Positions 1-64,000 of a stretch of DNA of 64,000 bases are shown here, piece after piece. Below the pieces are notes generated by a model. The model did no database searches. It saw only the letters and a list, made by a program, of their open reading frames with translations, and was not told where the DNA came from. The translations under genes and the position numbers were made by a program. Source of the DNA: Arthrobacter pigmenti. Its GTDB lineage: Bacteria > Actinomycetota > Actinomycetes > Actinomycetales > Micrococcaceae. Numbering within the stretch: the first letter of the stretch is position 1; each line of letters begins with the position of its first letter. The stretch spans positions 620,001-684,000 of the forward strand of contig NZ_JAATJL010000001.1 of NCBI RefSeq assembly GCF_011927905.1, read 5' to 3'.

Positions 1-237
1 GACGGGGGATGCCTGCACCGCTTTGGCTCCGACGGTATTCTGCTGCAGACCGTCGGGCTCCCGGTCAGTCGGCCAACCAGCGTCGCCTTCGGTGGTAAAA
101 ACTTCGATCAACTCTTCATTACATCCGCTCGGCACGGGTTATCGAGAGGACAACTGGCGGAGCAGCCGCACGCGGGAGCTATATTCGTTCTGGAGAGCGA
201 TGTGCCCGGCCGCCCCCCTTACGAGTTCGGGGGATAG
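1..237 (+). CDS. SMP-30/gluconolactonase-type protein, C-terminal end (5' truncated by window)
   Basis: Frame 1 is open from the first base to TAG at 235-237. The 78 residues include DGCLHRFGSDG, PTSVAFGG and DQLFITSAR, which match the last blades of SMP-30/gluconolactonase/regucalcin beta-propellers, where a PTSVAFGG strand is followed by LFVTSAR. Such proteins hydrolyse sugar lactones to aldonates. This fits the KDPG aldolase and KDG kinase that follow about 100 bases downstream. The N-terminal half and the metal-binding residues lie outside the window, so the substrate cannot be judged. Confidence 0.8.
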   Translation, partial: DGGCLHRFGSDGILLQTVGLPVSRPTSVAFGGKNFDQLFITSARHGLSRGQLAEQPHAGAIFVLESDVPGRPPYEFGG

Positions 238-256
238 GCGAAGCGGAGCGCTTTGG

Positions 257-285
257 TTGACACTGAGGCGATTGCCCGTTAGTGT
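257..285 (+). promoter_or_regulatory. Candidate sigma-70-type promoter of the KDPG aldolase/KDG kinase pair
   Basis: A perfect TTGACA (257-262) is followed after 17 bases by TAGTGT (280-285), leaving about 50 bases of leader before the ATG at 340. The -10 is weak, so this is a prediction from pattern only. Confidence 0.4.
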
Positions 286-339
286 TCAGACCACCAGATG
301 ACCTGATCTATTAACGAACTCGCACCGGAGGTCCGGAAG

Positions 340-1014
340 ATGTACGACGACGCCGTGGCCACGTGCGCGCCCGCCCTCCCCGTGGGCGCTGGGGTCATTG
401 CAGTGCTGCGCGCCACACATGCCTCTGAGTATGCCCCCGTGATTGACAGCCTGGTGGCCGGTGGAGTGGACGTCATTGAGTTGACCCTGAGCACTAGGGG
501 AGTCTTCGAAGAATTGCCGCTCATTCGTGAACGCTTTGGCGATGCCGCCCACATCGGAGTCGGCACCGTTTTGACGACCAACGACGCGATGAACTCCCTC
601 GACGCTGGAGCGGAGTTCCTCATCACTCCTGCGATGAACCTCGCAGTCGTGGAAGCTGCGGTGCAGCGTGGTGTACCAATAGCGCCCGGTGGCCTCACCC
701 CGAGCGAACTTCACGCAGGCTGGGCTGCGGGGTCCTCTGCTGTCAAGCTCTTTCCGGCATCGACGGTTGGGACCGAATACCTGGCGCAGTTGCGCGGCCC
801 GTTCCCTGACATGCAGATCATCCCCAGCGGCGGCGTTGGAATTGAGCAGGCCCCAGAGTGGATCGCTGCCGGCTCTCCCGCAGTGAGCGTGGGCGGACCA
901 CTGTTGAAAGATGCGTTCGACGGCGGCGATCCTGCCGCCCTCGCGGCGCGGGCTCGCCGGGTCTGCGCCCTGGTAGCTGAGGCCTTCGAGGCACGGGCAC
1001 AGGCGGGCGTCTAG
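340..1014 (+). CDS. eda: 2-dehydro-3-deoxy-6-phosphogluconate / 4-hydroxy-2-oxoglutarate aldolase
   Basis: A 224-residue class I aldolase of the KDPG/KHG family, the usual length. It cleaves KDPG to pyruvate and glyceraldehyde-3-phosphate in the cytosol. Visible family features are the catalytic Glu in VIELTLST (E47), GVGTVL (73-78), PGGLTPSE, and the Schiff-base lysine in AVKLFPAS (K136), followed by the phosphate-binding IIPSGGVG loop. The ribosome site GGAGGT lies 8 bases before the ATG. The next gene starts on its stop codon, so the two are translationally coupled. With the upstream lactonase-like gene it forms a hexonate or hexuronate degradation set. Confidence 0.92.
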   Translation: MYDDAVATCAPALPVGAGVIAVLRATHASEYAPVIDSLVAGGVDVIELTLSTRGVFEELPLIRERFGDAAHIGVGTVLTTNDAMNSLDAGAEFLITPAMNLAVVEAAVQRGVPIAPGGLTPSELHAGWAAGSSAVKLFPASTVGTEYLAQLRGPFPDMQIIPSGGVGIEQAPEWIAAGSPAVSVGGPLLKDAFDGGDPAALAARARRVCALVAEAFEARAQAGV

Positions 1015-1982
1015 TGGCGGCGCGGGGAGCGGAGGACATCACCGACGTCGTCACCCTGGGCGAAACGATGGCCTTAATGAAGGCGGATACGCCCGGTCCG
1101 CTGGCGCATGTCTCGTCGATGTCGCTCGGCATAGGTGGCGCGGAAAGCAACGTGGCGATCGCCCTGAGCCGCCTTGGCTCGTCTGTTGCTTGGATTGGGC
1201 GCGTGGGAAAGGACAGCCTTGGGGATCTGGTGCTGCGGGAGCTTGCCGCTGAGGGGGTCCAGACGCTTGCGGTACGCGATAGTGAGGCGCCAACTGGCCT
1301 CATGGTCAAGGAGCGGCGGACACCGGATGCGCTCAAGGTCTGGTATTACCGCAAAGGTAGCGCAGGATCGCGCCTATGCCGTGACGACGTGCCAGTGACG
1401 CGGATCGAGCAGGCCCGTCTGCTGCACATCACCGGTATTACTCCCGCGCTTTCGCAGTCTGCGGGAGACGCTGTGCGCTATGCCATGGAATGCGCCCGTG
1501 ACGCCGAGACGATCGTATCTTTTGACTTCAATTACCGCTCCGCCCTCTGGGGTGCGGAAGAAGCGGGAAGTGCGTTTCGGCGCCTTGCCGCTCTGGCCGA
1601 CGTCGTGTTTGCCGGTGACTCGGAAGCTGAGCTCGTGTTGGGAGGCGGCAACAAGCCTGTGGAACTTGCACACGGTCTGTGTGAACTGGGACCGTCGCAG
1701 GCGGTCATCAAGCTGGGTGCTGCAGGTTGCGCGGCGGTTGTAAAAGGCATCGAATACCAGCAGGAAGCTGTGCCGGTAAACGCCGTGGACACGGTCGGCG
1801 CGGGGGACGCCTTCGTTGCGGGATACCTGGCGGAAGTGCTCGCGGGAGAAAGCGTGCCGCAGCGGCTGCTGACCGCTGTTCGAACCGGAGCCTTCGCCTG
1901 CCTGGTCCCAGGCGACTGGGAGGGCATGCCGCGGCGCTCCGAACTGGGCCTGCTTGAGTCCGCCGAACCCGTCTCCCGCTAA
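1014..1982 (+). CDS. kdgK: 2-keto-3-deoxygluconate kinase (PfkB/ribokinase family)
   Basis: A 322-residue sugar kinase that would phosphorylate 2-keto-3-deoxygluconate to KDPG, the substrate of the aldolase just upstream. The N-terminus (VTLGETMALM) and the IGGAESNVAIALSRLG stretch are typical of KDG kinases, and DTVGAGDAFVAGYLA near residue 260 is PfkB signature 2 with the catalytic Asp. Translation starts at GTG 1014, sharing one base with the aldolase TAG. The stop overlaps by four bases the stop of the convergent ABC ATPase gene. The substrate assignment rests on the neighbour; the kinase family is certain. Confidence 0.88.
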   Translation: MAARGAEDITDVVTLGETMALMKADTPGPLAHVSSMSLGIGGAESNVAIALSRLGSSVAWIGRVGKDSLGDLVLRELAAEGVQTLAVRDSEAPTGLMVKERRTPDALKVWYYRKGSAGSRLCRDDVPVTRIEQARLLHITGITPALSQSAGDAVRYAMECARDAETIVSFDFNYRSALWGAEEAGSAFRRLAALADVVFAGDSEAELVLGGGNKPVELAHGLCELGPSQAVIKLGAAGCAAVVKGIEYQQEAVPVNAVDTVGAGDAFVAGYLAEVLAGESVPQRLLTAVRTGAFACLVPGDWEGMPRRSELGLLESAEPVSR

Positions 1983-3715
1983 TTGATCTCCGGTGATGTG
2001 GACGCCAGTTGCGCGCGCCGGCGTCGCTGTTCAGCCGGGTCCGGTACAGGCGCCGCCGCGAGAAGTTGGCGCGTATAGGGATGTTCCGGGTGACGAAGCA
2101 CCTGATCGCGGCTGCCTTGCTCTACAACAACTCCGCGGTTCATCACCGCAATGCGGTCAGCCAGCAGTTCAACGACTGCGAGGTCATGGCTGATGAACAG
2201 GCAGGAGAACTGCAGTCTTGCCTGAAGGTCCATCAGCAGATCCAGCAGCCGCGCCTGCACTGACACATCGAGGGCACTCGTCGGCTCGTCCGCTACAAGG
2301 AGTTCAGGCTCAGCCGCCAAAGCCCTCGCGATTGCCACGCGTTGGCGCTGTCCACCGGAGAGTTCATGCGGGAACCGTTGCCGCCAGGAGGGCGGTAGTT
2401 CTACGTTCTCCAGCAACTCCATTACCCGCTCATCCAGGGCTTTGCGGCTGCGCACCAGCCGGTGGAGCCGCAGCGGTTCGCTGATGCAGTCCCCAATCGT
2501 ATACCGCGGGTTCAGCGACGAAGCCGGATCCTGAAACACCATTCCCAACCGGCGGCGCAATGGGCGGAGTCGACTGCGCGACGCACTCGTGATGTCCAAG
2601 CCGGAGACAACAACCCGTCCCGAGGTCACCGGTTGAAGGCCGACCACCACGCGGCCAAGCGTTGACTTGCCCGACCCGGACTCGCCCACCAGACCCAGCA
2701 CGCCACCGCGTTCCAGTTGCAGGCTGACAGAATCCACGGCACGGAACGCGGACCGTCCCATCCGCCCTGGGTAGTCGACTACAACGTCCTCCAGTTGCAG
2801 GATCGGGCCGCCGTCGCCGACTTTCGGCGCCGCGCCGCTCTCGGGCTCCGCCTGGGCAACGCTCTCCAACAGTCGGCCCGATGCAGGGCGGTGACCGAGG
2901 TGAGGAACCGCAGCGAGCAGTTGCTGCGTGTAGGGGTGTGCGGGCGCAGCGAACAACTGGTGAACCGGCGCCTCTTCGACAATTTCGCCGTCTTTCATGA
3001 CGATTACCCGGTCGGCGATGTCTGCCACCACGCCCATGTCGTGCGTGATGAGGACCATGACCGAGGACACCCGGTGGCGCAGATCGCGCAGCAGGTCCAG
3101 GATCTCCGCCTGCACCGTGACGTCAAGGGCGGTGGTCGGTTCGTCAGCGATCAGCACCTTCGGGTCGCAGGAGATGGCCATCGCGATCATGGTCCGCTGG
3201 CGCTGGCCTCCGGAGAGCTGGTGCGGGTAGTAGTTCACCCGCGTCTTCGGATCGGGTATGCCTACCATGTCCAGCAGTTCCACTGCACGTGCCTTCGCTG
3301 CCTTGCGCGACAGGGAAGTGTGCAGCCGGAGAATTTCACTGATCTGCCAGCCGATGGTGAACACTGGATTCAGTGCGGTCATGGGCTCCTGGAAGATCAT
3401 CGCGACATCGCCGCCGCGCATCTGCCGCAATTGCTTCTCGCTGAAACCGCTGGTGTCCATGCCGTTCAGCTCAATCGTTCCACGGCGGGTCGCGGTCCTG
3501 GGAAGAAGGTCAAGCACGGACATCGCGCTGACGCTTTTGCCCGAACCAGATTCCCCCACAATCGCCAGGATTTCTCCGGGGTAGACGGAGAAGTTGACGT
3601 TCCGGGTAGCGGCGACGTCCCGTCCGCCAACTGTGAAGGTGACTGACACATCCCGGACATCCAGCACGGGCCGGTCCTCGGGCACACTTGCTGCCGGTGC
3701 AGACGTCTCGGTCAT
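1979..3715 (-). CDS. Dipeptide/oligopeptide ABC importer, fused DppD-DppF ATPase
   Basis: A 578-residue protein with two complete nucleotide-binding domains. The first (about 18-275) has Walker A GESGSGKS (54-61), LSGGQRQRT and IADEPTTALD. The second (about 300-560) has GESGSGKST, LSGGQRQRV and VADEPTSALD. Each has the HPYTQQLLAA or HPYTRQLLAA tail typical of oligopeptide importers. It energises peptide uptake and probably serves the binding protein and permeases at 6126-9616, which lack their own ATPase. It lies on the opposite strand, behind the Lrp regulator, with which it shares a four-base ATGA overlap (3712-3715). Confidence 0.92.
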   Translation of the reverse strand: MTETSAPAASVPEDRPVLDVRDVSVTFTVGGRDVAATRNVNFSVYPGEILAIVGESGSGKSVSAMSVLDLLPRTATRRGTIELNGMDTSGFSEKQLRQMRGGDVAMIFQEPMTALNPVFTIGWQISEILRLHTSLSRKAAKARAVELLDMVGIPDPKTRVNYYPHQLSGGQRQRTMIAMAISCDPKVLIADEPTTALDVTVQAEILDLLRDLRHRVSSVMVLITHDMGVVADIADRVIVMKDGEIVEEAPVHQLFAAPAHPYTQQLLAAVPHLGHRPASGRLLESVAQAEPESGAAPKVGDGGPILQLEDVVVDYPGRMGRSAFRAVDSVSLQLERGGVLGLVGESGSGKSTLGRVVVGLQPVTSGRVVVSGLDITSASRSRLRPLRRRLGMVFQDPASSLNPRYTIGDCISEPLRLHRLVRSRKALDERVMELLENVELPPSWRQRFPHELSGGQRQRVAIARALAAEPELLVADEPTSALDVSVQARLLDLLMDLQARLQFSCLFISHDLAVVELLADRIAVMNRGVVVEQGSRDQVLRHPEHPYTRQLLAAAPVPDPAEQRRRRAQLASTSPEIN

Positions 3716-4743
3716 GCGAGGGCTCCTTCCGGCAGAGCCGGCCGCTCGGTGAGCAGGTCCAGCGCTTTGGGGTTGAGTACGAAGGCCCGCTTCAGCGTTG
3801 CGAGTTCGAGGCCCGCTTCGGCACGGCGCAATCCGGGGAGCTCGCCGAGGACCTGCATATTGAACCGGTGCAGATCCTGCTGGTCGCGCAGCACCACCTC
3901 GACCGCGAGGTCGCTGTACCCGGCGGTTGCGGCAACGTAGCGCACATCCGGCTGTTGCGTCAGGATCCGCGCGGCTTCCTCCACATGGCGGAGTTCCATA
4001 TGCAGCCAGTACATGGTCGGTGCCGTGTATCCGAAATGCTCCGGATCAACAATCGTGGAGAAATGGACGCGGCCTTCGCGCACCAACGCATCCAGCCGCC
4101 GTCGTACCCCTGATTCGCTGGTTCCCAGACGCTGTGCCATCGCTGCGAAGCTGGCTCGGGCGTCCTCGGTCAGCAGGTCCACCAGCGCACGCTCGCGTTC
4201 GTCCAGCGGGCGGGGGGAGCCGGGCTCCACCGCTCCCCGCTCGGACTCTAACTGTGCCACCGCATCGCGCGGTAGCGTGCCCTGAAGCCAGAGATTGGCC
4301 AGTTTGTAGTGCGCCACGACGCTTTCCGTGGTGGTTGACCAGACACCCGGGATGCGTTCAATTTCATTGAACAGCACGTAGCAGAGTTCCGTCTGGGACC
4401 GCACGATCAACTCGACCACAACGTCGAAGGAGCCAGTGACGAGGGCTGCGAAGCGGACGTCCGGCCGGATGGCAAGTTCTCTTGCCACTTCGGCGGTTGC
4501 TCCGGCCCTGCTGGTGATCTGCACAAGTACCGGATAACCCTCGTCGCACAGCAGCGGATCGGTTGCGGCGATGACCTGCACCAACCCGTCATCTAGCATC
4601 TGGTTCACCCTGCGGGACACCGTGGAGTCCGATGTGCCGGCGGCACGGGCGATCTGCTGCCAGCTGGCCCGGCCATGGATCTGCAGCGCGGAGAGGATGC
4701 ATCGGTCAAGTTCGTCCAGCCGCGGAGCACTCGGTGTTGTCAT
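3712..4743 (-). CDS. Lrp/AsnC-family regulator, double-length
   Basis: A 343-residue protein, about twice the normal Lrp length. It contains two successive helix-turn-helix plus RAM-type halves: the first winged helix at about 8-58 (ILSALQIHGRASWQQIARAAG), the second at about 185-235 (LLTEDARASFAAMAQRLG), each followed by a ligand-binding-like half. Lrp proteins sense amino acids. This one sits between a peptide-transport ATPase (same operon) and a divergent peptidase/transport operon, so it probably controls both according to the amino acid released. The AT-rich divergent gap downstream of its start is the likely binding region. Confidence 0.88.
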   Translation of the reverse strand: MTTPSAPRLDELDRCILSALQIHGRASWQQIARAAGTSDSTVSRRVNQMLDDGLVQVIAATDPLLCDEGYPVLVQITSRAGATAEVARELAIRPDVRFAALVTGSFDVVVELIVRSQTELCYVLFNEIERIPGVWSTTTESVVAHYKLANLWLQGTLPRDAVAQLESERGAVEPGSPRPLDERERALVDLLTEDARASFAAMAQRLGTSESGVRRRLDALVREGRVHFSTIVDPEHFGYTAPTMYWLHMELRHVEEAARILTQQPDVRYVAATAGYSDLAVEVVLRDQQDLHRFNMQVLGELPGLRRAEAGLELATLKRAFVLNPKALDLLTERPALPEGALA

Positions 4744-4917
4744 GGCTTCAAGTATGGCTTTCGATTCAAACTATGTCTATGCAGATATCCGCCAAATCTA
4801 TTGTCCTAAATGGGGATATATGGCAAGTTAAGAAAACCACATGAGTCATACCGGCGTCTTGCAGCCGATTTGAGAAGGCCAAGACCCCGGGAGTTATCCA
4901 TCAGGAAGGCCGACGCC
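4744..4917. promoter_or_regulatory. Divergent regulatory region between Lrp regulator and dipeptidase operon
   Basis: A 174-base gap, clearly AT-richer than the flanks at 4744-4830. It should carry the outward promoters and the Lrp sites. I see short half-repeats (CTATG, GATAT) but no convincing operator. The in-frame ATG at 4810 has no ribosome site in front of it. Confidence 0.4.
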
Positions 4918-6126
4918 GTGCTCCATCCCGCCAAGCGTTACACCGGTTACCGTTCCTACAGCTACCTCGAGGAGGGGCGCGATTATCGCCCCTTCAACCT
5001 CGCACCGGAACTCGATCGCGTTCCGGCCTACGCAGGTTCCAACCTGTCCACGGATCAACAGGAACGGGTCCAGCGCCTGCTCACGGAGAGCATTGTGTTC
5101 TCCACTCATGACCATCCCACCCGGTTTCCGGACGAGATCGGGGAGACCATCGATTACAACCGGACAGGCAGGCACCGCACCGGTTACGCGGGCTTGGCCC
5201 GCTCCGGAATGACGGTTGTGATAGACAATTTCATGGACGGTACCGCCTGTGTCACCAGCCAGGCCGGGTGGAAGTGGACCGACGTCATTGCCGACCTCGG
5301 GCTCCGCTTCTCCGACCTCGCCCACCAGGACTACGTGATCAAGGCCGAAACCGTCGCAGACATCCACCACGCGAAGGACACAGGCCGCCTCGCCCTGATC
5401 GCCGGGTTGGAGGCTTCCACTCCGATAGAGAACGAGCTGGACCGGATCGACATTCTCTACGGTTTCGGTGTCCGCCAGCTCGGCATCGCCTATAGCGAGG
5501 CGAACACCCTTGGCAGCGGGCTGAAGGAAAAGTCCGACGGCGGCCTGACGGTGTTTGGCCGGCGAGCAGTGGAGCGGATGAACAAGCTGGGTATCGTCGT
5601 CGATGTCTCACACTCGGGCGATGTCACCTCGCTGGAGACCATTGAGCACTCCACCAAGCCGATCATGATCACCCATGCCGGGGCGCGCGGGGTGTGGGAT
5701 ACCAACCGGATGAAACCCGACTCGGTGATCAAGGCGTGCGCGGAGCGCGGGGGAGTGATCGGCCTCGAAGCGGCCCCCCACACCACCCTCTCCGCGGCGC
5801 ACCCCCTGCATTCAATCGAGTCGGTCATGGACCACTTTGTGTACTGCGTCGATCTGGTGGGGATCGAGCATGTTGCCTTCGGACCGGACACCCTGTTCGG
5901 CGACCATGTTGGCCTGCACGACCTCTTCTCCAGCGCACTCTCACTGGGCGAGGCGCACGCAGGGGTGGAATACGAACGGGTCCCCTACGTGGACGGACTG
6001 GAGAACCCGGCCGAATGCTTCTGGAACATCGTCTCGTGGCTGGTCTCCCACGACTACTCGGACGACGAAATCCGCGCCGTCGTCGGAGGCAACGCCATGC
6101 GGGTCATCGAGGAGGTCTGGATCTAA
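4918..6126 (+). CDS. Membrane-dipeptidase-type M19 family hydrolase
   Basis: A 402-residue cytosolic protein of the renal dipeptidase family (M19), which cleave dipeptides, often including D-residues, with a binuclear zinc centre. Family marks are ALIAGLEAST (bridging Glu), VDVSHSGDVTSLETIE, ITHAGARGV (metal His) and the C-terminal VVGGNAMRVIEEVW. The N-terminal metal site reads STHDHP (H64-D65-H66), whereas the classical form is H-x-D. GTG 4918 was chosen because AGGAAGG lies 8 bases upstream; ATG 4810 is in frame but has no ribosome site. It opens an operon with a peptide ABC importer, so it probably cleaves the imported peptide. Confidence 0.87.
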   Translation: MLHPAKRYTGYRSYSYLEEGRDYRPFNLAPELDRVPAYAGSNLSTDQQERVQRLLTESIVFSTHDHPTRFPDEIGETIDYNRTGRHRTGYAGLARSGMTVVIDNFMDGTACVTSQAGWKWTDVIADLGLRFSDLAHQDYVIKAETVADIHHAKDTGRLALIAGLEASTPIENELDRIDILYGFGVRQLGIAYSEANTLGSGLKEKSDGGLTVFGRRAVERMNKLGIVVDVSHSGDVTSLETIEHSTKPIMITHAGARGVWDTNRMKPDSVIKACAERGGVIGLEAAPHTTLSAAHPLHSIESVMDHFVYCVDLVGIEHVAFGPDTLFGDHVGLHDLFSSALSLGEAHAGVEYERVPYVDGLENPAECFWNIVSWLVSHDYSDDEIRAVVGGNAMRVIEEVWI

Positions 6127-7751
6127 TGAATTCAACAGTGAGGAAACACCTGGCGCGGCTGGCTCTCCCGCTGGCCCTGATGCTGGGCTTGGCCGGCTGC
6201 GTGCCGTCCGACCCCAACGCGCAGGACACCGAGGGAGCCGGCGACGACGGCGCGAACCAGCTGGTGGTCGGCACCACCGCCGGGGTGGTGAACTTCAACC
6301 CCCTGGTCGGTAACAGCCGCACCGATACCTGGGTTACCAACCTGATGTATCCGTCGATGATGACGCTGAACGACAACGCCGAGAAGGTCCCCGCCGTGGC
6401 AACGGAGTGGGGATACTCCGAGGATGGATTGACTGCCTGGGTGGAGTTGCGCGATGACATGGAATGGACCGACGGGGAACCACTCAATGCCGAAGATGTC
6501 ATCTTCACCATCAATGCGATCAAGGAGGAGCAGCTCGGGACCGTCGCGGGAATGATCGCAGCGTACGAAAGCGCCGAAGCCGTCTCCGACACCCGGATCG
6601 AGTTTTCCCTCAGCCGCCCGGACGGCGCGTTCCTGAACAGTGTGGGCTTCTGGATGCCGATCGTGCCAGAGCACATCTTCGGCGAAGCAGAGTCGGTCGG
6701 CGAGTTCGCCAATGACTCGGACTGGGTTTCCGCCGGTCCCTTTGTGCTCACGGAGGTCGAGGACGGACAGCGCTACGTACTGGAGGCAACCGAGAACTAT
6801 CCGCTGGTGGAATCCGGCAGCGCGCAGGTGGAAGAAGTGGTCTTTAGGGTCTTCCCCGATGTGAACACCGAGGTGCTCGCGCTCCGCGCCGGTGAGCTGG
6901 ACATGATCGGCAACGCACTGCCACCGGCGGTTGCCGAGGATCTGTCCGGCGACGAATCAGTGCAGCTGTTCACCGTCCCCTCGCTCGGCTGGGCGCACAT
7001 GCAATACAACATGCGTAGGCCCCCGCTTGACCAGGTGGAGGTCCGGAGGGCGCTCGCCCACGCGGTCGACTATGAGGCGATCCGCCAGGTGGTGCTCGGC
7101 GGCAACGCCATCTCCGCCAACTCGAGCGTCCTGACCCCGGTGTACGAGCAGTGGCAGGACGGGCTGAACCTGGAGGAGTATGCCTACGATCCGGAGATGT
7201 CCCGCCAGCTGCTAGAGGATGCAGGCTTCACCGACGAGGACGGAGACGGCGCCTATGACGGTCTGAGCTTCGAAATGGTCTACGACCAGGGCGATCCGAT
7301 GATCTCCACCTGGGCGGAACTGGTGCGCGATCAGAGCCTCGAGGCAGGTATCACCATTGAACTCTCGGGCCTTGACCGCAACACCTATCTCGCCCGCACC
7401 AACGAGAGGGATTTCGACATCTACGCTGGTTCCTGGGCCATCATCGACGAACCGCAGTCCAACTTTGCGCTGCTGTTCTCACCGGACGGCTTTATCAATT
7501 ACGCCGGTGTTGACGACCCCGAGATCAACCGGTTGATGGAGGAAGCTGCCAGCGCTCTCACGCCCGAAGAAGCGCAGGAGCCCCTGCAGGAGATCGCCCG
7601 CATCGTCCACGATCAGGTGTACGACAACGTGATGTATGTGGAGACGTTCAACTTCGCCGCCTCATCGGAGTGGAGTGGATTTGTGCCCAAGCCCAGCGAC
7701 CTCCTCTCGATCGTCAACCCTGAGTCCCTGGCAAGCGTGAGTCAGGAATAG
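6126..7751 (+). CDS. Peptide ABC transporter substrate-binding lipoprotein (SBP family 5)
   Basis: A 541-residue secreted lipoprotein. The signal peptide ends in the lipobox LAGC (Cys about 24), then an acidic linker, then a DppA/OppA fold (VGTTAGVVNFNPLVGN, WTDGEPLNAEDVIFTINAI, LRAGELDMIG). It captures peptides outside the membrane for the two permeases downstream. ATG 6126 overlaps the dipeptidase stop as TAATG. The reading frame is open much further upstream, but that stretch lies inside the dipeptidase gene and lacks a signal peptide, so it is not coding. Confidence 0.92.
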   Translation: MNSTVRKHLARLALPLALMLGLAGCVPSDPNAQDTEGAGDDGANQLVVGTTAGVVNFNPLVGNSRTDTWVTNLMYPSMMTLNDNAEKVPAVATEWGYSEDGLTAWVELRDDMEWTDGEPLNAEDVIFTINAIKEEQLGTVAGMIAAYESAEAVSDTRIEFSLSRPDGAFLNSVGFWMPIVPEHIFGEAESVGEFANDSDWVSAGPFVLTEVEDGQRYVLEATENYPLVESGSAQVEEVVFRVFPDVNTEVLALRAGELDMIGNALPPAVAEDLSGDESVQLFTVPSLGWAHMQYNMRRPPLDQVEVRRALAHAVDYEAIRQVVLGGNAISANSSVLTPVYEQWQDGLNLEEYAYDPEMSRQLLEDAGFTDEDGDGAYDGLSFEMVYDQGDPMISTWAELVRDQSLEAGITIELSGLDRNTYLARTNERDFDIYAGSWAIIDEPQSNFALLFSPDGFINYAGVDDPEINRLMEEAASALTPEEAQEPLQEIARIVHDQVYDNVMYVETFNFAASSEWSGFVPKPSDLLSIVNPESLASVSQE

Positions 7752-7754
7752 CCC

Positions 7755-8717
7755 ATGGCGTTCGCTCGATTCGCGTCCCTGCGGTTGCTGAGGGCCGTGC
7801 TGACCCTGTGGTTCGCCGTGACCGTGACCTTCTTCCTGGTCCGGCTACTGCCAGGGGATCCCGCCCTGGCAGTAGCCAGCCCGACGATGACCGCAGAGCA
7901 GCGGGAAGAGATGCTCGCCGATTTCGGGCTGGACCAGCCACTGCCCGTTCAGTACTTCACGTACCTCAGCCAGCTGGTACAGGGCAACCTGGGCATCTCC
8001 TTCCGGCAGAGCATCCCGGTGCTGGACGTGCTGCTGGAACGCCTTCCCTGGACCCTGATCCTGACCGGAAGCTCGCTGGTGGTCACGCTCATCGTCGGAG
8101 TTCCACTGGCGGTGGCAGCCGCACGACGGCGGGGTTCCCACATCGACCGCGCTGTGCAGGTTGGCGGAGTGATCGGTCAGTCACTCTTTGTGCCCACCGT
8201 CGGCATCTTCCTGCTGTACGTCTTTGGGCTGTGGCTCGGCTGGCTGCCCATCGGCGGCGCTATCGACAGGGACGTCTTCGGGATCGAAGCCTACGGCAGC
8301 ATGCTGCGGCATCTGGTCCTGCCCTGCCTCAGCCTGGTGCTGTTACAGCTTGGGCCGTACGTTTTGTTCCTGCGCACCAGCCTGATCGATGCCCTCGGAG
8401 AGGACTACACAACCGTGGCCCGCTCCAAGGGAGTCTCAGAACGGACGGTGGTATGGAAGCATGCGCTGCGTAACGCTCTGCTACCCACCGTCACGTTGAT
8501 CGGGCTGCAGTTGGGATTCCTGGTGGGCGGTGCAGTGCTCACCGAGACGATCTTCGCCTATCCCGGCATTGGGCGCGCGATCTATGAGGCAGTTGGTCAG
8601 CTGGACTTCGCTGTCCTGCAGGGCGCGTTCGTGCTGCTGGCGGCAACCGTCGTTATTGCCAATCTGCTCACCGATCTCCTCTATGGCGTCCTCGACCCGA
8701 GAGTCAGGCAGGCATGA
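7755..8717 (+). CDS. Peptide ABC transporter permease (DppB-like)
   Basis: A 320-residue membrane protein with six predicted helices. The first (about 12-32, VLTLWFAVTVTFFLVRLLPG) ends in the RLLPGDP motif typical of DppB/OppB, and the EAA loop (DYTTVARSKGVSERTVVWKH) contacts the ATPase. It starts 3 bases after the binding-protein stop and overlaps the next permease by ATGA (8714-8717). Confidence 0.92.
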   Translation: MAFARFASLRLLRAVLTLWFAVTVTFFLVRLLPGDPALAVASPTMTAEQREEMLADFGLDQPLPVQYFTYLSQLVQGNLGISFRQSIPVLDVLLERLPWTLILTGSSLVVTLIVGVPLAVAAARRRGSHIDRAVQVGGVIGQSLFVPTVGIFLLYVFGLWLGWLPIGGAIDRDVFGIEAYGSMLRHLVLPCLSLVLLQLGPYVLFLRTSLIDALGEDYTTVARSKGVSERTVVWKHALRNALLPTVTLIGLQLGFLVGGAVLTETIFAYPGIGRAIYEAVGQLDFAVLQGAFVLLAATVVIANLLTDLLYGVLDPRVRQA

Positions 8718-9616
8718 CCCACAACGCAACACCCACACCCACACCCACCGGTGACCTCACCGGCGTCGACCTGTTGCAGGTCTCCCCACGGCGGAAAACC
8801 TGGCGGGCGTTTGTCCGCAATCCACTGGGCCTCATTTCGCTGATAGTGCTGATCCTCATGGTCCTGGTTGCGCTCGCCGCGCCGCTGATCGCCGAGGAAC
8901 CGAGCGGCTTCAGTCCCGCTGTGCTGGAGCCACCCTCGCCCGAACACTGGTTCGGTACCGACCATATAGGTCAGGACATCTTCGCGCAGGTTGTGTGGGG
9001 CGCGCGAACAAGCGTGGCGGTCGCCGTCGGCGCTTCGGTCCTCGCTATTGTCCTGGGCACGGTGGTGGGCGTTGCGGCTGCCTACTTCCCGAAGCTGAAC
9101 ACCCCGCTGGGCATGTTGATCGATGTGATGCTCTCCCTGCCGATCCTGCCGCTGATGATCCTCATCGCCGCGCTGGTAGGTCCCAGCATCTCCACGCTGG
9201 TTGTTGTCATCGCGGTATTCTCCTGGCCGGAGGTGGCGCGGGTAGTTCGCTCACAGGCGCTTCCCGCGGTGACCCTGACTTACGTCGATGCGGCGCACGT
9301 CATCGGCGCTTCCAACCTCTGGGTCCTCGCGCGGCATATCCTGCCTGCCGTCACACCGGTGGTGGTGGTCTCGGTGGTTCTGACCGCGTCCAAGGCGGTA
9401 CTCAGCGAGGCCGGACTTTCCTTCCTGGGTCTGGGCGATCCGAATAGCTGGTCCTGGGGCACCATCCTCTACAACGCACAGCGCAGCGGCGTACTCGCCT
9501 CCGCGTGGTGGACGGCATTGTTCCCGTCACTGGCCATCCTGCTCTTTGTTGTCGCTGCGACCCTCTGCTCGCTCGCCTACAACGACGCCCGCAACCCCCG
9601 AATCCGAGGTGACTGA
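8714..9616 (+). CDS. Peptide ABC transporter permease (DppC-like)
   Basis: A 300-residue inner-membrane permease, the second half of the importer channel. It has the DppC-type N-terminal region (FVRNPLGLISL, first helix about 35-55), HWFGTDHIGQDIFAQVVWGARTS-type lead-in, the EAA loop (TYVDAAHVIGASNLWVLARH) and LSFLGLGDP near the C-terminus. The extreme N-terminus has a short Thr-Pro repeat encoded by a six-base tandem repeat. It is translationally coupled to the preceding permease. Confidence 0.92.
   Translation: MTHNATPTPTPTGDLTGVDLLQVSPRRKTWRAFVRNPLGLISLIVLILMVLVALAAPLIAEEPSGFSPAVLEPPSPEHWFGTDHIGQDIFAQVVWGARTSVAVAVGASVLAIVLGTVVGVAAAYFPKLNTPLGMLIDVMLSLPILPLMILIAALVGPSISTLVVVIAVFSWPEVARVVRSQALPAVTLTYVDAAHVIGASNLWVLARHILPAVTPVVVVSVVLTASKAVLSEAGLSFLGLGDPNSWSWGTILYNAQRSGVLASAWWTALFPSLAILLFVVAATLCSLAYNDARNPRIRGD
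8729..8748 (+). repeat. Six-base tandem repeat (ACACCC, about three copies)
   Basis: Three near-perfect copies of ACACCC at the start of the DppC-like permease encode Thr-Pro repeats. Copy-number change would keep the frame. Confidence 0.6.
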
Positions 9617-9622
9617 CGCATC

Positions 9623-10798
9623 GTGAAATTCTCGCAAAGACTGCCCGCTACGTTTTATCAGGATGTCCACGGCCGTGTGCGGACCGAACTGGAACGTTAC
9701 GGGCTGGACGCACTGATTGTCGATGACCCGCACGAGGTCGCCTACCTCAGCGGCTTCTTCCACCACCCCAACGAACGCCCGGCGGCGGTATGGATTTCTG
9801 CGGACCGTTCCGTGCTCCTCCTGCCCGAACTGGAGCGTGAGCACGCGATCGCGCAAAACGCCGCCGTCGACCAGATTGTGGCCTTCGCCGAGTACCCCGG
9901 CGTACACAGCCCCTTCGAGCCGCTTGCCCGTGAGATCGGCCGATCGGGCAACTGGGGCCATTCACCCATGCTCGCCACCGGCCGGCTGCACGAGCTGCAG
10001 TCTGTGTTCGACGGCGTCGCCTGGCGGATGTGCGGCATCGTTGACGCGCTGCGGCTGATCAAAAGTCCGGAGGAGATCGACCTGCACCGACAGGCCGCGG
10101 CTCTGGGCGACGTCATGTTGCACGCCGGCCGGAACCTGATCGAGGCGGCCATCGCCGACGGCGGCGCGTTGCCCACCGAAGCCGAGCTGGCCGGCCACGT
10201 GACCCGCTCCGGCACCGACTGGATGTACGCAACGCACGGCGACGTCGTGGTCGTTCCGATGCTTGCGGCGGGCCTGGTCTATGCCGGTGCCAACACGGCG
10301 TTTCCGCACGGACTGCCGTCGTCGTACAGGCTGCAACCGGGCGATACCGTCATCCTGTCCCTGGGCGGCGCGGTGGGCGGACGCTACGCCGAAAGTGAGC
10401 GGACCTTCTTCCTTGGCGATCCCACCGATGAGCAGCGGCGCTACTTCGAGGCAGACCACCGTGCACAGGAGGTCGGCACCAAGGAACTGCGGCCGGGCGC
10501 CGTCTGCCGCGACGTCAACCGGGCCTGCCTGGACGTCATTCGGGATGCCGGGCTCGGCGAGTATATCCGGCACCGGCAGGGCCACGGAATCGGGCTGAAC
10601 TTCCATGAGCCACCGTGGCTTGAGGACGGTGACGCATCGGCGCTTGAAGCCGGGATGGTGGTGTCGAGCGAACCGGGAATCTACGTTCCCGGGCACGCCG
10701 GCTACCGGATCTCGGACACCGTCCTGATTACCGACGACGGCGCCGAACGCCTCACCTGCTACCCGCGCGACCTCGACGACGTCATTATCAAACTGTGA
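9623..10798 (+). CDS. M24-family creatinase/prolidase-fold hydrolase lacking most metal ligands
   Basis: A 391-residue protein with the two-domain layout of Xaa-Pro peptidases and creatinase: creatinase N-domain (about 1-150, LDALIVDDPHEVAYLSGF) and pita-bread domain (about 160-390). The His in GHGIGLNFHEPPW and the Glu in SSEPGIY are kept. The first Asp ligand is replaced (VILSLGGA instead of VLIDLGA), the second falls in YAESERTF, and the last Glu is Ser in YRISDT. Creatinase and related C-N hydrolases share this loss, so hydrolysis of a non-prolyl C-N bond is more likely than classic metalloaminopeptidase activity. It starts at GTG 9623, 7 bases after the permease stop, in the same operon. 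Confidence 0.8.
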   Translation: MKFSQRLPATFYQDVHGRVRTELERYGLDALIVDDPHEVAYLSGFFHHPNERPAAVWISADRSVLLLPELEREHAIAQNAAVDQIVAFAEYPGVHSPFEPLAREIGRSGNWGHSPMLATGRLHELQSVFDGVAWRMCGIVDALRLIKSPEEIDLHRQAAALGDVMLHAGRNLIEAAIADGGALPTEAELAGHVTRSGTDWMYATHGDVVVVPMLAAGLVYAGANTAFPHGLPSSYRLQPGDTVILSLGGAVGGRYAESERTFFLGDPTDEQRRYFEADHRAQEVGTKELRPGAVCRDVNRACLDVIRDAGLGEYIRHRQGHGIGLNFHEPPWLEDGDASALEAGMVVSSEPGIYVPGHAGYRISDTVLITDDGAERLTCYPRDLDDVIIKL

Positions 10799-10808
10799 AA
10801 GGCACCCC

Positions 10809-11651
10809 ATGATCCTGACCATCAACGGCAACCCGCTCGACGTCGAACTGTTGGGCGACGATCCCGACGCACCATTGCTCATTGCACACCACGGCGCTCC
10901 CGGCCTGGGTTCGAAGAGCGAGCCGCGCATGGCCTTCGGGCCGCTTTCGGACCTGTTCCGGGTACTCGTCTTCGACGCGCGCGGAAGCGGCAAGAGCGGC
11001 GACACCGGGCCGTTCACACATGAGCAATGGGTGGCCGACGTCGATGCGCTCCGCGAGTGGGCCGGCGCCGAAACGTTTGTGATGGCTGGCGGATCCTACG
11101 GCGGATTCATCGCCATGGAGTACGCCATTGCGCATCCGGAGCGGCTGCGGGCCCTGGTGCTGCGGGACACCTCTGCAGACCACGAGCACAACGACCTCGC
11201 GATCGCCAACGCCCGCTCATCTGACCGGGTTGATATCGATGAGGACATGCTGATGCGCATGATGGAGGGCCGGATCCGCGACAATCAGGACTTCAAGGAC
11301 TCCTGGCGTGAACTGCTGCCGCTGTACGGATTCACGTTCGACCCCGCGGTGGTGGAGGAACGGGTCAACAGCACCGACTACCACTACGCCACCCACAACG
11401 CGGCCTTCTCGCAGAACCTGAACCATTACGACGTGAAGCCGATGCTTCCCAGCGTCAGCTGTCCCGCGCTGGTGACTGTCGGGCGGACAGACTGGATCAC
11501 GCCGGTCTCCTGCAGCGAGCGGATCGCCGAACTGATTCCGGATTCACAACTTGCCATCTTCGAGGAGTCCGGGCACTCACCGCCATCAGACGAACCGGAG
11601 CTTTTCCAGCAGACAGTGCGCGATTTCCTGAAAACCCACGCACTGTACTGA
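10809..11651 (+). CDS. Alpha/beta hydrolase, proline iminopeptidase-like (S33)
   Basis: A 280-residue cytosolic alpha/beta hydrolase. The oxyanion HHGAPG motif (about 29-34), the nucleophile elbow GGSYGG (Ser about 96), the acid in VGRTDWITP (about 221) and the His in ESGHSPPSD (about 257) form a complete triad. S33 peptidases release N-terminal residues, often Pro, from short peptides; esterase activity cannot be excluded. It is the last gene of the peptide operon, 10 bases after the M24-like gene, and probably finishes degradation of the imported compound. Confidence 0.8.
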   Translation: MILTINGNPLDVELLGDDPDAPLLIAHHGAPGLGSKSEPRMAFGPLSDLFRVLVFDARGSGKSGDTGPFTHEQWVADVDALREWAGAETFVMAGGSYGGFIAMEYAIAHPERLRALVLRDTSADHEHNDLAIANARSSDRVDIDEDMLMRMMEGRIRDNQDFKDSWRELLPLYGFTFDPAVVEERVNSTDYHYATHNAAFSQNLNHYDVKPMLPSVSCPALVTVGRTDWITPVSCSERIAELIPDSQLAIFEESGHSPPSDEPELFQQTVRDFLKTHALY

Positions 11652-11696
11652 TTGTCCTCCCATGGACGCGTAAGTAAACCCAACGGTCGACGGCAC

Positions 11697-11993
11697 CTAC
11701 TCGCCGCCTGCTCCGCCATCCGCTGCGCCGGCGTCGAAGGACCCGGCGTAGTCGGCCTCAGGTCCGGCTTCGGCAACCTCCGCGTAGGTCTCGCCCGAGC
11801 CGCCGGCACGCAAAGCTGACGGATCGGCGTAGGGTGAGGCGCCGTCGTCGGGTGCGAAGAACGCAAGCGCCGCGCTCGGTGCAATCGCTGCAGCCGCGAC
11901 CGCACCCGGGATGCGCAATGCGGGGTCAACGGAATCTGGGACCAGCTCGACCTGGATCGGGAGGTTGGTGCCGTCGTCGTCGTTCGCTGCCAT
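11697..11993 (-). CDS. Small acidic orphan protein
   Basis: 98 residues from ATG 11993, with AGGGGA about 6 bases upstream. No family recognised. It has an acidic start (MAANDDDG), a central Ala/Pro-rich hydrophobic stretch (about 28-48, IPGAVAAAAIAPSAALAFF) and a Gly/Ala/Asp/Glu-rich tail ending GAADGGAGGE. There is no Lys, His or Cys. It could be a small membrane-associated or precursor-like peptide, or a fast-evolving acidic protein. It lies downstream of the VapBC-type pair on the same strand, with a 67-base gap. Confidence 0.5.
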   Translation of the reverse strand: MAANDDDGTNLPIQVELVPDSVDPALRIPGAVAAAAIAPSAALAFFAPDDGASPYADPSALRAGGSGETYAEVAEAGPEADYAGSFDAGAADGGAGGE

Positions 11994-12060
11994 GGTGTCC
12001 CCTTGATCGGTGTGTACCTCTGATCGTCCTCGATTGGGAGCCACTGTCAATGCCTTGAAG

Positions 12061-12462
12061 TCAGATTGTGATGACGCGGACCAGATCCTCAAGCCCCACG
12101 AAGTCATCTCCGTTGCGCGTGTAGAGGTCGAGGCCGTTTGCGCGGGCAGTCGCTGCAATCAGCAGATCCGCGACTCGGCTACGCGGCTTCCGTCCTTCCC
12201 CGGCGACGGCAGCGACAATCAGCCCGTAACTGCGGGCGGCCGCACCATCGAAGGGGATCGGGTCAAACATCGCCACGGCCTCCTGAAGTCGCGCTTGCCG
12301 CCTTGCCGCCTCGCTTGGTGTGACAGCGAGATGAGGCCCGGCTGCAAGCTCAGACACAGTGACGGCGGAGACCGCCATCTCCTCAGGCAACGCGGCGACC
12401 ACCGCGGGGTCATGCCAATCGATGACCACCGAGGTATCCAGGAGCCCTCGAGCGCTGGTCAC
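12061..12462 (-). CDS. vapC: VapC-type PIN-domain ribonuclease toxin
   Basis: 133 residues with the PIN-domain acidic residues: Asp in GLLDTSVVIDW (D9), Glu in VTVSELAAGPH, Asp in SRVADLLIAATA and the late LYTRNGDDF. PIN toxins cleave RNA in a Mg-dependent way and are held inactive by the antitoxin. GTG 12462 overlaps the stop of the antitoxin gene (GTGA, 12459-12462), the normal antitoxin-first arrangement. Confidence 0.9.
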   Translation of the reverse strand: MTSARGLLDTSVVIDWHDPAVVAALPEEMAVSAVTVSELAAGPHLAVTPSEAARRQARLQEAVAMFDPIPFDGAAARSYGLIVAAVAGEGRKPRSRVADLLIAATARANGLDLYTRNGDDFVGLEDLVRVITI

Positions 12463-12707
12463 AGGCTTTGATCGATCAGCTGATCCAGATCGGATCGGAA
12501 CTGATGCCGATCGATTCGCACACCGGCAACCGCCAACGCAGCGAGCTCCTCGCGGGATACGAAAGTGCTGCGGCTGGCTCGTACAGGACGCAACTCGGCA
12601 ACAGGTTCACCGTTGCGTGTGATTATGAAGGATTCGCCTCCCGCCACTGCGTCAATTACTTTCGCGTTGTCATTGCGCAACTCTCGTTGTGCGATTGTCT
12701 TCATCAT
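12459..12707 (-). CDS. Phd/YefM-type antitoxin
   Basis: 82 residues. The N-terminus (MKTIAQRELRND followed by AGGESFIITRNGEPVAELRPV) is the Phd/YefM DNA-binding and dimer fold; the C-terminal part (DRHQFRSDLDQLIDQSL) would wrap the PIN toxin. It is translationally coupled to the toxin. A perfect inverted repeat lies 8 bases before its start. Two adjacent ATGs (12707 and 12704) are possible starts. Confidence 0.9.
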   Translation of the reverse strand: MMKTIAQRELRNDNAKVIDAVAGGESFIITRNGEPVAELRPVRASRSTFVSREELAALAVAGVRIDRHQFRSDLDQLIDQSL

Positions 12708-12714
12708 GTCCCAA

Positions 12715-12735
12715 GTGTAGCTGTGTGTGCTACAC
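12715..12735 (-). promoter_or_regulatory. Inverted repeat, probable autoregulatory operator of the antitoxin-toxin pair
   Basis: GTGTAGC, seven bases, GCTACAC: perfect 7-base arms directly before the antitoxin start. Antitoxins of this family repress their own promoter through such palindromes. Confidence 0.6.
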
Positions 12736-12749
12736 GAAGCTACGGGCGG

Positions 12750-13646
12750 TCAGACGATCCGCCGCGCATAGTCCTCCTTCACCACCTCCAGGTGGAGCCA
12801 GGAGTCAATGCGGCTCACGCCCGGGAGGCTGCGGATCTGCTCCAGCTGATCCAGGAGCTCCCGGGGAGAGGAGGCCGCAAGAGTGGCGACGGCGTCGAAC
12901 CGCCCCACCGTCTGGGCAACGAACTCCACGTGGGATGAGCGGCGCAGGAGATCCAGGACGGCGTCGTTATCGCCGGCCAGGTTCATCCCGACGCCCATGG
13001 ACAGCTGCCGCCCGCCGGCACCCCGGGCTTCGACCGCACTGATCTTGATGATGCGGGCATCCAACAGGCGCTGCACACGTGTCCGCGCCGCTGTGGGGGA
13101 GAGCCCGACGGCGGCGGCCAGGTCCCGATAGCTGGCGCGCCCGTCCTTCTGGAGGATTTCGATGAGTTGGGTGTCGACGTCGTCAATGCTCACCTCTCCC
13201 GCATACTGCGAGATGAAGAAACCCTTGACCACGCCCGTGTAGATCAGTGTGTCGATATAGGCGACGTTGGGATGCTCGCGCAATTGGGTGAGCAGGGCAT
13301 GCAGCTCGTCATGGGACGCCACCCTGATCTCCGCGATGAGGTCATGGGTGCCGCCGATCGCAGACACCAGCACGGCCTCGGACCAATGCGCAATCTCCCC
13401 GGCGATGTGGCCGACAGGGCCGGACGCCACAACTGACACGTGCGCGATGACGTGCTGCCCGAGGAACGCCGGATCAACAGCTGCCACCACCCGGACCGTG
13501 GAGTTCTCCAGCAGCGACCGTAAGCGCGCGGAAACAGTGGCGCGCGGCAGCCGCAACTCGCGCGCGAGGTCCTGATAACTCGCGCGGCCCTCACGCTGCA
13601 GCGCTCGAATGAGCTGGGTGTCGATGATTTCGGGAGTTTCAGCCAA
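12750..13646 (-). CDS. Lrp/AsnC-family regulator, double-length
   Basis: 298 residues with two Lrp modules: winged helix at about 8-55 (TQLIRALQREGRASYQDLAREL) and again at about 156-205 (TQLIEILQKDGRASYRDLAAAV), each followed by a ligand-type domain. The two halves clearly resemble each other, as after an internal duplication. It is transcribed away from the MHS permease/amidohydrolase operon that starts at 13855, and is the likely regulator of that operon. The ligand is unknown. Confidence 0.9.
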   Translation of the reverse strand: MAETPEIIDTQLIRALQREGRASYQDLARELRLPRATVSARLRSLLENSTVRVVAAVDPAFLGQHVIAHVSVVASGPVGHIAGEIAHWSEAVLVSAIGGTHDLIAEIRVASHDELHALLTQLREHPNVAYIDTLIYTGVVKGFFISQYAGEVSIDDVDTQLIEILQKDGRASYRDLAAAVGLSPTAARTRVQRLLDARIIKISAVEARGAGGRQLSMGVGMNLAGDNDAVLDLLRRSSHVEFVAQTVGRFDAVATLAASSPRELLDQLEQIRSLPGVSRIDSWLHLEVVKEDYARRIV

Positions 13647-13710
13647 AGTTTTTCAACCTTTTATGTGTGCGCGGAGCTGATCAAGTATCAAGCAGAAGTT
13701 CCATAAGCAA

Positions 13711-13726
13711 TACATGTACGCATGTA
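13711..13726. promoter_or_regulatory. Palindrome in the Lrp/MHS-permease divergent region
   Basis: TACATG-TACG-CATGTA is a perfect 6-base inverted repeat in the AT-rich 208-base gap (13647-13854) between the Lrp gene and the permease operon. It is a candidate binding site for the adjacent Lrp regulator. Confidence 0.45.
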
Positions 13727-13854
13727 GTGACAACTGGCTGGAGCATAACTGAAGTAAACCACTGAAACTGCAAATTTTCTGCTCTTGCCGCACGTCAATT
13801 CGGGGCCTACGGTTGCATAGATCACACCGGCAGACCCACATTGAGGTGGAAACC

Positions 13855-15207
13855 ATGTCACACACACCAGCAACCCGGCCGCAGTTCAGCCACGCCCGCG
13901 CCCGCCGGGCCGGGTTCGCGGCCTTCGTCGGCACAGCCATCGAATGGTACGACTTCTACATCTACGCCACGGCCGCTGCCCTGGTCTTCGGCCCACTCTT
14001 CTTCCCGGAGCAGGACCGGCTCGCCGGAATCGCGCTGGCCTTCGCCACTTACGCCGTCGGATTCCTGGTCCGGCCGCTGGGTGGAATCATCTTCGGGCAC
14101 ATCGGCGACAAGTTCGGCCGCCGCCCATCGCTGGTCATCACGCTGCTGATCATGGGCCTGTCCACCATGTTTGTCGGCCTGCTTCCCACTTACGAGAGCA
14201 TCGGCGCCTGGGCCGCCGTGATGCTGGTGATCCTGCGCGCGTTGCAGGGCCTCGCCGTCGGCGGTGAATGGGGCGGCGCCGTGCTGATGGCCGTTGAACA
14301 CGCCCCGGAGAAACACAAGACCTTCTACGGCGGCTTCCCGCAGCTGGGCAACCCGGCGGGCGCACTCGGCGCCACCGCGATCTTCGCCTGGCTGTCCGCA
14401 CAGGGTGAGACCTTCCTGATCGACGGCGGCTGGCGCATCCCGTTCCTGCTCTCGGTGGTGCTGATCGCCGTCGGCTTCTGGGTCCGCTACCGGGTGGAGG
14501 AATCGCCGGTCTTCGAAAAGGAAGTGGAAGGCCAGAATCAGTCCATCCCCCTCTCCTACGCGCTGCGCAACAACTGGAAGCCAATCCTCCTCGGCATCGG
14601 CCTGCTGCCCATCTCTACCGGCGGCTACTACCTCGCCACCACCTTCACCACCGCCTACGGCACGGACCCATCCGTTGGCCTCGACGCAACCTTCATCCTC
14701 AACGCAATGTCCATCGCCTCCCTCTGCGAGCTGATCACGTGCCTGTTCATCGCCTGGCTTGGCGACAAATTCGGCCGCAAACGGATCATGTTCATCGGCC
14801 TGGTGGGTTCAATGGTGCTCATCATCCCGCAGTTCCTGCTGATGACCGGCGGATCCGAATGGATGATCTTCGTAGCCTTCGCCGCCGTCCGCGTGGCCAT
14901 GAACTTCACCTACGCGCCGGTCGCCACCATCCTGTCCCAGCTGTTCCGCCCGCAGGCCCGCTACACCTCCATCTCACTGTCCTATGGTGTGGCCGCCGCC
15001 GTCTGGGCCGGACTGTCCCCGATCGCCGCCCTCTGGCTGTTCGATCAGACCGGCACAGTCTGGAGCGTGATCGCCCTCTTCATCGCGATGGGCATCCTCG
15101 GCATCATCTGCCTGGCGCTGGCCCCACAACACCGCGACGACGACATCTTCGCCGATGACGACGACGCCGCCACCTCCGCCCAGCAGAAGGAGAGCTCCCA
15201 GTCATGA
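13855..15207 (+). CDS. MFS permease, metabolite:H+ symporter (MHS) family
   Basis: 450 residues with 12 predicted membrane helices. The MHS hallmark FVGTAIEWYDFYIYATAAAL spans the first helix, the loop 2-3 motif GHIGDKFGRRPSL follows, and WGGAVLMAVEH lies in helix 5. MHS members import organic acids, betaines and similar compounds with protons. ATG 13855 has GAGGTGG 6 bases upstream and fits the family N-terminus better than the in-frame ATG 13813. The C-terminus is acidic (DDDIFADDDD). It is coupled by ATGA to the amidohydrolase, so it probably imports that enzyme's substrate. Confidence 0.92.
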   Translation: MSHTPATRPQFSHARARRAGFAAFVGTAIEWYDFYIYATAAALVFGPLFFPEQDRLAGIALAFATYAVGFLVRPLGGIIFGHIGDKFGRRPSLVITLLIMGLSTMFVGLLPTYESIGAWAAVMLVILRALQGLAVGGEWGGAVLMAVEHAPEKHKTFYGGFPQLGNPAGALGATAIFAWLSAQGETFLIDGGWRIPFLLSVVLIAVGFWVRYRVEESPVFEKEVEGQNQSIPLSYALRNNWKPILLGIGLLPISTGGYYLATTFTTAYGTDPSVGLDATFILNAMSIASLCELITCLFIAWLGDKFGRKRIMFIGLVGSMVLIIPQFLLMTGGSEWMIFVAFAAVRVAMNFTYAPVATILSQLFRPQARYTSISLSYGVAAAVWAGLSPIAALWLFDQTGTVWSVIALFIAMGILGIICLALAPQHRDDDIFADDDDAATSAQQKESSQS

Positions 15208-16949
15208 GGAAGCTGAAAACGTACGACGACGGCGCGGACTTCCAGCCGCTGCTGGTCACCGCCGGGACCATCCACACGCTGGAAACAGCTTCAGAGGGCG
15301 CGTCACCAGGCGCGGCGGCCGCCACCGGACCGGGCGCGACGGCGATGCTCATCGCTGCAGGGCGGGTCGCCGCAGTCGGGACCGAGGCAGAGTGCCGAGC
15401 GGCCGCCGTCGGACTCGGACTGGGCGAACCGGAGCGTCACGACCTTGGCGACGCGACAGTGGTGCCCGGGTTCGTGGACCCGCACGCACATCCGCTGATG
15501 TACGGGCAGATGAAAACCTGGGTGGACTGCGGGCCGGACAAGGCGGGCAGCATCCCGGAGATCGTGGCCCTGCTTCAGGACGCCGTGCAGAGCGCACCGG
15601 CCGGAACCCCGATCCGCGGCTACGGGTACGAGCACCGCAACCTGGCTGAAGGCCGCCACCCAACCCGGCAGGAACTGGACCAGGTTGCCTCCGATCGTGA
15701 GGTCTATCTCATGAACGCCTCCGGCCATGGCGGCGTGGTGAACAGCTACACTCTGGACCTGAACGGCGTCACCCGGGACACCCCGAACCCGGCCGGCGGT
15801 GAGTTCTTCCGCGACGCCGACGGCGATCTGACCGGCGAGCTCTCCGACGCCGCGTGCAACATCCTGACCGGGCTGGAAGGCGTGAAGGTGGGCCACCACG
15901 GTCCCAACTTCCACCTCGCCGACGCACCCGAAGAACATCTGCGCCAGCTGGCCGCCGCGCAGCAGGAGTTCCTTGCAGGCGGCGTCACGACGGTGGGCGA
16001 CTGCCAGGTCTCGCGGCGTGAGTTCGACATGTACCTGCGGCTGGCCGATGCGGATCAGCTCAAGCTGCGGTTCAGCATGTACTTTCTCTCGCACCTGCTG
16101 GAGGAGGGCTTGGAGATCGGCATGACCGGTGCGTTCGGTAACGCGCACCTGAGCTTCGCCGGGTTCAAGTTCTACGCTGACGGCACGCTCGGCGGGTGGA
16201 CCGCGTACTTCCCGGACGGGTACGTGGGGGACCCTTGCCGGACCGGCCAGCTCTACCACGACCCGGCGGATTACGCCGCGCTCATCCTCAAAGCTCACGC
16301 TGCCGGTCTGCAGACGGCGACGCACGCGCAGTCGCCAACGGCGCTGGAGATGGTGATCTCCGCGATCGAGGCGGCGCAGGCGGAGTTCCCGGATTCCGAT
16401 GCCCGGCACCGCATCGAACACTGCGGCCTGCCCACGCCGGAGCAGATCCACCGGATGGCCGCCGCGGGAATCTATCCGGTGAACCAGCCGCAGCACTACT
16501 ACAACTGGGGCGAAGGGGTGACCGCCGCCGTCGGGACCCCGGGTGAACGCTTCAACCCGCTCGGCGAATTCGTGAAAGCCGGTGTGCCGGTGACACTGAG
16601 TTCGGACGCCCCGGTAGCCGAGCCGCGCCCTCTCGAAGCGATCCAGGCCGCCGTCACCCGGGTGACCCGGCGTGGGCATCAGCTGGGCTCGGACACGCTG
16701 CGGATCACCGCCGCGCAGGCGTTGCAAGGCCACACACTCAACGGCGCACGGGCACTCGGACGCGAGGACGACCTCGGCTCCCTCTCCGTGGGCAAGCGCG
16801 CCGACTTCGCCGTGCTCTCAGCCGATCCGCTATCCGTTGAACCGGAGACCATCGCGGAGATCGACGTGCTGCAGACCTGGGTGGGTGGCAAGCAGCAGTT
16901 CGTGCGGGCCGGCTCAGAGCCCGCGCTGGCAGGAGTTACCGGTGCCTGA
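15204..16949 (+). CDS. YtcJ-like metal-dependent amidohydrolase
   Basis: 581 residues of the amidohydrolase_3/YtcJ family. Metal-site motifs are VVPGFVDPHAHP (first His pair, about 90), FKFYADGTLGG, ATHAQS, RHRIEHCGLP and LSSDAPVAEP (last Asp). C-terminal helix motif GSLSVGKRADFAVLSADPL is typical. YtcJ enzymes hydrolyse amide or formamide bonds of largely unknown substrates. It overlaps the permease stop by four bases and the following ThDP-enzyme gene by eight. A similar enzyme sits at 34617-36311 next to a similar permease. Confidence 0.9.
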   Translation: MRKLKTYDDGADFQPLLVTAGTIHTLETASEGASPGAAAATGPGATAMLIAAGRVAAVGTEAECRAAAVGLGLGEPERHDLGDATVVPGFVDPHAHPLMYGQMKTWVDCGPDKAGSIPEIVALLQDAVQSAPAGTPIRGYGYEHRNLAEGRHPTRQELDQVASDREVYLMNASGHGGVVNSYTLDLNGVTRDTPNPAGGEFFRDADGDLTGELSDAACNILTGLEGVKVGHHGPNFHLADAPEEHLRQLAAAQQEFLAGGVTTVGDCQVSRREFDMYLRLADADQLKLRFSMYFLSHLLEEGLEIGMTGAFGNAHLSFAGFKFYADGTLGGWTAYFPDGYVGDPCRTGQLYHDPADYAALILKAHAAGLQTATHAQSPTALEMVISAIEAAQAEFPDSDARHRIEHCGLPTPEQIHRMAAAGIYPVNQPQHYYNWGEGVTAAVGTPGERFNPLGEFVKAGVPVTLSSDAPVAEPRPLEAIQAAVTRVTRRGHQLGSDTLRITAAQALQGHTLNGARALGREDDLGSLSVGKRADFAVLSADPLSVEPETIAEIDVLQTWVGGKQQFVRAGSEPALAGVTGA

Positions 16950-18612
16950 AACTGAACTGATGGAAGAGGCTCAACTGCCCGACGGCGTCGTCACCGACAA
17001 CGTTGGCGGCACCGTGATGACCCTCCTGCGCGGCTACGGAATAGACGCCATCTTCGGCATCCCCGGCACGCACAACCTCGAGTTCTACCGGCACGTTGGG
17101 CCGCTCGGCATCCGCGCGGTGACCACCCGGCATGAACAGGGCGCCGGGTACGGGGCCGACGGCTGGGCGCAGCAGACCGGCCTCCCCGGGGTCGTCATCA
17201 CCACCTCCGGGCCGGGTCTGCTCAACGCGCTGTCCGCGGCGGGAACTGCCTACTGCGAGTCGCGCCCGCTGATCATCCTCTCCCCGGGCGTGCCGGAGGG
17301 CGAGGAGTTCGCGGACATCGGTGCCCTGCACGAAACCAAGGACGCCACGGGAGCTGCCGGCGCGATCGTGGAGTGGTCCCGGCGCGTGCACAGCGGCACC
17401 GAGGCCGCGCAGGCGATACACAATGCCTTCGAGCTGTTCCGGTACTCCCGACCGCGCCCCGTGCACATCGAGGTTCCGCTGAACGTCCTCGAAGGGCCAA
17501 GCGATTGCCCGGCCGAGCTGCTTCAACCCGCACCGCGACGGAACCCGGCGGGCGCGAACCAGCAGGATCTCGAGCTCGCCGCCCGGCTGCTTACCGAAGC
17601 CCGCCGTCCGGTGCTGTTGGCCGGCGGCGGGTCACTCCGCGCCGGCGCGGACCTGCTGCGGCTCGCGGAAATGCTGGACGCGCCGGTGATCACCACCCTC
17701 AACGGCAAGGGCGCCATTCCCGAAACGCATCCGCTCTCGCTCGGCTCGGACATCCGGCTGCCCGCCGCGCAGCAGCTATGCGAAGACGCCGATGTGCTCC
17801 TGATCCTTGGCTCCAAAGTGGGTGACGCCGAACTCTGGTTCCGCAAACTGCAACCGGCGGGGACCGTGATCCGCGCGGACATCCTGGCGTCCCAAATGGT
17901 CAAGAACATCCACGCCGACGTTGCGCTGGTTGGCGACAGCGCCGCCGTCGTACCCCAACTGCTCGCCGAGCTGAAGGACAAGTACGACGACGGCGCCGCG
18001 CCCCGAGCGGAGAGCGGCACCGACCGCGCGGGCCGGCTGCGTCCCGTGCTGCTCGATGCCGCACGGGAACTCGCACCGCCGCTGGCCGCGCTCGCCGAAG
18101 CCGTAGCTTCCGTGCTGCCGCCCGACACGATCCTCGGCGGCGATTCGTCCCAGGTGACATACCTCGGAACGGCGAGTTTTGTGCCGCAGGAGCGGGCGCA
18201 CTCGTTCCTCTACACGCCGGCATACGCAACGCTGGGCTACGGCCTGCCGGCGTCGATCGGCGCGAAGGTGGCGGCGCCGGATCGGCCTGTGGTCTGCGTG
18301 CTCGGCGATGGCGCTCTGATGTTCGCCGTGCAGGAACTGGCAACTGCGGTGGAGCAGCGGCTGGACCTCGTGGTGGTCTGCGCGGACAACGGCGGTTACG
18401 GCGAGATTCGGCAGAACGAGATTGATCGCGGAATCCCACCCATCGGCGTCGAGCTGGTCCAGCCGGACTGGGCTGCCCTCGCAACCGCCTTCGGTGGCCA
18501 CGGCCAACGGATCACCGCTGTGGAGCAACTCGCTCCCGTGCTCGCCGAAGCCATCAACGCAGGGGGAGTGCAGTTGCTGCACGTGCCCACGGTGTTGTTC
18601 GAGCAGGCCTGA
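16942..18612 (+). CDS. Thiamine-diphosphate enzyme, 2-oxo-acid decarboxylase/acetolactate synthase-like
   Basis: 556 residues with the three ThDP domains: PYR (about 18-185) with catalytic Glu in RHEQGAGY (E65), a central Rossmann domain (about 205-335), and PP (about 380-545) with the GDG...N cofactor motif starting about residue 455 (GDGALMFAVQELATA...ADNGGYGEI). The opening GIDAIFGIPGTHNLEFYR and the layout resemble AruI, the guanidino-2-oxopentanoate decarboxylase of arginine breakdown, more than true acetolactate synthase. GTG 16942 is favoured by AGGAG 6 bases upstream; ATG 16960 is an alternative. It probably decarboxylates a 2-oxo acid formed in the pathway. Confidence 0.8.
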   Translation: MPETELMEEAQLPDGVVTDNVGGTVMTLLRGYGIDAIFGIPGTHNLEFYRHVGPLGIRAVTTRHEQGAGYGADGWAQQTGLPGVVITTSGPGLLNALSAAGTAYCESRPLIILSPGVPEGEEFADIGALHETKDATGAAGAIVEWSRRVHSGTEAAQAIHNAFELFRYSRPRPVHIEVPLNVLEGPSDCPAELLQPAPRRNPAGANQQDLELAARLLTEARRPVLLAGGGSLRAGADLLRLAEMLDAPVITTLNGKGAIPETHPLSLGSDIRLPAAQQLCEDADVLLILGSKVGDAELWFRKLQPAGTVIRADILASQMVKNIHADVALVGDSAAVVPQLLAELKDKYDDGAAPRAESGTDRAGRLRPVLLDAARELAPPLAALAEAVASVLPPDTILGGDSSQVTYLGTASFVPQERAHSFLYTPAYATLGYGLPASIGAKVAAPDRPVVCVLGDGALMFAVQELATAVEQRLDLVVVCADNGGYGEIRQNEIDRGIPPIGVELVQPDWAALATAFGGHGQRITAVEQLAPVLAEAINAGGVQLLHVPTVLFEQA

Positions 18613-18648
18613 GCAGTTCACTCAACGCACCAAGAAAGGGACCACGTA

Positions 18649-20247
18649 ATGCAGGAAGCCCCCGCGGCGCTCGCCGTCGACGTCAAGGCCACCGCCAGCA
18701 AGTGGATCGACGCCAACATGGCCCGGCTCTCCGAATGGCACCGGCACATCTGGGAGCTGGCCGAGCCGGCGTGGCGTGAATATCGCTCGGCCGCCTGGTA
18801 CGTGGAGCGGCTGCGGTCCGAGGGCTTCGACGTGGAGGTTGGCAGCGGCGGCATGCCTACCGCCTTCAACGCCGAGTGGACGTCCGGGACGGGCGGTCCG
18901 GTGCTGCTGACCTACGCCGAGTACGACGCCGTGCCCGGCAACTGCCAGGCCGCCACCACCTCGGAAGCCCCGCGGGAGGGCCTGAGCCCTTTCGCGCCCG
19001 GACACACCGATCCGCATTCGGCGCTTGGGATTTCCACGTTGGCCGGACTGCTGGGCGCCAAGCATGCAATGGAGGTCCACGGCATCGACGGCACCCTGCG
19101 CTACACCGGCGAGCCCGCCGAGAAGGTGCAGGGCTCCAAGGTGGTGCACGGGCTGCGCGGCTATTACGACGGCGTGGACGCGATCGTCAGCTTTCACCCG
19201 TTCTACATGCTGCCGCTGTGCAACACCGCCCGCTGGGACACTCAGTGCGGCAGTTACTACTCCAAGGTGTACTCGTTCATCTGTGACGAGCCGGAGACCT
19301 GGCAGCTCTCGTCCAACCCGAACTCGCCCATCCCGGCGTCCCACTCGGCAGCCCGGGCACCGGGCGCAAACGTGGCGCTGATGCAGATGTACACCAGTTC
19401 GCGGGTGATGCAGGATGCGATGCTGCCCTCGTTCGGAGGGTGGAGCCTGTCGGATGCGATCCTCGGCTCCGGGCAGGCCACGGCGGATAACCTGCCCGCG
19501 CGGATCGCGCAGATCCAGTACTCCTGGCGTTGCCCCACGCTGGAGATGGCTGAGCATGTGCTGTCCGTCCTGGACCGCAACGCTACGCACGCCGCCGCCA
19601 TGGCGCACTGCCGCGTCGAGGAGACGTGGGTTGCCCGCAACCGCCCCGGCATCACGAATCACGTGCTGGCCGAGGCGCTGTATGCGAACCTCGAGCAGGT
19701 GGGAGCGCCTGTTTATAACGACGACTCCGTCGCCGCCGCCCAGGCGATCCAGTCCGGTCTGGGCATTTTGCCGATGGAGAAGCCGTTCCTGGACGAGTGT
19801 GAATCCCTGATTACGCCGCAGGACGCCGAACGTGCGCTGCGCGAGCACCTGGCGCCGTGGCAGAAGAACTGGACTAGTGATGACTACGTGGAAATGACGC
19901 ACTACGCGCCGACGGTCCGGTTCTACGTCTCACGACCCGCGCTGAAACCAAACCCCGACGGCGGCGCCTACCCAGGCTGGGTGATGAACGCACTCGGCGG
20001 CATTCCGGCGGCTATCGATCCCACCATCGAGGTTGCCGGAAAGACGATTGCCGGTACGTTTGTGGATCTGTTGACGAACTCCCAACTGCTCGCCGAAGCG
20101 GGCGATGAGTTCCGGCGTCGTAAAGCTGAGGACCCAACCGGGCCGCTGCTTCCCGCTGATTTTGTGGCGCCGGTTGGGCTGGCGTGGCCGGATTACTCTA
20201 GGGCTGAGGGCTCCGAAGGAAGGATCTGGAACCCGCAGACGCTCTGA
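18649..20247 (+). CDS. M20-family amidohydrolase, AbgB/aminobenzoyl-glutamate hydrolase-like
   Basis: 532 residues, longer than ordinary M20 peptidases and like the AbgB type. TYAEYDAVPGNCQ matches the AbgB QYDALPG motif, YTGEPAEKVQGSK holds the catalytic Glu region, and SFHPF gives a metal His. The region corresponding to AbgB GHGCGHN reads GHTDPHS. It should hydrolyse an N-acyl or amide bond of an amino-acid conjugate in the cytosol. AAGAAAGGGA lies just before the ATG. It ends the MHS permease operon; spacing to the ThDP gene is 36 bases. Confidence 0.82.
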   Translation: MQEAPAALAVDVKATASKWIDANMARLSEWHRHIWELAEPAWREYRSAAWYVERLRSEGFDVEVGSGGMPTAFNAEWTSGTGGPVLLTYAEYDAVPGNCQAATTSEAPREGLSPFAPGHTDPHSALGISTLAGLLGAKHAMEVHGIDGTLRYTGEPAEKVQGSKVVHGLRGYYDGVDAIVSFHPFYMLPLCNTARWDTQCGSYYSKVYSFICDEPETWQLSSNPNSPIPASHSAARAPGANVALMQMYTSSRVMQDAMLPSFGGWSLSDAILGSGQATADNLPARIAQIQYSWRCPTLEMAEHVLSVLDRNATHAAAMAHCRVEETWVARNRPGITNHVLAEALYANLEQVGAPVYNDDSVAAAQAIQSGLGILPMEKPFLDECESLITPQDAERALREHLAPWQKNWTSDDYVEMTHYAPTVRFYVSRPALKPNPDGGAYPGWVMNALGGIPAAIDPTIEVAGKTIAGTFVDLLTNSQLLAEAGDEFRRRKAEDPTGPLLPADFVAPVGLAWPDYSRAEGSEGRIWNPQTL

Positions 20248-20290
20248 ACCCGGCGCCGCTGACTGCGTTCACCATGGTTCTACCGAAGTC

Positions 20291-21760
20291 TTATGCCAAG
20301 GAACTGAATGGGTCCGAGACGCCGTGCGACTGAGAACGAGAGGAATTCATCCCCGTCAGCTGTGTGTAACGCGGTAGCCGTTCCGCGTACTTCTTAGTGA
20401 GAGCTGGATCGGGTTGATAACTCGCTTCAACAGCGCCAGCCAGTTGGCGGAGCACATCGGTGGATCCGTACACGCCCACCGCGAGACCCGCCAACGCTGC
20501 TGCACCCTGGGCAGCTCCGTGTCCGCTGGCAGGCCGCACGATGGGTATTCCCAGCACGTCGCTCTTGATAGCGAGCCATGCGCGGGATGAGGCACCTCCA
20601 CCTGTGCTTATGGCGCGATCAACAGCGAAACCATGGTCCCTCAAAGCCGCCACGTCTTGAGCAAGGGCTAACGCATTGCCTTCCATGGCGGCAAGCATAA
20701 GATCGGTGCCGTCAATCGCGAGATCGATTCCATCGATGATTCCTCGTGCGCTCTGATTCCAGGATGGTGTGCGCTCCCCGGCAAGACTTGGCACCATGGT
20801 GAGCCTGCCAGGGCGGTCTCGGGAGAGGATCGCATCGTCGTCACGCAGGTCTCTCGTAGTGTCCAGGTTGTTGATCCAGTCGACGGTTGCGCCGGCGGTG
20901 ACCTGCGCAGTAATCAAGAGATCGACGTCGGGCACACAATGGCGGGAATGGATAAAACCAGGGACGTAGGTCCCGCGAGGCACAGCCAGGATCGTGACGC
21001 TGGAGAATCCAGTCATATCTACGAGGGGATCACCGACCTCCAGTGTGCCTGCTTCGAGCGCCGAGCCCACAGAGTCGATACCGCCGGCGACCACGGGAGT
21101 CCCGACCGGAATGCCAGTCACCCGGGCAGCTTCCGCCGTTACCCAGCCGACGACGGCCGACGAGGGAACGATTCGTGGGAGGTACCGCATGGAGGGTTCG
21201 GCTTTGAGTAGTCGTTCGTCGAAGGAGGTCTCTTGGTCGTTGAAACCCTGCATTAGCGACGCGGTCGTGTCGTCGAGGACAGCAACGCCGGTAAGTTGCT
21301 GCACTATAAAGCCGTTTGCCGATAAAACGTGTGTGGTCTTGTCCATGGCGCTTGATCGATGACTCGCCAACCAGGGAAGCTTGGCAGTTCCGAAGAACGG
21401 GTCTGGTCCGTTCCTTGACTCCGGCACAACATCCGCAATGCGGTTAGCCTCATTCACAGCTCGTCGATCCAGCCAAGTCAGAGCTGGAGCTGTTGGCGTG
21501 CCGTCCGCGTCAATGGGAACCAGGGTGGGAGCTTGCGAAGTGACGGCGACTGCCGTCACCGGTGAGCTGCCGATGACAGTGGTAGCAGCACGGGCCACCG
21601 CAGCCCACCACGATCGGGCATCCTGCTCTGCTCCTGCGCCGTCCGTCGCAGTGGGATAGCGGACTGAGCAATCCGCAATACGCTGACCGCACGTATCTGT
21701 TGCTACAACTTTCACCGAGCTTGTGCCGACGTCAATGCCGATCAGCAGGCCTGATGTCAT
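20291..21760 (-). CDS. FGGY-family carbohydrate kinase (xylulokinase-like)
   Basis: 489 residues. The N-terminal phosphate loop LIGIDVGTSSVKVVATD is the FGGY/hexokinase-fold signature; TGFSSVTILAVP and AISTGGGASSRAWLAIKSDVLG are the second-domain phosphate and adenosine motifs. It would phosphorylate a sugar or polyol imported by the ABC system of the same operon. ATG 21760 overlaps the dehydrogenase stop (ATGA), so the 14 extra residues upstream in this frame are not used. Similarity suggests a ketose or polyol substrate; the exact one cannot be told. Confidence 0.87.
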   Translation of the reverse strand: MTSGLLIGIDVGTSSVKVVATDTCGQRIADCSVRYPTATDGAGAEQDARSWWAAVARAATTVIGSSPVTAVAVTSQAPTLVPIDADGTPTAPALTWLDRRAVNEANRIADVVPESRNGPDPFFGTAKLPWLASHRSSAMDKTTHVLSANGFIVQQLTGVAVLDDTTASLMQGFNDQETSFDERLLKAEPSMRYLPRIVPSSAVVGWVTAEAARVTGIPVGTPVVAGGIDSVGSALEAGTLEVGDPLVDMTGFSSVTILAVPRGTYVPGFIHSRHCVPDVDLLITAQVTAGATVDWINNLDTTRDLRDDDAILSRDRPGRLTMVPSLAGERTPSWNQSARGIIDGIDLAIDGTDLMLAAMEGNALALAQDVAALRDHGFAVDRAISTGGGASSRAWLAIKSDVLGIPIVRPASGHGAAQGAAALAGLAVGVYGSTDVLRQLAGAVEASYQPDPALTKKYAERLPRYTQLTGMNSSRSQSHGVSDPFSSLA

Positions 21761-22827
21761 GGAAGTGCCAATCCCGCCACCTGAGGAGGCGCTGGCTCCC
21801 ATAGTGGGTTCAATGCCGGTTCGCCTTGAACGTATCGCCGGACCTCCTCTGCGACACCAGCGGCGGCGCGTTGGGCGGTTTGCTTGCTTGCACCAGCGAT
21901 GTGCGGGGTCACCACCACATCATGTCCCTCATGGGCGAGCGAGAACAACCGGTGGCTGAAATCAACTGGCTCTTCAGGGAAGACGTCGAAGGCGGCTCCG
22001 CCGAGGTGACCGCTCTCGATGGCGGTGGCGACGGCGTCGTAATCGACGAGCCCACCGCGGGCGGCGTTCACCAGAAGCGAGCCCGGACGCATCAGCGCGA
22101 TTCGATCTGCATTCACCATGGAACGGCTCTCCGCCGTCAGACGCGCGTGTACCGAGACAAGGCCGCTTCGACGAAAGACCTCCTCAGGCGAGGAGACCTG
22201 CTCAATGGCATCGTCCAGAAGACCAGCAGGGAGATAGGGGTCGAACACGACCACGTGCGCACCCATCGCATGGAATACGCGGGCGACATGCGCCCCGACT
22301 GCACCCGCGCCAAGCAATCCGACGGTTGATCCCGACACCTCGCTGCCCACTGCATCGTCTCTATAGAGGTCACCGCGCCACTCGGAACGCATCAAACTCG
22401 AGTGTGCAAGCGGAATTCGCCTCAGCAACGCCAGAGCCAGGCCGATAGTCATCTCTGCGGTGGCGATTCCATTCCGTCCCGGCACGTTGGCGACCCGGAC
22501 GCCACGCTTGCGAGCGGCTTCTACATTGACGTTTGTCGGACCGCCGCGCGAAACCGCGATCAATTTCAGATCAGGTGAGGCGTCCAGCACGCGCTCCGTC
22601 AAGGGCGCGAGCTGGGTGACAATTGCTGACATTCCCTGCAGGGCAGCAATTAGCTGATCTTCGGTCCCTGAGGCTTCGTCCACTTCCCCAACTCGGCCGA
22701 ACGGCTCATCAGGCCAGCCGAATTCGATCTCTCGAATCTGAGCACGATCGCCTAGAGCGCGCTCCAGGGATTCGCGTAGGAGCGCGGATCGTATGAATCG
22801 GTCGCCGGCTGCAAGCACTCGAGTCAT
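21757..22827 (-). CDS. D-2-hydroxyacid dehydrogenase (phosphoglycerate dehydrogenase-like)
   Basis: 356 residues. NAD-binding fold with GLLGAGAVGAHVARVF and acidic VFDPYLP; catalytic Arg in LVNAARGGLVDYDAV, Glu in VFPEEPVDF and His in VVTPHIAGAS are all present, so the enzyme looks active. It reduces 2-oxo acids or oxidises 2-hydroxy acids with NAD(P). Start 22827 has AAAGGA 8 bases upstream, better than 22866. It sits between the ABC binding protein and the kinase, where rhamnose loci normally have a mutarotase or isomerase, and may act on a sugar-acid intermediate. Confidence 0.88.
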   Translation of the reverse strand: MTRVLAAGDRFIRSALLRESLERALGDRAQIREIEFGWPDEPFGRVGEVDEASGTEDQLIAALQGMSAIVTQLAPLTERVLDASPDLKLIAVSRGGPTNVNVEAARKRGVRVANVPGRNGIATAEMTIGLALALLRRIPLAHSSLMRSEWRGDLYRDDAVGSEVSGSTVGLLGAGAVGAHVARVFHAMGAHVVVFDPYLPAGLLDDAIEQVSSPEEVFRRSGLVSVHARLTAESRSMVNADRIALMRPGSLLVNAARGGLVDYDAVATAIESGHLGGAAFDVFPEEPVDFSHRLFSLAHEGHDVVVTPHIAGASKQTAQRAAAGVAEEVRRYVQGEPALNPLWEPAPPQVAGLALP

Positions 22828-22929
22828 GAGGTGCAGTCCTTTCCGCCGTGAAATCAGTCGCGGCATTCAAATCATTCGGGTACGACGGACGGCCGTATCG
22901 GTCACATTGGTCCACAGCGCGGTGCGCTA

Positions 22930-22966
22930 CCTGTGCCCGCCACGCTCTGAGCGGGACGGGCACAGG
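22930..22966 (-). other. Intercistronic stem-loop downstream of the sugar-binding protein gene
   Basis: A perfect 10-base stem (CCTGTGCCCG / CGGGCACAGG) lies 12 bases after the binding-protein stop and before the dehydrogenase gene. It has no T-tract. Such hairpins often protect the upstream binding-protein mRNA and reduce read-through to the next genes. Confidence 0.55.
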
Positions 22967-22978
22967 CAGCCGGCTGAA

Positions 22979-23965
22979 TCAGCCGCCGTACACCTCGTCG
23001 TAGTACTCCTGCGCATTTGACTCGTCGATTACCTCGACTGGCATGTACTGGTCCTTCTCAACTTCTTCCCCGTTCAGGAGGGCAGACGTCATGTCAATCA
23101 GCGTGCGGCCGTGAGCCTTACCGCCCCCAAGGCTGATCGAGGTTTTCTGGGGTTCTCCGTTGATGATGTTCTGGATCTCCTGCTCAGTAGCGTCAATGCC
23201 GAACAGCCCGAAGGAGTCGTAGTCCGAAATGCCAGCGGACTTGACGCCTTCATTCGCTCCGACAGCCCCGCCTCCACCGATCGTTGCAATGACTTTCATG
23301 TCCGGATTGGCCTGGAGGAAGTTTTCGGCATTAGTCACGCCTTCCTCCGCAGTGAGTGCTGGAGCAGTGGCAACGAGTTCCGCATTTGGAGCGAGCTCTG
23401 CTATTGCTTCCTTGATTCCGTTGGCTCGCTCGATGATCTCCGGGAACCGGGGCAGATCCATCAAACCCCACTCAACTGGTTCGTCGGGGTAGTTCTCGTT
23501 TATCCAGGCAGCGGCGGCTTCACCGTTTGCGTATCCCGTGTCATAGGCGTTGACAAGATATTGAGCATCGTAATTCTCAAGCACTTGGGTGTATCCAACT
23601 ACTTCGATTCCAGCCTCCTGTGCCCTCAGAGTGACATCAGTAAGCGCGTTGGACTCAACGGCACAGATGATAATGGCGTCTACACCCTGCTGGATGAAGT
23701 TTTCGATCTGCGTTACCTGCTGCCCGGCGCTATTCTGGGCATCGACGTAGTTGACCTCCAGCCCCTCTTCCGCGCCGTACTCCTGTGCTTCCTGAACGAG
23801 CTCCGCCCATACCGGGTTGCTGAGGTCCGAGAACGTAACACCCACGGAGTAACTGTCGCTATCGTTGTTGCCCGCGGCCGGAGTGGTTGCGCCGGGGGTG
23901 GAGCAACCAGTCATGGCCAACAGTGCTGCTGCTGACGCCGCTATAAAGGTACCGACTTTTTTCAT
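22979..23965 (-). CDS. Sugar ABC transporter substrate-binding lipoprotein (RbsB/RhaS-like)
   Basis: 328 residues. The signal peptide ends in the lipobox AMTGC (about 16-20), followed by a low-complexity linker and a periplasmic-binding-protein type 1 fold (YSVGVTFSDLSNPVWAELVQEA, QIENFIQQGVDAIIICA, VIATIGGGGAVGANEGVKSAG). It delivers a sugar to the RbsC-like permease. ATG 23965 with GAAAGGGAAA upstream is chosen over 24010 because it starts the signal peptide (MKKVGTF). It is the third transport gene in the DeoR-controlled operon. Confidence 0.92.
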   Translation of the reverse strand: MKKVGTFIAASAAALLAMTGCSTPGATTPAAGNNDSDSYSVGVTFSDLSNPVWAELVQEAQEYGAEEGLEVNYVDAQNSAGQQVTQIENFIQQGVDAIIICAVESNALTDVTLRAQEAGIEVVGYTQVLENYDAQYLVNAYDTGYANGEAAAAWINENYPDEPVEWGLMDLPRFPEIIERANGIKEAIAELAPNAELVATAPALTAEEGVTNAENFLQANPDMKVIATIGGGGAVGANEGVKSAGISDYDSFGLFGIDATEQEIQNIINGEPQKTSISLGGGKAHGRTLIDMTSALLNGEEVEKDQYMPVEVIDESNAQEYYDEVYGG

Positions 23966-24042
23966 TGGTATTTCCCTTTCGGATTGCTGACATCTCGACC
24001 TCGATGTCAAGAGTTGTTTCGAGGGCTTGGTGATTTGAGGAA

Positions 24043-25044
24043 TTAGACGGTGACGCGGTTTGAAGGCTTGGTCAGGGCAACGCCACCAATTTGCTTGCGA
24101 CGTCCGGATGAGGACTTGGACCGCGCGTCGTAAATCACGGCAATGAGGAGGATGGCGCCCTTGAGGACCAGTTGGACGTATTCGCTGACGTTCATCAGAA
24201 CGAGGCCATTGTCGAGAACTCCAACAATGAGAACACCGACGAATGCTCCGAACAGATGACCGCGCCCTCCCATGACGCTCACTCCGCCAAGCACACAGGC
24301 GGTGAGGACGTCGAATTCAAAGCCCGCACCGGTTGATGACTGTGCCGAGTTCAAGCGGGAAAGTAACAGCACCGCCCCAATTGCGGTGAAGAAACCTCCA
24401 AGCGCGTAGACGAAGATCAAGGTCCGGCTGGTGTTTACACCCGAGAGCCGTGCCGCTTCAACGTTGTTTCCGATGGCATAGAAATAGCGCCCGATGTACG
24501 TCTTGTTGAGTAGGAATATCCCTGCCGCCCAGACCAGAATCATGACTATGAGCGATACAGGAACACCTGCAAGGGCTCCCTGTCCAAGGAACGAGAACTC
24601 GGTCGGAAAGCCGAAAATCGGCAGGCCGTCTGAAAGCAGGTAGCTAACGCCGTTCAGAATCGTCATCATTGCGAGGGTGACGATGAGCGGAGCGACCCCC
24701 GTCAGCGTGATGATCAGCCCGTTGATCAGGCCGATCGTAGTACCGAGCACGAGCACCGCGACGATGGCGATATACCAGGGCAGGCCGTACTGGGACATGA
24801 GGAGCCCGCACACCACGATATTCAGTGAGATCTGATAACCGACAGACAGGTCAATGCCGCCGGTGATAAGGATGAAAGCAAATCCCACGGCAACAATCCC
24901 GAGGGTAGCGACTTGGCGGGAGATATTGAACAGATTGTTCGGATCGAGGAAATTCGGAGTGAGCAGGCTGAACCCGATCACCAGCACGATCAGAACCAGG
25001 AGGATGCCGAGTTCATTCATCCTCGGTGCAAACTTTGTAATCAT
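24043..25044 (-). CDS. Sugar ABC transporter permease (RbsC/RhaP-like)
   Basis: 333 residues with 8-10 hydrophobic helices. LLTPNFLDPNNLFNISRQVATLGIVAVG and the LTGGIDLSVG motif are typical of RbsC-type permeases, as is TACVLGGVSVMGGRG near residue 245. Only one permease gene is present, so it would act as a homodimer. It overlaps the ATPase gene by four bases (25041-25044). Confidence 0.92.
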   Translation of the reverse strand: MITKFAPRMNELGILLVLIVLVIGFSLLTPNFLDPNNLFNISRQVATLGIVAVGFAFILITGGIDLSVGYQISLNIVVCGLLMSQYGLPWYIAIVAVLVLGTTIGLINGLIITLTGVAPLIVTLAMMTILNGVSYLLSDGLPIFGFPTEFSFLGQGALAGVPVSLIVMILVWAAGIFLLNKTYIGRYFYAIGNNVEAARLSGVNTSRTLIFVYALGGFFTAIGAVLLLSRLNSAQSSTGAGFEFDVLTACVLGGVSVMGGRGHLFGAFVGVLIVGVLDNGLVLMNVSEYVQLVLKGAILLIAVIYDARSKSSSGRRKQIGGVALTKPSNRVTV

Positions 25045-26564
25045 CCGATTTTCCCTTCAGCAGCCAAAGCCAGCACTGCCTCTTGCGTAATGTCTCGCTT
25101 TTCCAAAATTCCCTGTTGCTCACCTTCGCGGAGAACGACGATCCGATCTGCCATCCCAATCAATTCCTCCATGTCGGAAGAGATCATGAGGATCGTTTTT
25201 CCTTCCGCAGCGAGCCGATTCATGATCAGGTAAATCTCGGCCCGGGCGCCGACGTCGATCCCGCGTGTGGGCTCATCGAAAATGAGCACTTCTGGCTGGG
25301 TTGCCAACCACTTGGCGAGAACGACTTTCTGCTGGTTCCCGCCACTGAGATTTGCCACCTTCGAGGAACTTCCAGGAGCCTTGATGTCCAGGTTCTGCAT
25401 GTAATTGTTGGCGAGCTTTGCTACTCGCTGTTGCGGGATAACCCCAAATCTGGACATCCCTTTCAGCAAGGGCAGGGAGATGTTGTCCCTTATGGAAAAG
25501 TTGAGTATCGCACCGTGCCGTTTGCGATCTTCGGGGACCAGGGCTATCCCATGATTGATCGCCTGGATGGGGTTTCTGGAGAGCACGGACTTGCCGTGCA
25601 AGGTAATGCGACCAGACTGTGCAGGCTTGCTCCCGAAAATAACCTCCATGAGTTCTGTCCTGCCGGCACCAATCAGGCCGGCGAACCCGAGTATCTCCCC
25701 GCGGTGTGCGTCAAAGGTGATCCCGCGGACGCCATTCCCGCTCACATTCTCAGCGGCGAGAGAGATCTCACCGATCGACGATTCCCGCATCGGATATCCT
25801 TCACTGAGCTCACGCCCCACCATCAGGTTGATCAGTTCGTTCCGCGTTGTCTCGCTGGTCTTTCGGGTTCCGATGTACTTGCCATCGCGGAGTACGGAGA
25901 CGCGGTCGGAGAGGCGGAAAATCTCATCCATGCGGTGGGAGATGTAGACAATGGTGATGCCGTGACTCTTGAGTACGTCCACTACGCGGTACATAGCCTC
26001 CACCTCGGACGCTGTCAGCGGCGCGGAGGGTTCATCCATGATGAGCAGGCGGGCTTCCTTCGAGATGGCTTTTGCGATCTCGACGATCTGTTGATAACCC
26101 GTGGTGAGATTCTCAACGAGTGAGTCTGGGTTGATGTCGACGCCCAGCCTTTTGAACAGCTCAGCGGATTTCGCTCGCATCGTCTTCTTGTCGAGTACTG
26201 GTCCCCTGGCGATGTATTCACCGAGGAAGACATTGTCGGCAGCGCTCAGAGTGGTTACGAGAGTGAACTCCTGGTAGATAACGGCTACGCCCAGCTTCCG
26301 TGCGAGCTGCGGAGTCAGCGAGGGATATTCTGAGTCCCCGATGGTTATGGTTCCGCCGGTGGGTTCAATAGCCCCCGCGAGGATCTTGATGAGAGTGGAT
26401 TTGCCGGCGCCGTTCTCACCGACGATCGCATGAACTTCACCTTCTCGGAGATCGAGGCTGACGTCGTCGAGCGCGGTGACGCCTGGATACTGTTTGAAGA
26501 CGGAGTTGACGCTGAGCAGCACGTTTGCCGCGCGAGGTGTCGAGATTACGTCTGAGCTCATCAT
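25041..26564 (-). CDS. Sugar ABC transporter ATPase (RbsA/RhaT-like), two nucleotide-binding domains
   Basis: 507 residues with two ATPase domains. The first has Walker A GENGAGKST and IMDEPSAPLT; the second has LSGGNQQKVVLAKWLA and FDEPTRGIDVG, while its Walker A is degenerate (GLIGAGRTE), as is usual for RbsA-type proteins. It energises uptake through the RbsC-like permease. ATG 26564 was chosen because GGGAGG lies 6 bases upstream; TTG 26570 and ATG 26561 are alternatives. It is the first gene after the DeoR gene, behind its own promoter. Confidence 0.92.
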   Translation of the reverse strand: MMSSDVISTPRAANVLLSVNSVFKQYPGVTALDDVSLDLREGEVHAIVGENGAGKSTLIKILAGAIEPTGGTITIGDSEYPSLTPQLARKLGVAVIYQEFTLVTTLSAADNVFLGEYIARGPVLDKKTMRAKSAELFKRLGVDINPDSLVENLTTGYQQIVEIAKAISKEARLLIMDEPSAPLTASEVEAMYRVVDVLKSHGITIVYISHRMDEIFRLSDRVSVLRDGKYIGTRKTSETTRNELINLMVGRELSEGYPMRESSIGEISLAAENVSGNGVRGITFDAHRGEILGFAGLIGAGRTELMEVIFGSKPAQSGRITLHGKSVLSRNPIQAINHGIALVPEDRKRHGAILNFSIRDNISLPLLKGMSRFGVIPQQRVAKLANNYMQNLDIKAPGSSSKVANLSGGNQQKVVLAKWLATQPEVLIFDEPTRGIDVGARAEIYLIMNRLAAEGKTILMISSDMEELIGMADRIVVLREGEQQGILEKRDITQEAVLALAAEGKIG

Positions 26565-26667
26565 CGCCAACCTCCCGCGTGATGAGAGGTCGATGCTTTT
26601 TCCTTCATCTCACGTCCTTGTTCGTTGAAGCCTGCTTCAGCGCTTCGGTGCGCGAAAGCTAACACTG

Positions 26668-26697
26668 ATTCTGTTACATCATGTTAGAAGCTGTCAA
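26668..26697 (-). promoter_or_regulatory. Promoter of the sugar transport operon with a DeoR half-site in the spacer
   Basis: On the minus strand TTGACA (26697-26692) and CAGAAT (26673-26668) are 18 bases apart. The spacer holds CTTCTAAC (26690-26683), the same octamer as in the large palindrome before the aldolase gene. The DeoR regulator bound here would block RNA polymerase. Confidence 0.6.
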
Positions 26698-26739
26698 CTA
26701 TTGACGTGATTTAGTTCATATTCTGTACGTAAGCGTTCC

Positions 26740-27498
26740 TCAGCGAAGGTCGCCCGCGAGAGACCGGTAAGGCTGGAGGTCGGGGTCCGATGGGTCACGT
26801 TCAGTGGCGAGGACGTCAATCCCGTTCAGTGTGATTGCGATAGCGGTTGCATTATCGCCTAGCTTGTCGGAGTGCACTCCGATGATCACCTGGGCAGACG
26901 AACGGGCAAAAGCCCGCTTGATTTCAGCTTCCTCGAGCGTATCTTCATAGCAGGCACGTTGATCGAGCGCCGCTGCAGAAGCGAAGAGCTGCGAGAACCG
27001 CATTCCCTCGATGCACGCGGTGGCAACGGGACCGATCAGCGAATCAGAACGCCTGTCCGCAGCGCCGCCGGTCAATATGGCGGTGACGTTGGGGCGGTCC
27101 TGTAGAACCTGGAAGGTAACCAACCCGTTGGTGACAACTACGAGGTCCTCACTGGGGGAAATCATCTGCGCCAACCGGTGCATGGTCGTAGAGGAGTCCA
27201 ACGCAATCACTCCCTGGGATGGCACAAGGGGGAGCAGTTTCTCCGCGACCTTCTGCTTCTCGTCCACGTGTGAACGCTCGCGGCCGTGAAACCGCACTGG
27301 ACCGCTATATACAGCCCCGCCCCGAACCCGACGCGCGGTGCCGTTGCGTTCAAGGCTATTGAGGTCTCGCCGTACCGTCATCTCGCTGACGCCGAGAGCA
27401 TCTGCAGCTTCGGTGAGGGTGATCGTTTTGGATGCACGCAGGTGCTCCAGAAGCCAGGAGCGGCGCTCCTCAGCAGCGAGAGAGTTCATTCGGCTCAT
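26740..27498 (-). CDS. DeoR-family transcriptional repressor
   Basis: 252 residues. The N-terminal DeoR helix-turn-helix is ERRSWLLEHLRASKTITLTEAADALGVSEMTVRRDLNSLE (about 11-50, read in pieces: SEMTVRRDLN is the recognition helix). The C-terminal DeoR/phosphosugar domain includes ALDSSTTMHRLAQMI and VVTNGLVTFQVL. Such proteins repress sugar operons until a phosphosugar binds. It sits between the importer operon and the divergent aldolase gene, each with GTTAGAAG sites. ATG 27489 is a second possible start. Confidence 0.9.
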   Translation of the reverse strand: MSRMNSLAAEERRSWLLEHLRASKTITLTEAADALGVSEMTVRRDLNSLERNGTARRVRGGAVYSGPVRFHGRERSHVDEKQKVAEKLLPLVPSQGVIALDSSTTMHRLAQMISPSEDLVVVTNGLVTFQVLQDRPNVTAILTGGAADRRSDSLIGPVATACIEGMRFSQLFASAAALDQRACYEDTLEEAEIKRAFARSSAQVIIGVHSDKLGDNATAIAITLNGIDVLATERDPSDPDLQPYRSLAGDLR

Positions 27499-27540
27499 TC
27501 TATGGGGTCAACCGCCTGCAGCCCGCACAAACGCGAAGGC

Positions 27541-27569
27541 TTGTGTCATTCAGTTAGAAGTTGTTAGAT
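27541..27569 (+). promoter_or_regulatory. Candidate promoter of the aldolase/dehydrogenase gene
   Basis: TTGTGT (27541-27546), 17 bases, TTAGAT (27564-27569). The left arm of the palindromic operator overlaps the spacer and -10, and the right arm covers the expected start of transcription. Confidence 0.5.
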
Positions 27570-27594
27570 TCTCTCATACCTAACAACTTCTAAC
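27553..27594. promoter_or_regulatory. Large perfect palindrome, probable DeoR operator
   Basis: GTTAGAAGTTGTTAG (27553-27567), a 12-base spacer, then CTAACAACTTCTAAC (27580-27594): both 15-base arms match perfectly. It lies between the DeoR gene and the aldolase gene, 5 bases before the ATG at 27600. A related half-site (12 of 15 bases) starts at 26683 in the transport promoter. Confidence 0.8.
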
Positions 27595-27599
27595 ATGGG

Positions 27600-29642
27600 A
27601 TGTCGACGATGACCTCAGTGGTCCAGGACCTCATTGAGCGCTCCAACCGGCTTGGCGCGGATAAGCGGAACACGAATTACGCGGGCGGTAACACGTCTGC
27701 GAAGGGCACGGACACTGACCCGGTGACGGGCGAGAACGTCGAGCTCCTCTGGGTTAAGGGCTCCGGCGGTGACCTTGGCACGCTCAAGGCCGGGAATCTC
27801 GCTGTCCTCCGCCTGGATCGGTTGCGTTCGCTGACGAATGTGTACCCGGGTGTGGACCGCGAGGATGAGATGGTTGCCGCGTTTGATTACACGCTGCATG
27901 GCAAGGGCGGAGCTGCCCCCTCGATCGACACGGCCATGCACGGCCTGGTCGACGCCGCACACGTTGATCACTTGCACCCGGACTCGGGTATCGCGATCGC
28001 GACGGCGGTCGACGGCGAAGCACTCACTGAGAAGATCTTCGGCGACAAGGTGGTGTGGGTCCCCTGGCGTCGTCCCGGCTTCCAGCTCGGCTTGGACATC
28101 GCCGCGATCAAGGCCGAGAACCCGCAGGCGGTCGGCACGATCCTCGGCGGTCACGGCATCACCGCGTGGGGCGATACCTCCGAGGAGGCGGAGAACAACT
28201 CGCTGTGGATGATCGAGACCGCTGAGCGGTATATCGCCGAGAACGGCGCCCCGAATCCCTTCGGCGAGCCGCTGGACGGTTATGCGCCGCTGTCCTCCGA
28301 GGAGCGCCGTGCCAAGGCGGCAGCCCTTGCACCCGTGATTCGCGGGCTTGCCTCGACCGACCGGGCGCAGGTTGGGCACTACTCGGACGACGACGCCGTC
28401 CTGGGTTTCCTGAGCGCTTCGGAGCACCCGCGCCTGGCGGCTTTGGGGACGTCCTGCCCGGATCACTTCCTGCGCACCAAGGTCAAGCCGCTGGTCCTTG
28501 ACCTGCCGGCGGGTGCGCCCATCGAGGACTCCATCAAACGTCTCAAGGAACTCCATAAGGAGTACCGCGAGGACTATGCGGCGTATTACGAGCGCCACGC
28601 GGATGGGGAGTCCCCGGCTATGCGCGGGGCTGACCCGGCGATTGTTCTGGTTCCCGGCGTCGGCATGTTCTCCTACGGTGCGAACAAGCAGACCGCGCGT
28701 GTGGCCGGTGAGTTCTACATCAACGCGATCAACGTGATGCGCGGCGCCGAGGCGATTTCCACCTACGCACCCATTGATGAGTCGGAGAAGTTCCGCATCG
28801 AGTATTGGGCTTTGGAGGAAGCGAAGCTCGCACGGATGCCCAAACCCAAGTCCCACGCAACCCGTATTGCGCTGGTGACCGGTGCTGCGTCGGGCATTGG
28901 CAAGGCCATCGCCACCCGCCTCGCCGCGGAGGGCGCGTGCGTGGTCATCGCCGACCTGAACCTGGAGAACGCTCAAGCCGTCGCCGATGAACTGGGCGGG
29001 TCCGACGTCGCTCTCGGCGTCCAGGCCGACGTCACCGACCCCGCGCAAGTACAGCAGGCAGTCGACGCCGCGGTGCTGGCCTTCGGCGGGCTGGACCTCG
29101 TGGTCAACAACGCCGGCCTCTCGATCTCCAAGCCGCTGCTGGAAACCTCCGAAAAGGACTGGGACCTGCAGCACAACGTCATGGCCAAGGGATCCTTCCT
29201 GGTCTCCAAGGCCGCCGCGAAGGTCCTGATCGACCAGGAAATGGGCGGCGACATCATCTACATCTCGTCGAAGAACTCGGTCTTCGCAGGCCCGAACAAC
29301 ATCGCCTACTCCGCCACCAAAGCCGACCAGGCGCACCAGGTGCGCCTGCTTGCGGCTGAACTCGGCGAGCACGGCGTGCGCGTCAACGGCATCAACCCCG
29401 ACGGCGTTGTCCGCGGCTCCGGTATCTTCGCCGGCGGCTGGGGCGCCAAACGCGCCGCTGTCTACGGTGTGGACGAGGAGAAGCTCGGCGAGTACTACGC
29501 CCAGCGCACCCTCCTCAAGCGCGAGGTACTGCCCGAACATGTGGCGAATGCCGCCGTCGTACTCACCTCCGCCGAGCTCTCGCACACCACCGGCCTGCAC
29601 GTGCCGGTCGACGCCGGCGTGGCCGCCGCGTTCCTCCGCTGA
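27600..29642 (+). CDS. Bifunctional class II aldolase/short-chain dehydrogenase (RhaD-type, rhamnulose-1-phosphate aldolase/lactaldehyde dehydrogenase-like)
   Basis: 680 residues. The N-terminal class II aldolase domain (about 1-400) has YAGGNTSAKG, the zinc histidines in DHLHPDSG and GGHGITAW; the C-terminal SDR domain (about 420-680) has TGAASGIGKAIA, NNAG and YSATK (catalytic Tyr-Lys). This fusion is the RhaD/RhaE type that splits rhamnulose-1-phosphate and oxidises lactaldehyde. No rhamnose isomerase is in the window, so a related ketose phosphate is also possible. The start is uncertain (ATG 27600 or 27609); there is almost no leader after the operator and no clear ribosome site. Confidence 0.87.
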   Translation: MSTMTSVVQDLIERSNRLGADKRNTNYAGGNTSAKGTDTDPVTGENVELLWVKGSGGDLGTLKAGNLAVLRLDRLRSLTNVYPGVDREDEMVAAFDYTLHGKGGAAPSIDTAMHGLVDAAHVDHLHPDSGIAIATAVDGEALTEKIFGDKVVWVPWRRPGFQLGLDIAAIKAENPQAVGTILGGHGITAWGDTSEEAENNSLWMIETAERYIAENGAPNPFGEPLDGYAPLSSEERRAKAAALAPVIRGLASTDRAQVGHYSDDDAVLGFLSASEHPRLAALGTSCPDHFLRTKVKPLVLDLPAGAPIEDSIKRLKELHKEYREDYAAYYERHADGESPAMRGADPAIVLVPGVGMFSYGANKQTARVAGEFYINAINVMRGAEAISTYAPIDESEKFRIEYWALEEAKLARMPKPKSHATRIALVTGAASGIGKAIATRLAAEGACVVIADLNLENAQAVADELGGSDVALGVQADVTDPAQVQQAVDAAVLAFGGLDLVVNNAGLSISKPLLETSEKDWDLQHNVMAKGSFLVSKAAAKVLIDQEMGGDIIYISSKNSVFAGPNNIAYSATKADQAHQVRLLAAELGEHGVRVNGINPDGVVRGSGIFAGGWGAKRAAVYGVDEEKLGEYYAQRTLLKREVLPEHVANAAVVLTSAELSHTTGLHVPVDAGVAAAFLR

Positions 29643-29914
29643 CAGCAGGAGATTCGATCTCGTGAATTTCATCAGTGATCTTGTCAGGGCTCCCAGTTCG
29701 CTTGAGAAGTAGCTGCAGAGATGGGGAGCTTTCTCGCGCTCCGGGATACCCGAGGTAAGGCTGGCGGGTCAGCGCCGGCGTCGTTTTCTGGCCCGGCGTG
29801 CACCGCGGCAACTCCACAGTGAATCCTGCGTCGAAGCTTCGTGTTTGCCGGATGCCGTACCTCCATACTGAATGCATTGCAACCGCATTCATGAATCTGG
29901 GGATAACTGTGTCT
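29643..29914. other. Intergenic stretch without a recognised gene
   Basis: 272 bases between the aldolase and the G5 lipoprotein. A distant GCTCCC/GGGAGC pair (about 29690-29731) is too loose for a confident terminator. Open frames here have no ribosome site. The promoter of the lipoprotein is presumably at about 29840-29900. Confidence 0.4.
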
Positions 29915-30562
29915 ATGACCATCCGTGTCAAAGCCAAACTCTGCTTAGCCATTCTGGGAGTTGGGCTTTTGGCCCTCACCGGTTGCGGAAGTACCGACTC
30001 CGCCGTGGCGGACCCGGATTCGATTCCGACGGCGACGGCTAGCCCGAGCTCCACACCCAGCTCCACTCCATCACCAAAGCCGACTCCAAGCGCCACTCCC
30101 ACGCCCGAGGTAACCGTCACTGAAGAGTGGATCGAGTCCGATATACCGTTTGAGTCGGTTCGGCAGGACGATCCGAATGCGGAGCTCGGCAGCGAGGCCC
30201 TGCTCGTGGCGGGAGTTGCCGGAGTGAAAGCGACTCGGTACGAAGTGACGTTCACGGACGGAGTTGAGACCGCACGGGTTGCGGCGGGCGAGGAAGTTCG
30301 CATTGCACCGGTGACTGAAGTGATCGGAATCGGCTCAAAGCCCGCAGAGATTGCGCCGCCGCCCCCGGTCGAGGCTGCAATACCCGCCGGAAACTGCGAT
30401 CCGAACTACGCGGGTGACTGCGTGCCGATTGACAGCGACGTCGATTGCGCGAGCGGCAGCGGCAACGGGCCATCCTATGTACAGGGTCCGGTAACGATTG
30501 TCGGCACTGATATTTACGATCTCGACGGAAACGATGGTGACGGGGTCGGCTGCGAAAACTGA
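29915..30562 (+). CDS. G5-domain/excalibur-type secreted lipoprotein
   Basis: 215 residues from ATG 29915 (GTG 29909 is an alternative). A signal peptide ends in the lipobox ALTGC (about 20-24). A Ser/Thr/Pro linker (about 38-62) leads to a G5-like domain (about 65-135: VTEEWIESDIPFESV...EVTFTDGVETARVAAGEEVRI). The Cys-rich C-terminus (NCDPNYAGDCVPIDSDVDC ... DLDGNDGDGVGCEN) is the calcium-binding excalibur-like module. Such proteins are anchored outside the membrane and may bind peptidoglycan or Ca2+. It stands alone; no neighbour suggests a pathway. Confidence 0.75.
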   Translation: MTIRVKAKLCLAILGVGLLALTGCGSTDSAVADPDSIPTATASPSSTPSSTPSPKPTPSATPTPEVTVTEEWIESDIPFESVRQDDPNAELGSEALLVAGVAGVKATRYEVTFTDGVETARVAAGEEVRIAPVTEVIGIGSKPAEIAPPPPVEAAIPAGNCDPNYAGDCVPIDSDVDCASGSGNGPSYVQGPVTIVGTDIYDLDGNDGDGVGCEN

Positions 30563-30641
30563 TCGCCGGATGTGCAGAATCACAATCCACTCGCCTGAAC
30601 CGGTTGTCCCGCGCCACTGACCGCCGCGCGTTGTCCTGAAA

Positions 30642-30658
30642 CGATGGTCGAACCATCG
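30642..30658. promoter_or_regulatory. Palindrome matching the FadR-type GntR operator pattern
   Basis: CGATGGT-CGA-ACCATCG has perfect 7-base arms and its core TGGTCGAACCA fits TNGTNNNACNA. It lies 22 bases before the ATG of the M20-family hydrolase. No GntR gene is in the window. Confidence 0.5.
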
Positions 30659-30680
30659 ATTAGACAAAGGACTTCCAATC

Positions 30681-31961
30681 ATGAGCAACGGTGCTGTGCC
30701 GAATCCCGATCCCACCAACTTCACCGGAGCAGACGCCGCATTCCTGCGGGACTTCGCCGCCCTGTGCACATTTGGCGCTACCCCGGGAGGGGGAGTGGAA
30801 CGGCAAGCGGGCTCACCGGCAGACGGAGAACAGCGGGCCTGGCTGACCGAACTCCTCCAGGGCAACGGGTTCACGGTCTCCTTCGACCAGGTGGGTAACC
30901 AGTTCGGCTTGCTGGAGTTGCAGCCCGGCGCACCGTTCGTGCTGGTCGGCTCCCACCTCGACTCCCAGCCGACCGCTGGACGGTACGACGGCGCGTACGG
31001 TGTCCTCGCTGCCGCGCACGCCGCCTTCCGGCTCGCAGCACAATGGAAAGCAGACGGAACGGCTCCCCGTTACAACCTGGCAGTGGTGAACTGGTTCAAC
31101 GAAGAGGGCGCCCGCTTCAAACCGTCCATGATGGGCAGCTCCGTCTACACCGGGAAGATGACGCCCGAGGTTGTACTCGACATCACGGATCCCGCGGGCA
31201 TCACCGTCCGTGAAGCGCTCGACGCAACCGCCTCACTGGGGCAGGGACCCGGACCGAAGGCCGCTTACGCCGCCGAGATCCATATCGAGCAAGGCCGCAG
31301 CATGGAGCGCGATGGCATCACTATCGGCGTTGTCGACTCCAACTGGGCGGCCAACAAGTACGAGTTCGAGGTCCACGGGGAACAGGGGCACACCGGCTCA
31401 ACCGTGATCGCTGACCGGCGCGATGCGCTTCTCGGAGCATCGATGCTCGTGGTTGCTGCCAGGGAGATCGCAGATCACTTTCCCGACGGCGCCCTCCACA
31501 CCTCCGTGGGGCAGCTGGACGTCTACCCCAACTCTCCCGTGGTTGTCCCGTCACTGGTCAACCTCCTCCTTGACCTGAGGTCCGCCGACGAGGAAATCCT
31601 CGCCCAAGCGGACCATATGCTTCATGACCGCATCGGGCAGATCGAAAAGGCTGCCCGGGTGGAGATTCGCAAGACCGGATCCCATTGCTGGCCGGTCACT
31701 CCGTATCAGCCCGAGGGAGTGGCCCTGGCGGAAAAGACCGCAGCAAACTGCGGGCTGACCTACAAACGGGTCAAGACGCTGGCCGGACACGACTCCACCA
31801 ACTTGAAGGACATCGTTCCCACCGTGATGCTGTTCGTACCCTCAGTGGAGGGCATCTCCCACAACGAGCACGAGTACACCACCGACCAGGACATCATCAG
31901 CGGCCTGCACGTGCTGACCGACGTCGTCCGTAGCCTCTGCCTTGGCGAGCTCGACAGCTAA
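30681..31961 (+). CDS. M20-family Zn hydrolase, allantoate amidohydrolase/N-carbamoyl-L-amino-acid hydrolase type
   Basis: 426 residues. The VLVGSHLDSQPTAGRYDGAYGVLAA motif carries the first metal His-Asp, WFNEEGARFKPSMMGSSVY the catalytic Glu pair, and EIHIEQGRSME the His of the hinge. These are diagnostic for the hydantoinase/carbamoylase branch (AllC, HyuC, beta-ureidopropionase-like). It hydrolyses carbamoyl or ureido bonds, releasing CO2 and ammonia or an amino acid. Transcribed alone, behind a GntR-like palindrome, and convergent with the M20 deacylase across a strong hairpin. Confidence 0.88.
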   Translation: MSNGAVPNPDPTNFTGADAAFLRDFAALCTFGATPGGGVERQAGSPADGEQRAWLTELLQGNGFTVSFDQVGNQFGLLELQPGAPFVLVGSHLDSQPTAGRYDGAYGVLAAAHAAFRLAAQWKADGTAPRYNLAVVNWFNEEGARFKPSMMGSSVYTGKMTPEVVLDITDPAGITVREALDATASLGQGPGPKAAYAAEIHIEQGRSMERDGITIGVVDSNWAANKYEFEVHGEQGHTGSTVIADRRDALLGASMLVVAAREIADHFPDGALHTSVGQLDVYPNSPVVVPSLVNLLLDLRSADEEILAQADHMLHDRIGQIEKAARVEIRKTGSHCWPVTPYQPEGVALAEKTAANCGLTYKRVKTLAGHDSTNLKDIVPTVMLFVPSVEGISHNEHEYTTDQDIISGLHVLTDVVRSLCLGELDS

Positions 31962-31970
31962 GCCCCACCT

Positions 31971-32016
31971 ACAGACGGAGGGAGCCCGGCCAATCGGCCG
32001 GACTCCCTCCGTCTGT
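31971..32016. terminator. Bidirectional hairpin terminator between convergent genes
   Basis: A long stem, ACAGACGGAGGGAG pairing with CTCCCTCCGTCTGT, continues inward with CCGGCC/GGCCGG around a short loop. It lies between two convergent stop codons (31961 and 32031), so it can serve both. The + strand is followed by TATAAC rather than a pure T-run. Confidence 0.8.
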
Positions 32017-32030
32017 ATAACAGCAAGTCC

Positions 32031-33296
32031 TTATGCTGACTCGTCCACACCGCACCAGTCAGCGATGAACAGGGCAATAGTCTTCGTTACGTTGCGCACG
32101 GACTCGATGTGTACCCGCTCATCGAAACCGTGAATCGCTTCCGACACGGGCCCGTACGTCAGCGCGGGGATCCCGCCGTACAGGGTGAAGACCCGCCCGT
32201 CGAGGTAGCCCGGCGTTGTGAAGCTTCGCAGCGCTGAGCCGAAGACGCCCTCGTGTGCGGACGCCAGTACTGCCTCGGCATCCGAGCCTTCCTCCAATAC
32301 ATAGCCCTCCGAGAAGAACCCTGTCCGCTCGGCCGAGACGTTGGCCTCCGAACCGGTGTTCCGGAGACACTCCTCAATTTCACCCCAGGCGTCAGCTGCG
32401 GCGATTCCCGGATACAGCGCGGCACGGACGTCGAACTCGCACCAGGACGGCACACTTGAGGGCCAGTCACCGCCGGAAATCATGCCGATATTGAAGTTGA
32501 TCGGATGATGTACGTCCTCGAAGTACCGGTGGCTGCCCTGATCCGCGTTCCACTTGGCTTCGAGTTCCCGGAGAGCGCCCATGACCGGGTAAGCCGCGTC
32601 GATGGCATTGAAGCCGGATGACATCTCCCGCACATGGGTGGGTTTGCCGGAGACACGGACGCGGAACCAGATGACCCCCACGTTGGCACGCACCAACATG
32701 TTCTCTTCCGGTTCCGGTATGACGACGGCGTCTGCCGTGTAGCCCCGCTGCAGCGCGGCCAGCGAGCCGTTGCCGGTGCACTCCTCCTCCACAACTGACT
32801 GGAAGTGGATGGTTGCTGCCGGTTCAAGCCCGGCAGCGCGGATGGCATCGAACGCGAAAAGGTTGGCCGCCAGCCCCGCCTTCATGTCACCGGAACCCCG
32901 GCCGTACATCCAGCCGTCCTTGATCTCGGCATCCCAGGGGCTGCGCTCCCAGGTGTCCTCGGGTCCCGTGGGCACCACATCGATGTGCCCGTTCAGGATG
33001 AGGGAACGTCCTTTGGATTCTTGCGGGGTGTAGGTACCCACCACGTTGGTGAGGTCTTCGAAGGCTACAGTGCTGGGACCGTAGCCCACATGCCCGGCCA
33101 GTGCATCGCCGTCGAGCGCCCAGCGGTCCATTGCAAGCCCGCGGGATTCAAGCTCAGTGAACATGAGGTCCTGCGCGCTGGACTCGGCCGCCCGCAGCGA
33201 GGGATGCCGGACCAGTTCTGCGGTGAACTCGAGCTGGCGGTCGAAGGCTGTATCGACGGCGTCGGTAATCCGGCGCGCGGTTCCTGGATTCAACAT
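32031..33296 (-). CDS. M20 deacylase (ArgE/DapE family)
   Basis: 421 residues. ILNGHIDVVP gives the first metal His and catalytic Asp, MYGRGSGDMKAG the bridging Asp, and VVEEECTGNGS the catalytic Glu pair. Members remove acyl groups from amino acids in the cytosol. It is the last gene of a three-gene minus-strand operon (amidohydrolase, MHS permease, deacylase), 8 bases after the permease stop, and should act on the compound imported by that permease. Confidence 0.88.
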   Translation of the reverse strand: MLNPGTARRITDAVDTAFDRQLEFTAELVRHPSLRAAESSAQDLMFTELESRGLAMDRWALDGDALAGHVGYGPSTVAFEDLTNVVGTYTPQESKGRSLILNGHIDVVPTGPEDTWERSPWDAEIKDGWMYGRGSGDMKAGLAANLFAFDAIRAAGLEPAATIHFQSVVEEECTGNGSLAALQRGYTADAVVIPEPEENMLVRANVGVIWFRVRVSGKPTHVREMSSGFNAIDAAYPVMGALRELEAKWNADQGSHRYFEDVHHPINFNIGMISGGDWPSSVPSWCEFDVRAALYPGIAAADAWGEIEECLRNTGSEANVSAERTGFFSEGYVLEEGSDAEAVLASAHEGVFGSALRSFTTPGYLDGRVFTLYGGIPALTYGPVSEAIHGFDERVHIESVRNVTKTIALFIADWCGVDESA

Positions 33297-33304
33297 GGGT
33301 CTCC

Positions 33305-34630
33305 CTACCGGACGATCGCTTTGTCTTTGACGCGGAGGCGCTCGCCGAAGAATCCGCCGGCAGCGGTGATCAGCGATACCACGATCAGCAGCAGCGAAGC
33401 CGTCCAGGACGAGCCGTCCGACACCTCCAGCAGCGCGACGGCGATCAGCGGCAGGAACCCGCTCAGCGCACCGGCCAGGTTGTAGCCCAGCGCCACACCG
33501 CTGTACCGCAGCCTCGGCGGGAACAATTCTGTCAGCAGGGCACCGGTGACCGAGTAGGCGACCGAGAGCAGCGCAATGCCGAGCGTGACGGCGAGGATGA
33601 TGGCGGCCGGGTTGCGCGTGTCGATCATCCAGAAGAGCGGGAAGGCTGCGGCTGCGGTCACAAGACCGCCGATGAAGGTCATCTTCCCGGGCCCGATTTT
33701 CTCGCTGATGCGGCCGATCACAAGGATGATTCCAATCTGCACGACGGCGGCAACCAGGGTTGCGTTCACCATCAGTTGGCGGTCCAGGCCCAGGGTTGCA
33801 GTGCCGTAGCTGATCACGAAGGTAGTCATGACGTAGAACCCGCCGACGCCGAGGAACGCGGCCGCGATAGCGACGATCAGCCGGCCCCAGGCCTGGCGGA
33901 AGACATCAACCGCCGGGATCTTGGCGCGCTCTTCGAGCTTGACCAGCTCGTTGAAGATGGGTGATTCCTCAACCTTCAACCGGATGTACAGGGCGATCAG
34001 CAGCAGCGGGAACGCTGCCAGGAACGGAAGGCGCCAGCCCCACGAATCAAACACGTCAGCGGGCATGAGCAGCACCAGTGCGAATGCACCGGAGGACATC
34101 AGCGTGCCGACCGGTGAGCCAACCTGCACCAGTGCGGCATACCGTCCGCGTTTCTCGATCGGGGCATGCTCCACCGCGATGGTCATGGCACCTCCCCACT
34201 CGCCGCCCACCGCGAGGCCCTGCACCAGGCGCAGGATGGCGAGCATCACGGGCGCAGCGAGGCCGATGCTGCCGAAGTCAGGCAGGACACCGATGAGACC
34301 GGTGGCCAGGCCGATCGCCACGATGGTGATCAGCAGCGCCGGGCGTCGGCCCATGCGGTCACCGATGTATCCGAACAGGACGGCGCCCAGCGGCCGGGCA
34401 GCGAATCCTACGCCGAAGGTCGCGAAAGCCGCCAACGTTGCAGCGGTCGGGTCGAGGGATGTGAAGAACAGCCGGTTGAACACGATTGCCGCGGCGGTGC
34501 CGAAGAGGAAGTAGTCGTACCATTCGAGGGCGGTGCCGACGAAAGCAGCGCGGGCAATCCTGCCCGCCTCGGCTCCGCTGACAACGGGAACGGCCGTTTC
34601 CTCTCCCTTGGTTGTCTCATGTGGTTGCAT
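33305..34630 (-). CDS. MFS permease, metabolite:H+ symporter (MHS) family
   Basis: 441 residues with 12 predicted helices. The MHS opening FVGTALEWYDYFLFGTAAAI, loop motif GYIGDRMGRRPAL and WGGAMTIAVEH are clear. It is a paralogue type of the permease at 13855-15207 and occupies the same place next to a YtcJ amidohydrolase. It overlaps the amidohydrolase gene by 14 bases, so translation is coupled. Substrate unknown, probably an organic acid or acylated amino acid. Confidence 0.92.
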   Translation of the reverse strand: MQPHETTKGEETAVPVVSGAEAGRIARAAFVGTALEWYDYFLFGTAAAIVFNRLFFTSLDPTAATLAAFATFGVGFAARPLGAVLFGYIGDRMGRRPALLITIVAIGLATGLIGVLPDFGSIGLAAPVMLAILRLVQGLAVGGEWGGAMTIAVEHAPIEKRGRYAALVQVGSPVGTLMSSGAFALVLLMPADVFDSWGWRLPFLAAFPLLLIALYIRLKVEESPIFNELVKLEERAKIPAVDVFRQAWGRLIVAIAAAFLGVGGFYVMTTFVISYGTATLGLDRQLMVNATLVAAVVQIGIILVIGRISEKIGPGKMTFIGGLVTAAAAFPLFWMIDTRNPAAIILAVTLGIALLSVAYSVTGALLTELFPPRLRYSGVALGYNLAGALSGFLPLIAVALLEVSDGSSWTASLLLIVVSLITAAGGFFGERLRVKDKAIVR

Positions 34631-36311
34631 GATCAGTTTTCTGCCTCTCGGGATGGTGCTGGGATGGGACGGTGGTCTGTAGTTTGTTGAAGTAGTCGTG
34701 CCCGTAGATGCAAGTGCCTTCGAGCACGGTGGCCAGGACAGTTATTGAGCCGATCTCCTCGGCAGGGACGTCAGCCGGGTGGTCGGACAGCACAACGAAG
34801 TCGGCAAGTTTCCCGGTTTCCAGCGTTCCCCGCCGGTCTTCGTCGCCTGCCGTCCACGCAGTGTCGACCGTGTACGCGCGCAGGGCGGTCTCGGCGTCGA
34901 CCCTTTCCAGGGGCCCAATCGTCGCTCCGCCGGAGGTGCGTCGGGTCACCATCGACTGCATACCGAGCAAGGGCGCCCCGGATGCCACCGGCCGGTCGGA
35001 ACTGCCGGGGACCCGGACGCCGAGGTCAAGGAAGGACTTGTGGCGGTACACCCAAGGTTCGCGTTCGGTGCCGACGGCGTCGGCCATCGTGTCGCCCACC
35101 TCATAGAGGAAGTGGGGCTGTGGAACCGGCGTGACGTTCAGGGACGCGAATCGGGCAAGCTGGTCGGGACGCACTATGCCGGCGTGCTCGATCCGGTGCC
35201 TCGCGTGGGGTCGTGGGAGCAATTCCAGCGCGGCGGCAAACGCATCCAACGCGACGTCTATCGCCGAATCCCCGATTGCATGGGCCGCGATATCCCATCC
35301 CGAACAGTGGGCATCCACAATCCGCCGAGTGAGCTCCTCGAGGGAGAGCTGGAAGCTGCCTGTGCCGTGGTCATGGTCGCAGAATGGTTCGGTCACGGCA
35401 GCGGTGCGGCCGATGAGGGATCCGTCAATGAAAATCTTCATGGCACCGAGCCGGATGTGATCGTCACCGAATCCGGAAGCAATGCCGAGGTCCAGTCCGA
35501 AGGTGATTCCGTCTGACGGATGGGACTGCACAGGGTGCAGGGCATCGCTGGCCGCCATCAACTGGACCCGGGTCAACAGGCGGCCGCGGCGTCGGGCCTC
35601 TACATAGGCAGCAAATTCAACGGGAGTGCGGCCGATCCAGCCCGAGCCGATGCCCGCCTCCACAACGTGCGTCAGGCCCTCGGAGGCGTAGACCTCGCTC
35701 GCGGCGCCTATAGCGTCCGCCAAATCGTTCACCGGGTAGGGAACCACCAGTGCGGTGACCAGCTTCTGGGCTTGCTCCTCGAGCAGCCCTGTGGGTCCGT
35801 CTGAATCCTCAACGATCGTGCCACCTTCAGGAGTATTGGCTGATCCGTCCAGGACACCGGCTTGTTCAAGCACCCCGGTGTTGACGGTGCACATGTGGCC
35901 GGACCGGTGCTTGAGCCACACCGGGCGGCCGGGCGCTGCCCGGTCCAGGTCCTTGCGGTGGGGATGCCCGTCCATGACGGTGTCGTCATAACCCGATCCC
36001 ACTACCCACGCACCCTCGGGAAGGTTGAGGGCAAAGCCGGAGACGGCGTCGTACAGCTCGTCCAAAGTCCGGCAACCGGACAGGTCCAGCTCGGCCAGTG
36101 ACTGCCCAAACCACGCCATGTGATTGTGGGAATCACCAAAGCCGGGAACGACGACGGCGTCGGCGCAGTCGAGCGTGCGCCGTGCCGGAAGTGCCAGGAC
36201 GTCGTCATCGAACGCTACGATTCGCCCATGGAGCACCCCCATGGAGTGCGCTTTGGGAGCGGCATCCGCCATGGTGAAAATGCTGGCATTGACAAGTTTC
36301 AGATCGAGCAT
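34617..36311 (-). CDS. YtcJ-like metal-dependent amidohydrolase
   Basis: 564 residues. [12 protein letters not shown] is the first metal motif, followed by [42 protein letters not shown] and the late [13 protein letters not shown] (metal Asp) and [21 protein letters not shown] 36311 ([16 protein letters not shown]) begins the usual composite domain; the frame is open 37 residues further, but that part looks non-coding. It is first in the operon with the MHS permease and M20 deacylase and is divergent from the PucR regulator. Confidence 0.9.
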
Positions 36312-36435
36312 GGTCTTTGAAGGATGTCTTTCGGATAGAAGGCGCGGCCGCACGCAACGGCTCCTTCCATGGTGGCCTGCATCACGTCGGCAAACAATGG
36401 ATGAACACAGTGTGCTGCGCACCTACAATGGGCAT

Positions 36436-37635
36436 ATGCCCAACGATGCGGTTTCAGGTGGAGCCGGTGACCTTCGGAACCCGGTTTCCCGGCCTGTCAT
36501 AGCGGACGTTGTGACCGATTGCCTCGCCGATATAGACCGCATTGCTGACGAGTACCTGCAGGAAGTGCGGACGATTGACGGCTATGGCGGCGCCGCCGTC
36601 GTGGATCAGGATCTGCGGGAAACAGCTGTAGCGTCGATGGAACTGCTACTGCGCCTGATCGGTGACCTTCCCGTTCCCGAACGGCTGGCCGCAATGTCCG
36701 AAGCACTTGGACACCGCCGTGCACAGCAGGCCGTGCCCCTCGAATCGCTTCTGCGTGCAGTGCGCATGGACTTCCGCGTGCTCTGGACCGTGATGTTGGA
36801 GAAGGTTCCGGAAGGATCCCTGCCGGAACTCACGAAGGACGCGGTGCGGGTTTGGGAAGCGGTGGAGTTCCACACCATCCGGGCGCATGCGGGCTATCTC
36901 AACGAGCTGGCCAGCATGGCGCAGGAAAAGGAGACGCAGCGGGCGTTCCTGTTGTCACGGCTCGTCAGCTCGGACGGAAAGGACCCGCAGGTGCTGGGGC
37001 AGGCTGCCCGCGCACTCGGTGTGAAGCTGGAGAGCAGTTTCGTCGTTGCCGTTGCGGCTGTGGACGCTCAAAAGGCGTTCCGGGCCGAAGCGGTCCGCGC
37101 CGGTGTCGAGCAGTATCTGCACGAGCGCGACGGCGTGCTCATCCTCATTCTTGAGGACGTTCCCGCGCGGGCAGGGCGGAAACCGGAGGGGACGCGTCCC
37201 TGGCTTGCCCTGCTCGACTGCTTCGTGGCGCCCCCGGCCCAGTCATTGGCGGAGGTGCCGCTGATGCTCAGGATTGCGCTGGACTCGTTGCCGGTAGTGA
37301 CTGCCGGCCGGCCTGGCCGGCACACGGTGCGGGACACGTGGGGGCAGGTCGCCGCCACCCGGCTGGGGGAGTATGGAACCGTGTTGGCCAACACCGTGCT
37401 GGGGCCGCTTGCCGCGATTTCCACCCATGAGAGGGACCGGCTCATCGAGACTGTCCAGGCGTACCTTCGCTCCGGGTCGGTGTCTGAAACGGCGGGCGAG
37501 CTGTACTGCCACCGGAACACGGTGCTCAACCGGATCGCCCGGTTCGAACAGTTGACCGGCTTCGATCCAACCAATCCGCAGGACGCCGCTACTGTGCTCG
37601 CCGCTCTCCAGGTGCAGTTCCCGCCGGGACCATAA
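36436..37635 (+). CDS. PucR/CdaR-type transcriptional regulator
   Basis: 399 residues. The C-terminal PucR helix-turn-helix is clear ([43 protein letters not shown] is its span, about 335-380; [10 protein letters not shown] is the recognition part). The N-terminal half is helical and matches the RsbRD-like segment of these activators ([18 protein letters not shown]). PucR relatives control purine, allantoin and amino-acid conjugate breakdown. It is divergent from the amidohydrolase/MHS/deacylase operon, its likely target. Starts at 36436 or 36397 are both possible; neither has a strong ribosome site. Confidence 0.87.
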
Positions 37636-37668
37636 GGCGGCCAGGCCGTTGACACTGACGGCCGAACC

Positions 37669-39003
37669 TCAGACCTGCTCGAGGAAGTCCTGCAGGATCC
37701 GCTGCCCGCTGCGCAGTGACTCCACGGGCACGCGCTCATCCACGCCGTGCACTCCGTCAGAGGTGCGGCCCTCCGGATCCGCGCCCTGCGGCGAGAACCC
37801 GTAGCAATCGATCCCCAGCGGCGCGAACGCCTTGGCGTCGGTTCCACCGCCCATGCAACGGGGAACGACGACGGCGGCAGGATCGTGGCGCAGCAGCGCC
37901 GCCTTCATCGCGTCGAACCAGTGCGAATCGACCGGCGCCTGGACCGGTGGCTGGTGGGACAGGAACGTCCGGGTCACCCGCCCGCCGAGCAGCCCGTCGA
38001 TCACGGCGAGGGTCTCCTCTTCGGTGCCCGGCAGGCACCGGACATCCAGGTCGGCGGACGCCGTCCCGGGGATGACGTTGACCTTGTAGCCGGCGTCGAG
38101 CACGGTGGGTGTGGCGGAGCAGCGGATGGTGGTGCGCGCCACGGTGCCGGCATCGCCCAGACGGTCCACCGCAGCTTCCACACCTGCGTCCGTGGTGAGG
38201 TCTGCGGGAAAGCCGAGAGCCGCCGTCGTCTGCTGCAGATACGCACGAACGGTGGGTGTCAGGACAATCGGCCAGGCATATTCGCTCACCCGGTGGAGCG
38301 CCCCAATCAGGTGAGTGACCGCGTTATCCGGGTTGGGACGTGAGCCGTGACCGGACGTTCCGGTGGCCGTCAGGCGCATGTGGAGTGTCCCGCGTTCCGC
38401 TGCCGCCACGGGATACAGGCGAACCTCGGAACCGTCCTCTGCCGTGAGGAACTGTGCAACGCCGCCCGATTCACCGATGGCGGCTTCGACGCCATCAAAC
38501 AGTTCCGGATGCTCGGCGGCAAGCCACAGCGCACCGTACTCACCCTTGTCCTCCTCATCCGCAACGAAGGCAACGACGACGTCGCGGCGCGGCCTCACGC
38601 CGTCTTCCGCCCAGCGCAGCAGCGTGGAAAAGGTCATGGCCACCATGTCCTTCATGTCGCTGGCGCCGCGGCCCCAAACGTAGCCGTCCCGAATTTCCCC
38701 GGCGAACGGGTCCAGGCTCCACTGCGCCGGTTCAGCCGGAACAACGTCGAGGTGGGCGTGGATCAGCAGCGCTGGAAGTGTGCGGTCGAGCCCCGGCACC
38801 CGCACCACTGTCGACGCGCGTTCAGGCGTGGGGCCGAGGATAACGGGCTCATACCCCGCGGACGTGAGCAGGCCGGCTAGGTATTCGGCCGCTTCCCGCT
38901 CTCCCTCGCTCTTTCCCTCACCCCAATTGGTGGTGTCGAAACGGATCAATTCAGCGCACAGGTCAACGGGGTCCACGACACGAGTGTAAGTGATTTGCGA
39001 CAC
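37669..39003 (-). CDS. M20-family peptidase/deacylase (dipeptidase-type)
   Basis: 444 residues. LLIHAHLDVVPAE (metal His, catalytic Asp), YVWGRGASDMKDMV (bridging Asp) and FVADEEDKGEYGA (catalytic Glu pair) are intact. It is a cytosolic M20 peptidase of the CPG2/DapE type. It is divergent from the binding-protein gene at 39064 with only 60 bases between, so the two are probably co-regulated and this enzyme would cleave imported peptides. GTG 39003 has no ribosome site; GTG 38976 is an alternative. Confidence 0.86.
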   Translation of the reverse strand: MSQITYTRVVDPVDLCAELIRFDTTNWGEGKSEGEREAAEYLAGLLTSAGYEPVILGPTPERASTVVRVPGLDRTLPALLIHAHLDVVPAEPAQWSLDPFAGEIRDGYVWGRGASDMKDMVAMTFSTLLRWAEDGVRPRRDVVVAFVADEEDKGEYGALWLAAEHPELFDGVEAAIGESGGVAQFLTAEDGSEVRLYPVAAAERGTLHMRLTATGTSGHGSRPNPDNAVTHLIGALHRVSEYAWPIVLTPTVRAYLQQTTAALGFPADLTTDAGVEAAVDRLGDAGTVARTTIRCSATPTVLDAGYKVNVIPGTASADLDVRCLPGTEEETLAVIDGLLGGRVTRTFLSHQPPVQAPVDSHWFDAMKAALLRHDPAAVVVPRCMGGGTDAKAFAPLGIDCYGFSPQGADPEGRTSDGVHGVDERVPVESLRSGQRILQDFLEQV

Positions 39004-39063
39004 ACAAAACAGTTGCGTAACTTAACTACATGGCGTTCTTCCGCCGGCATCAACGAAAGAGAC

Positions 39064-40926
39064 ATGATGACCAGTAACCGCACTTCCACTCGCCCCGGGG
39101 CGCGCAGAATCCCGCTCTTCCGCAAAATCGGAGCCTTATTGACCACGGCTGCCATCGGGCTGGTGCCCGGTGGCCTGGCACTTCCAGCCGCCTCCGCCGC
39201 TGAAACAGAAGCAGAGTCCGGGACAACCCTCAAGCTGCCCCTCACCGGGGACATTGACTCGCTGAACCCTTTCATCGCCATCCTCGCGACCAGCACCAAC
39301 ATCCTTGGACTGCAGTACGAGGGCCTGGTGGGCTACAGCGCCGAGAACAACGAGGTCATTCCTGAGATGGCGGAATCCTGGGAGACGTCCGAGGACGGCA
39401 TCACCTGGACCTACACCTTCGCGGAGGATCGCGTCTGGTCCGACGGTGAACCGCTGACCGCCAACGACGCCGCATGGACCTTCCAGGCGATCCAGGAGAA
39501 CGACACCCTCAAGCAGGCCAATGGTTCACTGCTTGAGAACGTGGTCTCCGTCGAGGCCGTCGATGATTACACCCTGGTGCTGACCCTGAATGAGGCGCAG
39601 GCACCCAACCCGGGTTCCGTCCTTCCGGTGGTCCCGGAACACATCTGGTCCGAAGTCGAGGATCCAGCGACCTTCGAGAACTCATCCGACGCCGTGGGCA
39701 GCGGACCGTTCACCGTAGTGGACTACAACCCGACCTCCGGCGTGACGATGAAGGCGAACCCCAACTACTGGCGGGGCGAGGCCAAGATCGACGGCGTCAC
39801 GTACGTTCCCTACCGTAACGGCGACGCCGCCGTGCAGGCATTGCTCACCGGCGAGATCGACATGATCAATGGGCTGACCCCGGCGCAGTTCCAGGCATTG
39901 GAATCGGAAGAGAACATCACCACCAATTCCGGTGCGGGCCGCCGCTACCAGGCCATGAACATCAACTCCGGCACCAAGGACATTGATGGAAACTACATGG
40001 GCAACGGCAATCCTGCGTTGCGGGATGTGGAACTTCGTAAAGCCATTGTGATGGCCATCGATTCCAATACCCTGCTGGAACGGGTCCTTGAGGGACTGGG
40101 AACACCGGCAACCGGTGAAATCCCAGCCGTCTACCCGCTGTACCACTGGGATACGGAGGAACTTCCCTACGCCTTCAACCCTGAGGAAGCCAACCGGATC
40201 CTCGATGAAGCAGGCTACGAAATGGGCGCCGACGGCGTGCGCCTTGACCTCGAAGGCAACCCGCTGGAGCTGCGCCTCATGGGCCGCAACTCGGACCCCA
40301 CGCACCAGCAGATGGCCGACTTCATCATCCCCTGGCTCGCGGACATCGGTATCTCAGTTACCAGCGAGATGAAGGCACCCGCACAGGTCAACGACGATTC
40401 GGTGCTCGGAAATTACGACATGTACTTCACCGGTTGGGGCATCGGCCCGGACCCGGACTTCCAGATGTCCATCAACCAGTGCTCGTCCCGCCCGAATGCC
40501 GATGGCACCGGCGCAACGAGCGAATCCAACTGGTGCTCGCCGGAGTTCGATGAAATCTACGCAGCCCAGCACACCGAACTGGACCAGGAACGCCGAAGCG
40601 AACTTGTCATCGAGGCACAGAAACTGATCTACGACGCCGCAGTGAACAACGTGCTGTACTACGCCGACGCCCTTGAGGCCTACCGCTCGGACCGCTTCGA
40701 ACCGTTCGTCACCCAGCCCGCTGAGGGCGGAGTAATCCTCGGACAGAATGGGCCGTGGGGAATCTATAGTGCAACTCCCGTTGCTTCGATTGAAGCTGAG
40801 GGCGCGGCCTCGACCACCAACCCTGCGGCCGTCATTCTGCCGATTGCGGGTGTGCTGCTCATCGGCGGACTGCTGGCGTTCTTCCTGATCAAGCGCAGGC
40901 GCTCCACCGCTGACGAGCGGGAGTAA
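39064..40926 (+). CDS. Peptide ABC transporter substrate-binding protein with C-terminal membrane anchor
   Basis: 620 residues. A Sec signal peptide (hydrophobic about 22-44, cleavage after ALPAASA) is followed by an SBP family 5 fold (DIDSLNPFIA, YTFAEDRVWSDGEPLTANDAAWTF, LLTGEIDMINGL). There is no lipobox Cys. Instead the C-terminus has a helix (about 590-611, VILPIAGVLLIGGLLAFFLI) followed by KRRR, a membrane anchor. Most importer binding proteins of Gram-positives are lipoproteins, so this is unusual. GAAAGAG precedes ATG 39064. It heads a long peptide-uptake operon. Confidence 0.9.
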   Translation: MMTSNRTSTRPGARRIPLFRKIGALLTTAAIGLVPGGLALPAASAAETEAESGTTLKLPLTGDIDSLNPFIAILATSTNILGLQYEGLVGYSAENNEVIPEMAESWETSEDGITWTYTFAEDRVWSDGEPLTANDAAWTFQAIQENDTLKQANGSLLENVVSVEAVDDYTLVLTLNEAQAPNPGSVLPVVPEHIWSEVEDPATFENSSDAVGSGPFTVVDYNPTSGVTMKANPNYWRGEAKIDGVTYVPYRNGDAAVQALLTGEIDMINGLTPAQFQALESEENITTNSGAGRRYQAMNINSGTKDIDGNYMGNGNPALRDVELRKAIVMAIDSNTLLERVLEGLGTPATGEIPAVYPLYHWDTEELPYAFNPEEANRILDEAGYEMGADGVRLDLEGNPLELRLMGRNSDPTHQQMADFIIPWLADIGISVTSEMKAPAQVNDDSVLGNYDMYFTGWGIGPDPDFQMSINQCSSRPNADGTGATSESNWCSPEFDEIYAAQHTELDQERRSELVIEAQKLIYDAAVNNVLYYADALEAYRSDRFEPFVTQPAEGGVILGQNGPWGIYSATPVASIEAEGAASTTNPAAVILPIAGVLLIGGLLAFFLIKRRRSTADERE

Positions 40927-40934
40927 CACCCGCC

Positions 40935-41975
40935 ATGTCGGATGCGTTGAGCACCCAGGATCTGGTCCCGGGAGACAACAGTACGGATGAGCCGCCGCGG
41001 GCATCCTCATGGTTGAAGTACATCGTCATGAAAGCCGGCGGGGCCTTGATCTCGCTGATCATGGTGGTACTGCTGGGTTTCTTCGCATTCCGCATCCTGC
41101 CCGGCGACCCCGTCCGCTCCCTCGCGGACGGGCGCCGGGTCAGTGTTGAGCAAATGGACATCCTGCGTGAGCAACTTGGCCTGAATGACCCGCTACTCGC
41201 ACAGTTCTGGCGGTATCTGACGGAACTGTTCCAGGGGCAGTTGGGGTACTCCTATACCTACAACGAGCCGGTGGTGAACCTCATCGCCACCCGGATCGGT
41301 CCCACAGTGCTTCTGACGGGGACCGCAGCGATCATCTCCGTGGTTCTTGGCCTCTGGCTGGGACAGCGGGCTGCCTGGCGCCGGGGGAGTCTCTTCGACC
41401 GGACGCAGACCGGACTTGCGCTGGTCTTCTGGTCGGTGCCGACATTCTGGCTGGGACTGCTTCTCCTCCTGTTCTTCGGTGGAGGACTGCAGTGGTTCCC
41501 CACCGGCGGTCTGGTCACCGCCGGCACCACAGAAACCGGCCTGCCGCTGATCTGGGACATCATCCGGCACATGACGCTTCCGGTCATCACCATGGTGGCG
41601 GTGGTGTACGCCCAGTACCTGATGGTGATGCGGGCGTCGCTGCTGGAAGAAATGACCTCGGATTACCTGATGACGGCGCGTGCCAAGGGCCTGCGTGAGG
41701 ACGAAGTCCGCACCAAACACGCAGTGCCCAACGCGCTCCTGCCCACAGTCACCCTGATCTTCCTCACTCTCGGCGGGCTGGTTGGCGGCGCAGTCACCGT
41801 GGAGACCGTGTTCTCCTGGCCCGGGCTCGGCTATCTCACCTTCCAGGCACTCTCAGCCCCTGACTTCCCGCTGCTGCAAGGAACCTTTGTGGTCTTTTCC
41901 TCGATCGTGATCCTGATGAATTTCTTCGCGGACCTGCTCTACCGCGTCCTTGACCCCAGGCTGCGTGCCGCATGA
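40935..41975 (+). CDS. Peptide ABC transporter permease (DppB-like)
   Basis: 346 residues, six helices. The first helix ends in FRILPGDPVRSLADGRR, the DppB motif, and the EAA loop is DYLMTARAKGLREDEVRTKH. A soluble N-terminal tail of about 30 residues precedes helix 1. It starts 8 bases after the binding-protein stop and overlaps the next permease by ATGA. Confidence 0.92.
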   Translation: MSDALSTQDLVPGDNSTDEPPRASSWLKYIVMKAGGALISLIMVVLLGFFAFRILPGDPVRSLADGRRVSVEQMDILREQLGLNDPLLAQFWRYLTELFQGQLGYSYTYNEPVVNLIATRIGPTVLLTGTAAIISVVLGLWLGQRAAWRRGSLFDRTQTGLALVFWSVPTFWLGLLLLLFFGGGLQWFPTGGLVTAGTTETGLPLIWDIIRHMTLPVITMVAVVYAQYLMVMRASLLEEMTSDYLMTARAKGLREDEVRTKHAVPNALLPTVTLIFLTLGGLVGGAVTVETVFSWPGLGYLTFQALSAPDFPLLQGTFVVFSSIVILMNFFADLLYRVLDPRLRAA

Positions 41976-42880
41976 GCGCCCCCGCAGCCCAGGGCAAACG
42001 CATCAACGTCGCTGCCGCGCGCCGTCGTCAGCGTGCAGTGGAGGTCTGGAAGGAATTTGCTTCAAACCGTGCGGGCCTCACCGGACTGATCATCCTGATC
42101 TTTGTGATTGCGCTGGCCGCCCTGATCCCGTTGTTTGCTCCGCCCAGCGTTCTCGATGTCACGCAGGTGACCTCACCGCAGAACGATCCCCCCAGCCTCG
42201 AGAATCCGCTGGGCACCGATCCGGCCGGGCGGTCAGTACTTGCCCTGCTGATCTGGGGAGCCCGGATCTCCCTGGTGGTGGGCTTCGCCGCAACACTGGT
42301 CTCCATGGTGATCGGCACCGTGGTGGGCATGGCCGCGGGTCACTTCACCGGAGTCACCCAAGCGGTCCTGATGCGCATCATCGACTTCTTCCTCGTGGTC
42401 CCGGGACTTGTGCTGGCGATTGTGCTCTCCAGCGTGATCGGCCCGGGCGTGGCAACCATCGTCGTCGCAATCGGCGTGACCTCGTGGGCCGGCACGGCCA
42501 GGCTGGTGCGTTCGCAGACACTCACAGTGGAGTCCCGCCCCTATATTGAACGGGCCTGGGCACTGGGTGCCGGGGACGGCCATGTCATCACCAAGCACGT
42601 GCTGCCCGCCGTCATGCCGCTGGTGCTTGCCAACACCACGCTGACCGTAGGCTCGGCCATCATCGCCGAATCCACGCTGTCCTTCCTGGGTCTGGGCGAT
42701 CCCAGCAGCATCTCCTGGGGCGCCATGCTCAAATCTGCCCTGGACACCGGAGCAGCCACCGGAGGGTACTGGTGGTACGTGATGCCGCCCGGCATTGCGA
42801 TTGTTGTGGTGGTGCTTTGCTTCACCCTGGTGGGCCGCGCCCTCGAGTCCGTCATCAATCCCACCCTGCGAGGACGTTAA
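41972..42880 (+). CDS. Peptide ABC transporter permease (DppC-like)
   Basis: 302 residues. Helix 1 (about 34-56) is followed by the DppC-type lead NPLGTDPAGRSVLALLIWGARISL; the EAA loop (PYIERAWALGAGDGHVITKH) and STLSFLGLGDPSS complete the pattern. The basic N-terminus RRRQR precedes helix 1. Its stop overlaps the next ATG (TAATG). Confidence 0.92.
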   Translation: MSAPAAQGKRINVAAARRRQRAVEVWKEFASNRAGLTGLIILIFVIALAALIPLFAPPSVLDVTQVTSPQNDPPSLENPLGTDPAGRSVLALLIWGARISLVVGFAATLVSMVIGTVVGMAAGHFTGVTQAVLMRIIDFFLVVPGLVLAIVLSSVIGPGVATIVVAIGVTSWAGTARLVRSQTLTVESRPYIERAWALGAGDGHVITKHVLPAVMPLVLANTTLTVGSAIIAESTLSFLGLGDPSSISWGAMLKSALDTGAATGGYWWYVMPPGIAIVVVVLCFTLVGRALESVINPTLRGR

Positions 42881-44613
42881 TGCTGCGGCTTGAGTTCCAG
42901 GATGTCAGGATCACCTACACCACGCAGACCGCAAGCGGGCGGGGTGAAATCGCAGCGGTCGACGGCGTCAGCCTCGTTGTTGAGCCCGGCTCCACTGTGG
43001 GCCTCGCCGGTGAATCCGGCTGCGGCAAATCCACCCTCGCGGTTTCTGTCCTTCGACTGCTGCCCGCAAACGCAAAAGTCGAGGGAAAGATCCTGCTCGG
43101 CGATGAGAGCGTTTCCGACCTGACCTGGGGCCGCCTGAGGTCCGTGCGCTGGACGGAGGCCTCCATCGTGTTCCAGGGCGCCATGCACTCGCTGAACCCG
43201 GTGCGCAAGGTCCGCGACCAGATCGCCGAAGCGCTGATCATCCACGCGAAGGGAGCGGACGCGAAGTACAAGCAGGAATCCGCCCGGATTACGCGGGTCA
43301 ATGAGCTCCTGCAGCAGGTGGGACTTCCGCGGGCGAAGGGGTTGTCCTATCCGCATGAGCTTTCCGGCGGGCAGAAGCAGCGCATCATGATTGCCATGGC
43401 GCTGGCCTGCGAGCCGGACCTGATCATTGCGGACGAGCCGACGACGGCCCTGGACGTCGTCGTACAGGCGCAGGTCCTTGATCTGCTCACCGCGCTGGTC
43501 CGCGACCGTGGCTTGTCGCTGATCATGATTAGCCATGACCTCTCGGTCCTGGCGGCCACCTGCGAGCGCATTGTCGTGATGCAGGACGGCAGAATCGTGG
43601 AGCAGGGACCGTCGCTTGAGATTATGCGCAATCCCCAGCATCCGCACACCCAGGCGCTGGCTTCCGCGTTTCCCGTGATCGGCGACCTTTCTTCACGGCT
43701 GAAGCTCCCTACCTACACCGCCCCGAATGCCCCGCATGCGGAACCGGCCGAGCGCCAGGCTGCGGCCCATCAAGGCCGTCCTGCCTTGGAAGCCCGCAAT
43801 CTGTCGGTGACGTTCAACGGGCGCGGTTCCGGCGCGGTCAAGGCAGTGGATTCGGTCAACCTGACGTGCAATACCGGTGAGATCGTGGCGCTGGTGGGGC
43901 AATCGGGCTCGGGCAAAACTACCCTGGCACGGACACTGCTTGGCCTGCAGAAACCCACGGGCGGTGAAGTCCTCTTCGAAGGCACGGCGCTGTCCCATCA
44001 GCGCAAAGCACTCAAGGCTTACCGCAGGGCGGTGCAGTTTGTACTCCAGGATCCAACGGCTGCGCTGAATCCCAAGCATTCGGTCTATGAGGCAGTCGCT
44101 GAAGGGCCACGGTTGCACAAGCTCGACGGCGATGAGCGGGACATCGTTGCCGCGGCTTTGGCCAAGGCGGAGCTGAACCCGCCGGAGAAGTATTTCACTG
44201 CGATCCCGCAGGAGCTCTCCGGGGGCCAGCGCCAGCGGGTTGTGATTGCCGGTGCGCTCGCCCTTGACCCGGAATTCCTGGTTGCGGACGAACCGGTAGC
44301 GAGCCTGGACGCCTCTGTCCGTGCCGGCGTCCTGGCCCTGCTGCTGAAGCTGAAGTGCGAGCTCGGCCTCGGAGCGCTCGTCATTACCCATGACCTGGGC
44401 CTTGCGTGGAACATCGCCGACCGTGTGGTGGTGATGTACCAGGGGCGCATCGTGGAGGAAGGGCCGGTGGAGGAGGTGCTGCTCAATCCCCAGCACGAGT
44501 ACACACGGCGGTTGCTCAGCGTGGTCCCCACCCGTGAATCGCCTGTCGCGACCAGCAGCGTCCCGCTGAAGGAACAGCCACTCGAGGACGAGGTTCAGGA
44601 CGGCGTGCGTTGA
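42880..44613 (+). CDS. Peptide ABC transporter, fused DppD-DppF ATPase
   Basis: 577 residues with two ATPase domains. Domain 1 has GESGCGKST, LSGGQKQRI and IADEPTTALD; domain 2 has GQSGSGKTT, LSGGQRQRV and VADEPVASLD. It has the oligopeptide tails HPHTQALASAFP and HEYTRRLLSVVP. ATG 42880 shares bases with the previous TAA; the frame is open further upstream inside the permease gene but this is not coding. It completes the importer and overlaps the start region of the LD-carboxypeptidase gene. Confidence 0.93.
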   Translation: MLRLEFQDVRITYTTQTASGRGEIAAVDGVSLVVEPGSTVGLAGESGCGKSTLAVSVLRLLPANAKVEGKILLGDESVSDLTWGRLRSVRWTEASIVFQGAMHSLNPVRKVRDQIAEALIIHAKGADAKYKQESARITRVNELLQQVGLPRAKGLSYPHELSGGQKQRIMIAMALACEPDLIIADEPTTALDVVVQAQVLDLLTALVRDRGLSLIMISHDLSVLAATCERIVVMQDGRIVEQGPSLEIMRNPQHPHTQALASAFPVIGDLSSRLKLPTYTAPNAPHAEPAERQAAAHQGRPALEARNLSVTFNGRGSGAVKAVDSVNLTCNTGEIVALVGQSGSGKTTLARTLLGLQKPTGGEVLFEGTALSHQRKALKAYRRAVQFVLQDPTAALNPKHSVYEAVAEGPRLHKLDGDERDIVAAALAKAELNPPEKYFTAIPQELSGGQRQRVVIAGALALDPEFLVADEPVASLDASVRAGVLALLLKLKCELGLGALVITHDLGLAWNIADRVVVMYQGRIVEEGPVEEVLLNPQHEYTRRLLSVVPTRESPVATSSVPLKEQPLEDEVQDGVR

Positions 44614-44624
44614 GGGAGAACCCG

Positions 44625-45545
44625 TTGAGGGAGACTGGAGCCCACCCGGAGCTTGGACCGTTGAAGGCGGGGGACCGCGTTGGCCTGGTGGCGCCGTCGG
44701 GCCCTGCCCCCGCTGACCGGTTGGACCGGGCAGTGTCCCTGCTCAGCGGCTGGGGGCTGGAACCGGTGCTAGGAGACCATGTCCGCGACGTAAACCCCCG
44801 CGCGCCTTATCTGGCGGGGGAAGACCGGCACCGTGCCGAAGACCTGCAGAACATGTGGTGCGACGATCACATCGACGCGGTCTTCTGCATCCGCGGCGGA
44901 TACGGCTCAGTCCGGATCCTGGACCTCCTGGATGCCGGCAAACTGCGCGCAGCCCGACAAAAGCCTCTGATTGGTTCCTCAGATGCAACGGCGCTGCACG
45001 AGTACTGGGCAGATAACCTCCAGCTCGCCACCTGGTTCACCCCGATGGTAGCCACCGACGCTCTGCTGGAGGACCCGGCGGCGCAGACAAAGCTCAAGGA
45101 AGCGCTGTTCACGCCGTACGCCGGACGCAGCTATACCGCGAGCGCCGCCGAATCATTGGTGGAAGGCAAGGCAACCGGCATACTTACCGGGGGTAACCTC
45201 AGTCTCCTGGCAATGACACTTGGAGCTAAACCCGTCCCGGATAACACCGGCCGGATCGCGTTGCTCGAGGACATCACCGAGGATATCTACCGCTTGGACG
45301 CACTCCTGCATACACTGCTGCGCGCCGGCTGGTTCGAGGGATTGACGGGGATCGCCCTCGGCTCGTGGCTCAAGTGCGGTGAGCTGCACGAGGTCAAGGC
45401 ACTCGTCACCGAACTGCTGGTGCCGCTCGGGATCCCGCTGGTGTGGGAGCTCGGCTTCGGTCACGGTCCCGGTGCCCACAGCATTCCTCTCGGTGTCCAC
45501 GCAACCCTTACCGCGGATGGGAATCCACACCTTGTCCTCACCTGA
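44625..45545 (+). CDS. LD-carboxypeptidase (S66, LdcA/MccF family)
   Basis: 306 residues. The N-terminal VGLVAPSGPA strand, RGGYGSVRILDLLD, the nucleophile motif IGSSDATAL (Ser about 119), GGNLSLLAMTLG and the C-terminal HGPGAHSIPLGV (His) are all S66 features, so the Ser-Glu-His triad looks complete. LdcA cleaves the L-D bond of tetrapeptides (mDAP or Lys to D-Ala) from cell-wall turnover in the cytosol. TTG 44625 has AGGGAG 5-6 bases upstream; TTG 44610, on the ATPase stop, is the alternative. It supports a murein-peptide role for the importer. Confidence 0.88.
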   Translation: MRETGAHPELGPLKAGDRVGLVAPSGPAPADRLDRAVSLLSGWGLEPVLGDHVRDVNPRAPYLAGEDRHRAEDLQNMWCDDHIDAVFCIRGGYGSVRILDLLDAGKLRAARQKPLIGSSDATALHEYWADNLQLATWFTPMVATDALLEDPAAQTKLKEALFTPYAGRSYTASAAESLVEGKATGILTGGNLSLLAMTLGAKPVPDNTGRIALLEDITEDIYRLDALLHTLLRAGWFEGLTGIALGSWLKCGELHEVKALVTELLVPLGIPLVWELGFGHGPGAHSIPLGVHATLTADGNPHLVLT

Positions 45546-46665
45546 AATCGACGCCGACCTCCGGCGTATCGTCGAAACCGCCGTGCATAGCCGGGTAACG
45601 CCGTCGGCCGTTCTGGCGTACAGCGTGCGGGGCACACAGGCGGGCCCGGCCGCCTTTGGCGATGCGGTGGCGTACGACGACGACGCCGCGCCCCTGCCCG
45701 CAGGCCAGCGGGTGCCCGCTACGACCGACACCGTCTATGACCTCGCCTCGGTCACCAAGATTTTCACTGCAGTGACCGCGTTGCGCCTGGTCGACGACGG
45801 CGTCCTGGCCCTCGACGAGCCAGTCCGACAAGTGCTTCCAGGCTTCACGGGGGAGGGCAAGGCCCTGGTCACCCTCCGCCACCTGCTCACCCATACCTCA
45901 GGCCTGCCCGGGGTCTGGGAGGGCTGGCAGCGGATGCCCTCCGCGGGTCGCGGCGACTTACTGGAGGACCTGCTGGCCACACCGCTGGCAGCGCCCGCGG
46001 GCACCGCCTTCAACTATTCCTGCGTGGGTTTCAACACCGTGCTGGCGCTCGCCGAAACAGCTGCCGGAACGTCGTGGGCGGACCTGGTGGACAGGATCGT
46101 TCTTCAGCGGCTCCGCGCACTGGATGCGAGAACGGCGACACTGACCTACTCCCCGGACGCGGCCGCCTGCGCCGCGACCGAGTGCCAGCCGGAACTCGGC
46201 AGGGGAGCCGTCCGAGGCGTGGTCCATGACGAAAGCGCCTGCGCCCTCGGTGGGAGCGCCGGAAACGCCGGTCTCTTCGGTACTGCGGAGGGCCTGTTGG
46301 CGTTCGGGGAAATACTGCGCACCGATACGGCGTCGCTGCTCTCAGATCCGCTGGCACAGGAATTCTGGTCGGACCAGCTCCCGTGGGTACTTGGGGACAA
46401 CCTTGAGCAGGGTGGCCCCGGGTACGGCCATGGACTCGGACTGAGGATTGGTCAGCTGGACTGGATGGGGAGTTCCGGCATCAGCGCGCGCGGGCATAAC
46501 GGCTTCACCGGGACCTCGCTTCTGGTGGACCGCGACGCCTCATTGACTGTGGTCCTGCTGACCAACCGGGTCCATCCCAGCCGCACTCTCTCCGAGATGG
46601 CTCCGCTGCGCTCCGCCGTCGCGGACACCGTCTATGCCGCGGCAGCAGTTGGGGCAGAGGCATGA
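45517..46665 (+). CDS. Beta-lactamase-fold serine hydrolase (class C/AmpH-EstB type), no signal peptide
   Basis: 382 residues. The SxxK motif is SVTK (S78-K81 in YDLASVTKIF), the Tyr region is FNYSCVGFN, and the third motif region is GHNGFTGTS, as in the serine hydrolase family PF00144. These enzymes act as DD-peptidases, D-aminopeptidases or esterases. No signal peptide or membrane helix is seen, so it is cytosolic, unlike most of the family. ATG 45517 overlaps the LdcA gene by 29 bases. Confidence 0.83.
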   Translation: MGIHTLSSPEIDADLRRIVETAVHSRVTPSAVLAYSVRGTQAGPAAFGDAVAYDDDAAPLPAGQRVPATTDTVYDLASVTKIFTAVTALRLVDDGVLALDEPVRQVLPGFTGEGKALVTLRHLLTHTSGLPGVWEGWQRMPSAGRGDLLEDLLATPLAAPAGTAFNYSCVGFNTVLALAETAAGTSWADLVDRIVLQRLRALDARTATLTYSPDAAACAATECQPELGRGAVRGVVHDESACALGGSAGNAGLFGTAEGLLAFGEILRTDTASLLSDPLAQEFWSDQLPWVLGDNLEQGGPGYGHGLGLRIGQLDWMGSSGISARGHNGFTGTSLLVDRDASLTVVLLTNRVHPSRTLSEMAPLRSAVADTVYAAAAVGAEA

Positions 46666-47462
46666 GCGTCACTTCGGACTACAGCGACGGCGTCCCGCAC
46701 ATCTCATTTCACCTCACCACCCTCGGCGGGAAGACCTTGGCCGAACGGGAGGCAGACACGGTTGTGTATGCGGCAAGCACCATCAAGCTCGCGGTGCTCG
46801 TAGCTGCGCTGCGGGAGGTCGACGCCGGGAGGCTCTCCCTGGACCAGCCGGTCACCGTCAGGATCAGCTTCCCCAGCGCCGCGCCCGGTGCCGGTACTTT
46901 CACCTGCGAACCCGGTGAAATAGACGAGGGACTCCCGGCTGTTGGCAGGAACATGCCGCTGCGGGAGGTCCTCGGGCGCATGATCACCGTGTCCTCCAAT
47001 GAAGCCACCAACATGGCGGTGGATCTGGTCGGTTTGCCGTCAGTCAACACTGCCCTTGAGGTATGCGGGGCGGCTTCCTCGAAGATGGAACGGCTTTTCG
47101 GGGACCTTGCCGGGCTCGAGGCTGGTCTCACCCAGGAAACTACCGCTACGGACCTGGCCACCATCGTGTGCGCGATTGTCTCCGGGCGGGCAGCCGGACC
47201 GGAAAGCACCCGGCTGATGCTGGAATTCCTGCGCGCCCAGGAGTACGGAATCATCGGGCCGGTCCTTCCGGCCGGCGCGGACTGGGGGAGCAAATCGGGC
47301 TGGGTGACAGGCATCCGGCATGATGTGGCCTTCGTCCGGCCCGACGGCAGTGATGACGGCTACGTCCTCGCCGTGTGCACCCGCGCTTGTGAGGAAGAGA
47401 GCGCGACGGCGGCAATCACCGCGCTCTCCACGATGGCCTGGGATCTGTGGGAAGCGAGATGA
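46662..47462 (+). CDS. Class A beta-lactamase-like serine hydrolase, cytosolic
   Basis: 266 residues. STIK (S39-K42) is the catalytic SxxK, ITVSSNEATNM is the SDN-type motif (here SSN), and SKSGWVTG is the KTG-type box (here KSG). This is the class A beta-lactamase/PBP-like fold. It has no signal peptide, so its substrate must be inside the cell, consistent with imported muropeptides rather than antibiotic defence. The deacylation Glu of true class A enzymes is not obvious. ATGA overlap on both sides. Confidence 0.82.
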   Translation: MSVTSDYSDGVPHISFHLTTLGGKTLAEREADTVVYAASTIKLAVLVAALREVDAGRLSLDQPVTVRISFPSAAPGAGTFTCEPGEIDEGLPAVGRNMPLREVLGRMITVSSNEATNMAVDLVGLPSVNTALEVCGAASSKMERLFGDLAGLEAGLTQETTATDLATIVCAIVSGRAAGPESTRLMLEFLRAQEYGIIGPVLPAGADWGSKSGWVTGIRHDVAFVRPDGSDDGYVLAVCTRACEEESATAAITALSTMAWDLWEAR

Positions 47463-48280
47463 CCGCAAACCATCAGCAGGTCCGAACCATCAGTTTCGAT
47501 CTGGACGGAACGCTGATTCAGGGCCCGTTTGCCGGAGTGCTGCGGGAGGTGTGCAGCGCAATTGCGGGACCCTCCGCAGACGAGCTGTACCTGGATGTGC
47601 TGCGCCGCCACGAAGAGCTCCTGCTGGTGGACGAATATGCTGCGTACGGCTGGTCCTCGATGGTTGCAGCCGTGGCGCGCACGCTGGGGTTCGAGAGGAA
47701 CGAGCAGGCCATCACAGCGCGCATTGTCCAGCGGCTGGAGGAAGTGCCGGAACGTACCCGCCTGCTCCACCCCGAGACTGCCGCGGTGCTTGACAGTCTG
47801 CGGGCGGCGGGCTGGCGGGTTCTCATCCTCACCAACGGGCGCAGGGCTTTCCAGGAACCGGTCATTGCCGGTGCGGGTCTGCTGCCGGTAATCGACGGCA
47901 TCGTCACGTCCGACGACGCCGGTTCGGCCAAGCCGGGAAGAGCAGTGTTCAAATTTGCCAGGGGTACAGCGGACCTGCACATCCATGTGGGTGACAGGTT
48001 GGACCATGATGTTGCAGGGTCCGCCCGAAGCGGAGCCCTGAGCATGTTGCTGCGGAAGGACGCACCGGTTTCAGGAGTGGTTCAACGGTTCGACGACGCG
48101 AAGCGTAGTGCGTTGCTTGAGTACCTCTGGGTTCGGCATGCGGCCGAACGGCGCATCGACCCTCCAGCGCAACGAGGCGACCTTCCGCCGGAGCTGGTGC
48201 CGGACGCCGTCGCTCCTGACCTGGAGGCGGTAGCCCAGCTGGTGGGCGCACTTGTTGCTCAGCGGACCGCTGTTTCCTGA
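47459..48280 (+). CDS. HAD-superfamily hydrolase
   Basis: 277 residues. Motif I FDLDGT (D14, D16), motif II VLILTNGR, motif III Lys in SAKPGRAVFKFA and motif IV VGDRLDHDVAGS are present, so phosphatase activity is likely. The cap region is about 30-110. HAD enzymes dephosphorylate sugar phosphates or nucleotides. In this context a MupP-like amino-sugar phosphatase is conceivable, but no residue proves it. The 3' end overlaps by 22 bases the convergent epimerase gene. Confidence 0.83.
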   Translation: MTANHQQVRTISFDLDGTLIQGPFAGVLREVCSAIAGPSADELYLDVLRRHEELLLVDEYAAYGWSSMVAAVARTLGFERNEQAITARIVQRLEEVPERTRLLHPETAAVLDSLRAAGWRVLILTNGRRAFQEPVIAGAGLLPVIDGIVTSDDAGSAKPGRAVFKFARGTADLHIHVGDRLDHDVAGSARSGALSMLLRKDAPVSGVVQRFDDAKRSALLEYLWVRHAAERRIDPPAQRGDLPPELVPDAVAPDLEAVAQLVGALVAQRTAVS

Positions 48281-49389
48281 CCGACGGGTGCCGCGGAGAT
48301 CCCCAATCCGGGTGCGTCGGGTAGTTCGATCACGTTCGCTTCATACCTGGCACCGCCGGCTACCGGCGATGAGCCCACCCACAGGCCACCGTCCAGATCC
48401 TGTGGCGCTGTGCCAGCCGCCGTCGAGGGCTCTCCGTTTCCGGACAGCGACGCGGCGAAACTCGCCGCTGCGCTGATGCCCACGGTGCTCTCGATCATGC
48501 AGCCAACCAGCATGCCAAGGCCAGCGCTCGAGGCCAGCCGCGCCAGCTGAGTGGCTACGAAGATTCCTCCGGATTTGGCCAGCTTGATGTTCACCAGGTC
48601 CGCAGCCTGCAGGTCGATGAGTTTGTGGAGGTCATCGACGGTCCACACTGACTCATCCGCCATGATCGGAATGCCCACGCGGCGGGTGACATAGGCGAGA
48701 TCCTCCAGGGAATCGGAGCGCACCGGCTGCTCGATCACTTCGATGCCAAGGTCCGCGTCTTCCAGGGTGGTGATGATCCGCACCGCGTCTTCGGCGGTGA
48801 AGGCCTGGTTGGCGTCCACCCTTAGCCGGACCTGTGGGCCGGCAGCCTCCCGCACTGCGCGCATCCGCGCTAACGGGTCGCCATTGGCATCCAGTTTGAC
48901 CTTGATGCAGTCGAATCCGCCGGTGACGTGTTGGTTGGTTGCACGGGACAACGTCGCAGGATTGCCCACGGAGAGCGTCATATCGGTTGAAATCCGTGCA
49001 GAGCGGCCGCCAAGGTAGCGGTAGAGCGGCATCCCTGCCCGCTGCGCCGCCAGGTCATGGAGCGCACAGTCCACCGCCATCCTCGCGGCTCCGGATTCGG
49101 AAGAAAGGCTAAGGAGCCTCAAGGCCTCCGCATGGTCAGCCGTGTCTGAATGCGCCACAAGGTCCTGAAGCGGGCCGTGCACAGCTCTCATCACCCCGGC
49201 AGTGGTTGCTTTGGTGACTGCGCTGATGGGGGCCTCGCCCCAGCCGATGCGGCCGTCGTCGTCGGTGGCTTGAACCAAAACCGTTTCCAGTACCGTGGCG
49301 CGTCTGACGGCGGTGACAAAAGGCCTGACCAGCGGCACCGTGGTGGGCTGGGCGCGAAGGGTAACCGCGGGAGTCGATGGTCGCGTCAC
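48259..49389 (-). CDS. Dipeptide epimerase, L-Ala-D/L-Glu epimerase-like (enolase superfamily)
   Basis: 376 residues. Catalytic KxK is IKVKLD (K163, K165); metal ligands are in LRVDANQAF, IEVIEQPV and IMADESVW; a second Lys is in VNIKLAKSGG. This is the AEE pattern of the MLE subgroup. It would convert L-Ala-D-Glu from murein peptides to L-Ala-L-Glu, which ordinary peptidases can then cut. It starts at GTG 49389 with AGGTGA 8 bases upstream, next to the RpiR gene and a palindrome, and is divergent from the regulator. Confidence 0.86.
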   Translation of the reverse strand: MTRPSTPAVTLRAQPTTVPLVRPFVTAVRRATVLETVLVQATDDDGRIGWGEAPISAVTKATTAGVMRAVHGPLQDLVAHSDTADHAEALRLLSLSSESGAARMAVDCALHDLAAQRAGMPLYRYLGGRSARISTDMTLSVGNPATLSRATNQHVTGGFDCIKVKLDANGDPLARMRAVREAAGPQVRLRVDANQAFTAEDAVRIITTLEDADLGIEVIEQPVRSDSLEDLAYVTRRVGIPIMADESVWTVDDLHKLIDLQAADLVNIKLAKSGGIFVATQLARLASSAGLGMLVGCMIESTVGISAAASFAASLSGNGEPSTAAGTAPQDLDGGLWVGSSPVAGGARYEANVIELPDAPGLGISAAPVGQETAVR

Positions 49390-49399
49390 AGCGGGTCAC

Positions 49400-49415
49400 C
49401 TTTCTACGTAGAAAG
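49400..49415. promoter_or_regulatory. Perfect 16-base palindrome between epimerase and RpiR regulator
   Basis: CTTTCTACGTAGAAAG is self-complementary over its full length. It lies 11 bases upstream of the epimerase start and 125 bases before the RpiR gene, a natural operator for that regulator. Confidence 0.6.
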
Positions 49416-49539
49416 ACTACGATACCTATCAATAAGTTGTAGCTTAATGACGCGACCGGCAGTGCTTGACCCAGATTCGCTCAGTGAGCCGCGACAGCCA
49501 CACTGCCGCACAGGAAGACGCCGCCCGAGAAAGGGTTTC

Positions 49540-50403
49540 ATGAGCATCCAGTCGAAGATCCATTCCCACCTGCCGACACTGGCCCCCGCCGCGCGGAGGG
49601 TTGCGGAAGTGATGTTGGCTGATCCCACGGTGGTCCTGCGAAACACCATTTCGCAGCTCGCCGAAAAATGCAGCACCTCCGAGCCATCGGTGGTGCGGTT
49701 CTGCCGGGCTCTTGGGTATGCGGGCTATAGCGAACTCCGCCTGGTGATGGCAACCGAGCTGGGACGGGAGCAAGCCGCTGTGGCAGATCAGCGCCGCTTC
49801 GGTTCGGACATCAGCCCGGAGGATTCCCTGCAGGACACCGTCGCGAAGATTGCGTACGCGGAGACGCTTGGTATCGATGAAACCCTCTCCAGCATTGACT
49901 TCGACGTGCTGGCGGAGGTGGTGCAGACCATCGGCTCCGCACGGCACATCCTCGTCTACGGACTGGGCGCGGGCGCTATTGTCGCCGATGACCTTCAACA
50001 CAAACTGTTCCGGATCCAACGCACGGCCCAGGCCTTCAACCAGCATCATGACGCCCTCATGGGTGCCGCGCTCATGGACCCCACCGATGTGGCGATCGCC
50101 TTCTCCCACAGTGGCCAGACCGGCGAGACCCTTGCGTTCATCGAGCGGGCCAAGGAAGCCGGGGCACCCACCATCGCGGTGACCAACGTCGAGTCCTCGC
50201 CGCTCGCAAAGACCGCGGACCTCTGCTTGTTCACGATGGTGCGCGAGACCGCTTTCCGTTCAGGTGCCATGGCGTCGAGGATCGCCCAGCTTGCCATGGT
50301 TGACTGCATCTTCGCCGGTGTGGCACAGAGCAGCTACGAGAAGACTGTCAGCGCTTTGGAAGTGACCAGCGCAGCCGTCAGCTACGGCACTCGCACCCGG
50401 TGA
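49540..50403 (+). CDS. MurR/RpiR-family transcriptional regulator
   Basis: 287 residues. The N-terminal HTH_6 domain (about 1-80: ARRVAEVMLADPTVVL...STSEPSVVRFCRALGYAGY) is followed by a SIS domain (about 120-260: GSARHILVYGLGAGAIVADDL, IAFSHSGQTGETLAFIERA). RpiR proteins bind phosphosugars; the MurR branch senses MurNAc-6-phosphate. Its position beside the epimerase and murein-peptide genes suggests control of this island. ATG 49540 has GAAAGGG 6 bases upstream; the longer open frame from 49150 overlaps the epimerase and is not coding. Confidence 0.9.
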   Translation: MSIQSKIHSHLPTLAPAARRVAEVMLADPTVVLRNTISQLAEKCSTSEPSVVRFCRALGYAGYSELRLVMATELGREQAAVADQRRFGSDISPEDSLQDTVAKIAYAETLGIDETLSSIDFDVLAEVVQTIGSARHILVYGLGAGAIVADDLQHKLFRIQRTAQAFNQHHDALMGAALMDPTDVAIAFSHSGQTGETLAFIERAKEAGAPTIAVTNVESSPLAKTADLCLFTMVRETAFRSGAMASRIAQLAMVDCIFAGVAQSSYEKTVSALEVTSAAVSYGTRTR

Positions 50404-50422
50404 ATTCCCCTTACGGAACCGC

Positions 50423-52060
50423 TTACAGCACCCGAACCTGACCGCTGTTGACGTCCCACCGTGCGTCGAGGCGCACGTTCGCGAGCATCCGGCGGTCGTG
50501 GGTCACCAGCAGCAGCGCTCCCGTGTAATCCTCAAGGGCTTTCTCGAGCTGCTCGATGGCGGGGAGGTCGAGGTGGTTGGTGGGTTCGTCCAGCACCAGG
50601 AGGTTCACGCCGCGCGCCTGCAACAGCGCAAGCCCGGCCCGGGTACGTTCACCGGGGGAGAGCATGCCCACCCGGGCGGAGGTCTGGTCCGCCTTGAGCC
50701 CGAACTTCGCCAGCAGGGTGCGGACCTCGGCTTGCGCCAGCACCGGCACAGCCGCTTCGAAAGCAGCGGCAAGAGAGGCGTCCTCGGCAAGCTGCCCGCG
50801 AGCCTGGTCGATTTCGCCGATCGCGACGCTGGCGCCCAGGGAGGCGGCGCCGTCGTCGGGCTGTTGATGCCCCAGCAACAGGCGCAGCAGCGTCGACTTG
50901 CCTGCACCGTTGGGCCCCGTGATGCCGATCCGCTCGCCCGCATTGACCTGCACTGACACCGGCCCCAGCGTGAAGTCGCCCTGCCGGGCAACGGCGGCGT
51001 TGAGCGTTGCCACCACGGCGCTGGAGCGCGGAGCGGAGCCGATGCTGAACTGCAGCTGCCACTCCTTGCGCGGCTCCGGAACCTCGTCCAGCCGGGCAAT
51101 CCGGGACTCCATCTGCCGCACCTTCTGGGCCTGCTTCTCGGAGGACTCCATGCTGGCACGGCGGCGCAGCTTGTCACTGTCCGGGCTCTTCTTCATCGCA
51201 TTCCGGACACCCTGGGAGCTCCACTCGCGCTGCGTCCGGGCGCGTGAAACAAGGTCCTGTTTCTTCTCGGCAAACTCCTCATACGCTTCGCGGGCATGCC
51301 GTTTCGCCACGGCGCGCTCTTCGAGGAAGGCGTCGTACCCGCCGTCGTACACCGACACCTGGTTCTGTGCCAGGTCCAGTTCCACCACGGTGGTGACGCA
51401 GCGCGCCAGGAACTCGCGGTCGTGGGAAACCAGTACTGCGCCGCCGCGGAGGCTGCGCATGAACGCCTCGAGGCGGGCCAGGCCGTCCAGGTCCAGATCG
51501 TTGGTGGGTTCGTCCAGGAGGACGACGTCGAACCGGCTCAGCAACAGCGCGGCCAGGGCAACCCGGGCAAGCTGCCCGCCGGAGAGTCCGGTGACCGGCG
51601 AATCGGCGGCGATGCCGGGCGCGACGTCGGCGAGGACCGCCGGGAGCCGGTCCTCCAAATCCGCGGCTCCCGAAGCGAGCCAGTGCTCGAGCGCCGCGGC
51701 GTAGCGGTCGTCAGCACCCTTGGCGGTTGTGCCAAGCTCTTCAGCCGCGCGCTCCATCGCAACGGTAGCCGCGGTGGCTCCGGTCCGGCGGGATATGTAC
51801 TGCGCCACCGTTTCTCTGGGGGTACGTTCATGCTCCTGCGGGAGCCAGCCGACGAAGGCGTCCTTCGGCGAGGTCATCACCGTGCCCGCCAGTGGCTCGT
51901 CGACGCCGGCCAGCAGCTTCAGCAGCGTGGACTTGCCGGCACCGTTCGCTCCCACGACGCCTACGACGTCGCCCTCCGTGACGGTCAGGTCCAGATTGGA
52001 GAACAGGGTGCGGTGGGCGTGGCCGCCGAAAAGTGCTTTGGCCACGAGGGTTGCAGTCAT
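50423..52060 (-). CDS. ABC-F family ATPase
   Basis: 545 residues with two ATPase domains and no membrane helices. Domain 1 has GANGAGKSTLLKLLAG, LSGGQLARVALAALLL and DEPTNDLDL; the charged linker (about 240-325, rich in Lys/Arg/Glu) follows; domain 2 has GPNGAGKSTLLRLLLG and DEPTNHLDL. ABC-F proteins act on the ribosome, in translation or antibiotic protection. Which of these applies cannot be told. Transcribed alone, divergent from the ergothioneine operon. Confidence 0.9.
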   Translation of the reverse strand: MTATLVAKALFGGHAHRTLFSNLDLTVTEGDVVGVVGANGAGKSTLLKLLAGVDEPLAGTVMTSPKDAFVGWLPQEHERTPRETVAQYISRRTGATAATVAMERAAEELGTTAKGADDRYAAALEHWLASGAADLEDRLPAVLADVAPGIAADSPVTGLSGGQLARVALAALLLSRFDVVLLDEPTNDLDLDGLARLEAFMRSLRGGAVLVSHDREFLARCVTTVVELDLAQNQVSVYDGGYDAFLEERAVAKRHAREAYEEFAEKKQDLVSRARTQREWSSQGVRNAMKKSPDSDKLRRRASMESSEKQAQKVRQMESRIARLDEVPEPRKEWQLQFSIGSAPRSSAVVATLNAAVARQGDFTLGPVSVQVNAGERIGITGPNGAGKSTLLRLLLGHQQPDDGAASLGASVAIGEIDQARGQLAEDASLAAAFEAAVPVLAQAEVRTLLAKFGLKADQTSARVGMLSPGERTRAGLALLQARGVNLLVLDEPTNHLDLPAIEQLEKALEDYTGALLLVTHDRRMLANVRLDARWDVNSGQVRVL

Positions 52061-52160
52061 GAATTCAGTCTAGAAGTGAACATGCCACCCTTGACCGGCC
52101 ACTCCTACCGGGGATTAGGTAGATACAACGATGTGCTTTCACCGGCGGAAGGTAGACCCC

Positions 52161-53162
52161 TTGCTCACCAACACCGACGACGGCGTCCACGGCCCGGCCG
52201 AGATTGCCCATTACCTGCCGCCGCATTTCCTCGAGTCGTCCCTGCGCAAGGACGTGCTCGCCGGTCTGACGGCGACGCCGAAGTCGCTGCCCCCGAAGTG
52301 GTTCTACGACGACCGCGGCAGCGCACTGTTTGAACGCATCACAGGGCTTCCCGAGTATTACCCCACACGTGCCGAGCGGGAAATCCTTGAACGGTATGCG
52401 GAGGACATGGCCGCGGAATTGCCGGCGGACACGCTGATCGAACTCGGCTCAGGGTCCTCCAGCAAGACACCGCTGCTGATCTCGGCACTCCTGGAGCAGG
52501 GCCGCCTCCAGCGCTACGTCAGCGTGGACGTGAGCGACGCCGCGCTGCTGGGCGCCGGGGACCACCTCTCCGAGACCTTCCCACACCTTCAGCTGAGCCC
52601 GGTGGCTGCGGACTTCGAGCACCAGCTCCATGTCCTGCCGCGGGACGGGCAGCGCATGGTCGCGTTCCTGGGCGGCACGATCGGGAACCTCGATCCTGAG
52701 CACCGCGCAGAATTTCTGAAAGACATCCACGAGTTGTTGGGTTCCGGCGGCGGTTCGCTCCTGCTCGGAACGGACCTGGTCAAGCCAGCCAACATCCTGG
52801 TGCCCGCCTACGACGACGACGCCGGCGTCACAGCCGACTTCAACCGGAACGTACTGCGGGTGTTGAACCGTGAACTGGGTGCGGACTTCGACGTCGAAGC
52901 CTTCGAACACGTCGCCGCCTGGGTTCCGGAGAACAGGTGGATCGAAATGCGGCTGCGGGCCACCCGGCCCATGCTCGTCACCCTGCCCGGGGTTGACCTG
53001 GAGGTGAATTTCTCCGACGGGGAGGAGCTGCGCACCGAGATCTCGGCCAAATTCACACGGGACGGCATCGCGGATGAGCTCGAAGCTGCAGGCTTCCGCA
53101 TCGCGGGGCAGTGGTGTGACTCCGAGGACCGGTACGCCGTGACCCTTGCCGAAGCGATCTAG
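52161..53162 (+). CDS. egtD: L-histidine N-alpha-methyltransferase (EgtD)
   Basis: 333 residues from TTG 52161 (GGAAGG 8 bases upstream); ATG 52131 in frame would add ten residues but lacks a ribosome site. LTATPKSLPPKWFYDDRGSALFERITGLPEYYPTRAE is the EgtD N-terminal signature (positions about 35-70, read as PPKWFYD and LPEYYPTR), then the SAM-binding IELGSGSSSKT and the C-terminal IEMRLRAT. It trimethylates histidine to hercynine, the first step of ergothioneine synthesis. It heads an egtD-A-B-C operon in which all junctions are tight. Confidence 0.9.
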   Translation: MLTNTDDGVHGPAEIAHYLPPHFLESSLRKDVLAGLTATPKSLPPKWFYDDRGSALFERITGLPEYYPTRAEREILERYAEDMAAELPADTLIELGSGSSSKTPLLISALLEQGRLQRYVSVDVSDAALLGAGDHLSETFPHLQLSPVAADFEHQLHVLPRDGQRMVAFLGGTIGNLDPEHRAEFLKDIHELLGSGGGSLLLGTDLVKPANILVPAYDDDAGVTADFNRNVLRVLNRELGADFDVEAFEHVAAWVPENRWIEMRLRATRPMLVTLPGVDLEVNFSDGEELRTEISAKFTRDGIADELEAAGFRIAGQWCDSEDRYAVTLAEAI

Positions 53163-53164
53163 CC

Positions 53165-54436
53165 GTGCAGACGCCGTTGACCGAAGAGGACGCAGAAGTC
53201 TACGTAGCCGCAGTCTGTTTCAAGACAGGTCCTCCGGGGAAGGTAGGGGTCGAGGTGGAGCGCACGGTCCACCTCGAGACCGACTCAACGGTCCAGGTCC
53301 CCGTGTCCCAGGTGCGCGAGGCCGTGCAACTCGCGGGCACACAGCTCCCCGGCGGTGGGGTGATCACCTTCGAACCGGGCGGCCAGCTTGAAATCAGCTC
53401 CGCCTGCGCGGAAGACCTTCCCGGCGTTATCGAGGCCACCCGCCGGGATCTCGCGTTCACCGCCGGCCTGCTGGAGGACGCGGGGCTCCGGTTCGGCGAC
53501 CTCGCCTTGGACCCGCTCCGCAGCCCGCAACGAACGCTCGATCATCCCCGCTACGCCGCAATGGAGCAGCAGTTCAACCGGACCGGTTCAGCAGGCCGGA
53601 CGATGATGTGTTCCACCGCCTCCCTCCAGGTCTCCCTCGACGCCGGCTCACCCGGAACCGGCCCGCTCAGCGCCTACCACCGCTGGCGCCACCTGCATTC
53701 CCTGGCCCCTCTGCTGACGGCCATGTTCGCGAACTCACCGTTTGTGAACGGCCGCCCGAGCGGCTGGCGCAGCGCTCGCCAGGCCGCCTGGCTCGCCATC
53801 GACAGCACCCGGACGACGGCGCCGGTTTGCTTCGCGGACGACCCCCGGCAGGACTGGGCGCGGTACGCGCTCGACGCAAAGGTTCTGTGCATTAGACCCG
53901 ACGACGACGGCGGCACCTGGCTCACACCCCGGGACCTCACGATGCGGGACTGGCTGCGCGGCGCGGGTCCGCGGGCCGTGACGCGTGAGGATCTCGATTA
54001 CCACCTCACCACCCTGTTCCCGCCGGTGCGTCCGCGCGGGTTCCTCGAAGTGCGGGTGATCGACGCCCAGGCGGGCGGTGATTGGGAAGTGGTGGCCGCC
54101 GTCGTCGTCGCACTGGTGGAGGACCCGCAGGCTGCTGCCCTGGCAGCGGAGGCGTGCCGCGATCTTCCCTCGCTGCGGATAGCGGCCCGCGACGGATTGT
54201 CCGATCCCAGCCTTGCCCAAGCTGCACTTACATGCGCCGACGCGGTGTGGGACGCCCTGCCGCGGCTCGGCGTGGATCCGGAAACGAGGGCGCGGGTCGC
54301 CACATTCATTGAGCGCTACGCAGCCCGCGGTCGCAGCCCGGCCGATGCCTGCCTTGCCGAATGGCGGCGCACCGGGCACATGCCGATGTTTGCACAAGGC
54401 GCCTGGAAGGAGCCTCTCCATGACCACCACAGCTGA
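53165..54436 (+). CDS. egtA: Glutamate-cysteine ligase (EgtA)
   Basis: 423 residues of the GCS2 family. GVEVERTVHLETDS, GGQLEISSAC (ATP/Glu site) and FLEVRVIDAQAGGDWEVVAAVV are recognisable. It forms gamma-glutamylcysteine, the sulphur donor used by EgtB in actinobacteria. GTG 53165 is 2 bases after the egtD stop. Its last 17 bases overlap the egtB start. Confidence 0.88.
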   Translation: MQTPLTEEDAEVYVAAVCFKTGPPGKVGVEVERTVHLETDSTVQVPVSQVREAVQLAGTQLPGGGVITFEPGGQLEISSACAEDLPGVIEATRRDLAFTAGLLEDAGLRFGDLALDPLRSPQRTLDHPRYAAMEQQFNRTGSAGRTMMCSTASLQVSLDAGSPGTGPLSAYHRWRHLHSLAPLLTAMFANSPFVNGRPSGWRSARQAAWLAIDSTRTTAPVCFADDPRQDWARYALDAKVLCIRPDDDGGTWLTPRDLTMRDWLRGAGPRAVTREDLDYHLTTLFPPVRPRGFLEVRVIDAQAGGDWEVVAAVVVALVEDPQAAALAAEACRDLPSLRIAARDGLSDPSLAQAALTCADAVWDALPRLGVDPETRARVATFIERYAARGRSPADACLAEWRRTGHMPMFAQGAWKEPLHDHHS

Positions 54437-55754
54437 ACCCCTGGGCAGCGGGGATCTCCGCGCGGAACTGGCCAATCGGCTTGAGCGCGCCCGGAACCGG
54501 ACGCTCGCACTGACCGATTACGACGACGGCGAGCTGGTGAAGCAGCATTCGCCCCTGATGTCGCCGCTGGTCTGGGACCTCGCGCATGTGGGCAGCCAGG
54601 AGGAGTTGTGGCTGGTGCGTGATGTCGGCGGGCGGCTGCCGCTGCGCTGCGACATCGACGAGATGTACGACGCCTTCCAGCACTCCCGGAGTAGCCGTCC
54701 CAGCCTTCCGCTGCTCTCGCCCACCGAGTCGCGGCAGTACATCGCGGAGGTCCGCGACAAGGCACTGGACATCCTGGACCGCACGCCCCTGGAGGGCAAG
54801 CCGCTGCTGGAAAACGGGTTCGCGTTCGGCATGATCGTCCAGCACGAGCAGCAGCACGCCGAGACGATGCTTGCCACCCACCAGCTTCGCGACGGCGAAC
54901 GCATCCTCCCGGAGACTCCGCTGCCTGACACGCGCGGACTCGCCGAGCTGCCCGCGGAGGTGCTGGTGCCTGCCGGGCCGTTCACCATGGGCACCTCGAT
55001 CGAACGCTGGGCGCTGGACAACGAGCGGCCCGCCCATGTGCTGGACCTCGCGGCCTACTGGATCGACACCACCCCCGTGACCAATGGTGAGTACCAGCAG
55101 TTCATGGAGGCCGGCGGGTACGACAACGCCGCATGGTGGCACCCGGACGGTTGGCAGCACCGGAACGAGACCGGCCTGCACGCGCCGAAGTACTGGCACC
55201 GTACGGATGGCAACTGGGTCCGGAAGCGGTTCGGCGCCGTCGAGCCCGTTCCGGCAGACGAGCCCGTGCAGCACGTGTGTTGGTACGAGGCGGACGCTTA
55301 CGCCCGCTGGGCGGGCCGGCGCCTGCCCACCGAAGCCGAATGGGAGAAGGCCGCGCGCTACGATCCGGACAGCGGTCGCTCCCGCCGGTACCCGTGGGGC
55401 GATGAGGACCCCGCCCCGGACCACGCGAACCTCGGGGGAGCGGCGCTGCGCCCGGCTCCGGCCGGTTCCTATCCCGACGGCGCGTCGGCCCGCGGCGTCC
55501 GACAGCTCATAGGTGACGTGTGGGAGTGGGTATCCAGCGACTTCGAGCCGTACCCCGGCTTCAACGTCTTCCCCTATGAGGAGTACAGCCAGGTCTTCTT
55601 CGGCCCCGACTACAAGGTGCTGCGCGGCGGGTCCTGGGCCACCGACCCGGCGGCCGCCCGGGCGACCTTCCGGAACTGGGACTATCCCATCCGCCGGCAG
55701 ATCTTCGCGGGGTTCCGGACCGCACGCGACGCCTCTTTGTCAGAGTCGGCGTAG
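54420..55754 (+). CDS. egtB: Hercynine oxygenase (EgtB)
   Basis: 444 residues. The DinB-like N-domain carries the iron ligands H56 (WDLAHVG) and H142/H146 (QHEQQHAET); the C-terminal FGE-sulfatase domain (about 180-440) has VPAGPFTMG, RLPTEAEWEKAAR and LRGGSWAT, ending in FRTARD. It joins gamma-Glu-Cys to hercynine as the sulfoxide. ATG 54420 has GGAAGGAG 7 bases upstream and overlaps egtA by 17 bases. The next gene starts 1 base after its stop. Confidence 0.93.
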   Translation: MTTTAEPLGSGDLRAELANRLERARNRTLALTDYDDGELVKQHSPLMSPLVWDLAHVGSQEELWLVRDVGGRLPLRCDIDEMYDAFQHSRSSRPSLPLLSPTESRQYIAEVRDKALDILDRTPLEGKPLLENGFAFGMIVQHEQQHAETMLATHQLRDGERILPETPLPDTRGLAELPAEVLVPAGPFTMGTSIERWALDNERPAHVLDLAAYWIDTTPVTNGEYQQFMEAGGYDNAAWWHPDGWQHRNETGLHAPKYWHRTDGNWVRKRFGAVEPVPADEPVQHVCWYEADAYARWAGRRLPTEAEWEKAARYDPDSGRSRRYPWGDEDPAPDHANLGGAALRPAPAGSYPDGASARGVRQLIGDVWEWVSSDFEPYPGFNVFPYEEYSQVFFGPDYKVLRGGSWATDPAAARATFRNWDYPIRRQIFAGFRTARDASLSESA

Positions 55755-55755
55755 C

Positions 55756-56490
55756 GTGTGCCGCCACCTGGCGTTCCTCGGGCCGCCGACCTCGCTCGCC
55801 ACGCTTCTGCTCGTCCCCGAGCATGGGCTGCTCACGCAGTCCTGGGCGCCGCGGGAACAACGGTTCGGAGCAGTCAACGCCGACGGATTCGGTGTCGGCT
55901 GGTATGCGGCGGGCGATCCACGCCCCGCCCGCTACCGCCGCGCAGTACCGATGTGGGCAGACCCTTCCTTCGCTGACATCGCCAGGGTCACGACGACGAC
56001 GGCGGCACTCGCGGCGGTGCGGTCGGCCACCGTGGGAACAACCCAGGACGAATCAGCCTCCGCACCGTACACGGACGGTAAGTGGCTCTTCAGTCACAAC
56101 GGGCGCATTCACGGCTGGCCGTCGGCCGTCGAGCCGCTCGTCAACGCCATTCCCGCCTCGCGGCTCCTGACGATGGAGGCACATGTTGATTCGGCGTTGG
56201 TCTGGGCGCTGGTGCTGGAGGCGCTTGCCGCCGGCGAGAATCCGGACGCGGCGCTCGCCGGAACCGTCCGCAAGGTGCTGGCCCATGCCGAGGCACGGGT
56301 GAACCTGCTACTGACGGATGGACGGACCATCACGGCGACTGCCGCGGGGGACACGCTCTACTGGCGCTCCGGACCGGACGGGGTGTTTGTGGCCAGCGAA
56401 CCGTCCGACGACGGCCCGGGATGGAACAGCGTGCCGGACAATTCCGTGCTCACGGCGACGGCGGACGGTGTTGACGTCCGGCCGCTGTGA
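55756..56490 (+). CDS. egtC: Gamma-glutamyl-hercynylcysteine sulfoxide hydrolase (EgtC)
   Basis: 244 residues, class II glutamine amidotransferase fold. GTG 55756 is followed directly by Cys2 (CRHLAFLG), the N-terminal nucleophile after Met removal, which fixes the start. NADGFGVGWYA, RSATVGTTQDESASAPY and FSHNGRI (Asn oxyanion) are the amidohydrolase motifs. It removes the gamma-glutamyl group in ergothioneine synthesis. Confidence 0.93.
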   Translation: MCRHLAFLGPPTSLATLLLVPEHGLLTQSWAPREQRFGAVNADGFGVGWYAAGDPRPARYRRAVPMWADPSFADIARVTTTTAALAAVRSATVGTTQDESASAPYTDGKWLFSHNGRIHGWPSAVEPLVNAIPASRLLTMEAHVDSALVWALVLEALAAGENPDAALAGTVRKVLAHAEARVNLLLTDGRTITATAAGDTLYWRSGPDGVFVASEPSDDGPGWNSVPDNSVLTATADGVDVRPL

Positions 56491-56560
56491 ATCAAGCCAA
56501 GGAGTTGCAGAACTGCGCCTTACAGGGGCAGCTCTTATCCGAACAATGTCTCGTTTCTAG

Positions 56561-56583
56561 GTGGCACCACTCTGTGGTGCTAC
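56561..56583. promoter_or_regulatory. Near-perfect palindrome before the MazEF-type pair
   Basis: GTGGCACCAC-TCT-GTGGTGCTAC has 10-base arms with one mismatch and lies 17 bases before the antitoxin ATG. It is the likely autoregulatory operator. Confidence 0.6.
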
Positions 56584-56600
56584 TGCGGTAGCATTTAGGT

Positions 56601-56831
56601 ATGAAACTCAGCGTCAGTCTGCCGGATGAGGACGTGGCAATCCTCGACGAGTTCGCTCGCTCAACAGGCCTTCCATCGAGATCCGCCGCGTTGCATCACG
56701 CCGTCGGAATGCTGCGCCTTCCCGAGCTCGAGCGGGACTATGAGGCCGCTTGGGATGACTGGGAAGCATCAGGCGATCACGCGACGTGGGATGCGACTGC
56801 GGCTGACGGGGTCGCCGATGCTGCGCGGTGA
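56601..56831 (+). CDS. Ribbon-helix-helix antitoxin (MazE-like)
   Basis: 76 residues. The N-terminus MKLSVSLPDEDVAILDEFA followed by SRSAALHHAVGML is the RHH fold that binds DNA as a dimer. The C-terminal half is acidic and Trp-rich (YEAAWDDWEASGDH), as in the toxin-binding tails of MazE9/ParD-type antitoxins. It overlaps the toxin gene by 14 bases. Confidence 0.88.
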   Translation: MKLSVSLPDEDVAILDEFARSTGLPSRSAALHHAVGMLRLPELERDYEAAWDDWEASGDHATWDATAADGVADAAR

Positions 56832-57165
56832 GATCCGGCTGGCCGACCTGGACCCCGTCCGCGGAAGCGAAGCCAACAAGCGACGCCCCGTTGTAGTCGT
56901 CAGCAACGACCGTGCAAACTCGGTCGCTGCTCGGCTCGGCCGCGGGGTGGTCACAATCGTACCCATCACCAGCAACACCGACCGGATCTTTCCCTTTCAG
57001 GCTCTGTTGCGGGCGGTCGCGACCGGGTTGCGGCAGGATTCTAAGGCTCAGGCCGAGCAGGTCCGCTCGATCACGGTCGAGCGGCTGGGTGCCGCCCTCG
57101 GGCAGGTTCCGGCCAGCGTCATGGCACAGCTCGACGATGCTCTGCGACTGCACTTACAGCTGTAG
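56818..57165 (+). CDS. MazF/PemK-type endoribonuclease toxin
   Basis: 115 residues. MLRGEIRLADLDPVRGSEANKRRPVVVVSND is the MazF start (positions 1-31; GSEANKRRPVVV is the core), and VVTIVPITSNTDRIFPF the central strand. Such enzymes cut mRNA at short sequences. ATG 56818 lies within the antitoxin gene and gives the standard N-terminus; the longer frame from 56626 is only the antitoxin region read in another frame. Confidence 0.92.
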   Translation: MLRGEIRLADLDPVRGSEANKRRPVVVVSNDRANSVAARLGRGVVTIVPITSNTDRIFPFQALLRAVATGLRQDSKAQAEQVRSITVERLGAALGQVPASVMAQLDDALRLHLQL

Positions 57166-57346
57166 CGCGAAGCCGTCCCGGTGAAGGATCCTCTAGATTC
57201 ACGAACCGTTGATCAGAGCCTGTCCCACACTGACCGCACTGCTCGTCGTGCTCGTGCAGACTACTGACTACTGGCCTCGGCTTGCTGAACTTGAAACGAG
57301 CCGGAGGCAAGTCGTACGCACCGTTCTGGCTATCGAGCACGCTCCA
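57166..57346. other. Intergenic stretch without a recognised gene
   Basis: 181 bases between the toxin and the SWIM remnant. Open frames exist on both strands but lack ribosome sites or recognisable motifs. Confidence 0.4.
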
Positions 57347-57680
57347 TTACTGTTCGTCACCGTCCTCAATATGGTCGTAGGATGCCGCAGTTAGAGCAAC
57401 GGCCACAATGTGCTTGCAAAACAACTGGCTATCGCTTTGTACAGGTGCATGACCATGAGAGGCCGTGCTCACCGACCCAGAGGTCGACGCGTCGGCTTTG
57501 GGTTGCGCTTTGGCCACCGCCGACTCGGGCTTGAATCCGATCCACATCGGCAGCAAACACCTGCACCGCGCCGTCCTCAGCCAACTCACGCCCCAATCGG
57601 ATGTTCGATGGCGTTGCAAGGTCTTCGACGGCTTTGGAACTGGCCAATTCAACGAGTGAAGCCATGGGCCATTTTCTCAT
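57347..57680 (-). pseudogene. Frameshifted SWIM zinc-finger protein remnant
   Basis: Read on the minus strand from ATG 57665, the frame encodes MASLVELASSKAVEDLATPSN, then an ordinary soluble stretch, then GLSWSCTCTKR and stop at 57429. In a neighbouring frame, just after, lies QLFCKHIVAVALTAAS, ending at 57347. Together they make the SWIM motif C-x-C ... C-x-H, split by a frameshift. SWIM proteins normally continue for several hundred residues, so the gene is both frameshifted and truncated. A sequencing error alone would not restore the missing C-terminus. Confidence 0.6.
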
Positions 57681-57716
57681 AGCGGGGTCTAGCCAGGCCT
57701 GTGCAGACCGGGATGC

Positions 57717-58841
57717 CTAGCGATTGGTCCGCTGGAGTTGCGTGAGCACCTCAACGAGCCGATCGATCTCCGCCTCAGTATTGAAGCAGTGCACCGAGGC
57801 CCGGACGGCTGTCGGTTCGTCCTCCAACGTGGCGTAAAGGACGGCGTCGGGCGTTGACGGCGCATGCTGCACCATCGAGACGTTGACGCGCTCGCGTGCA
57901 AGGTGTTCCTTGACCTCAGCGGGTGTCTTATGCCGGACGGAGAATGTCATGATGCCGTGCTGGGGCTCGGTGTGGAGTTCGACTCCGGGAAGTTCCGCCA
58001 GCCGGGCGTGCATGATGCCGGCGAGCTTCAGGATCCTGTCCCGGATCGCTTCAACGCCGAGCTCCAACGCGTAGTCCACGGCCCGCCCCAGTCCGAGCCT
58101 GCCCGCCATGCTCGCTTCCCGGCTCTCGAGCATCCTTGCTTCTGCCCCATGCAGGTCCGGATTCACGTAGGCGAACGCCGTTCCGCGCGGCCCCCGGAGG
58201 AACTTCCGCCCGGTGCCGACGAGGATGTCGCACCCGAGCTCAGCCACGTTCAATGGCATCTGCCCCACTGACTGGCAGGCATCCAGCGCCAACGGCACCC
58301 CCGCGTCCCGGCACAACGAACCGAACTCAGCGGCGGGGTTCACCGGTCCTCCGGTCATCGGCACATGCGTCAGCGCTACCAGGCCGACGTCGCCCGTGGC
58401 CAGCTCCTGCTGGAGGTGATCGACGCTGGGCTTGCCGCCGTCGTCGTCCTCCAGGACCACCAACTGCAGGTTGCGATGCCGCGCGAGCCGGCGCAGGGCG
58501 AGAACGTTGCCGGCATACTCCGTCCGCGCCAGCAGGACCCGCGGTGCCGTTAGCGATAGGGCTGACACAGCGGCGGCCCACGCGTTGGAGCCGCTCTCCG
58601 TCAAGGCAATGTCCCCAGGATTTGCCCCGATCAGCTGGGCGAGAGAGACGCGCACACGGTCAAGGTTCGGCGCAGCCTCCGCCGCTGCCTCGTAACCGCC
58701 GATTTCCTCTTCCCGCCGAAGATGCCCGACGACGGCGTCCGTCACCTGCCGCGGCATCAGGGAGCTGCCGGCGTTGTTGAAGTGGGTGACCTTCCCTGCG
58801 CCTCCGGTATCTGCGCGCAGTTGGGTGAGGTTGAGTGGCAT
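57717..58841 (-). CDS. Class V aminotransferase/cysteine desulfurase-like enzyme (EgtE-like candidate)
   Basis: 374 residues, PLP fold type I. VTHFNNAGSSLMPRQV, LTESGSNAWAAAV, LTHVPMTGGPVNP, PLALDACQSVGQMPL (cofactor Asp) and the Schiff-base Lys in VGTGRKFLRGPRGTAF are clear. It is of the NifS/EgtE type. EgtE is the beta-lyase that releases ergothioneine from the sulfoxide, and this gene lies about 1.2 kb past egtC on the opposite strand. Location makes EgtE plausible but a general desulfurase or isopenicillin-epimerase-like enzyme is possible. Confidence 0.8.
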   Translation of the reverse strand: MPLNLTQLRADTGGAGKVTHFNNAGSSLMPRQVTDAVVGHLRREEEIGGYEAAAEAAPNLDRVRVSLAQLIGANPGDIALTESGSNAWAAAVSALSLTAPRVLLARTEYAGNVLALRRLARHRNLQLVVLEDDDGGKPSVDHLQQELATGDVGLVALTHVPMTGGPVNPAAEFGSLCRDAGVPLALDACQSVGQMPLNVAELGCDILVGTGRKFLRGPRGTAFAYVNPDLHGAEARMLESREASMAGRLGLGRAVDYALELGVEAIRDRILKLAGIMHARLAELPGVELHTEPQHGIMTFSVRHKTPAEVKEHLARERVNVSMVQHAPSTPDAVLYATLEDEPTAVRASVHCFNTEAEIDRLVEVLTQLQRTNR

Positions 58842-58897
58842 GGGACCATCGTGTCATTCGACGGCGGTGGGGTGGGACGACATGGCATCATCGAAGC

Positions 58898-60640
58898 ATG
58901 AGTCCGAAGAGCCGAACACGAAAGCCCAAGTCCGCGGCCAAGGACAAGCGTCGCCAGAGCGGTCCTCCTGCCAACCCCTTGGCCGAGCTGTACCGCAGCA
59001 TGGCGCCGCGAGTCGCAGAGTATGTTGGCCACACGTCGTCGCGGTGGACCGAGGAGTTGCTCTCTGACCTCTACTCGGCCATGCATGAATCCACGAACCT
59101 CGGTCCCGGAATCAACACCCGCATGTTCAGTGACTGGGTGCGCTACGTTGAACGACAGCGCGAAAGGCCTGCCGCGGCGATGCTGTGGGCCATGGCGCAG
59201 GTTGCCGACGCACCGGCGGATGCGGAGGCGGCTGCGGCCGCGCAGCGTTTGGAGGACGCCGGCGTCGAAGCTCCCGCATGGCTTGCACCGCTGCGTAAGC
59301 TCGAAGCCACCGAAGCCTGGAAGCTGACGGACGTTTTCGGCGATTTCGTCGAGTTGATCATTGAGTTCCGTACGGGGCGGCGCAAACACGGGATCTGGAT
59401 CAGTATCGACACGAACCATATGGGTGGCTACGCAACAGACCTGAGTGCCGATGACAGTGCGCGCGGACTCGTGAAGAGCGCCGAAAGTTTCCTGACCGAA
59501 TTCGGTACGCCGGTGCACGTCGAGCCGCTGCTGTTGAGTGAGGCTCGACGGCTGGGAATTGCCGCCATCGAGGCAACGGATGTCACGAGCGACCCCGATA
59601 TTGGTCCCGAATACGATTCGCGGAGGGCGTTCGTCCTGAGCCGGCTGCTCGCGATCCCGGGCGGCGACGTCGTCGAACTCGACAATTACCGCACGCCGAG
59701 CGAAGCCGAGGAAGCCGCCGAGACTGAAAGAATCGAAGCGGAGGACGAACGCCTCATTGCCCAGTTCATGACTTATGTCCAACAGAATCCTGCGCATCCG
59801 GAGTCCCTGGACATCGAGGAACCATTCTCCCGGCTCGCTGACCTTGCGCTCATGTACGGAAGAAATTACGACGACGGCCGGTTGACCCGGGTGAGTCCCG
59901 AAAAGATCAGAAACTTCGCTGGATGGTTTCTTCCCCGGAAGGTCCTGCTCGAAGAGGCGGAGAAGGAAGCGCTCCCGTATTTCCTTGACGCGTGGGTCGA
60001 CTGGTGCGTAATCCAACAGAACTTGCCGGATTTTGCCGCGGAGGTGATCCTGCAGTCGGCTGGCGCCGCACTTCATGCGGTGGACGAAGCGATCGAGAAC
60101 GGCGAGGACCTTTCTTCACCCGGTGCGGCCTTCCTCGAAGGCGTGGACATCGAAACCCTCGACGACGCGAACGAGGTCATCGCACGTCGGCAGCTCGCAA
60201 TGCCCTACTACGGCACCCGGATCGGCGGCGAGGACTATCCGAGGCTCAACCCGAACCGATCGGACGAATTGCGGTTGCTGGTGCTCGGCGAGCTGCCGGA
60301 GCTTCACGGCGTGGGTAAGAAGGAATATCCGCGAAGCGCCGAACCGGATGGCACACCCGTCTGGCATGGGGCCCTGCGCGAGCTGGTGGTTTCGCAGCTC
60401 TGGCATGAGGATCCGCCACAGGTGTGGGAGGCTGCTCAGCGGCTGCAAACCCAAGGGCTGGACCGGTCAGGGATCCTTGACCGTCTACAGGTTGCGTTGG
60501 CCGGTCACGTTGACGCGGCAAAACTTGGGCCGTTGACCGACGGGGCGAGGACGGATGCGGTGCAGCTAACCGGATACATCGCCGCCCTCAACGCCGTCAG
60601 CGCCGGGAACCGCAAGGGTGGCCACCTTAGACCGGTGTAG
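58898..60640 (+). CDS. Protein of unknown function, 580 residues
   Basis: No family recognised. The N-terminus is strongly basic (SPKSRTRKPKSAAKDKRRQS, about 2-21), the rest is helical and acidic, with no signal peptide and no membrane helices. A helical first half, the segment IIEFRTGRRKHGIWISIDTN (about 155-175), an acidic segment (about 275-300) and ELPELHGVGKKEYPRSAEPDGTPVWHGALREL in the last third (around 480-515) stand out as unusual. ATG 58898 begins the basic segment. It is divergent from the aminotransferase (56 bases apart) and its 3' end overlaps by 75 bases the convergent amidohydrolase gene. Confidence 0.75.
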   Translation: MSPKSRTRKPKSAAKDKRRQSGPPANPLAELYRSMAPRVAEYVGHTSSRWTEELLSDLYSAMHESTNLGPGINTRMFSDWVRYVERQRERPAAAMLWAMAQVADAPADAEAAAAAQRLEDAGVEAPAWLAPLRKLEATEAWKLTDVFGDFVELIIEFRTGRRKHGIWISIDTNHMGGYATDLSADDSARGLVKSAESFLTEFGTPVHVEPLLLSEARRLGIAAIEATDVTSDPDIGPEYDSRRAFVLSRLLAIPGGDVVELDNYRTPSEAEEAAETERIEAEDERLIAQFMTYVQQNPAHPESLDIEEPFSRLADLALMYGRNYDDGRLTRVSPEKIRNFAGWFLPRKVLLEEAEKEALPYFLDAWVDWCVIQQNLPDFAAEVILQSAGAALHAVDEAIENGEDLSSPGAAFLEGVDIETLDDANEVIARRQLAMPYYGTRIGGEDYPRLNPNRSDELRLLVLGELPELHGVGKKEYPRSAEPDGTPVWHGALRELVVSQLWHEDPPQVWEAAQRLQTQGLDRSGILDRLQVALAGHVDAAKLGPLTDGARTDAVQLTGYIAALNAVSAGNRKGGHLRPV

Positions 60641-61888
60641 AGCCGTCTCAGGGAACTGCAGTTCGCCGTCCTTGTAGACCTGCCCGATCATGGTGCGAAG
60701 CCGCGGCAGCTGCCCGGCTGATTCCAGCAGCCCATCCAGCACGACGGCGTCGGCGAGGTAACCCGGGGCCAGCCTGCCCACCGAGTTCTCCGGAGCAATA
60801 AGCTCGCCCGCGACGGACGTGGTGGCGGCCAGTACCTGGTCCAGGTTCATCCCGGCGTCGGCCATCAGGGGAAGTTCCTCGAGGTTCTCTCCGTGGACGC
60901 CCACTCCGGAGTCGGTTCCCATGGCGATCTTCACGCCGGCTTCGACGGCGCGCGCCACGGAGCGGCTATGATCCTCAGCCACTCGCTTGGCCTTCTCGAT
61001 CACCTGCGCAGGAAGTCCACTGGCGCCGGATTCGCCCTTGTGGATAACGGCACGGGGCGCGGCGAGGGTAGGTACCAGGTAGGCGTTGGTGTCCAGGAAC
61101 AGCTGGATCGCCTCGTCGGTGAGGTAGATGCCGTGCTCAATGCTCCGTACGCCTGCCCGTAGAGCGTTGACGATTCCCGCTGTGCCCTGAGCATGCGCCA
61201 TCACATACTTGCCCTGCAGCTCAGCTTCTTCGACGATGACTGCGATCTCAGCCGCAGTGAACTGCGAGTGCCGCGGGTCAGTGGAAGGGGAGAGGACCCC
61301 ACCCGTGGAGCAGATCTTGATCTGGTCAGCACCGGCCCGCAGCAGCTGGCGGGTGACTTTGCGGACCTCCTCGACGCCGTCGGCAATTCCGCTGGGCCGT
61401 CCGGGGTGGGGTCCCAGGGCTGGAGAATCGATCCCCGACGGCAGCCAGAAATCACCGTGCCCGCCCGTCTGGGACATGATGCTGATCGCAAGCCGAAGTC
61501 GCGGTCCCTTGATCAGCCCGCGCTCAATGGCCTGCCCGGCACCGAGGTCTGCCCCGCCGGCGTCGCGCGCCGTGGTGATGCCAGCACGCAGGGTAGCTTC
61601 CAGGTTGCGTACGGATTCGTAGAACTGCAGCGAAAACGGTTCGGCGACCGCCTGGATGGAGCCCGGATTGGAGGTGGTTGCGTGAATGTGCAGGTCGATC
61701 AGTCCGGGAAGCACGGTTCGCCCTGAACAGTCCACCACCGTTGCGCCGGCATAGTCCGGTGAGCTGCCTGCGTCTGAACCCACCGCCTCGATGGTGTTAC
61801 CGCGGAAGACGACGTCGGTGGGCCCGGAAAGGAACCGTTCGCCGTCGAACACATGGCCGCTCCGGAATACGGTAAGGGTTGAGGTCAT
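60566..61888 (-). CDS. Amidohydrolase family protein (imidazolonepropionase/Xaa-Pro dipeptidase-like)
   Basis: 440 residues, cytosolic TIM-barrel amidohydrolase. VLPGLIDLHIHATTS gives the first metal pair, KICSTGGVLSPSTDPRHSQ a carbamylated-Lys region, YVMAHAQGTAGI and SIEHGIYL the later His, and MGTDSGVGVHGENLEE the last Asp. Members of this group hydrolyse cyclic amides or Xaa-Pro dipeptides. Transcribed alone; downstream overlap with the 580-residue protein gene. Substrate unknown. Confidence 0.85.
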   Translation of the reverse strand: MTSTLTVFRSGHVFDGERFLSGPTDVVFRGNTIEAVGSDAGSSPDYAGATVVDCSGRTVLPGLIDLHIHATTSNPGSIQAVAEPFSLQFYESVRNLEATLRAGITTARDAGGADLGAGQAIERGLIKGPRLRLAISIMSQTGGHGDFWLPSGIDSPALGPHPGRPSGIADGVEEVRKVTRQLLRAGADQIKICSTGGVLSPSTDPRHSQFTAAEIAVIVEEAELQGKYVMAHAQGTAGIVNALRAGVRSIEHGIYLTDEAIQLFLDTNAYLVPTLAAPRAVIHKGESGASGLPAQVIEKAKRVAEDHSRSVARAVEAGVKIAMGTDSGVGVHGENLEELPLMADAGMNLDQVLAATTSVAGELIAPENSVGRLAPGYLADAVVLDGLLESAGQLPRLRTMIGQVYKDGELQFPETALHRSKVATLAVPGADGVEGGDVSG

Positions 61889-61942
61889 CTACCCACAGTA
61901 GTAAGGCCGCTGCGGCGTAGGTAAGTTGGCGAGAACAATGTT

Positions 61943-61978
61943 CGACGCAGGCGCCCACTCGGGCGGGCACCGGCGTCG
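61943..61978 (-). terminator. Candidate hairpin after the oxidoreductase gene
   Basis: CGACGC/GCGTCG pairs across a GC-rich inner stem (GCGCCC/GGGCGG) 11 bases after the minus-strand stop at 61989. A short T-containing tail follows. Probably a weak terminator. Confidence 0.35.
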
Positions 61979-61988
61979 TACTGGGCGA

Positions 61989-62564
61989 TTAGCGGACGAG
62001 TGCAAAGCCGCTGGTCCACTGGATCTTCTCGCCGGCGGCGAGGGTCAGCTGGAGGAAGCCGAGCGACTCAAGCTCACGCGCCCGAGCCAGCGAACCGGCG
62101 TCGACGGCGTCCACTCCGCCGGCCTTCACAGCCTCGGCGAGGGTGTTCTTGGCGTCGGCGTCGTCACCGGCGATCAGCACGGTGGTCTGGTTGGAGCCGA
62201 CCGATTTGGAGCCGAGCGTTGCCGCGAAGGTCGTGTTGAACGCCTTGAGGACCTTTGACGATGGCAGTGCTGCGGCGAGCTCGGCGGCGGCCGAGCTGTC
62301 GGCCGGCACCACGAGGGAGTCGAAGGTCTCGAAGTTCAGCGGGTTGGTGATGTCGACGACGATCTTGCCGGCGAGCTGGTCACCGAACTGCGCGGTGATG
62401 TCCTTCAGCGCGGGGTAGGGGACGGCGAGGACGACGACGTCGCCATTGACGGTGGCGCCGGTGCTGGAGGTGTCGATGTGCTCGACGGACGCGCCGCCTG
62501 CTGCGACAACTCCCTCGATAGCGCTGCCCATGTTGCCCTTGCCGAAGATGGTGAACGTAGTCAT
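61989..62564 (-). CDS. NADPH-dependent F420 reductase-like oxidoreductase
   Basis: 191 residues. The Rossmann motif TIFGKGNMGSAIEG at the N-terminus, VVVLAVPYPALKDI and VVDITNPLNFETF match F420-dependent NADP oxidoreductase-like proteins, short members of which transfer hydride between NADPH and another cofactor. ATG 62564 has GAGGAG 7 bases upstream; the open frame from 62633 adds only residues that lie in the operator region. It is divergent from the MarR regulator, with matching inverted repeats between them. Confidence 0.87.
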   Translation of the reverse strand: MTTFTIFGKGNMGSAIEGVVAAGGASVEHIDTSSTGATVNGDVVVLAVPYPALKDITAQFGDQLAGKIVVDITNPLNFETFDSLVVPADSSAAAELAAALPSSKVLKAFNTTFAATLGSKSVGSNQTTVLIAGDDADAKNTLAEAVKAGGVDAVDAGSLARARELESLGFLQLTLAAGEKIQWTSGFALVR

Positions 62565-62587
62565 GAGAAACTCCTCTGGTCGTTTGC

Positions 62588-62634
62588 TTGCAGGTACAAC
62601 AAACACACTAGCAGTGTTTAGTTGTAGGTGCAAC
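62588..62634. promoter_or_regulatory. Inverted repeats in the oxidoreductase/MarR divergent region
   Basis: TTGCAGGTACAAC (62588-62600) and GTTGTAGGTGCAA (62621-62633) form an inverted repeat with two mismatches; AGTTG...CAACT also flanks the second arm. AT-rich promoter sequence lies between. It is the expected MarR binding region for both genes. Confidence 0.55.
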
Positions 62635-62653
62635 TATTGGGTATGATGTGGTT

Positions 62654-63154
62654 ATGGCGGATACGAAATGGCTGACGGAAGTAGAGCGGACGGCGTGGTT
62701 GCGGACGGCGGCTGTTCTCGAGCTGTTGCCGGGGGCGCTCGACGCTCAACTCGCCCGCGACGAAGATCTGACGCACTTCGAATACTTTGTGCTCGCGTCT
62801 CTCTCCGAGGCTCCGGGGCGCACGGTGCGCATTACAGCCCTTGCCTCTCTCACGAACGCAACGCTGCCGCGGCTTTCCCGTGTGCTCACCGGCTTGGAGA
62901 AGAAGGCGCTCGTGGAGCGCAGCGCGTGCAGCGCGGACCGCCGAGCGAAGAACGTCACGCTGACTGAAACAGGCTGGGCGAAGGTGGTTCAGTCCGCGCC
63001 GGGCCATGTGGAAAACGTCCGCGGCCTGGTGTTCGATCAGCTCACAAGCGAGCAGGTGGAGCAACTATCGGCTATTGCTGCGGACCTTTTGAAGAGGCTC
63101 GACCCTGAGGGACGAATGTTTGCGTCGACGGGGGAGAACGCACAAGGGAGATAG
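62654..63154 (+). CDS. MarR-family transcriptional regulator
   Basis: 166 residues. Typical MarR winged helix: LTHFEYFVLASLSEAPGRTVRITALASLTNATLPRLSRVLTGLEKKALVERSACSADRRAKNVTLTETG spans about 36-105; NATLPRLSRVLTGLE is the recognition helix and ADRRAKNVTLTETG the wing. Starts at ATG 62654 (GTG 62648 is an alternative). It probably represses the divergent oxidoreductase gene and itself in response to an oxidant or small aromatic compound. Confidence 0.9.
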   Translation: MADTKWLTEVERTAWLRTAAVLELLPGALDAQLARDEDLTHFEYFVLASLSEAPGRTVRITALASLTNATLPRLSRVLTGLEKKALVERSACSADRRAKNVTLTETGWAKVVQSAPGHVENVRGLVFDQLTSEQVEQLSAIAADLLKRLDPEGRMFASTGENAQGR

Positions 63155-63296
63155 CAAGCTGGTCTGCGCACCCGAAACAGGCCAGCGCCTCCGTAATATC
63201 AGGCGTAGGCGATTGCTAGGCTCCTCACGTGAGCAAGAGCGCCGAGAGCGGCTCCCGGAGCGGGGTCAAAACGGATGTGACGTCATCGACGTAAAC
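63155..63296. other. Intergenic stretch upstream of the AEC permease
   Basis: 142 bases. A short frame from GTG 63229 (21 codons) ends inside the next gene's leader; it may be chance. No promoter or operator is clear. Confidence 0.3.
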
Positions 63297-64000
63297 GTGA
63301 TCATCGCGCTTGTGGGAGCGACCGTGCTGATTGGTATGGGCACCTTCCTTCGACACCGCGTCCTTCTCTCGCCGGAGTTTTGGTCCGGGTTTGAGAAGCT
63401 GGCCTACTTCGTGCTGCTGCCGTCCCTGCTGGTTACCGGCCTTGCCCAGGCCGACTTCGCGTCCATCGAACCGGGTCCGATGGTCCTGGTGCTGACCGCC
63501 TCCGCCACCTTCTCGACGCTGCTCGCCTACCTCGCCCGGCGGCCCGCGGCGGGCAGGAACGGGCCGGCCTTCACTTCGGTGTTCCAGGGAACAGTCCGCT
63601 TCAACACCTACATCGGCGTTACGACGGCGGCGGCGCTCTTCGGCGCGGACGGCATCGCAATAGCCGCGCTGGCCAACGCAGTGCTCATACCGTTTGGCAA
63701 CCTTGCCTCCACTATCGCCCTCGCTCACTACGGGCACCACAACCTGCGCGGAACCGCCGTCGTCCAGGCAGTGTTCCTGAACCCGCTGATCCTGGCCTGC
63801 GCCGTGGGTTTCGCGGCAAACCTTCTCGGTTCGGTGCCGGCGCTCTCCGGGTTCCTCGAAACACCGGTACCTGCCGCCGGCCTGCAACTGGTGGCGACCG
63901 TCCTCGGACTGCTGGGCGGCGCAGCACTGCCGGCCGGACTGTTCTGCGTCGGTGCGGGGATGCGAGGCAGACTCTTCACCCGACAGTCGCTTCGCCCGGT
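63297..64000 (+). CDS. AEC (auxin efflux carrier) family permease, N-terminal part (runs off window)
   Basis: 234 residues visible, cut by the window end. Several hydrophobic helices are seen: IIALVGATVLIGMGTFL (1), LAYFVLLPSLLVTGLA with the family LLPSLL motif (2), and later LQLVATVLGLLGGAALPAGLFCVGAGM. RFNTYIGVTTAAALFG and ANAVLIPFGNLASTIAL match the AEC core. AEC proteins move malate, malonate or similar carboxylates or auxin-like compounds. GTG 63297 has no strong ribosome site, so the start is uncertain. Confidence 0.8.
   Translation, partial: MIIALVGATVLIGMGTFLRHRVLLSPEFWSGFEKLAYFVLLPSLLVTGLAQADFASIEPGPMVLVLTASATFSTLLAYLARRPAAGRNGPAFTSVFQGTVRFNTYIGVTTAAALFGADGIAIAALANAVLIPFGNLASTIALAHYGHHNLRGTAVVQAVFLNPLILACAVGFAANLLGSVPALSGFLETPVPAAGLQLVATVLGLLGGAALPAGLFCVGAGMRGRLFTRQSLRP

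Follow-up and report, generated by a model that had tools for sequence, protein, structure and literature searches.

The gene cluster described here is a compact and patchily spread gene set that is probably a catabolic island, under its own regulation, for the stem peptides of the cell wall, a reading arrived at computationally from its gene content, synteny, catalytic residues and palindromic promoter sites. It lies in a 64,000-nucleotide stretch of DNA (the window) belonging to the 3.79 Mb genome of a soil-type bacterium, assembled as a single contig. Briefly, free stem peptides, and perhaps small MurNAc-peptides, would be taken up by an ABC importer of the Opp type with a binding protein tethered to the membrane, after which a cytosolic S66 carboxypeptidase would take D-Ala off the diamino acid, and two hydrolases of the penicillin-binding-protein (PBP) fold, here termed S12 and ClsA, would trim or free the peptide. 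An M20 peptidase would then most likely cut the gamma-D-Glu-diamino acid bond and/or L-Ala-L-Glu, and a dipeptide epimerase would convert L-Ala-D-Glu to L-Ala-L-Glu. Palindromes of the TGTAA-N5-TTACA type would place M20, the epimerase and the importer operon under an RpiR-family regulator, which would also control its own gene. The features of the island, in window coordinates, are:

37669 to 39003, minus strand: M20 metallopeptidase, PRK07906 subfamily (above the NCBIfam PRK07906 cut-off)
39016 to 39030, no strand: predicted RpiR operator CGTAACTTAACTACA, between M20 and the binding-protein gene (palindrome scan)
39067 to 40926, plus strand: family-5 peptide-binding protein (SBP_bac_5; SBP), with a Sec-type start and a C-terminal membrane anchor, both by eye
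40935 to 41975, plus strand: permease B, Opp/Dpp-type
41972 to 42880, plus strand: permease C, Opp/Dpp-type
42880 to 44613, plus strand: importer ATPase, fused two-domain, DppD-DppF type
44610 to 45545, plus strand: S66 LD-carboxypeptidase (triad S124, E220, H285; two Pfam domains over cut-off)
45517 to 46665, plus strand: S12 serine hydrolase, AmiE/PBP4B type (PF00144; no export signal by eye)
46662 to 47462, plus strand: ClsA, class-A-fold serine hydrolase (PF13354; no export signal by eye)
47459 to 48280, plus strand: HAD-type phosphatase, accessory
48259 to 49389, minus strand: L-Ala-D/L-Glu-type dipeptide epimerase, enolase superfamily
49407 to 49421, no strand: predicted RpiR operator CGTAGAAAGACTACG, in the gap separating the epimerase and RpiR genes (palindrome scan)
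49540 to 50403, plus strand: RpiR-family regulator, HTH_6 + SIS

Every gene named in the original prediction was recovered at its coordinates and in its family with Pfam and NCBIfam profiles, with the small correction that M20 and the epimerase are oppositely oriented and lie at divergent promoters, facing the SBP and RpiR genes, respectively. From SBP to HAD (SBP, permeases, ATPase, S66, S12, ClsA, HAD) the genes follow one another in the same orientation and either overlap by 1–29 nt or stand 8 nt apart, a spacing that makes them look like a single transcript, and the importer (39067–44613) is a complete Opp/Dpp system of one SBP_bac_5 protein, two permeases and one fused double ATPase. The start of S12 is likely at 45517 instead of 45379, and that of RpiR at 49540 instead of 49150. 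All export signals were assessed by eye; judged in this way, neither hydrolase starts with a hydrophobic segment, in agreement with the earlier claim that both are devoid of signal peptides.

ClsA is found in 8 of 149 sampled genomes of the family, representing 6 of 32 genera, and among the 8 same-genus genomes listed it occurs in this genome only; in a phylum-wide sample at least 5 of 396 genomes carry it at E 1e-30, a lower bound given that at most six candidates were scored per genome. A scan of named genomes gave 14 ClsA loci which, with the family sample and after merging L014 with the identical L024, make 21 distinct loci including the window. The synteny among relatives that the original prediction called for is present: there are 15 syntenic island loci, 14 of them with the full contiguous importer-S66-ClsA core and the 15th (L018) ending at a contig edge. 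S12 is missing from four of the 15 (L025 and three Leucobacter islands), and no epimerase lies nearby in five, of whose genomes two have weak enolase-superfamily matches only, one has a 245-bit candidate elsewhere and two have 139-bit candidates elsewhere. The HAD gene is not conserved, being present among the fetched loci only in the window and L017, and a role for its product as a MurNAc-6P phosphatase was dropped for lack of support, generic HAD models being its best matches. The Leucobacter island L028 has its SBP, permease C and ATPase broken up, each over more than one reading frame, and may therefore be a damaged or poorly read copy. Away from islands, ClsA overlaps an M20 gene in L010, where a distant importer (24–38% identical) lies more than 7 kb off, accompanies a YkfC-type gene and an epimerase in L029, has an amidohydrolase and an ABC importer of the amino-acid type in its vicinity in L014 and L022, and has no informative neighbours in L016 and L023.

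The genes that join the island in relatives point towards the cell wall. In two relatives (G026 and G129), M20 is followed by a second S12 protein (best model AmpH, below cut-off) and then by MurQ (TIGR00274 scores of 359 and 357 bits, above the cut-off of 302), an RpiR 58–60% identical to that of the window, with the palindrome there too, and a NagZ-like GH3 protein (155 bits of 207 in G026, the G129 copy being 60% identical to it). Both genomes also carry, between the epimerase and another RpiR gene, a GH25 muramidase and a C39-like peptidase that appear by eye to be exported. The three Leucobacter islands have a DAO-type oxidoreductase after ClsA (recognised by Pfam in L028 and 73–75% identical in L027 and L030), followed in L028 by lysA.

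Two enzymes of the core match known steps of murein-peptide breakdown. The S66 protein is closest to PA5198 of P. aeruginosa (96 bits), which we take to be LdcA, and has both S66 domains and a Ser-Glu-His triad, with Ser124, Glu220 and His285 invariant across 12 island copies (an alignment of 12 rows); it scores under the NCBIfam equivalog cut-off for muramoyltetrapeptide carboxypeptidase (113.7 of 378 bits). The best PDB match of the epimerase is the B. subtilis L-Ala-D/L-Glu epimerase YkfB (227 bits), whose R24, K162, K268, metal ligands and D321/D323 are matched by R29, K165, K269, D192/E220/D245 and D331-L-D333; R24 and D321/D323 presumably bind the dipeptide, and the metal-ligand roles are those that we take from the YkfB structure. 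K162 and K268 of YkfB are catalytic (PMC5808125, in excerpt). All the residues expected of an L-Ala-D/L-Glu epimerase, namely two catalytic lysines, three metal ligands, the arginine and the DxD motif, are thus found in the window protein; among relatives, L019 has DLV where DLD is expected and the called start in L012 leaves out the arginine region. The window epimerase falls below the NCBIfam equivalog cut-offs, with DgcA giving the top score (183.6 of 400) and A_G_epim_Thtga 164 of 500. More distant epimerase-like proteins occur in L072 and L073, from other actinobacterial lineages; the L072 copy adjoins DUF1611, which we take to be a DgcN-type partner, and its lineage therefore probably has a different function.

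ClsA has the serine-hydrolase motifs S39xxK42, S111/S112-N113 and K211-S-G213, and its structural model (mean pLDDT 95) has 4ewf and PBP-A (2j7v) among its best matches, at TM scores of about 0.75–0.81 and 25–28% identity. The omega-loop glutamate of class A beta-lactamases lies in an ExxLN motif, which is found between SSN and KSG in none of the 20 aligned ClsA rows, so that by this mark ClsA falls outside that class; it would be a PBP-A-like peptidase without the beta-lactamase glutamate. Generic NCBIfam beta-lactamase labels were discarded for both S12 and ClsA, as all those listed scored far under their cut-offs. These features bear on whether the cluster might instead be a detoxification or immunity locus, with the S66 protein an MccF-like immunity protein and the hydrolases conferring resistance to beta-lactams or peptide antibiotics. 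MccF does belong to S66 and both hydrolases have beta-lactamase folds, but the S66 protein gives 96 bits to PA5198 against 64 bits to the best chain named MccF-like and at most 50 bits to the chains named MccF, ClsA has no ExxLN motif, no export signal is visible on either hydrolase, and a locus of that kind would leave the epimerase and importer without a use, which makes this reading highly improbable.

The second hydrolase, S12, has SVTK, YSC and GHNG at the three motif places. Among curated models it scores highest with PBP4B, its 68 bits falling far short of the cut-off of 385. An AmiE-like protein encoded at another locus of the same genome (L043) shares 38% identity with S12, reaches 184 bits to PBP4B and has a start that resembles, by eye, that of an exported protein; the two have in common the blocks VHDExAW, a GHxGFTGTS-like stretch and LLTNRVHP. 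By closest curated model and common blocks S12 would belong to the AmiE/PBP4B clade, and with its likeness to the L043 protein it is apparently an AmiE-type relative without an export signal, the secretion signal of AmiE amidases not being visible at its start by eye. It may be a MurNAc-L-Ala amidase or a D-residue peptidase; its structural model (pLDDT 88) matches an acyltransferase, esterases, a recent ‘DL-peptidase’ and the R61 DD-peptidase to much the same degree and so favours no one substrate. An S12 homologue (34%) in L022 adjoins an AnmK gene.

The breadth of the S12 fold family, which includes D-stereospecific and DL-peptidases (the matches 9sn1, ‘Lip3 DL-peptidase’, and 9s7k, ‘dHy1’), would also suit general scavenging of D-amino-acid peptides, such as nonribosomal peptides, lipopeptides or mixed debris, with murein as one source only. 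The off-island loci L022 and L014 fit such a role as well, with an amidohydrolase (the two 79% identical to each other) and an amino-acid-type importer near the ClsA homologue. Set against it are the LdcA-like S66 protein, the L-Ala-D-Glu determinants kept in the epimerase and the GH25, C39, MurQ and NagZ-like genes at the island in relatives, and we consider it improbable. Import of murein peptides and their breakdown in the cytosol, the central claim of the original prediction, is supported by synteny, catalytic residues and neighbouring genes, the activities themselves being inferred.

A murein-peptide route of this kind also has to cleave the gamma-D-Glu-diamino acid bond, a step for which Bacillus uses YkfC and E. 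coli MpaA (PMC2954226, in excerpt). A search of the genome gave no M14 (MpaA-type) protein, and no YkfC was recognised in the island or among the genome's five NlpC/P60 places, of which L047 (within L041), L049, L050 and L051 look exported by eye, while the L048 protein has no export signal by eye but lacks an SH3-like part. A YkfC query taken from L068 gave 127 bits in L029 and 58 bits in L075, and elsewhere NlpC-part-only matches, L041/L047 and L048 among them. In L068, L029 and L075, where ClsA and an epimerase accompany a YkfC/NlpC-type gene (Pfam-checked in L068 only, L075 being the weaker case), the fetched stretches, only 6 kb for L075, contain no M20 match; the full-core island loci have M20, and YkfC was not found in their fetched flanks. 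This mutual exclusion, drawn from the fetched flanks alone and from no more than three YkfC/NlpC loci, favours M20 for the step, as do the missing M14 and YkfC proteins and a likeness to DapE/ArgE-type enzymes, which remove an acyl group from an amino acid: M20 exceeds 120 bits to two models of that type. Its orthologues, 59–94% identical, are divergent from the SBP gene in 13 of 13 full-core islands of relatives. On sequence grounds M20 is most likely the candidate gamma-D-Glu-diamino acid hydrolase and/or an L-Ala-L-Glu dipeptidase. ClsA had been entertained as the YkfC replacement and was demoted, since it adjoins an epimerase and a YkfC-type or NlpC/P60 gene in those same three lineages (L075 again the weaker) and is itself probably not the substitute.

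That the island has its own regulator, as originally proposed, is supported by a palindrome, YGTAR-N5-YTACR, with two copies in the window, one at 39016 and one at 49407, at both island divergent promoters and nowhere else there. The chance level is a mean of 0.11 in 100 shuffles of the window, one shuffle reaching two. Because the motif was chosen after these promoters had been viewed, the two window copies do not test it independently, and its return in other loci carries more weight. The window and 38 loci, 730 kb in all with some overlap, contain 16 matches, 14 of them distinct, and all 16 lie between divergent genes: SBP/M20, epimerase/RpiR or MurQ/RpiR. L017 has the site CGTAACTTAACTACA as well, and counterparts of it occur in L012, L013, L019, L020 (A. 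crusticola) and L021; an exact copy of the palindrome is present in 8 of the 15 island loci, and there is none in L011, L015, L025, L026, L027, L028 and L030. Genome-wide there are nine sites (a reversed control pattern occurs at 48 places), and the seven off-island sites, near the number predicted from the window shuffles, have no wall gene recognised alongside them when ORF starts are inspected by eye. A murQ regulon in this genome was rejected, as neither the murQ locus (L041) nor the L043 locus carries a site. The layout of the palindrome equals that of TGTAATTAAATTACA, the site of HexR, another RpiR-family protein (PMC11906056, in excerpt). A tree groups the window RpiR with island and MurQ/NagZ-adjacent RpiRs at a support of 84/93, which is not strong. 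The marks of a MurR are found at the level of the orthologue group, namely the RpiR fold, a murQ-linked orthologue and the palindrome at the promoter; the window RpiR itself has no adjoining murQ and scores 127 of 408 bits to the curated MurR model. Its ligand is probably a sugar phosphate derived from MurNAc.

The original prediction had argued that, with MurQ and NagZ not in the island, its likely cargo is sugar-free peptides. Their absence from the island stands; the argument is weak, both because MurQ, AnmK, NagZ-like genes and a NamZ-AmiE-NagZ-type trio lie elsewhere in the genome and because two relatives have MurQ and a NagZ-like gene next to the island, with an RpiR orthologue and the palindrome. 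In this genome MurQ, an RpiR gene and AnmK share one locus (L041), there are two NagZ-like GH3 genes, both under the NagZ cut-off, and L043 contains the trio of NamZ (both Pfam domains), AmiE-like and GH3 proteins, the AmiE-like one in the middle; namZ is the later name of ybbC. B. subtilis has amiE, nagZ and ybbC together (PMC5061867, in excerpt). Of the 149 family genomes 32 have MurQ, among them 7 of the 8 that carry ClsA and 25 of the other 141 (Fisher p 8e-5, kinship uncorrected), and among the 8 same-genus genomes listed ClsA or MurQ is present in this genome only. In a second set of 13 genomes (those of the named loci plus G007) MurQ is found in 7, over cut-off in 5, with no match in the genomes of L018 (a MAG), L026, L027, L028, L030 and G007. 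Taking the two sets together, MurQ is present in 10 of the 15 island genomes, and since four full-core island genomes have no match, the sugar arm is optional.

A full muropeptide island, importing MurNAc-peptides from which a cytosolic AmiE-like S12 splits off the sugar for the AnmK/MurQ arm, would account for this association of ClsA with MurQ and for the kinship of S12 with the AmiE-like protein of the genome's own trio. Opp-type importers, however, usually carry peptides; L025 and the three Leucobacter islands have no S12, the Leucobacter and 11W110_air islands have no MurQ, and peptides would already be freed outside by a secreted AmiE. We therefore regard it as rather unlikely: sugar-bearing cargo may be taken up but is not required, peptide being the common cargo.

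Actinobacterial wall-peptide recycling seems little mapped, and for it the stem-peptide island offers predicted operators, a missing step and candidates for that step. What is novel here is the palindrome at two island promoters, recurring in relatives at such promoters and at murQ/rpiR, and of most interest are the endopeptidase gap, the pair of PBP-fold hydrolases in the cytosol and the operator that ties the island to MurQ/NagZ in relatives. The findings suggest wall-peptide breakdown by cytosolic enzymes of the penicillin-binding fold, which, if true, would matter for annotation, as most curated models listed for S12 and ClsA bear beta-lactamase names. The enzyme set appears partly different from those known in Bacillus and E. 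coli, and we tentatively raise the possibility of a third, independently assembled murein stem-peptide route in some Micrococcales, in which M20 would replace YkfC/MpaA, the two PBP-fold hydrolases would now serve as cytosolic catabolic peptidases, and one RpiR operator system would join MurQ/NagZ recycling in part of the group. No cluster combining the set with two such hydrolases was found in the open-access literature, covered in part through titles and the starts of abstracts, in line with the original prediction that the combination is undescribed.

Among known systems, PBP-A (2j7v) and 4ewf have the fold of ClsA, which differs in having no visible export signal and in belonging to a peptide-catabolic cluster. 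Agrobacterium YejBEF-YepA likewise provides ABC-type uptake of cell-wall pieces, in that case muropeptides in a Gram-negative bacterium, and its abstract mentions no linked catabolic island (PMC9790009). The B. subtilis murQRP-amiE-nagZ-ybbC cluster (PMC5061867, in excerpt) resembles the island in its AmiE and its RpiR/MurR regulator, but handles sugar, with enzymes outside the cell and a PTS, whereas the island handles peptides, with an ABC importer and enzymes in the cytosol. With E. coli YcjG-MpaA the island shares the epimerase step and peptide breakdown in the cytosol (PMC2954226, in excerpt), whereas its genome has no M14 endopeptidase and its cluster has its own importer. Like the island, B. 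subtilis dpp-ykfABCD joins an LD-carboxypeptidase and an L-Ala-D/L-Glu epimerase to a Dpp importer (PMC2954226, in excerpt); the island has the importer, S66 and epimerase of such an operon, lacks the YkfC endopeptidase, and adds M20, two cytosolic PBP-fold hydrolases, HAD, and RpiR with its predicted operators, and is a new variant of the ykf/dpp murein-peptide route.

By eye, the family-5 peptide-binding protein of the island's Opp/Dpp-type importer (window 39067-40926, +) has a start of the Sec type and, in place of a lipobox, a membrane anchor at its C-terminus that ends in RRR...(D/E)xR(E/Q/A). This ending is common to the binding proteins of all 13 relatives' island loci compared, among which the L028 protein has a start only partly visible. 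L028 is the Leucobacter coleopterorum island, where several importer genes (within 3476-9047) are broken across more than one reading frame.

Genes adjoining the island, or within the islands of relatives (L012, L013), are:

window 33305-37635: MFS transporter, YtcJ-like amidohydrolase and PucR-type regulator, adjoining the island
L012 5637-8284: GH25 muramidase and C39-like peptidase
L013 5835-8432: GH25 muramidase and C39-like peptidase

The muramidases and peptidases, exported as judged by eye, lie between a second RpiR gene and the epimerase or beside the epimerase. Unlike in the window, a YtcJ-like gene at a further relative's island, L019, lies on the RpiR side.

Outside the island, the class-A-fold serine hydrolase (ClsA) groups in three lineages with an epimerase and a gene of either the YkfC or the NlpC/P60 type, and homologues elsewhere lie near an Amidohydro_3 protein that looks D-aminoacylase-like:

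L068 6551-10721: ClsA, epimerase, YkfC-type or NlpC/P60 gene
L029 9962-14700: the same grouping
L075 1-2721: the same grouping, the weakest case
L022 7360-10816: ClsA homologue near Amidohydro_3 protein and amino-acid-type ABC importer
L014 9303-13663: the same neighbours

Separately, in another actinobacterial lineage, an S12 serine hydrolase with DUF3471 directly adjoins an epimerase-like gene (L069 6563-9251).

Two further loci lie elsewhere in the A. pigmenti genome:

G000:C1:3715660-3719892 (L041 7661-11893): AnmK, RpiR, MurQ and FAD-linked oxidase, in a single run
G000:C1:2988962-2994183 (L043 3963-9184): NamZ, AmiE-like and GH3 genes, consecutive

The first adjoins an MFS transporter with 34% identity to that of the window (33305-34630). 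In the second, each protein start resembles that of an exported protein, and the trio is like the namZ-amiE-nagZ set of B. subtilis.
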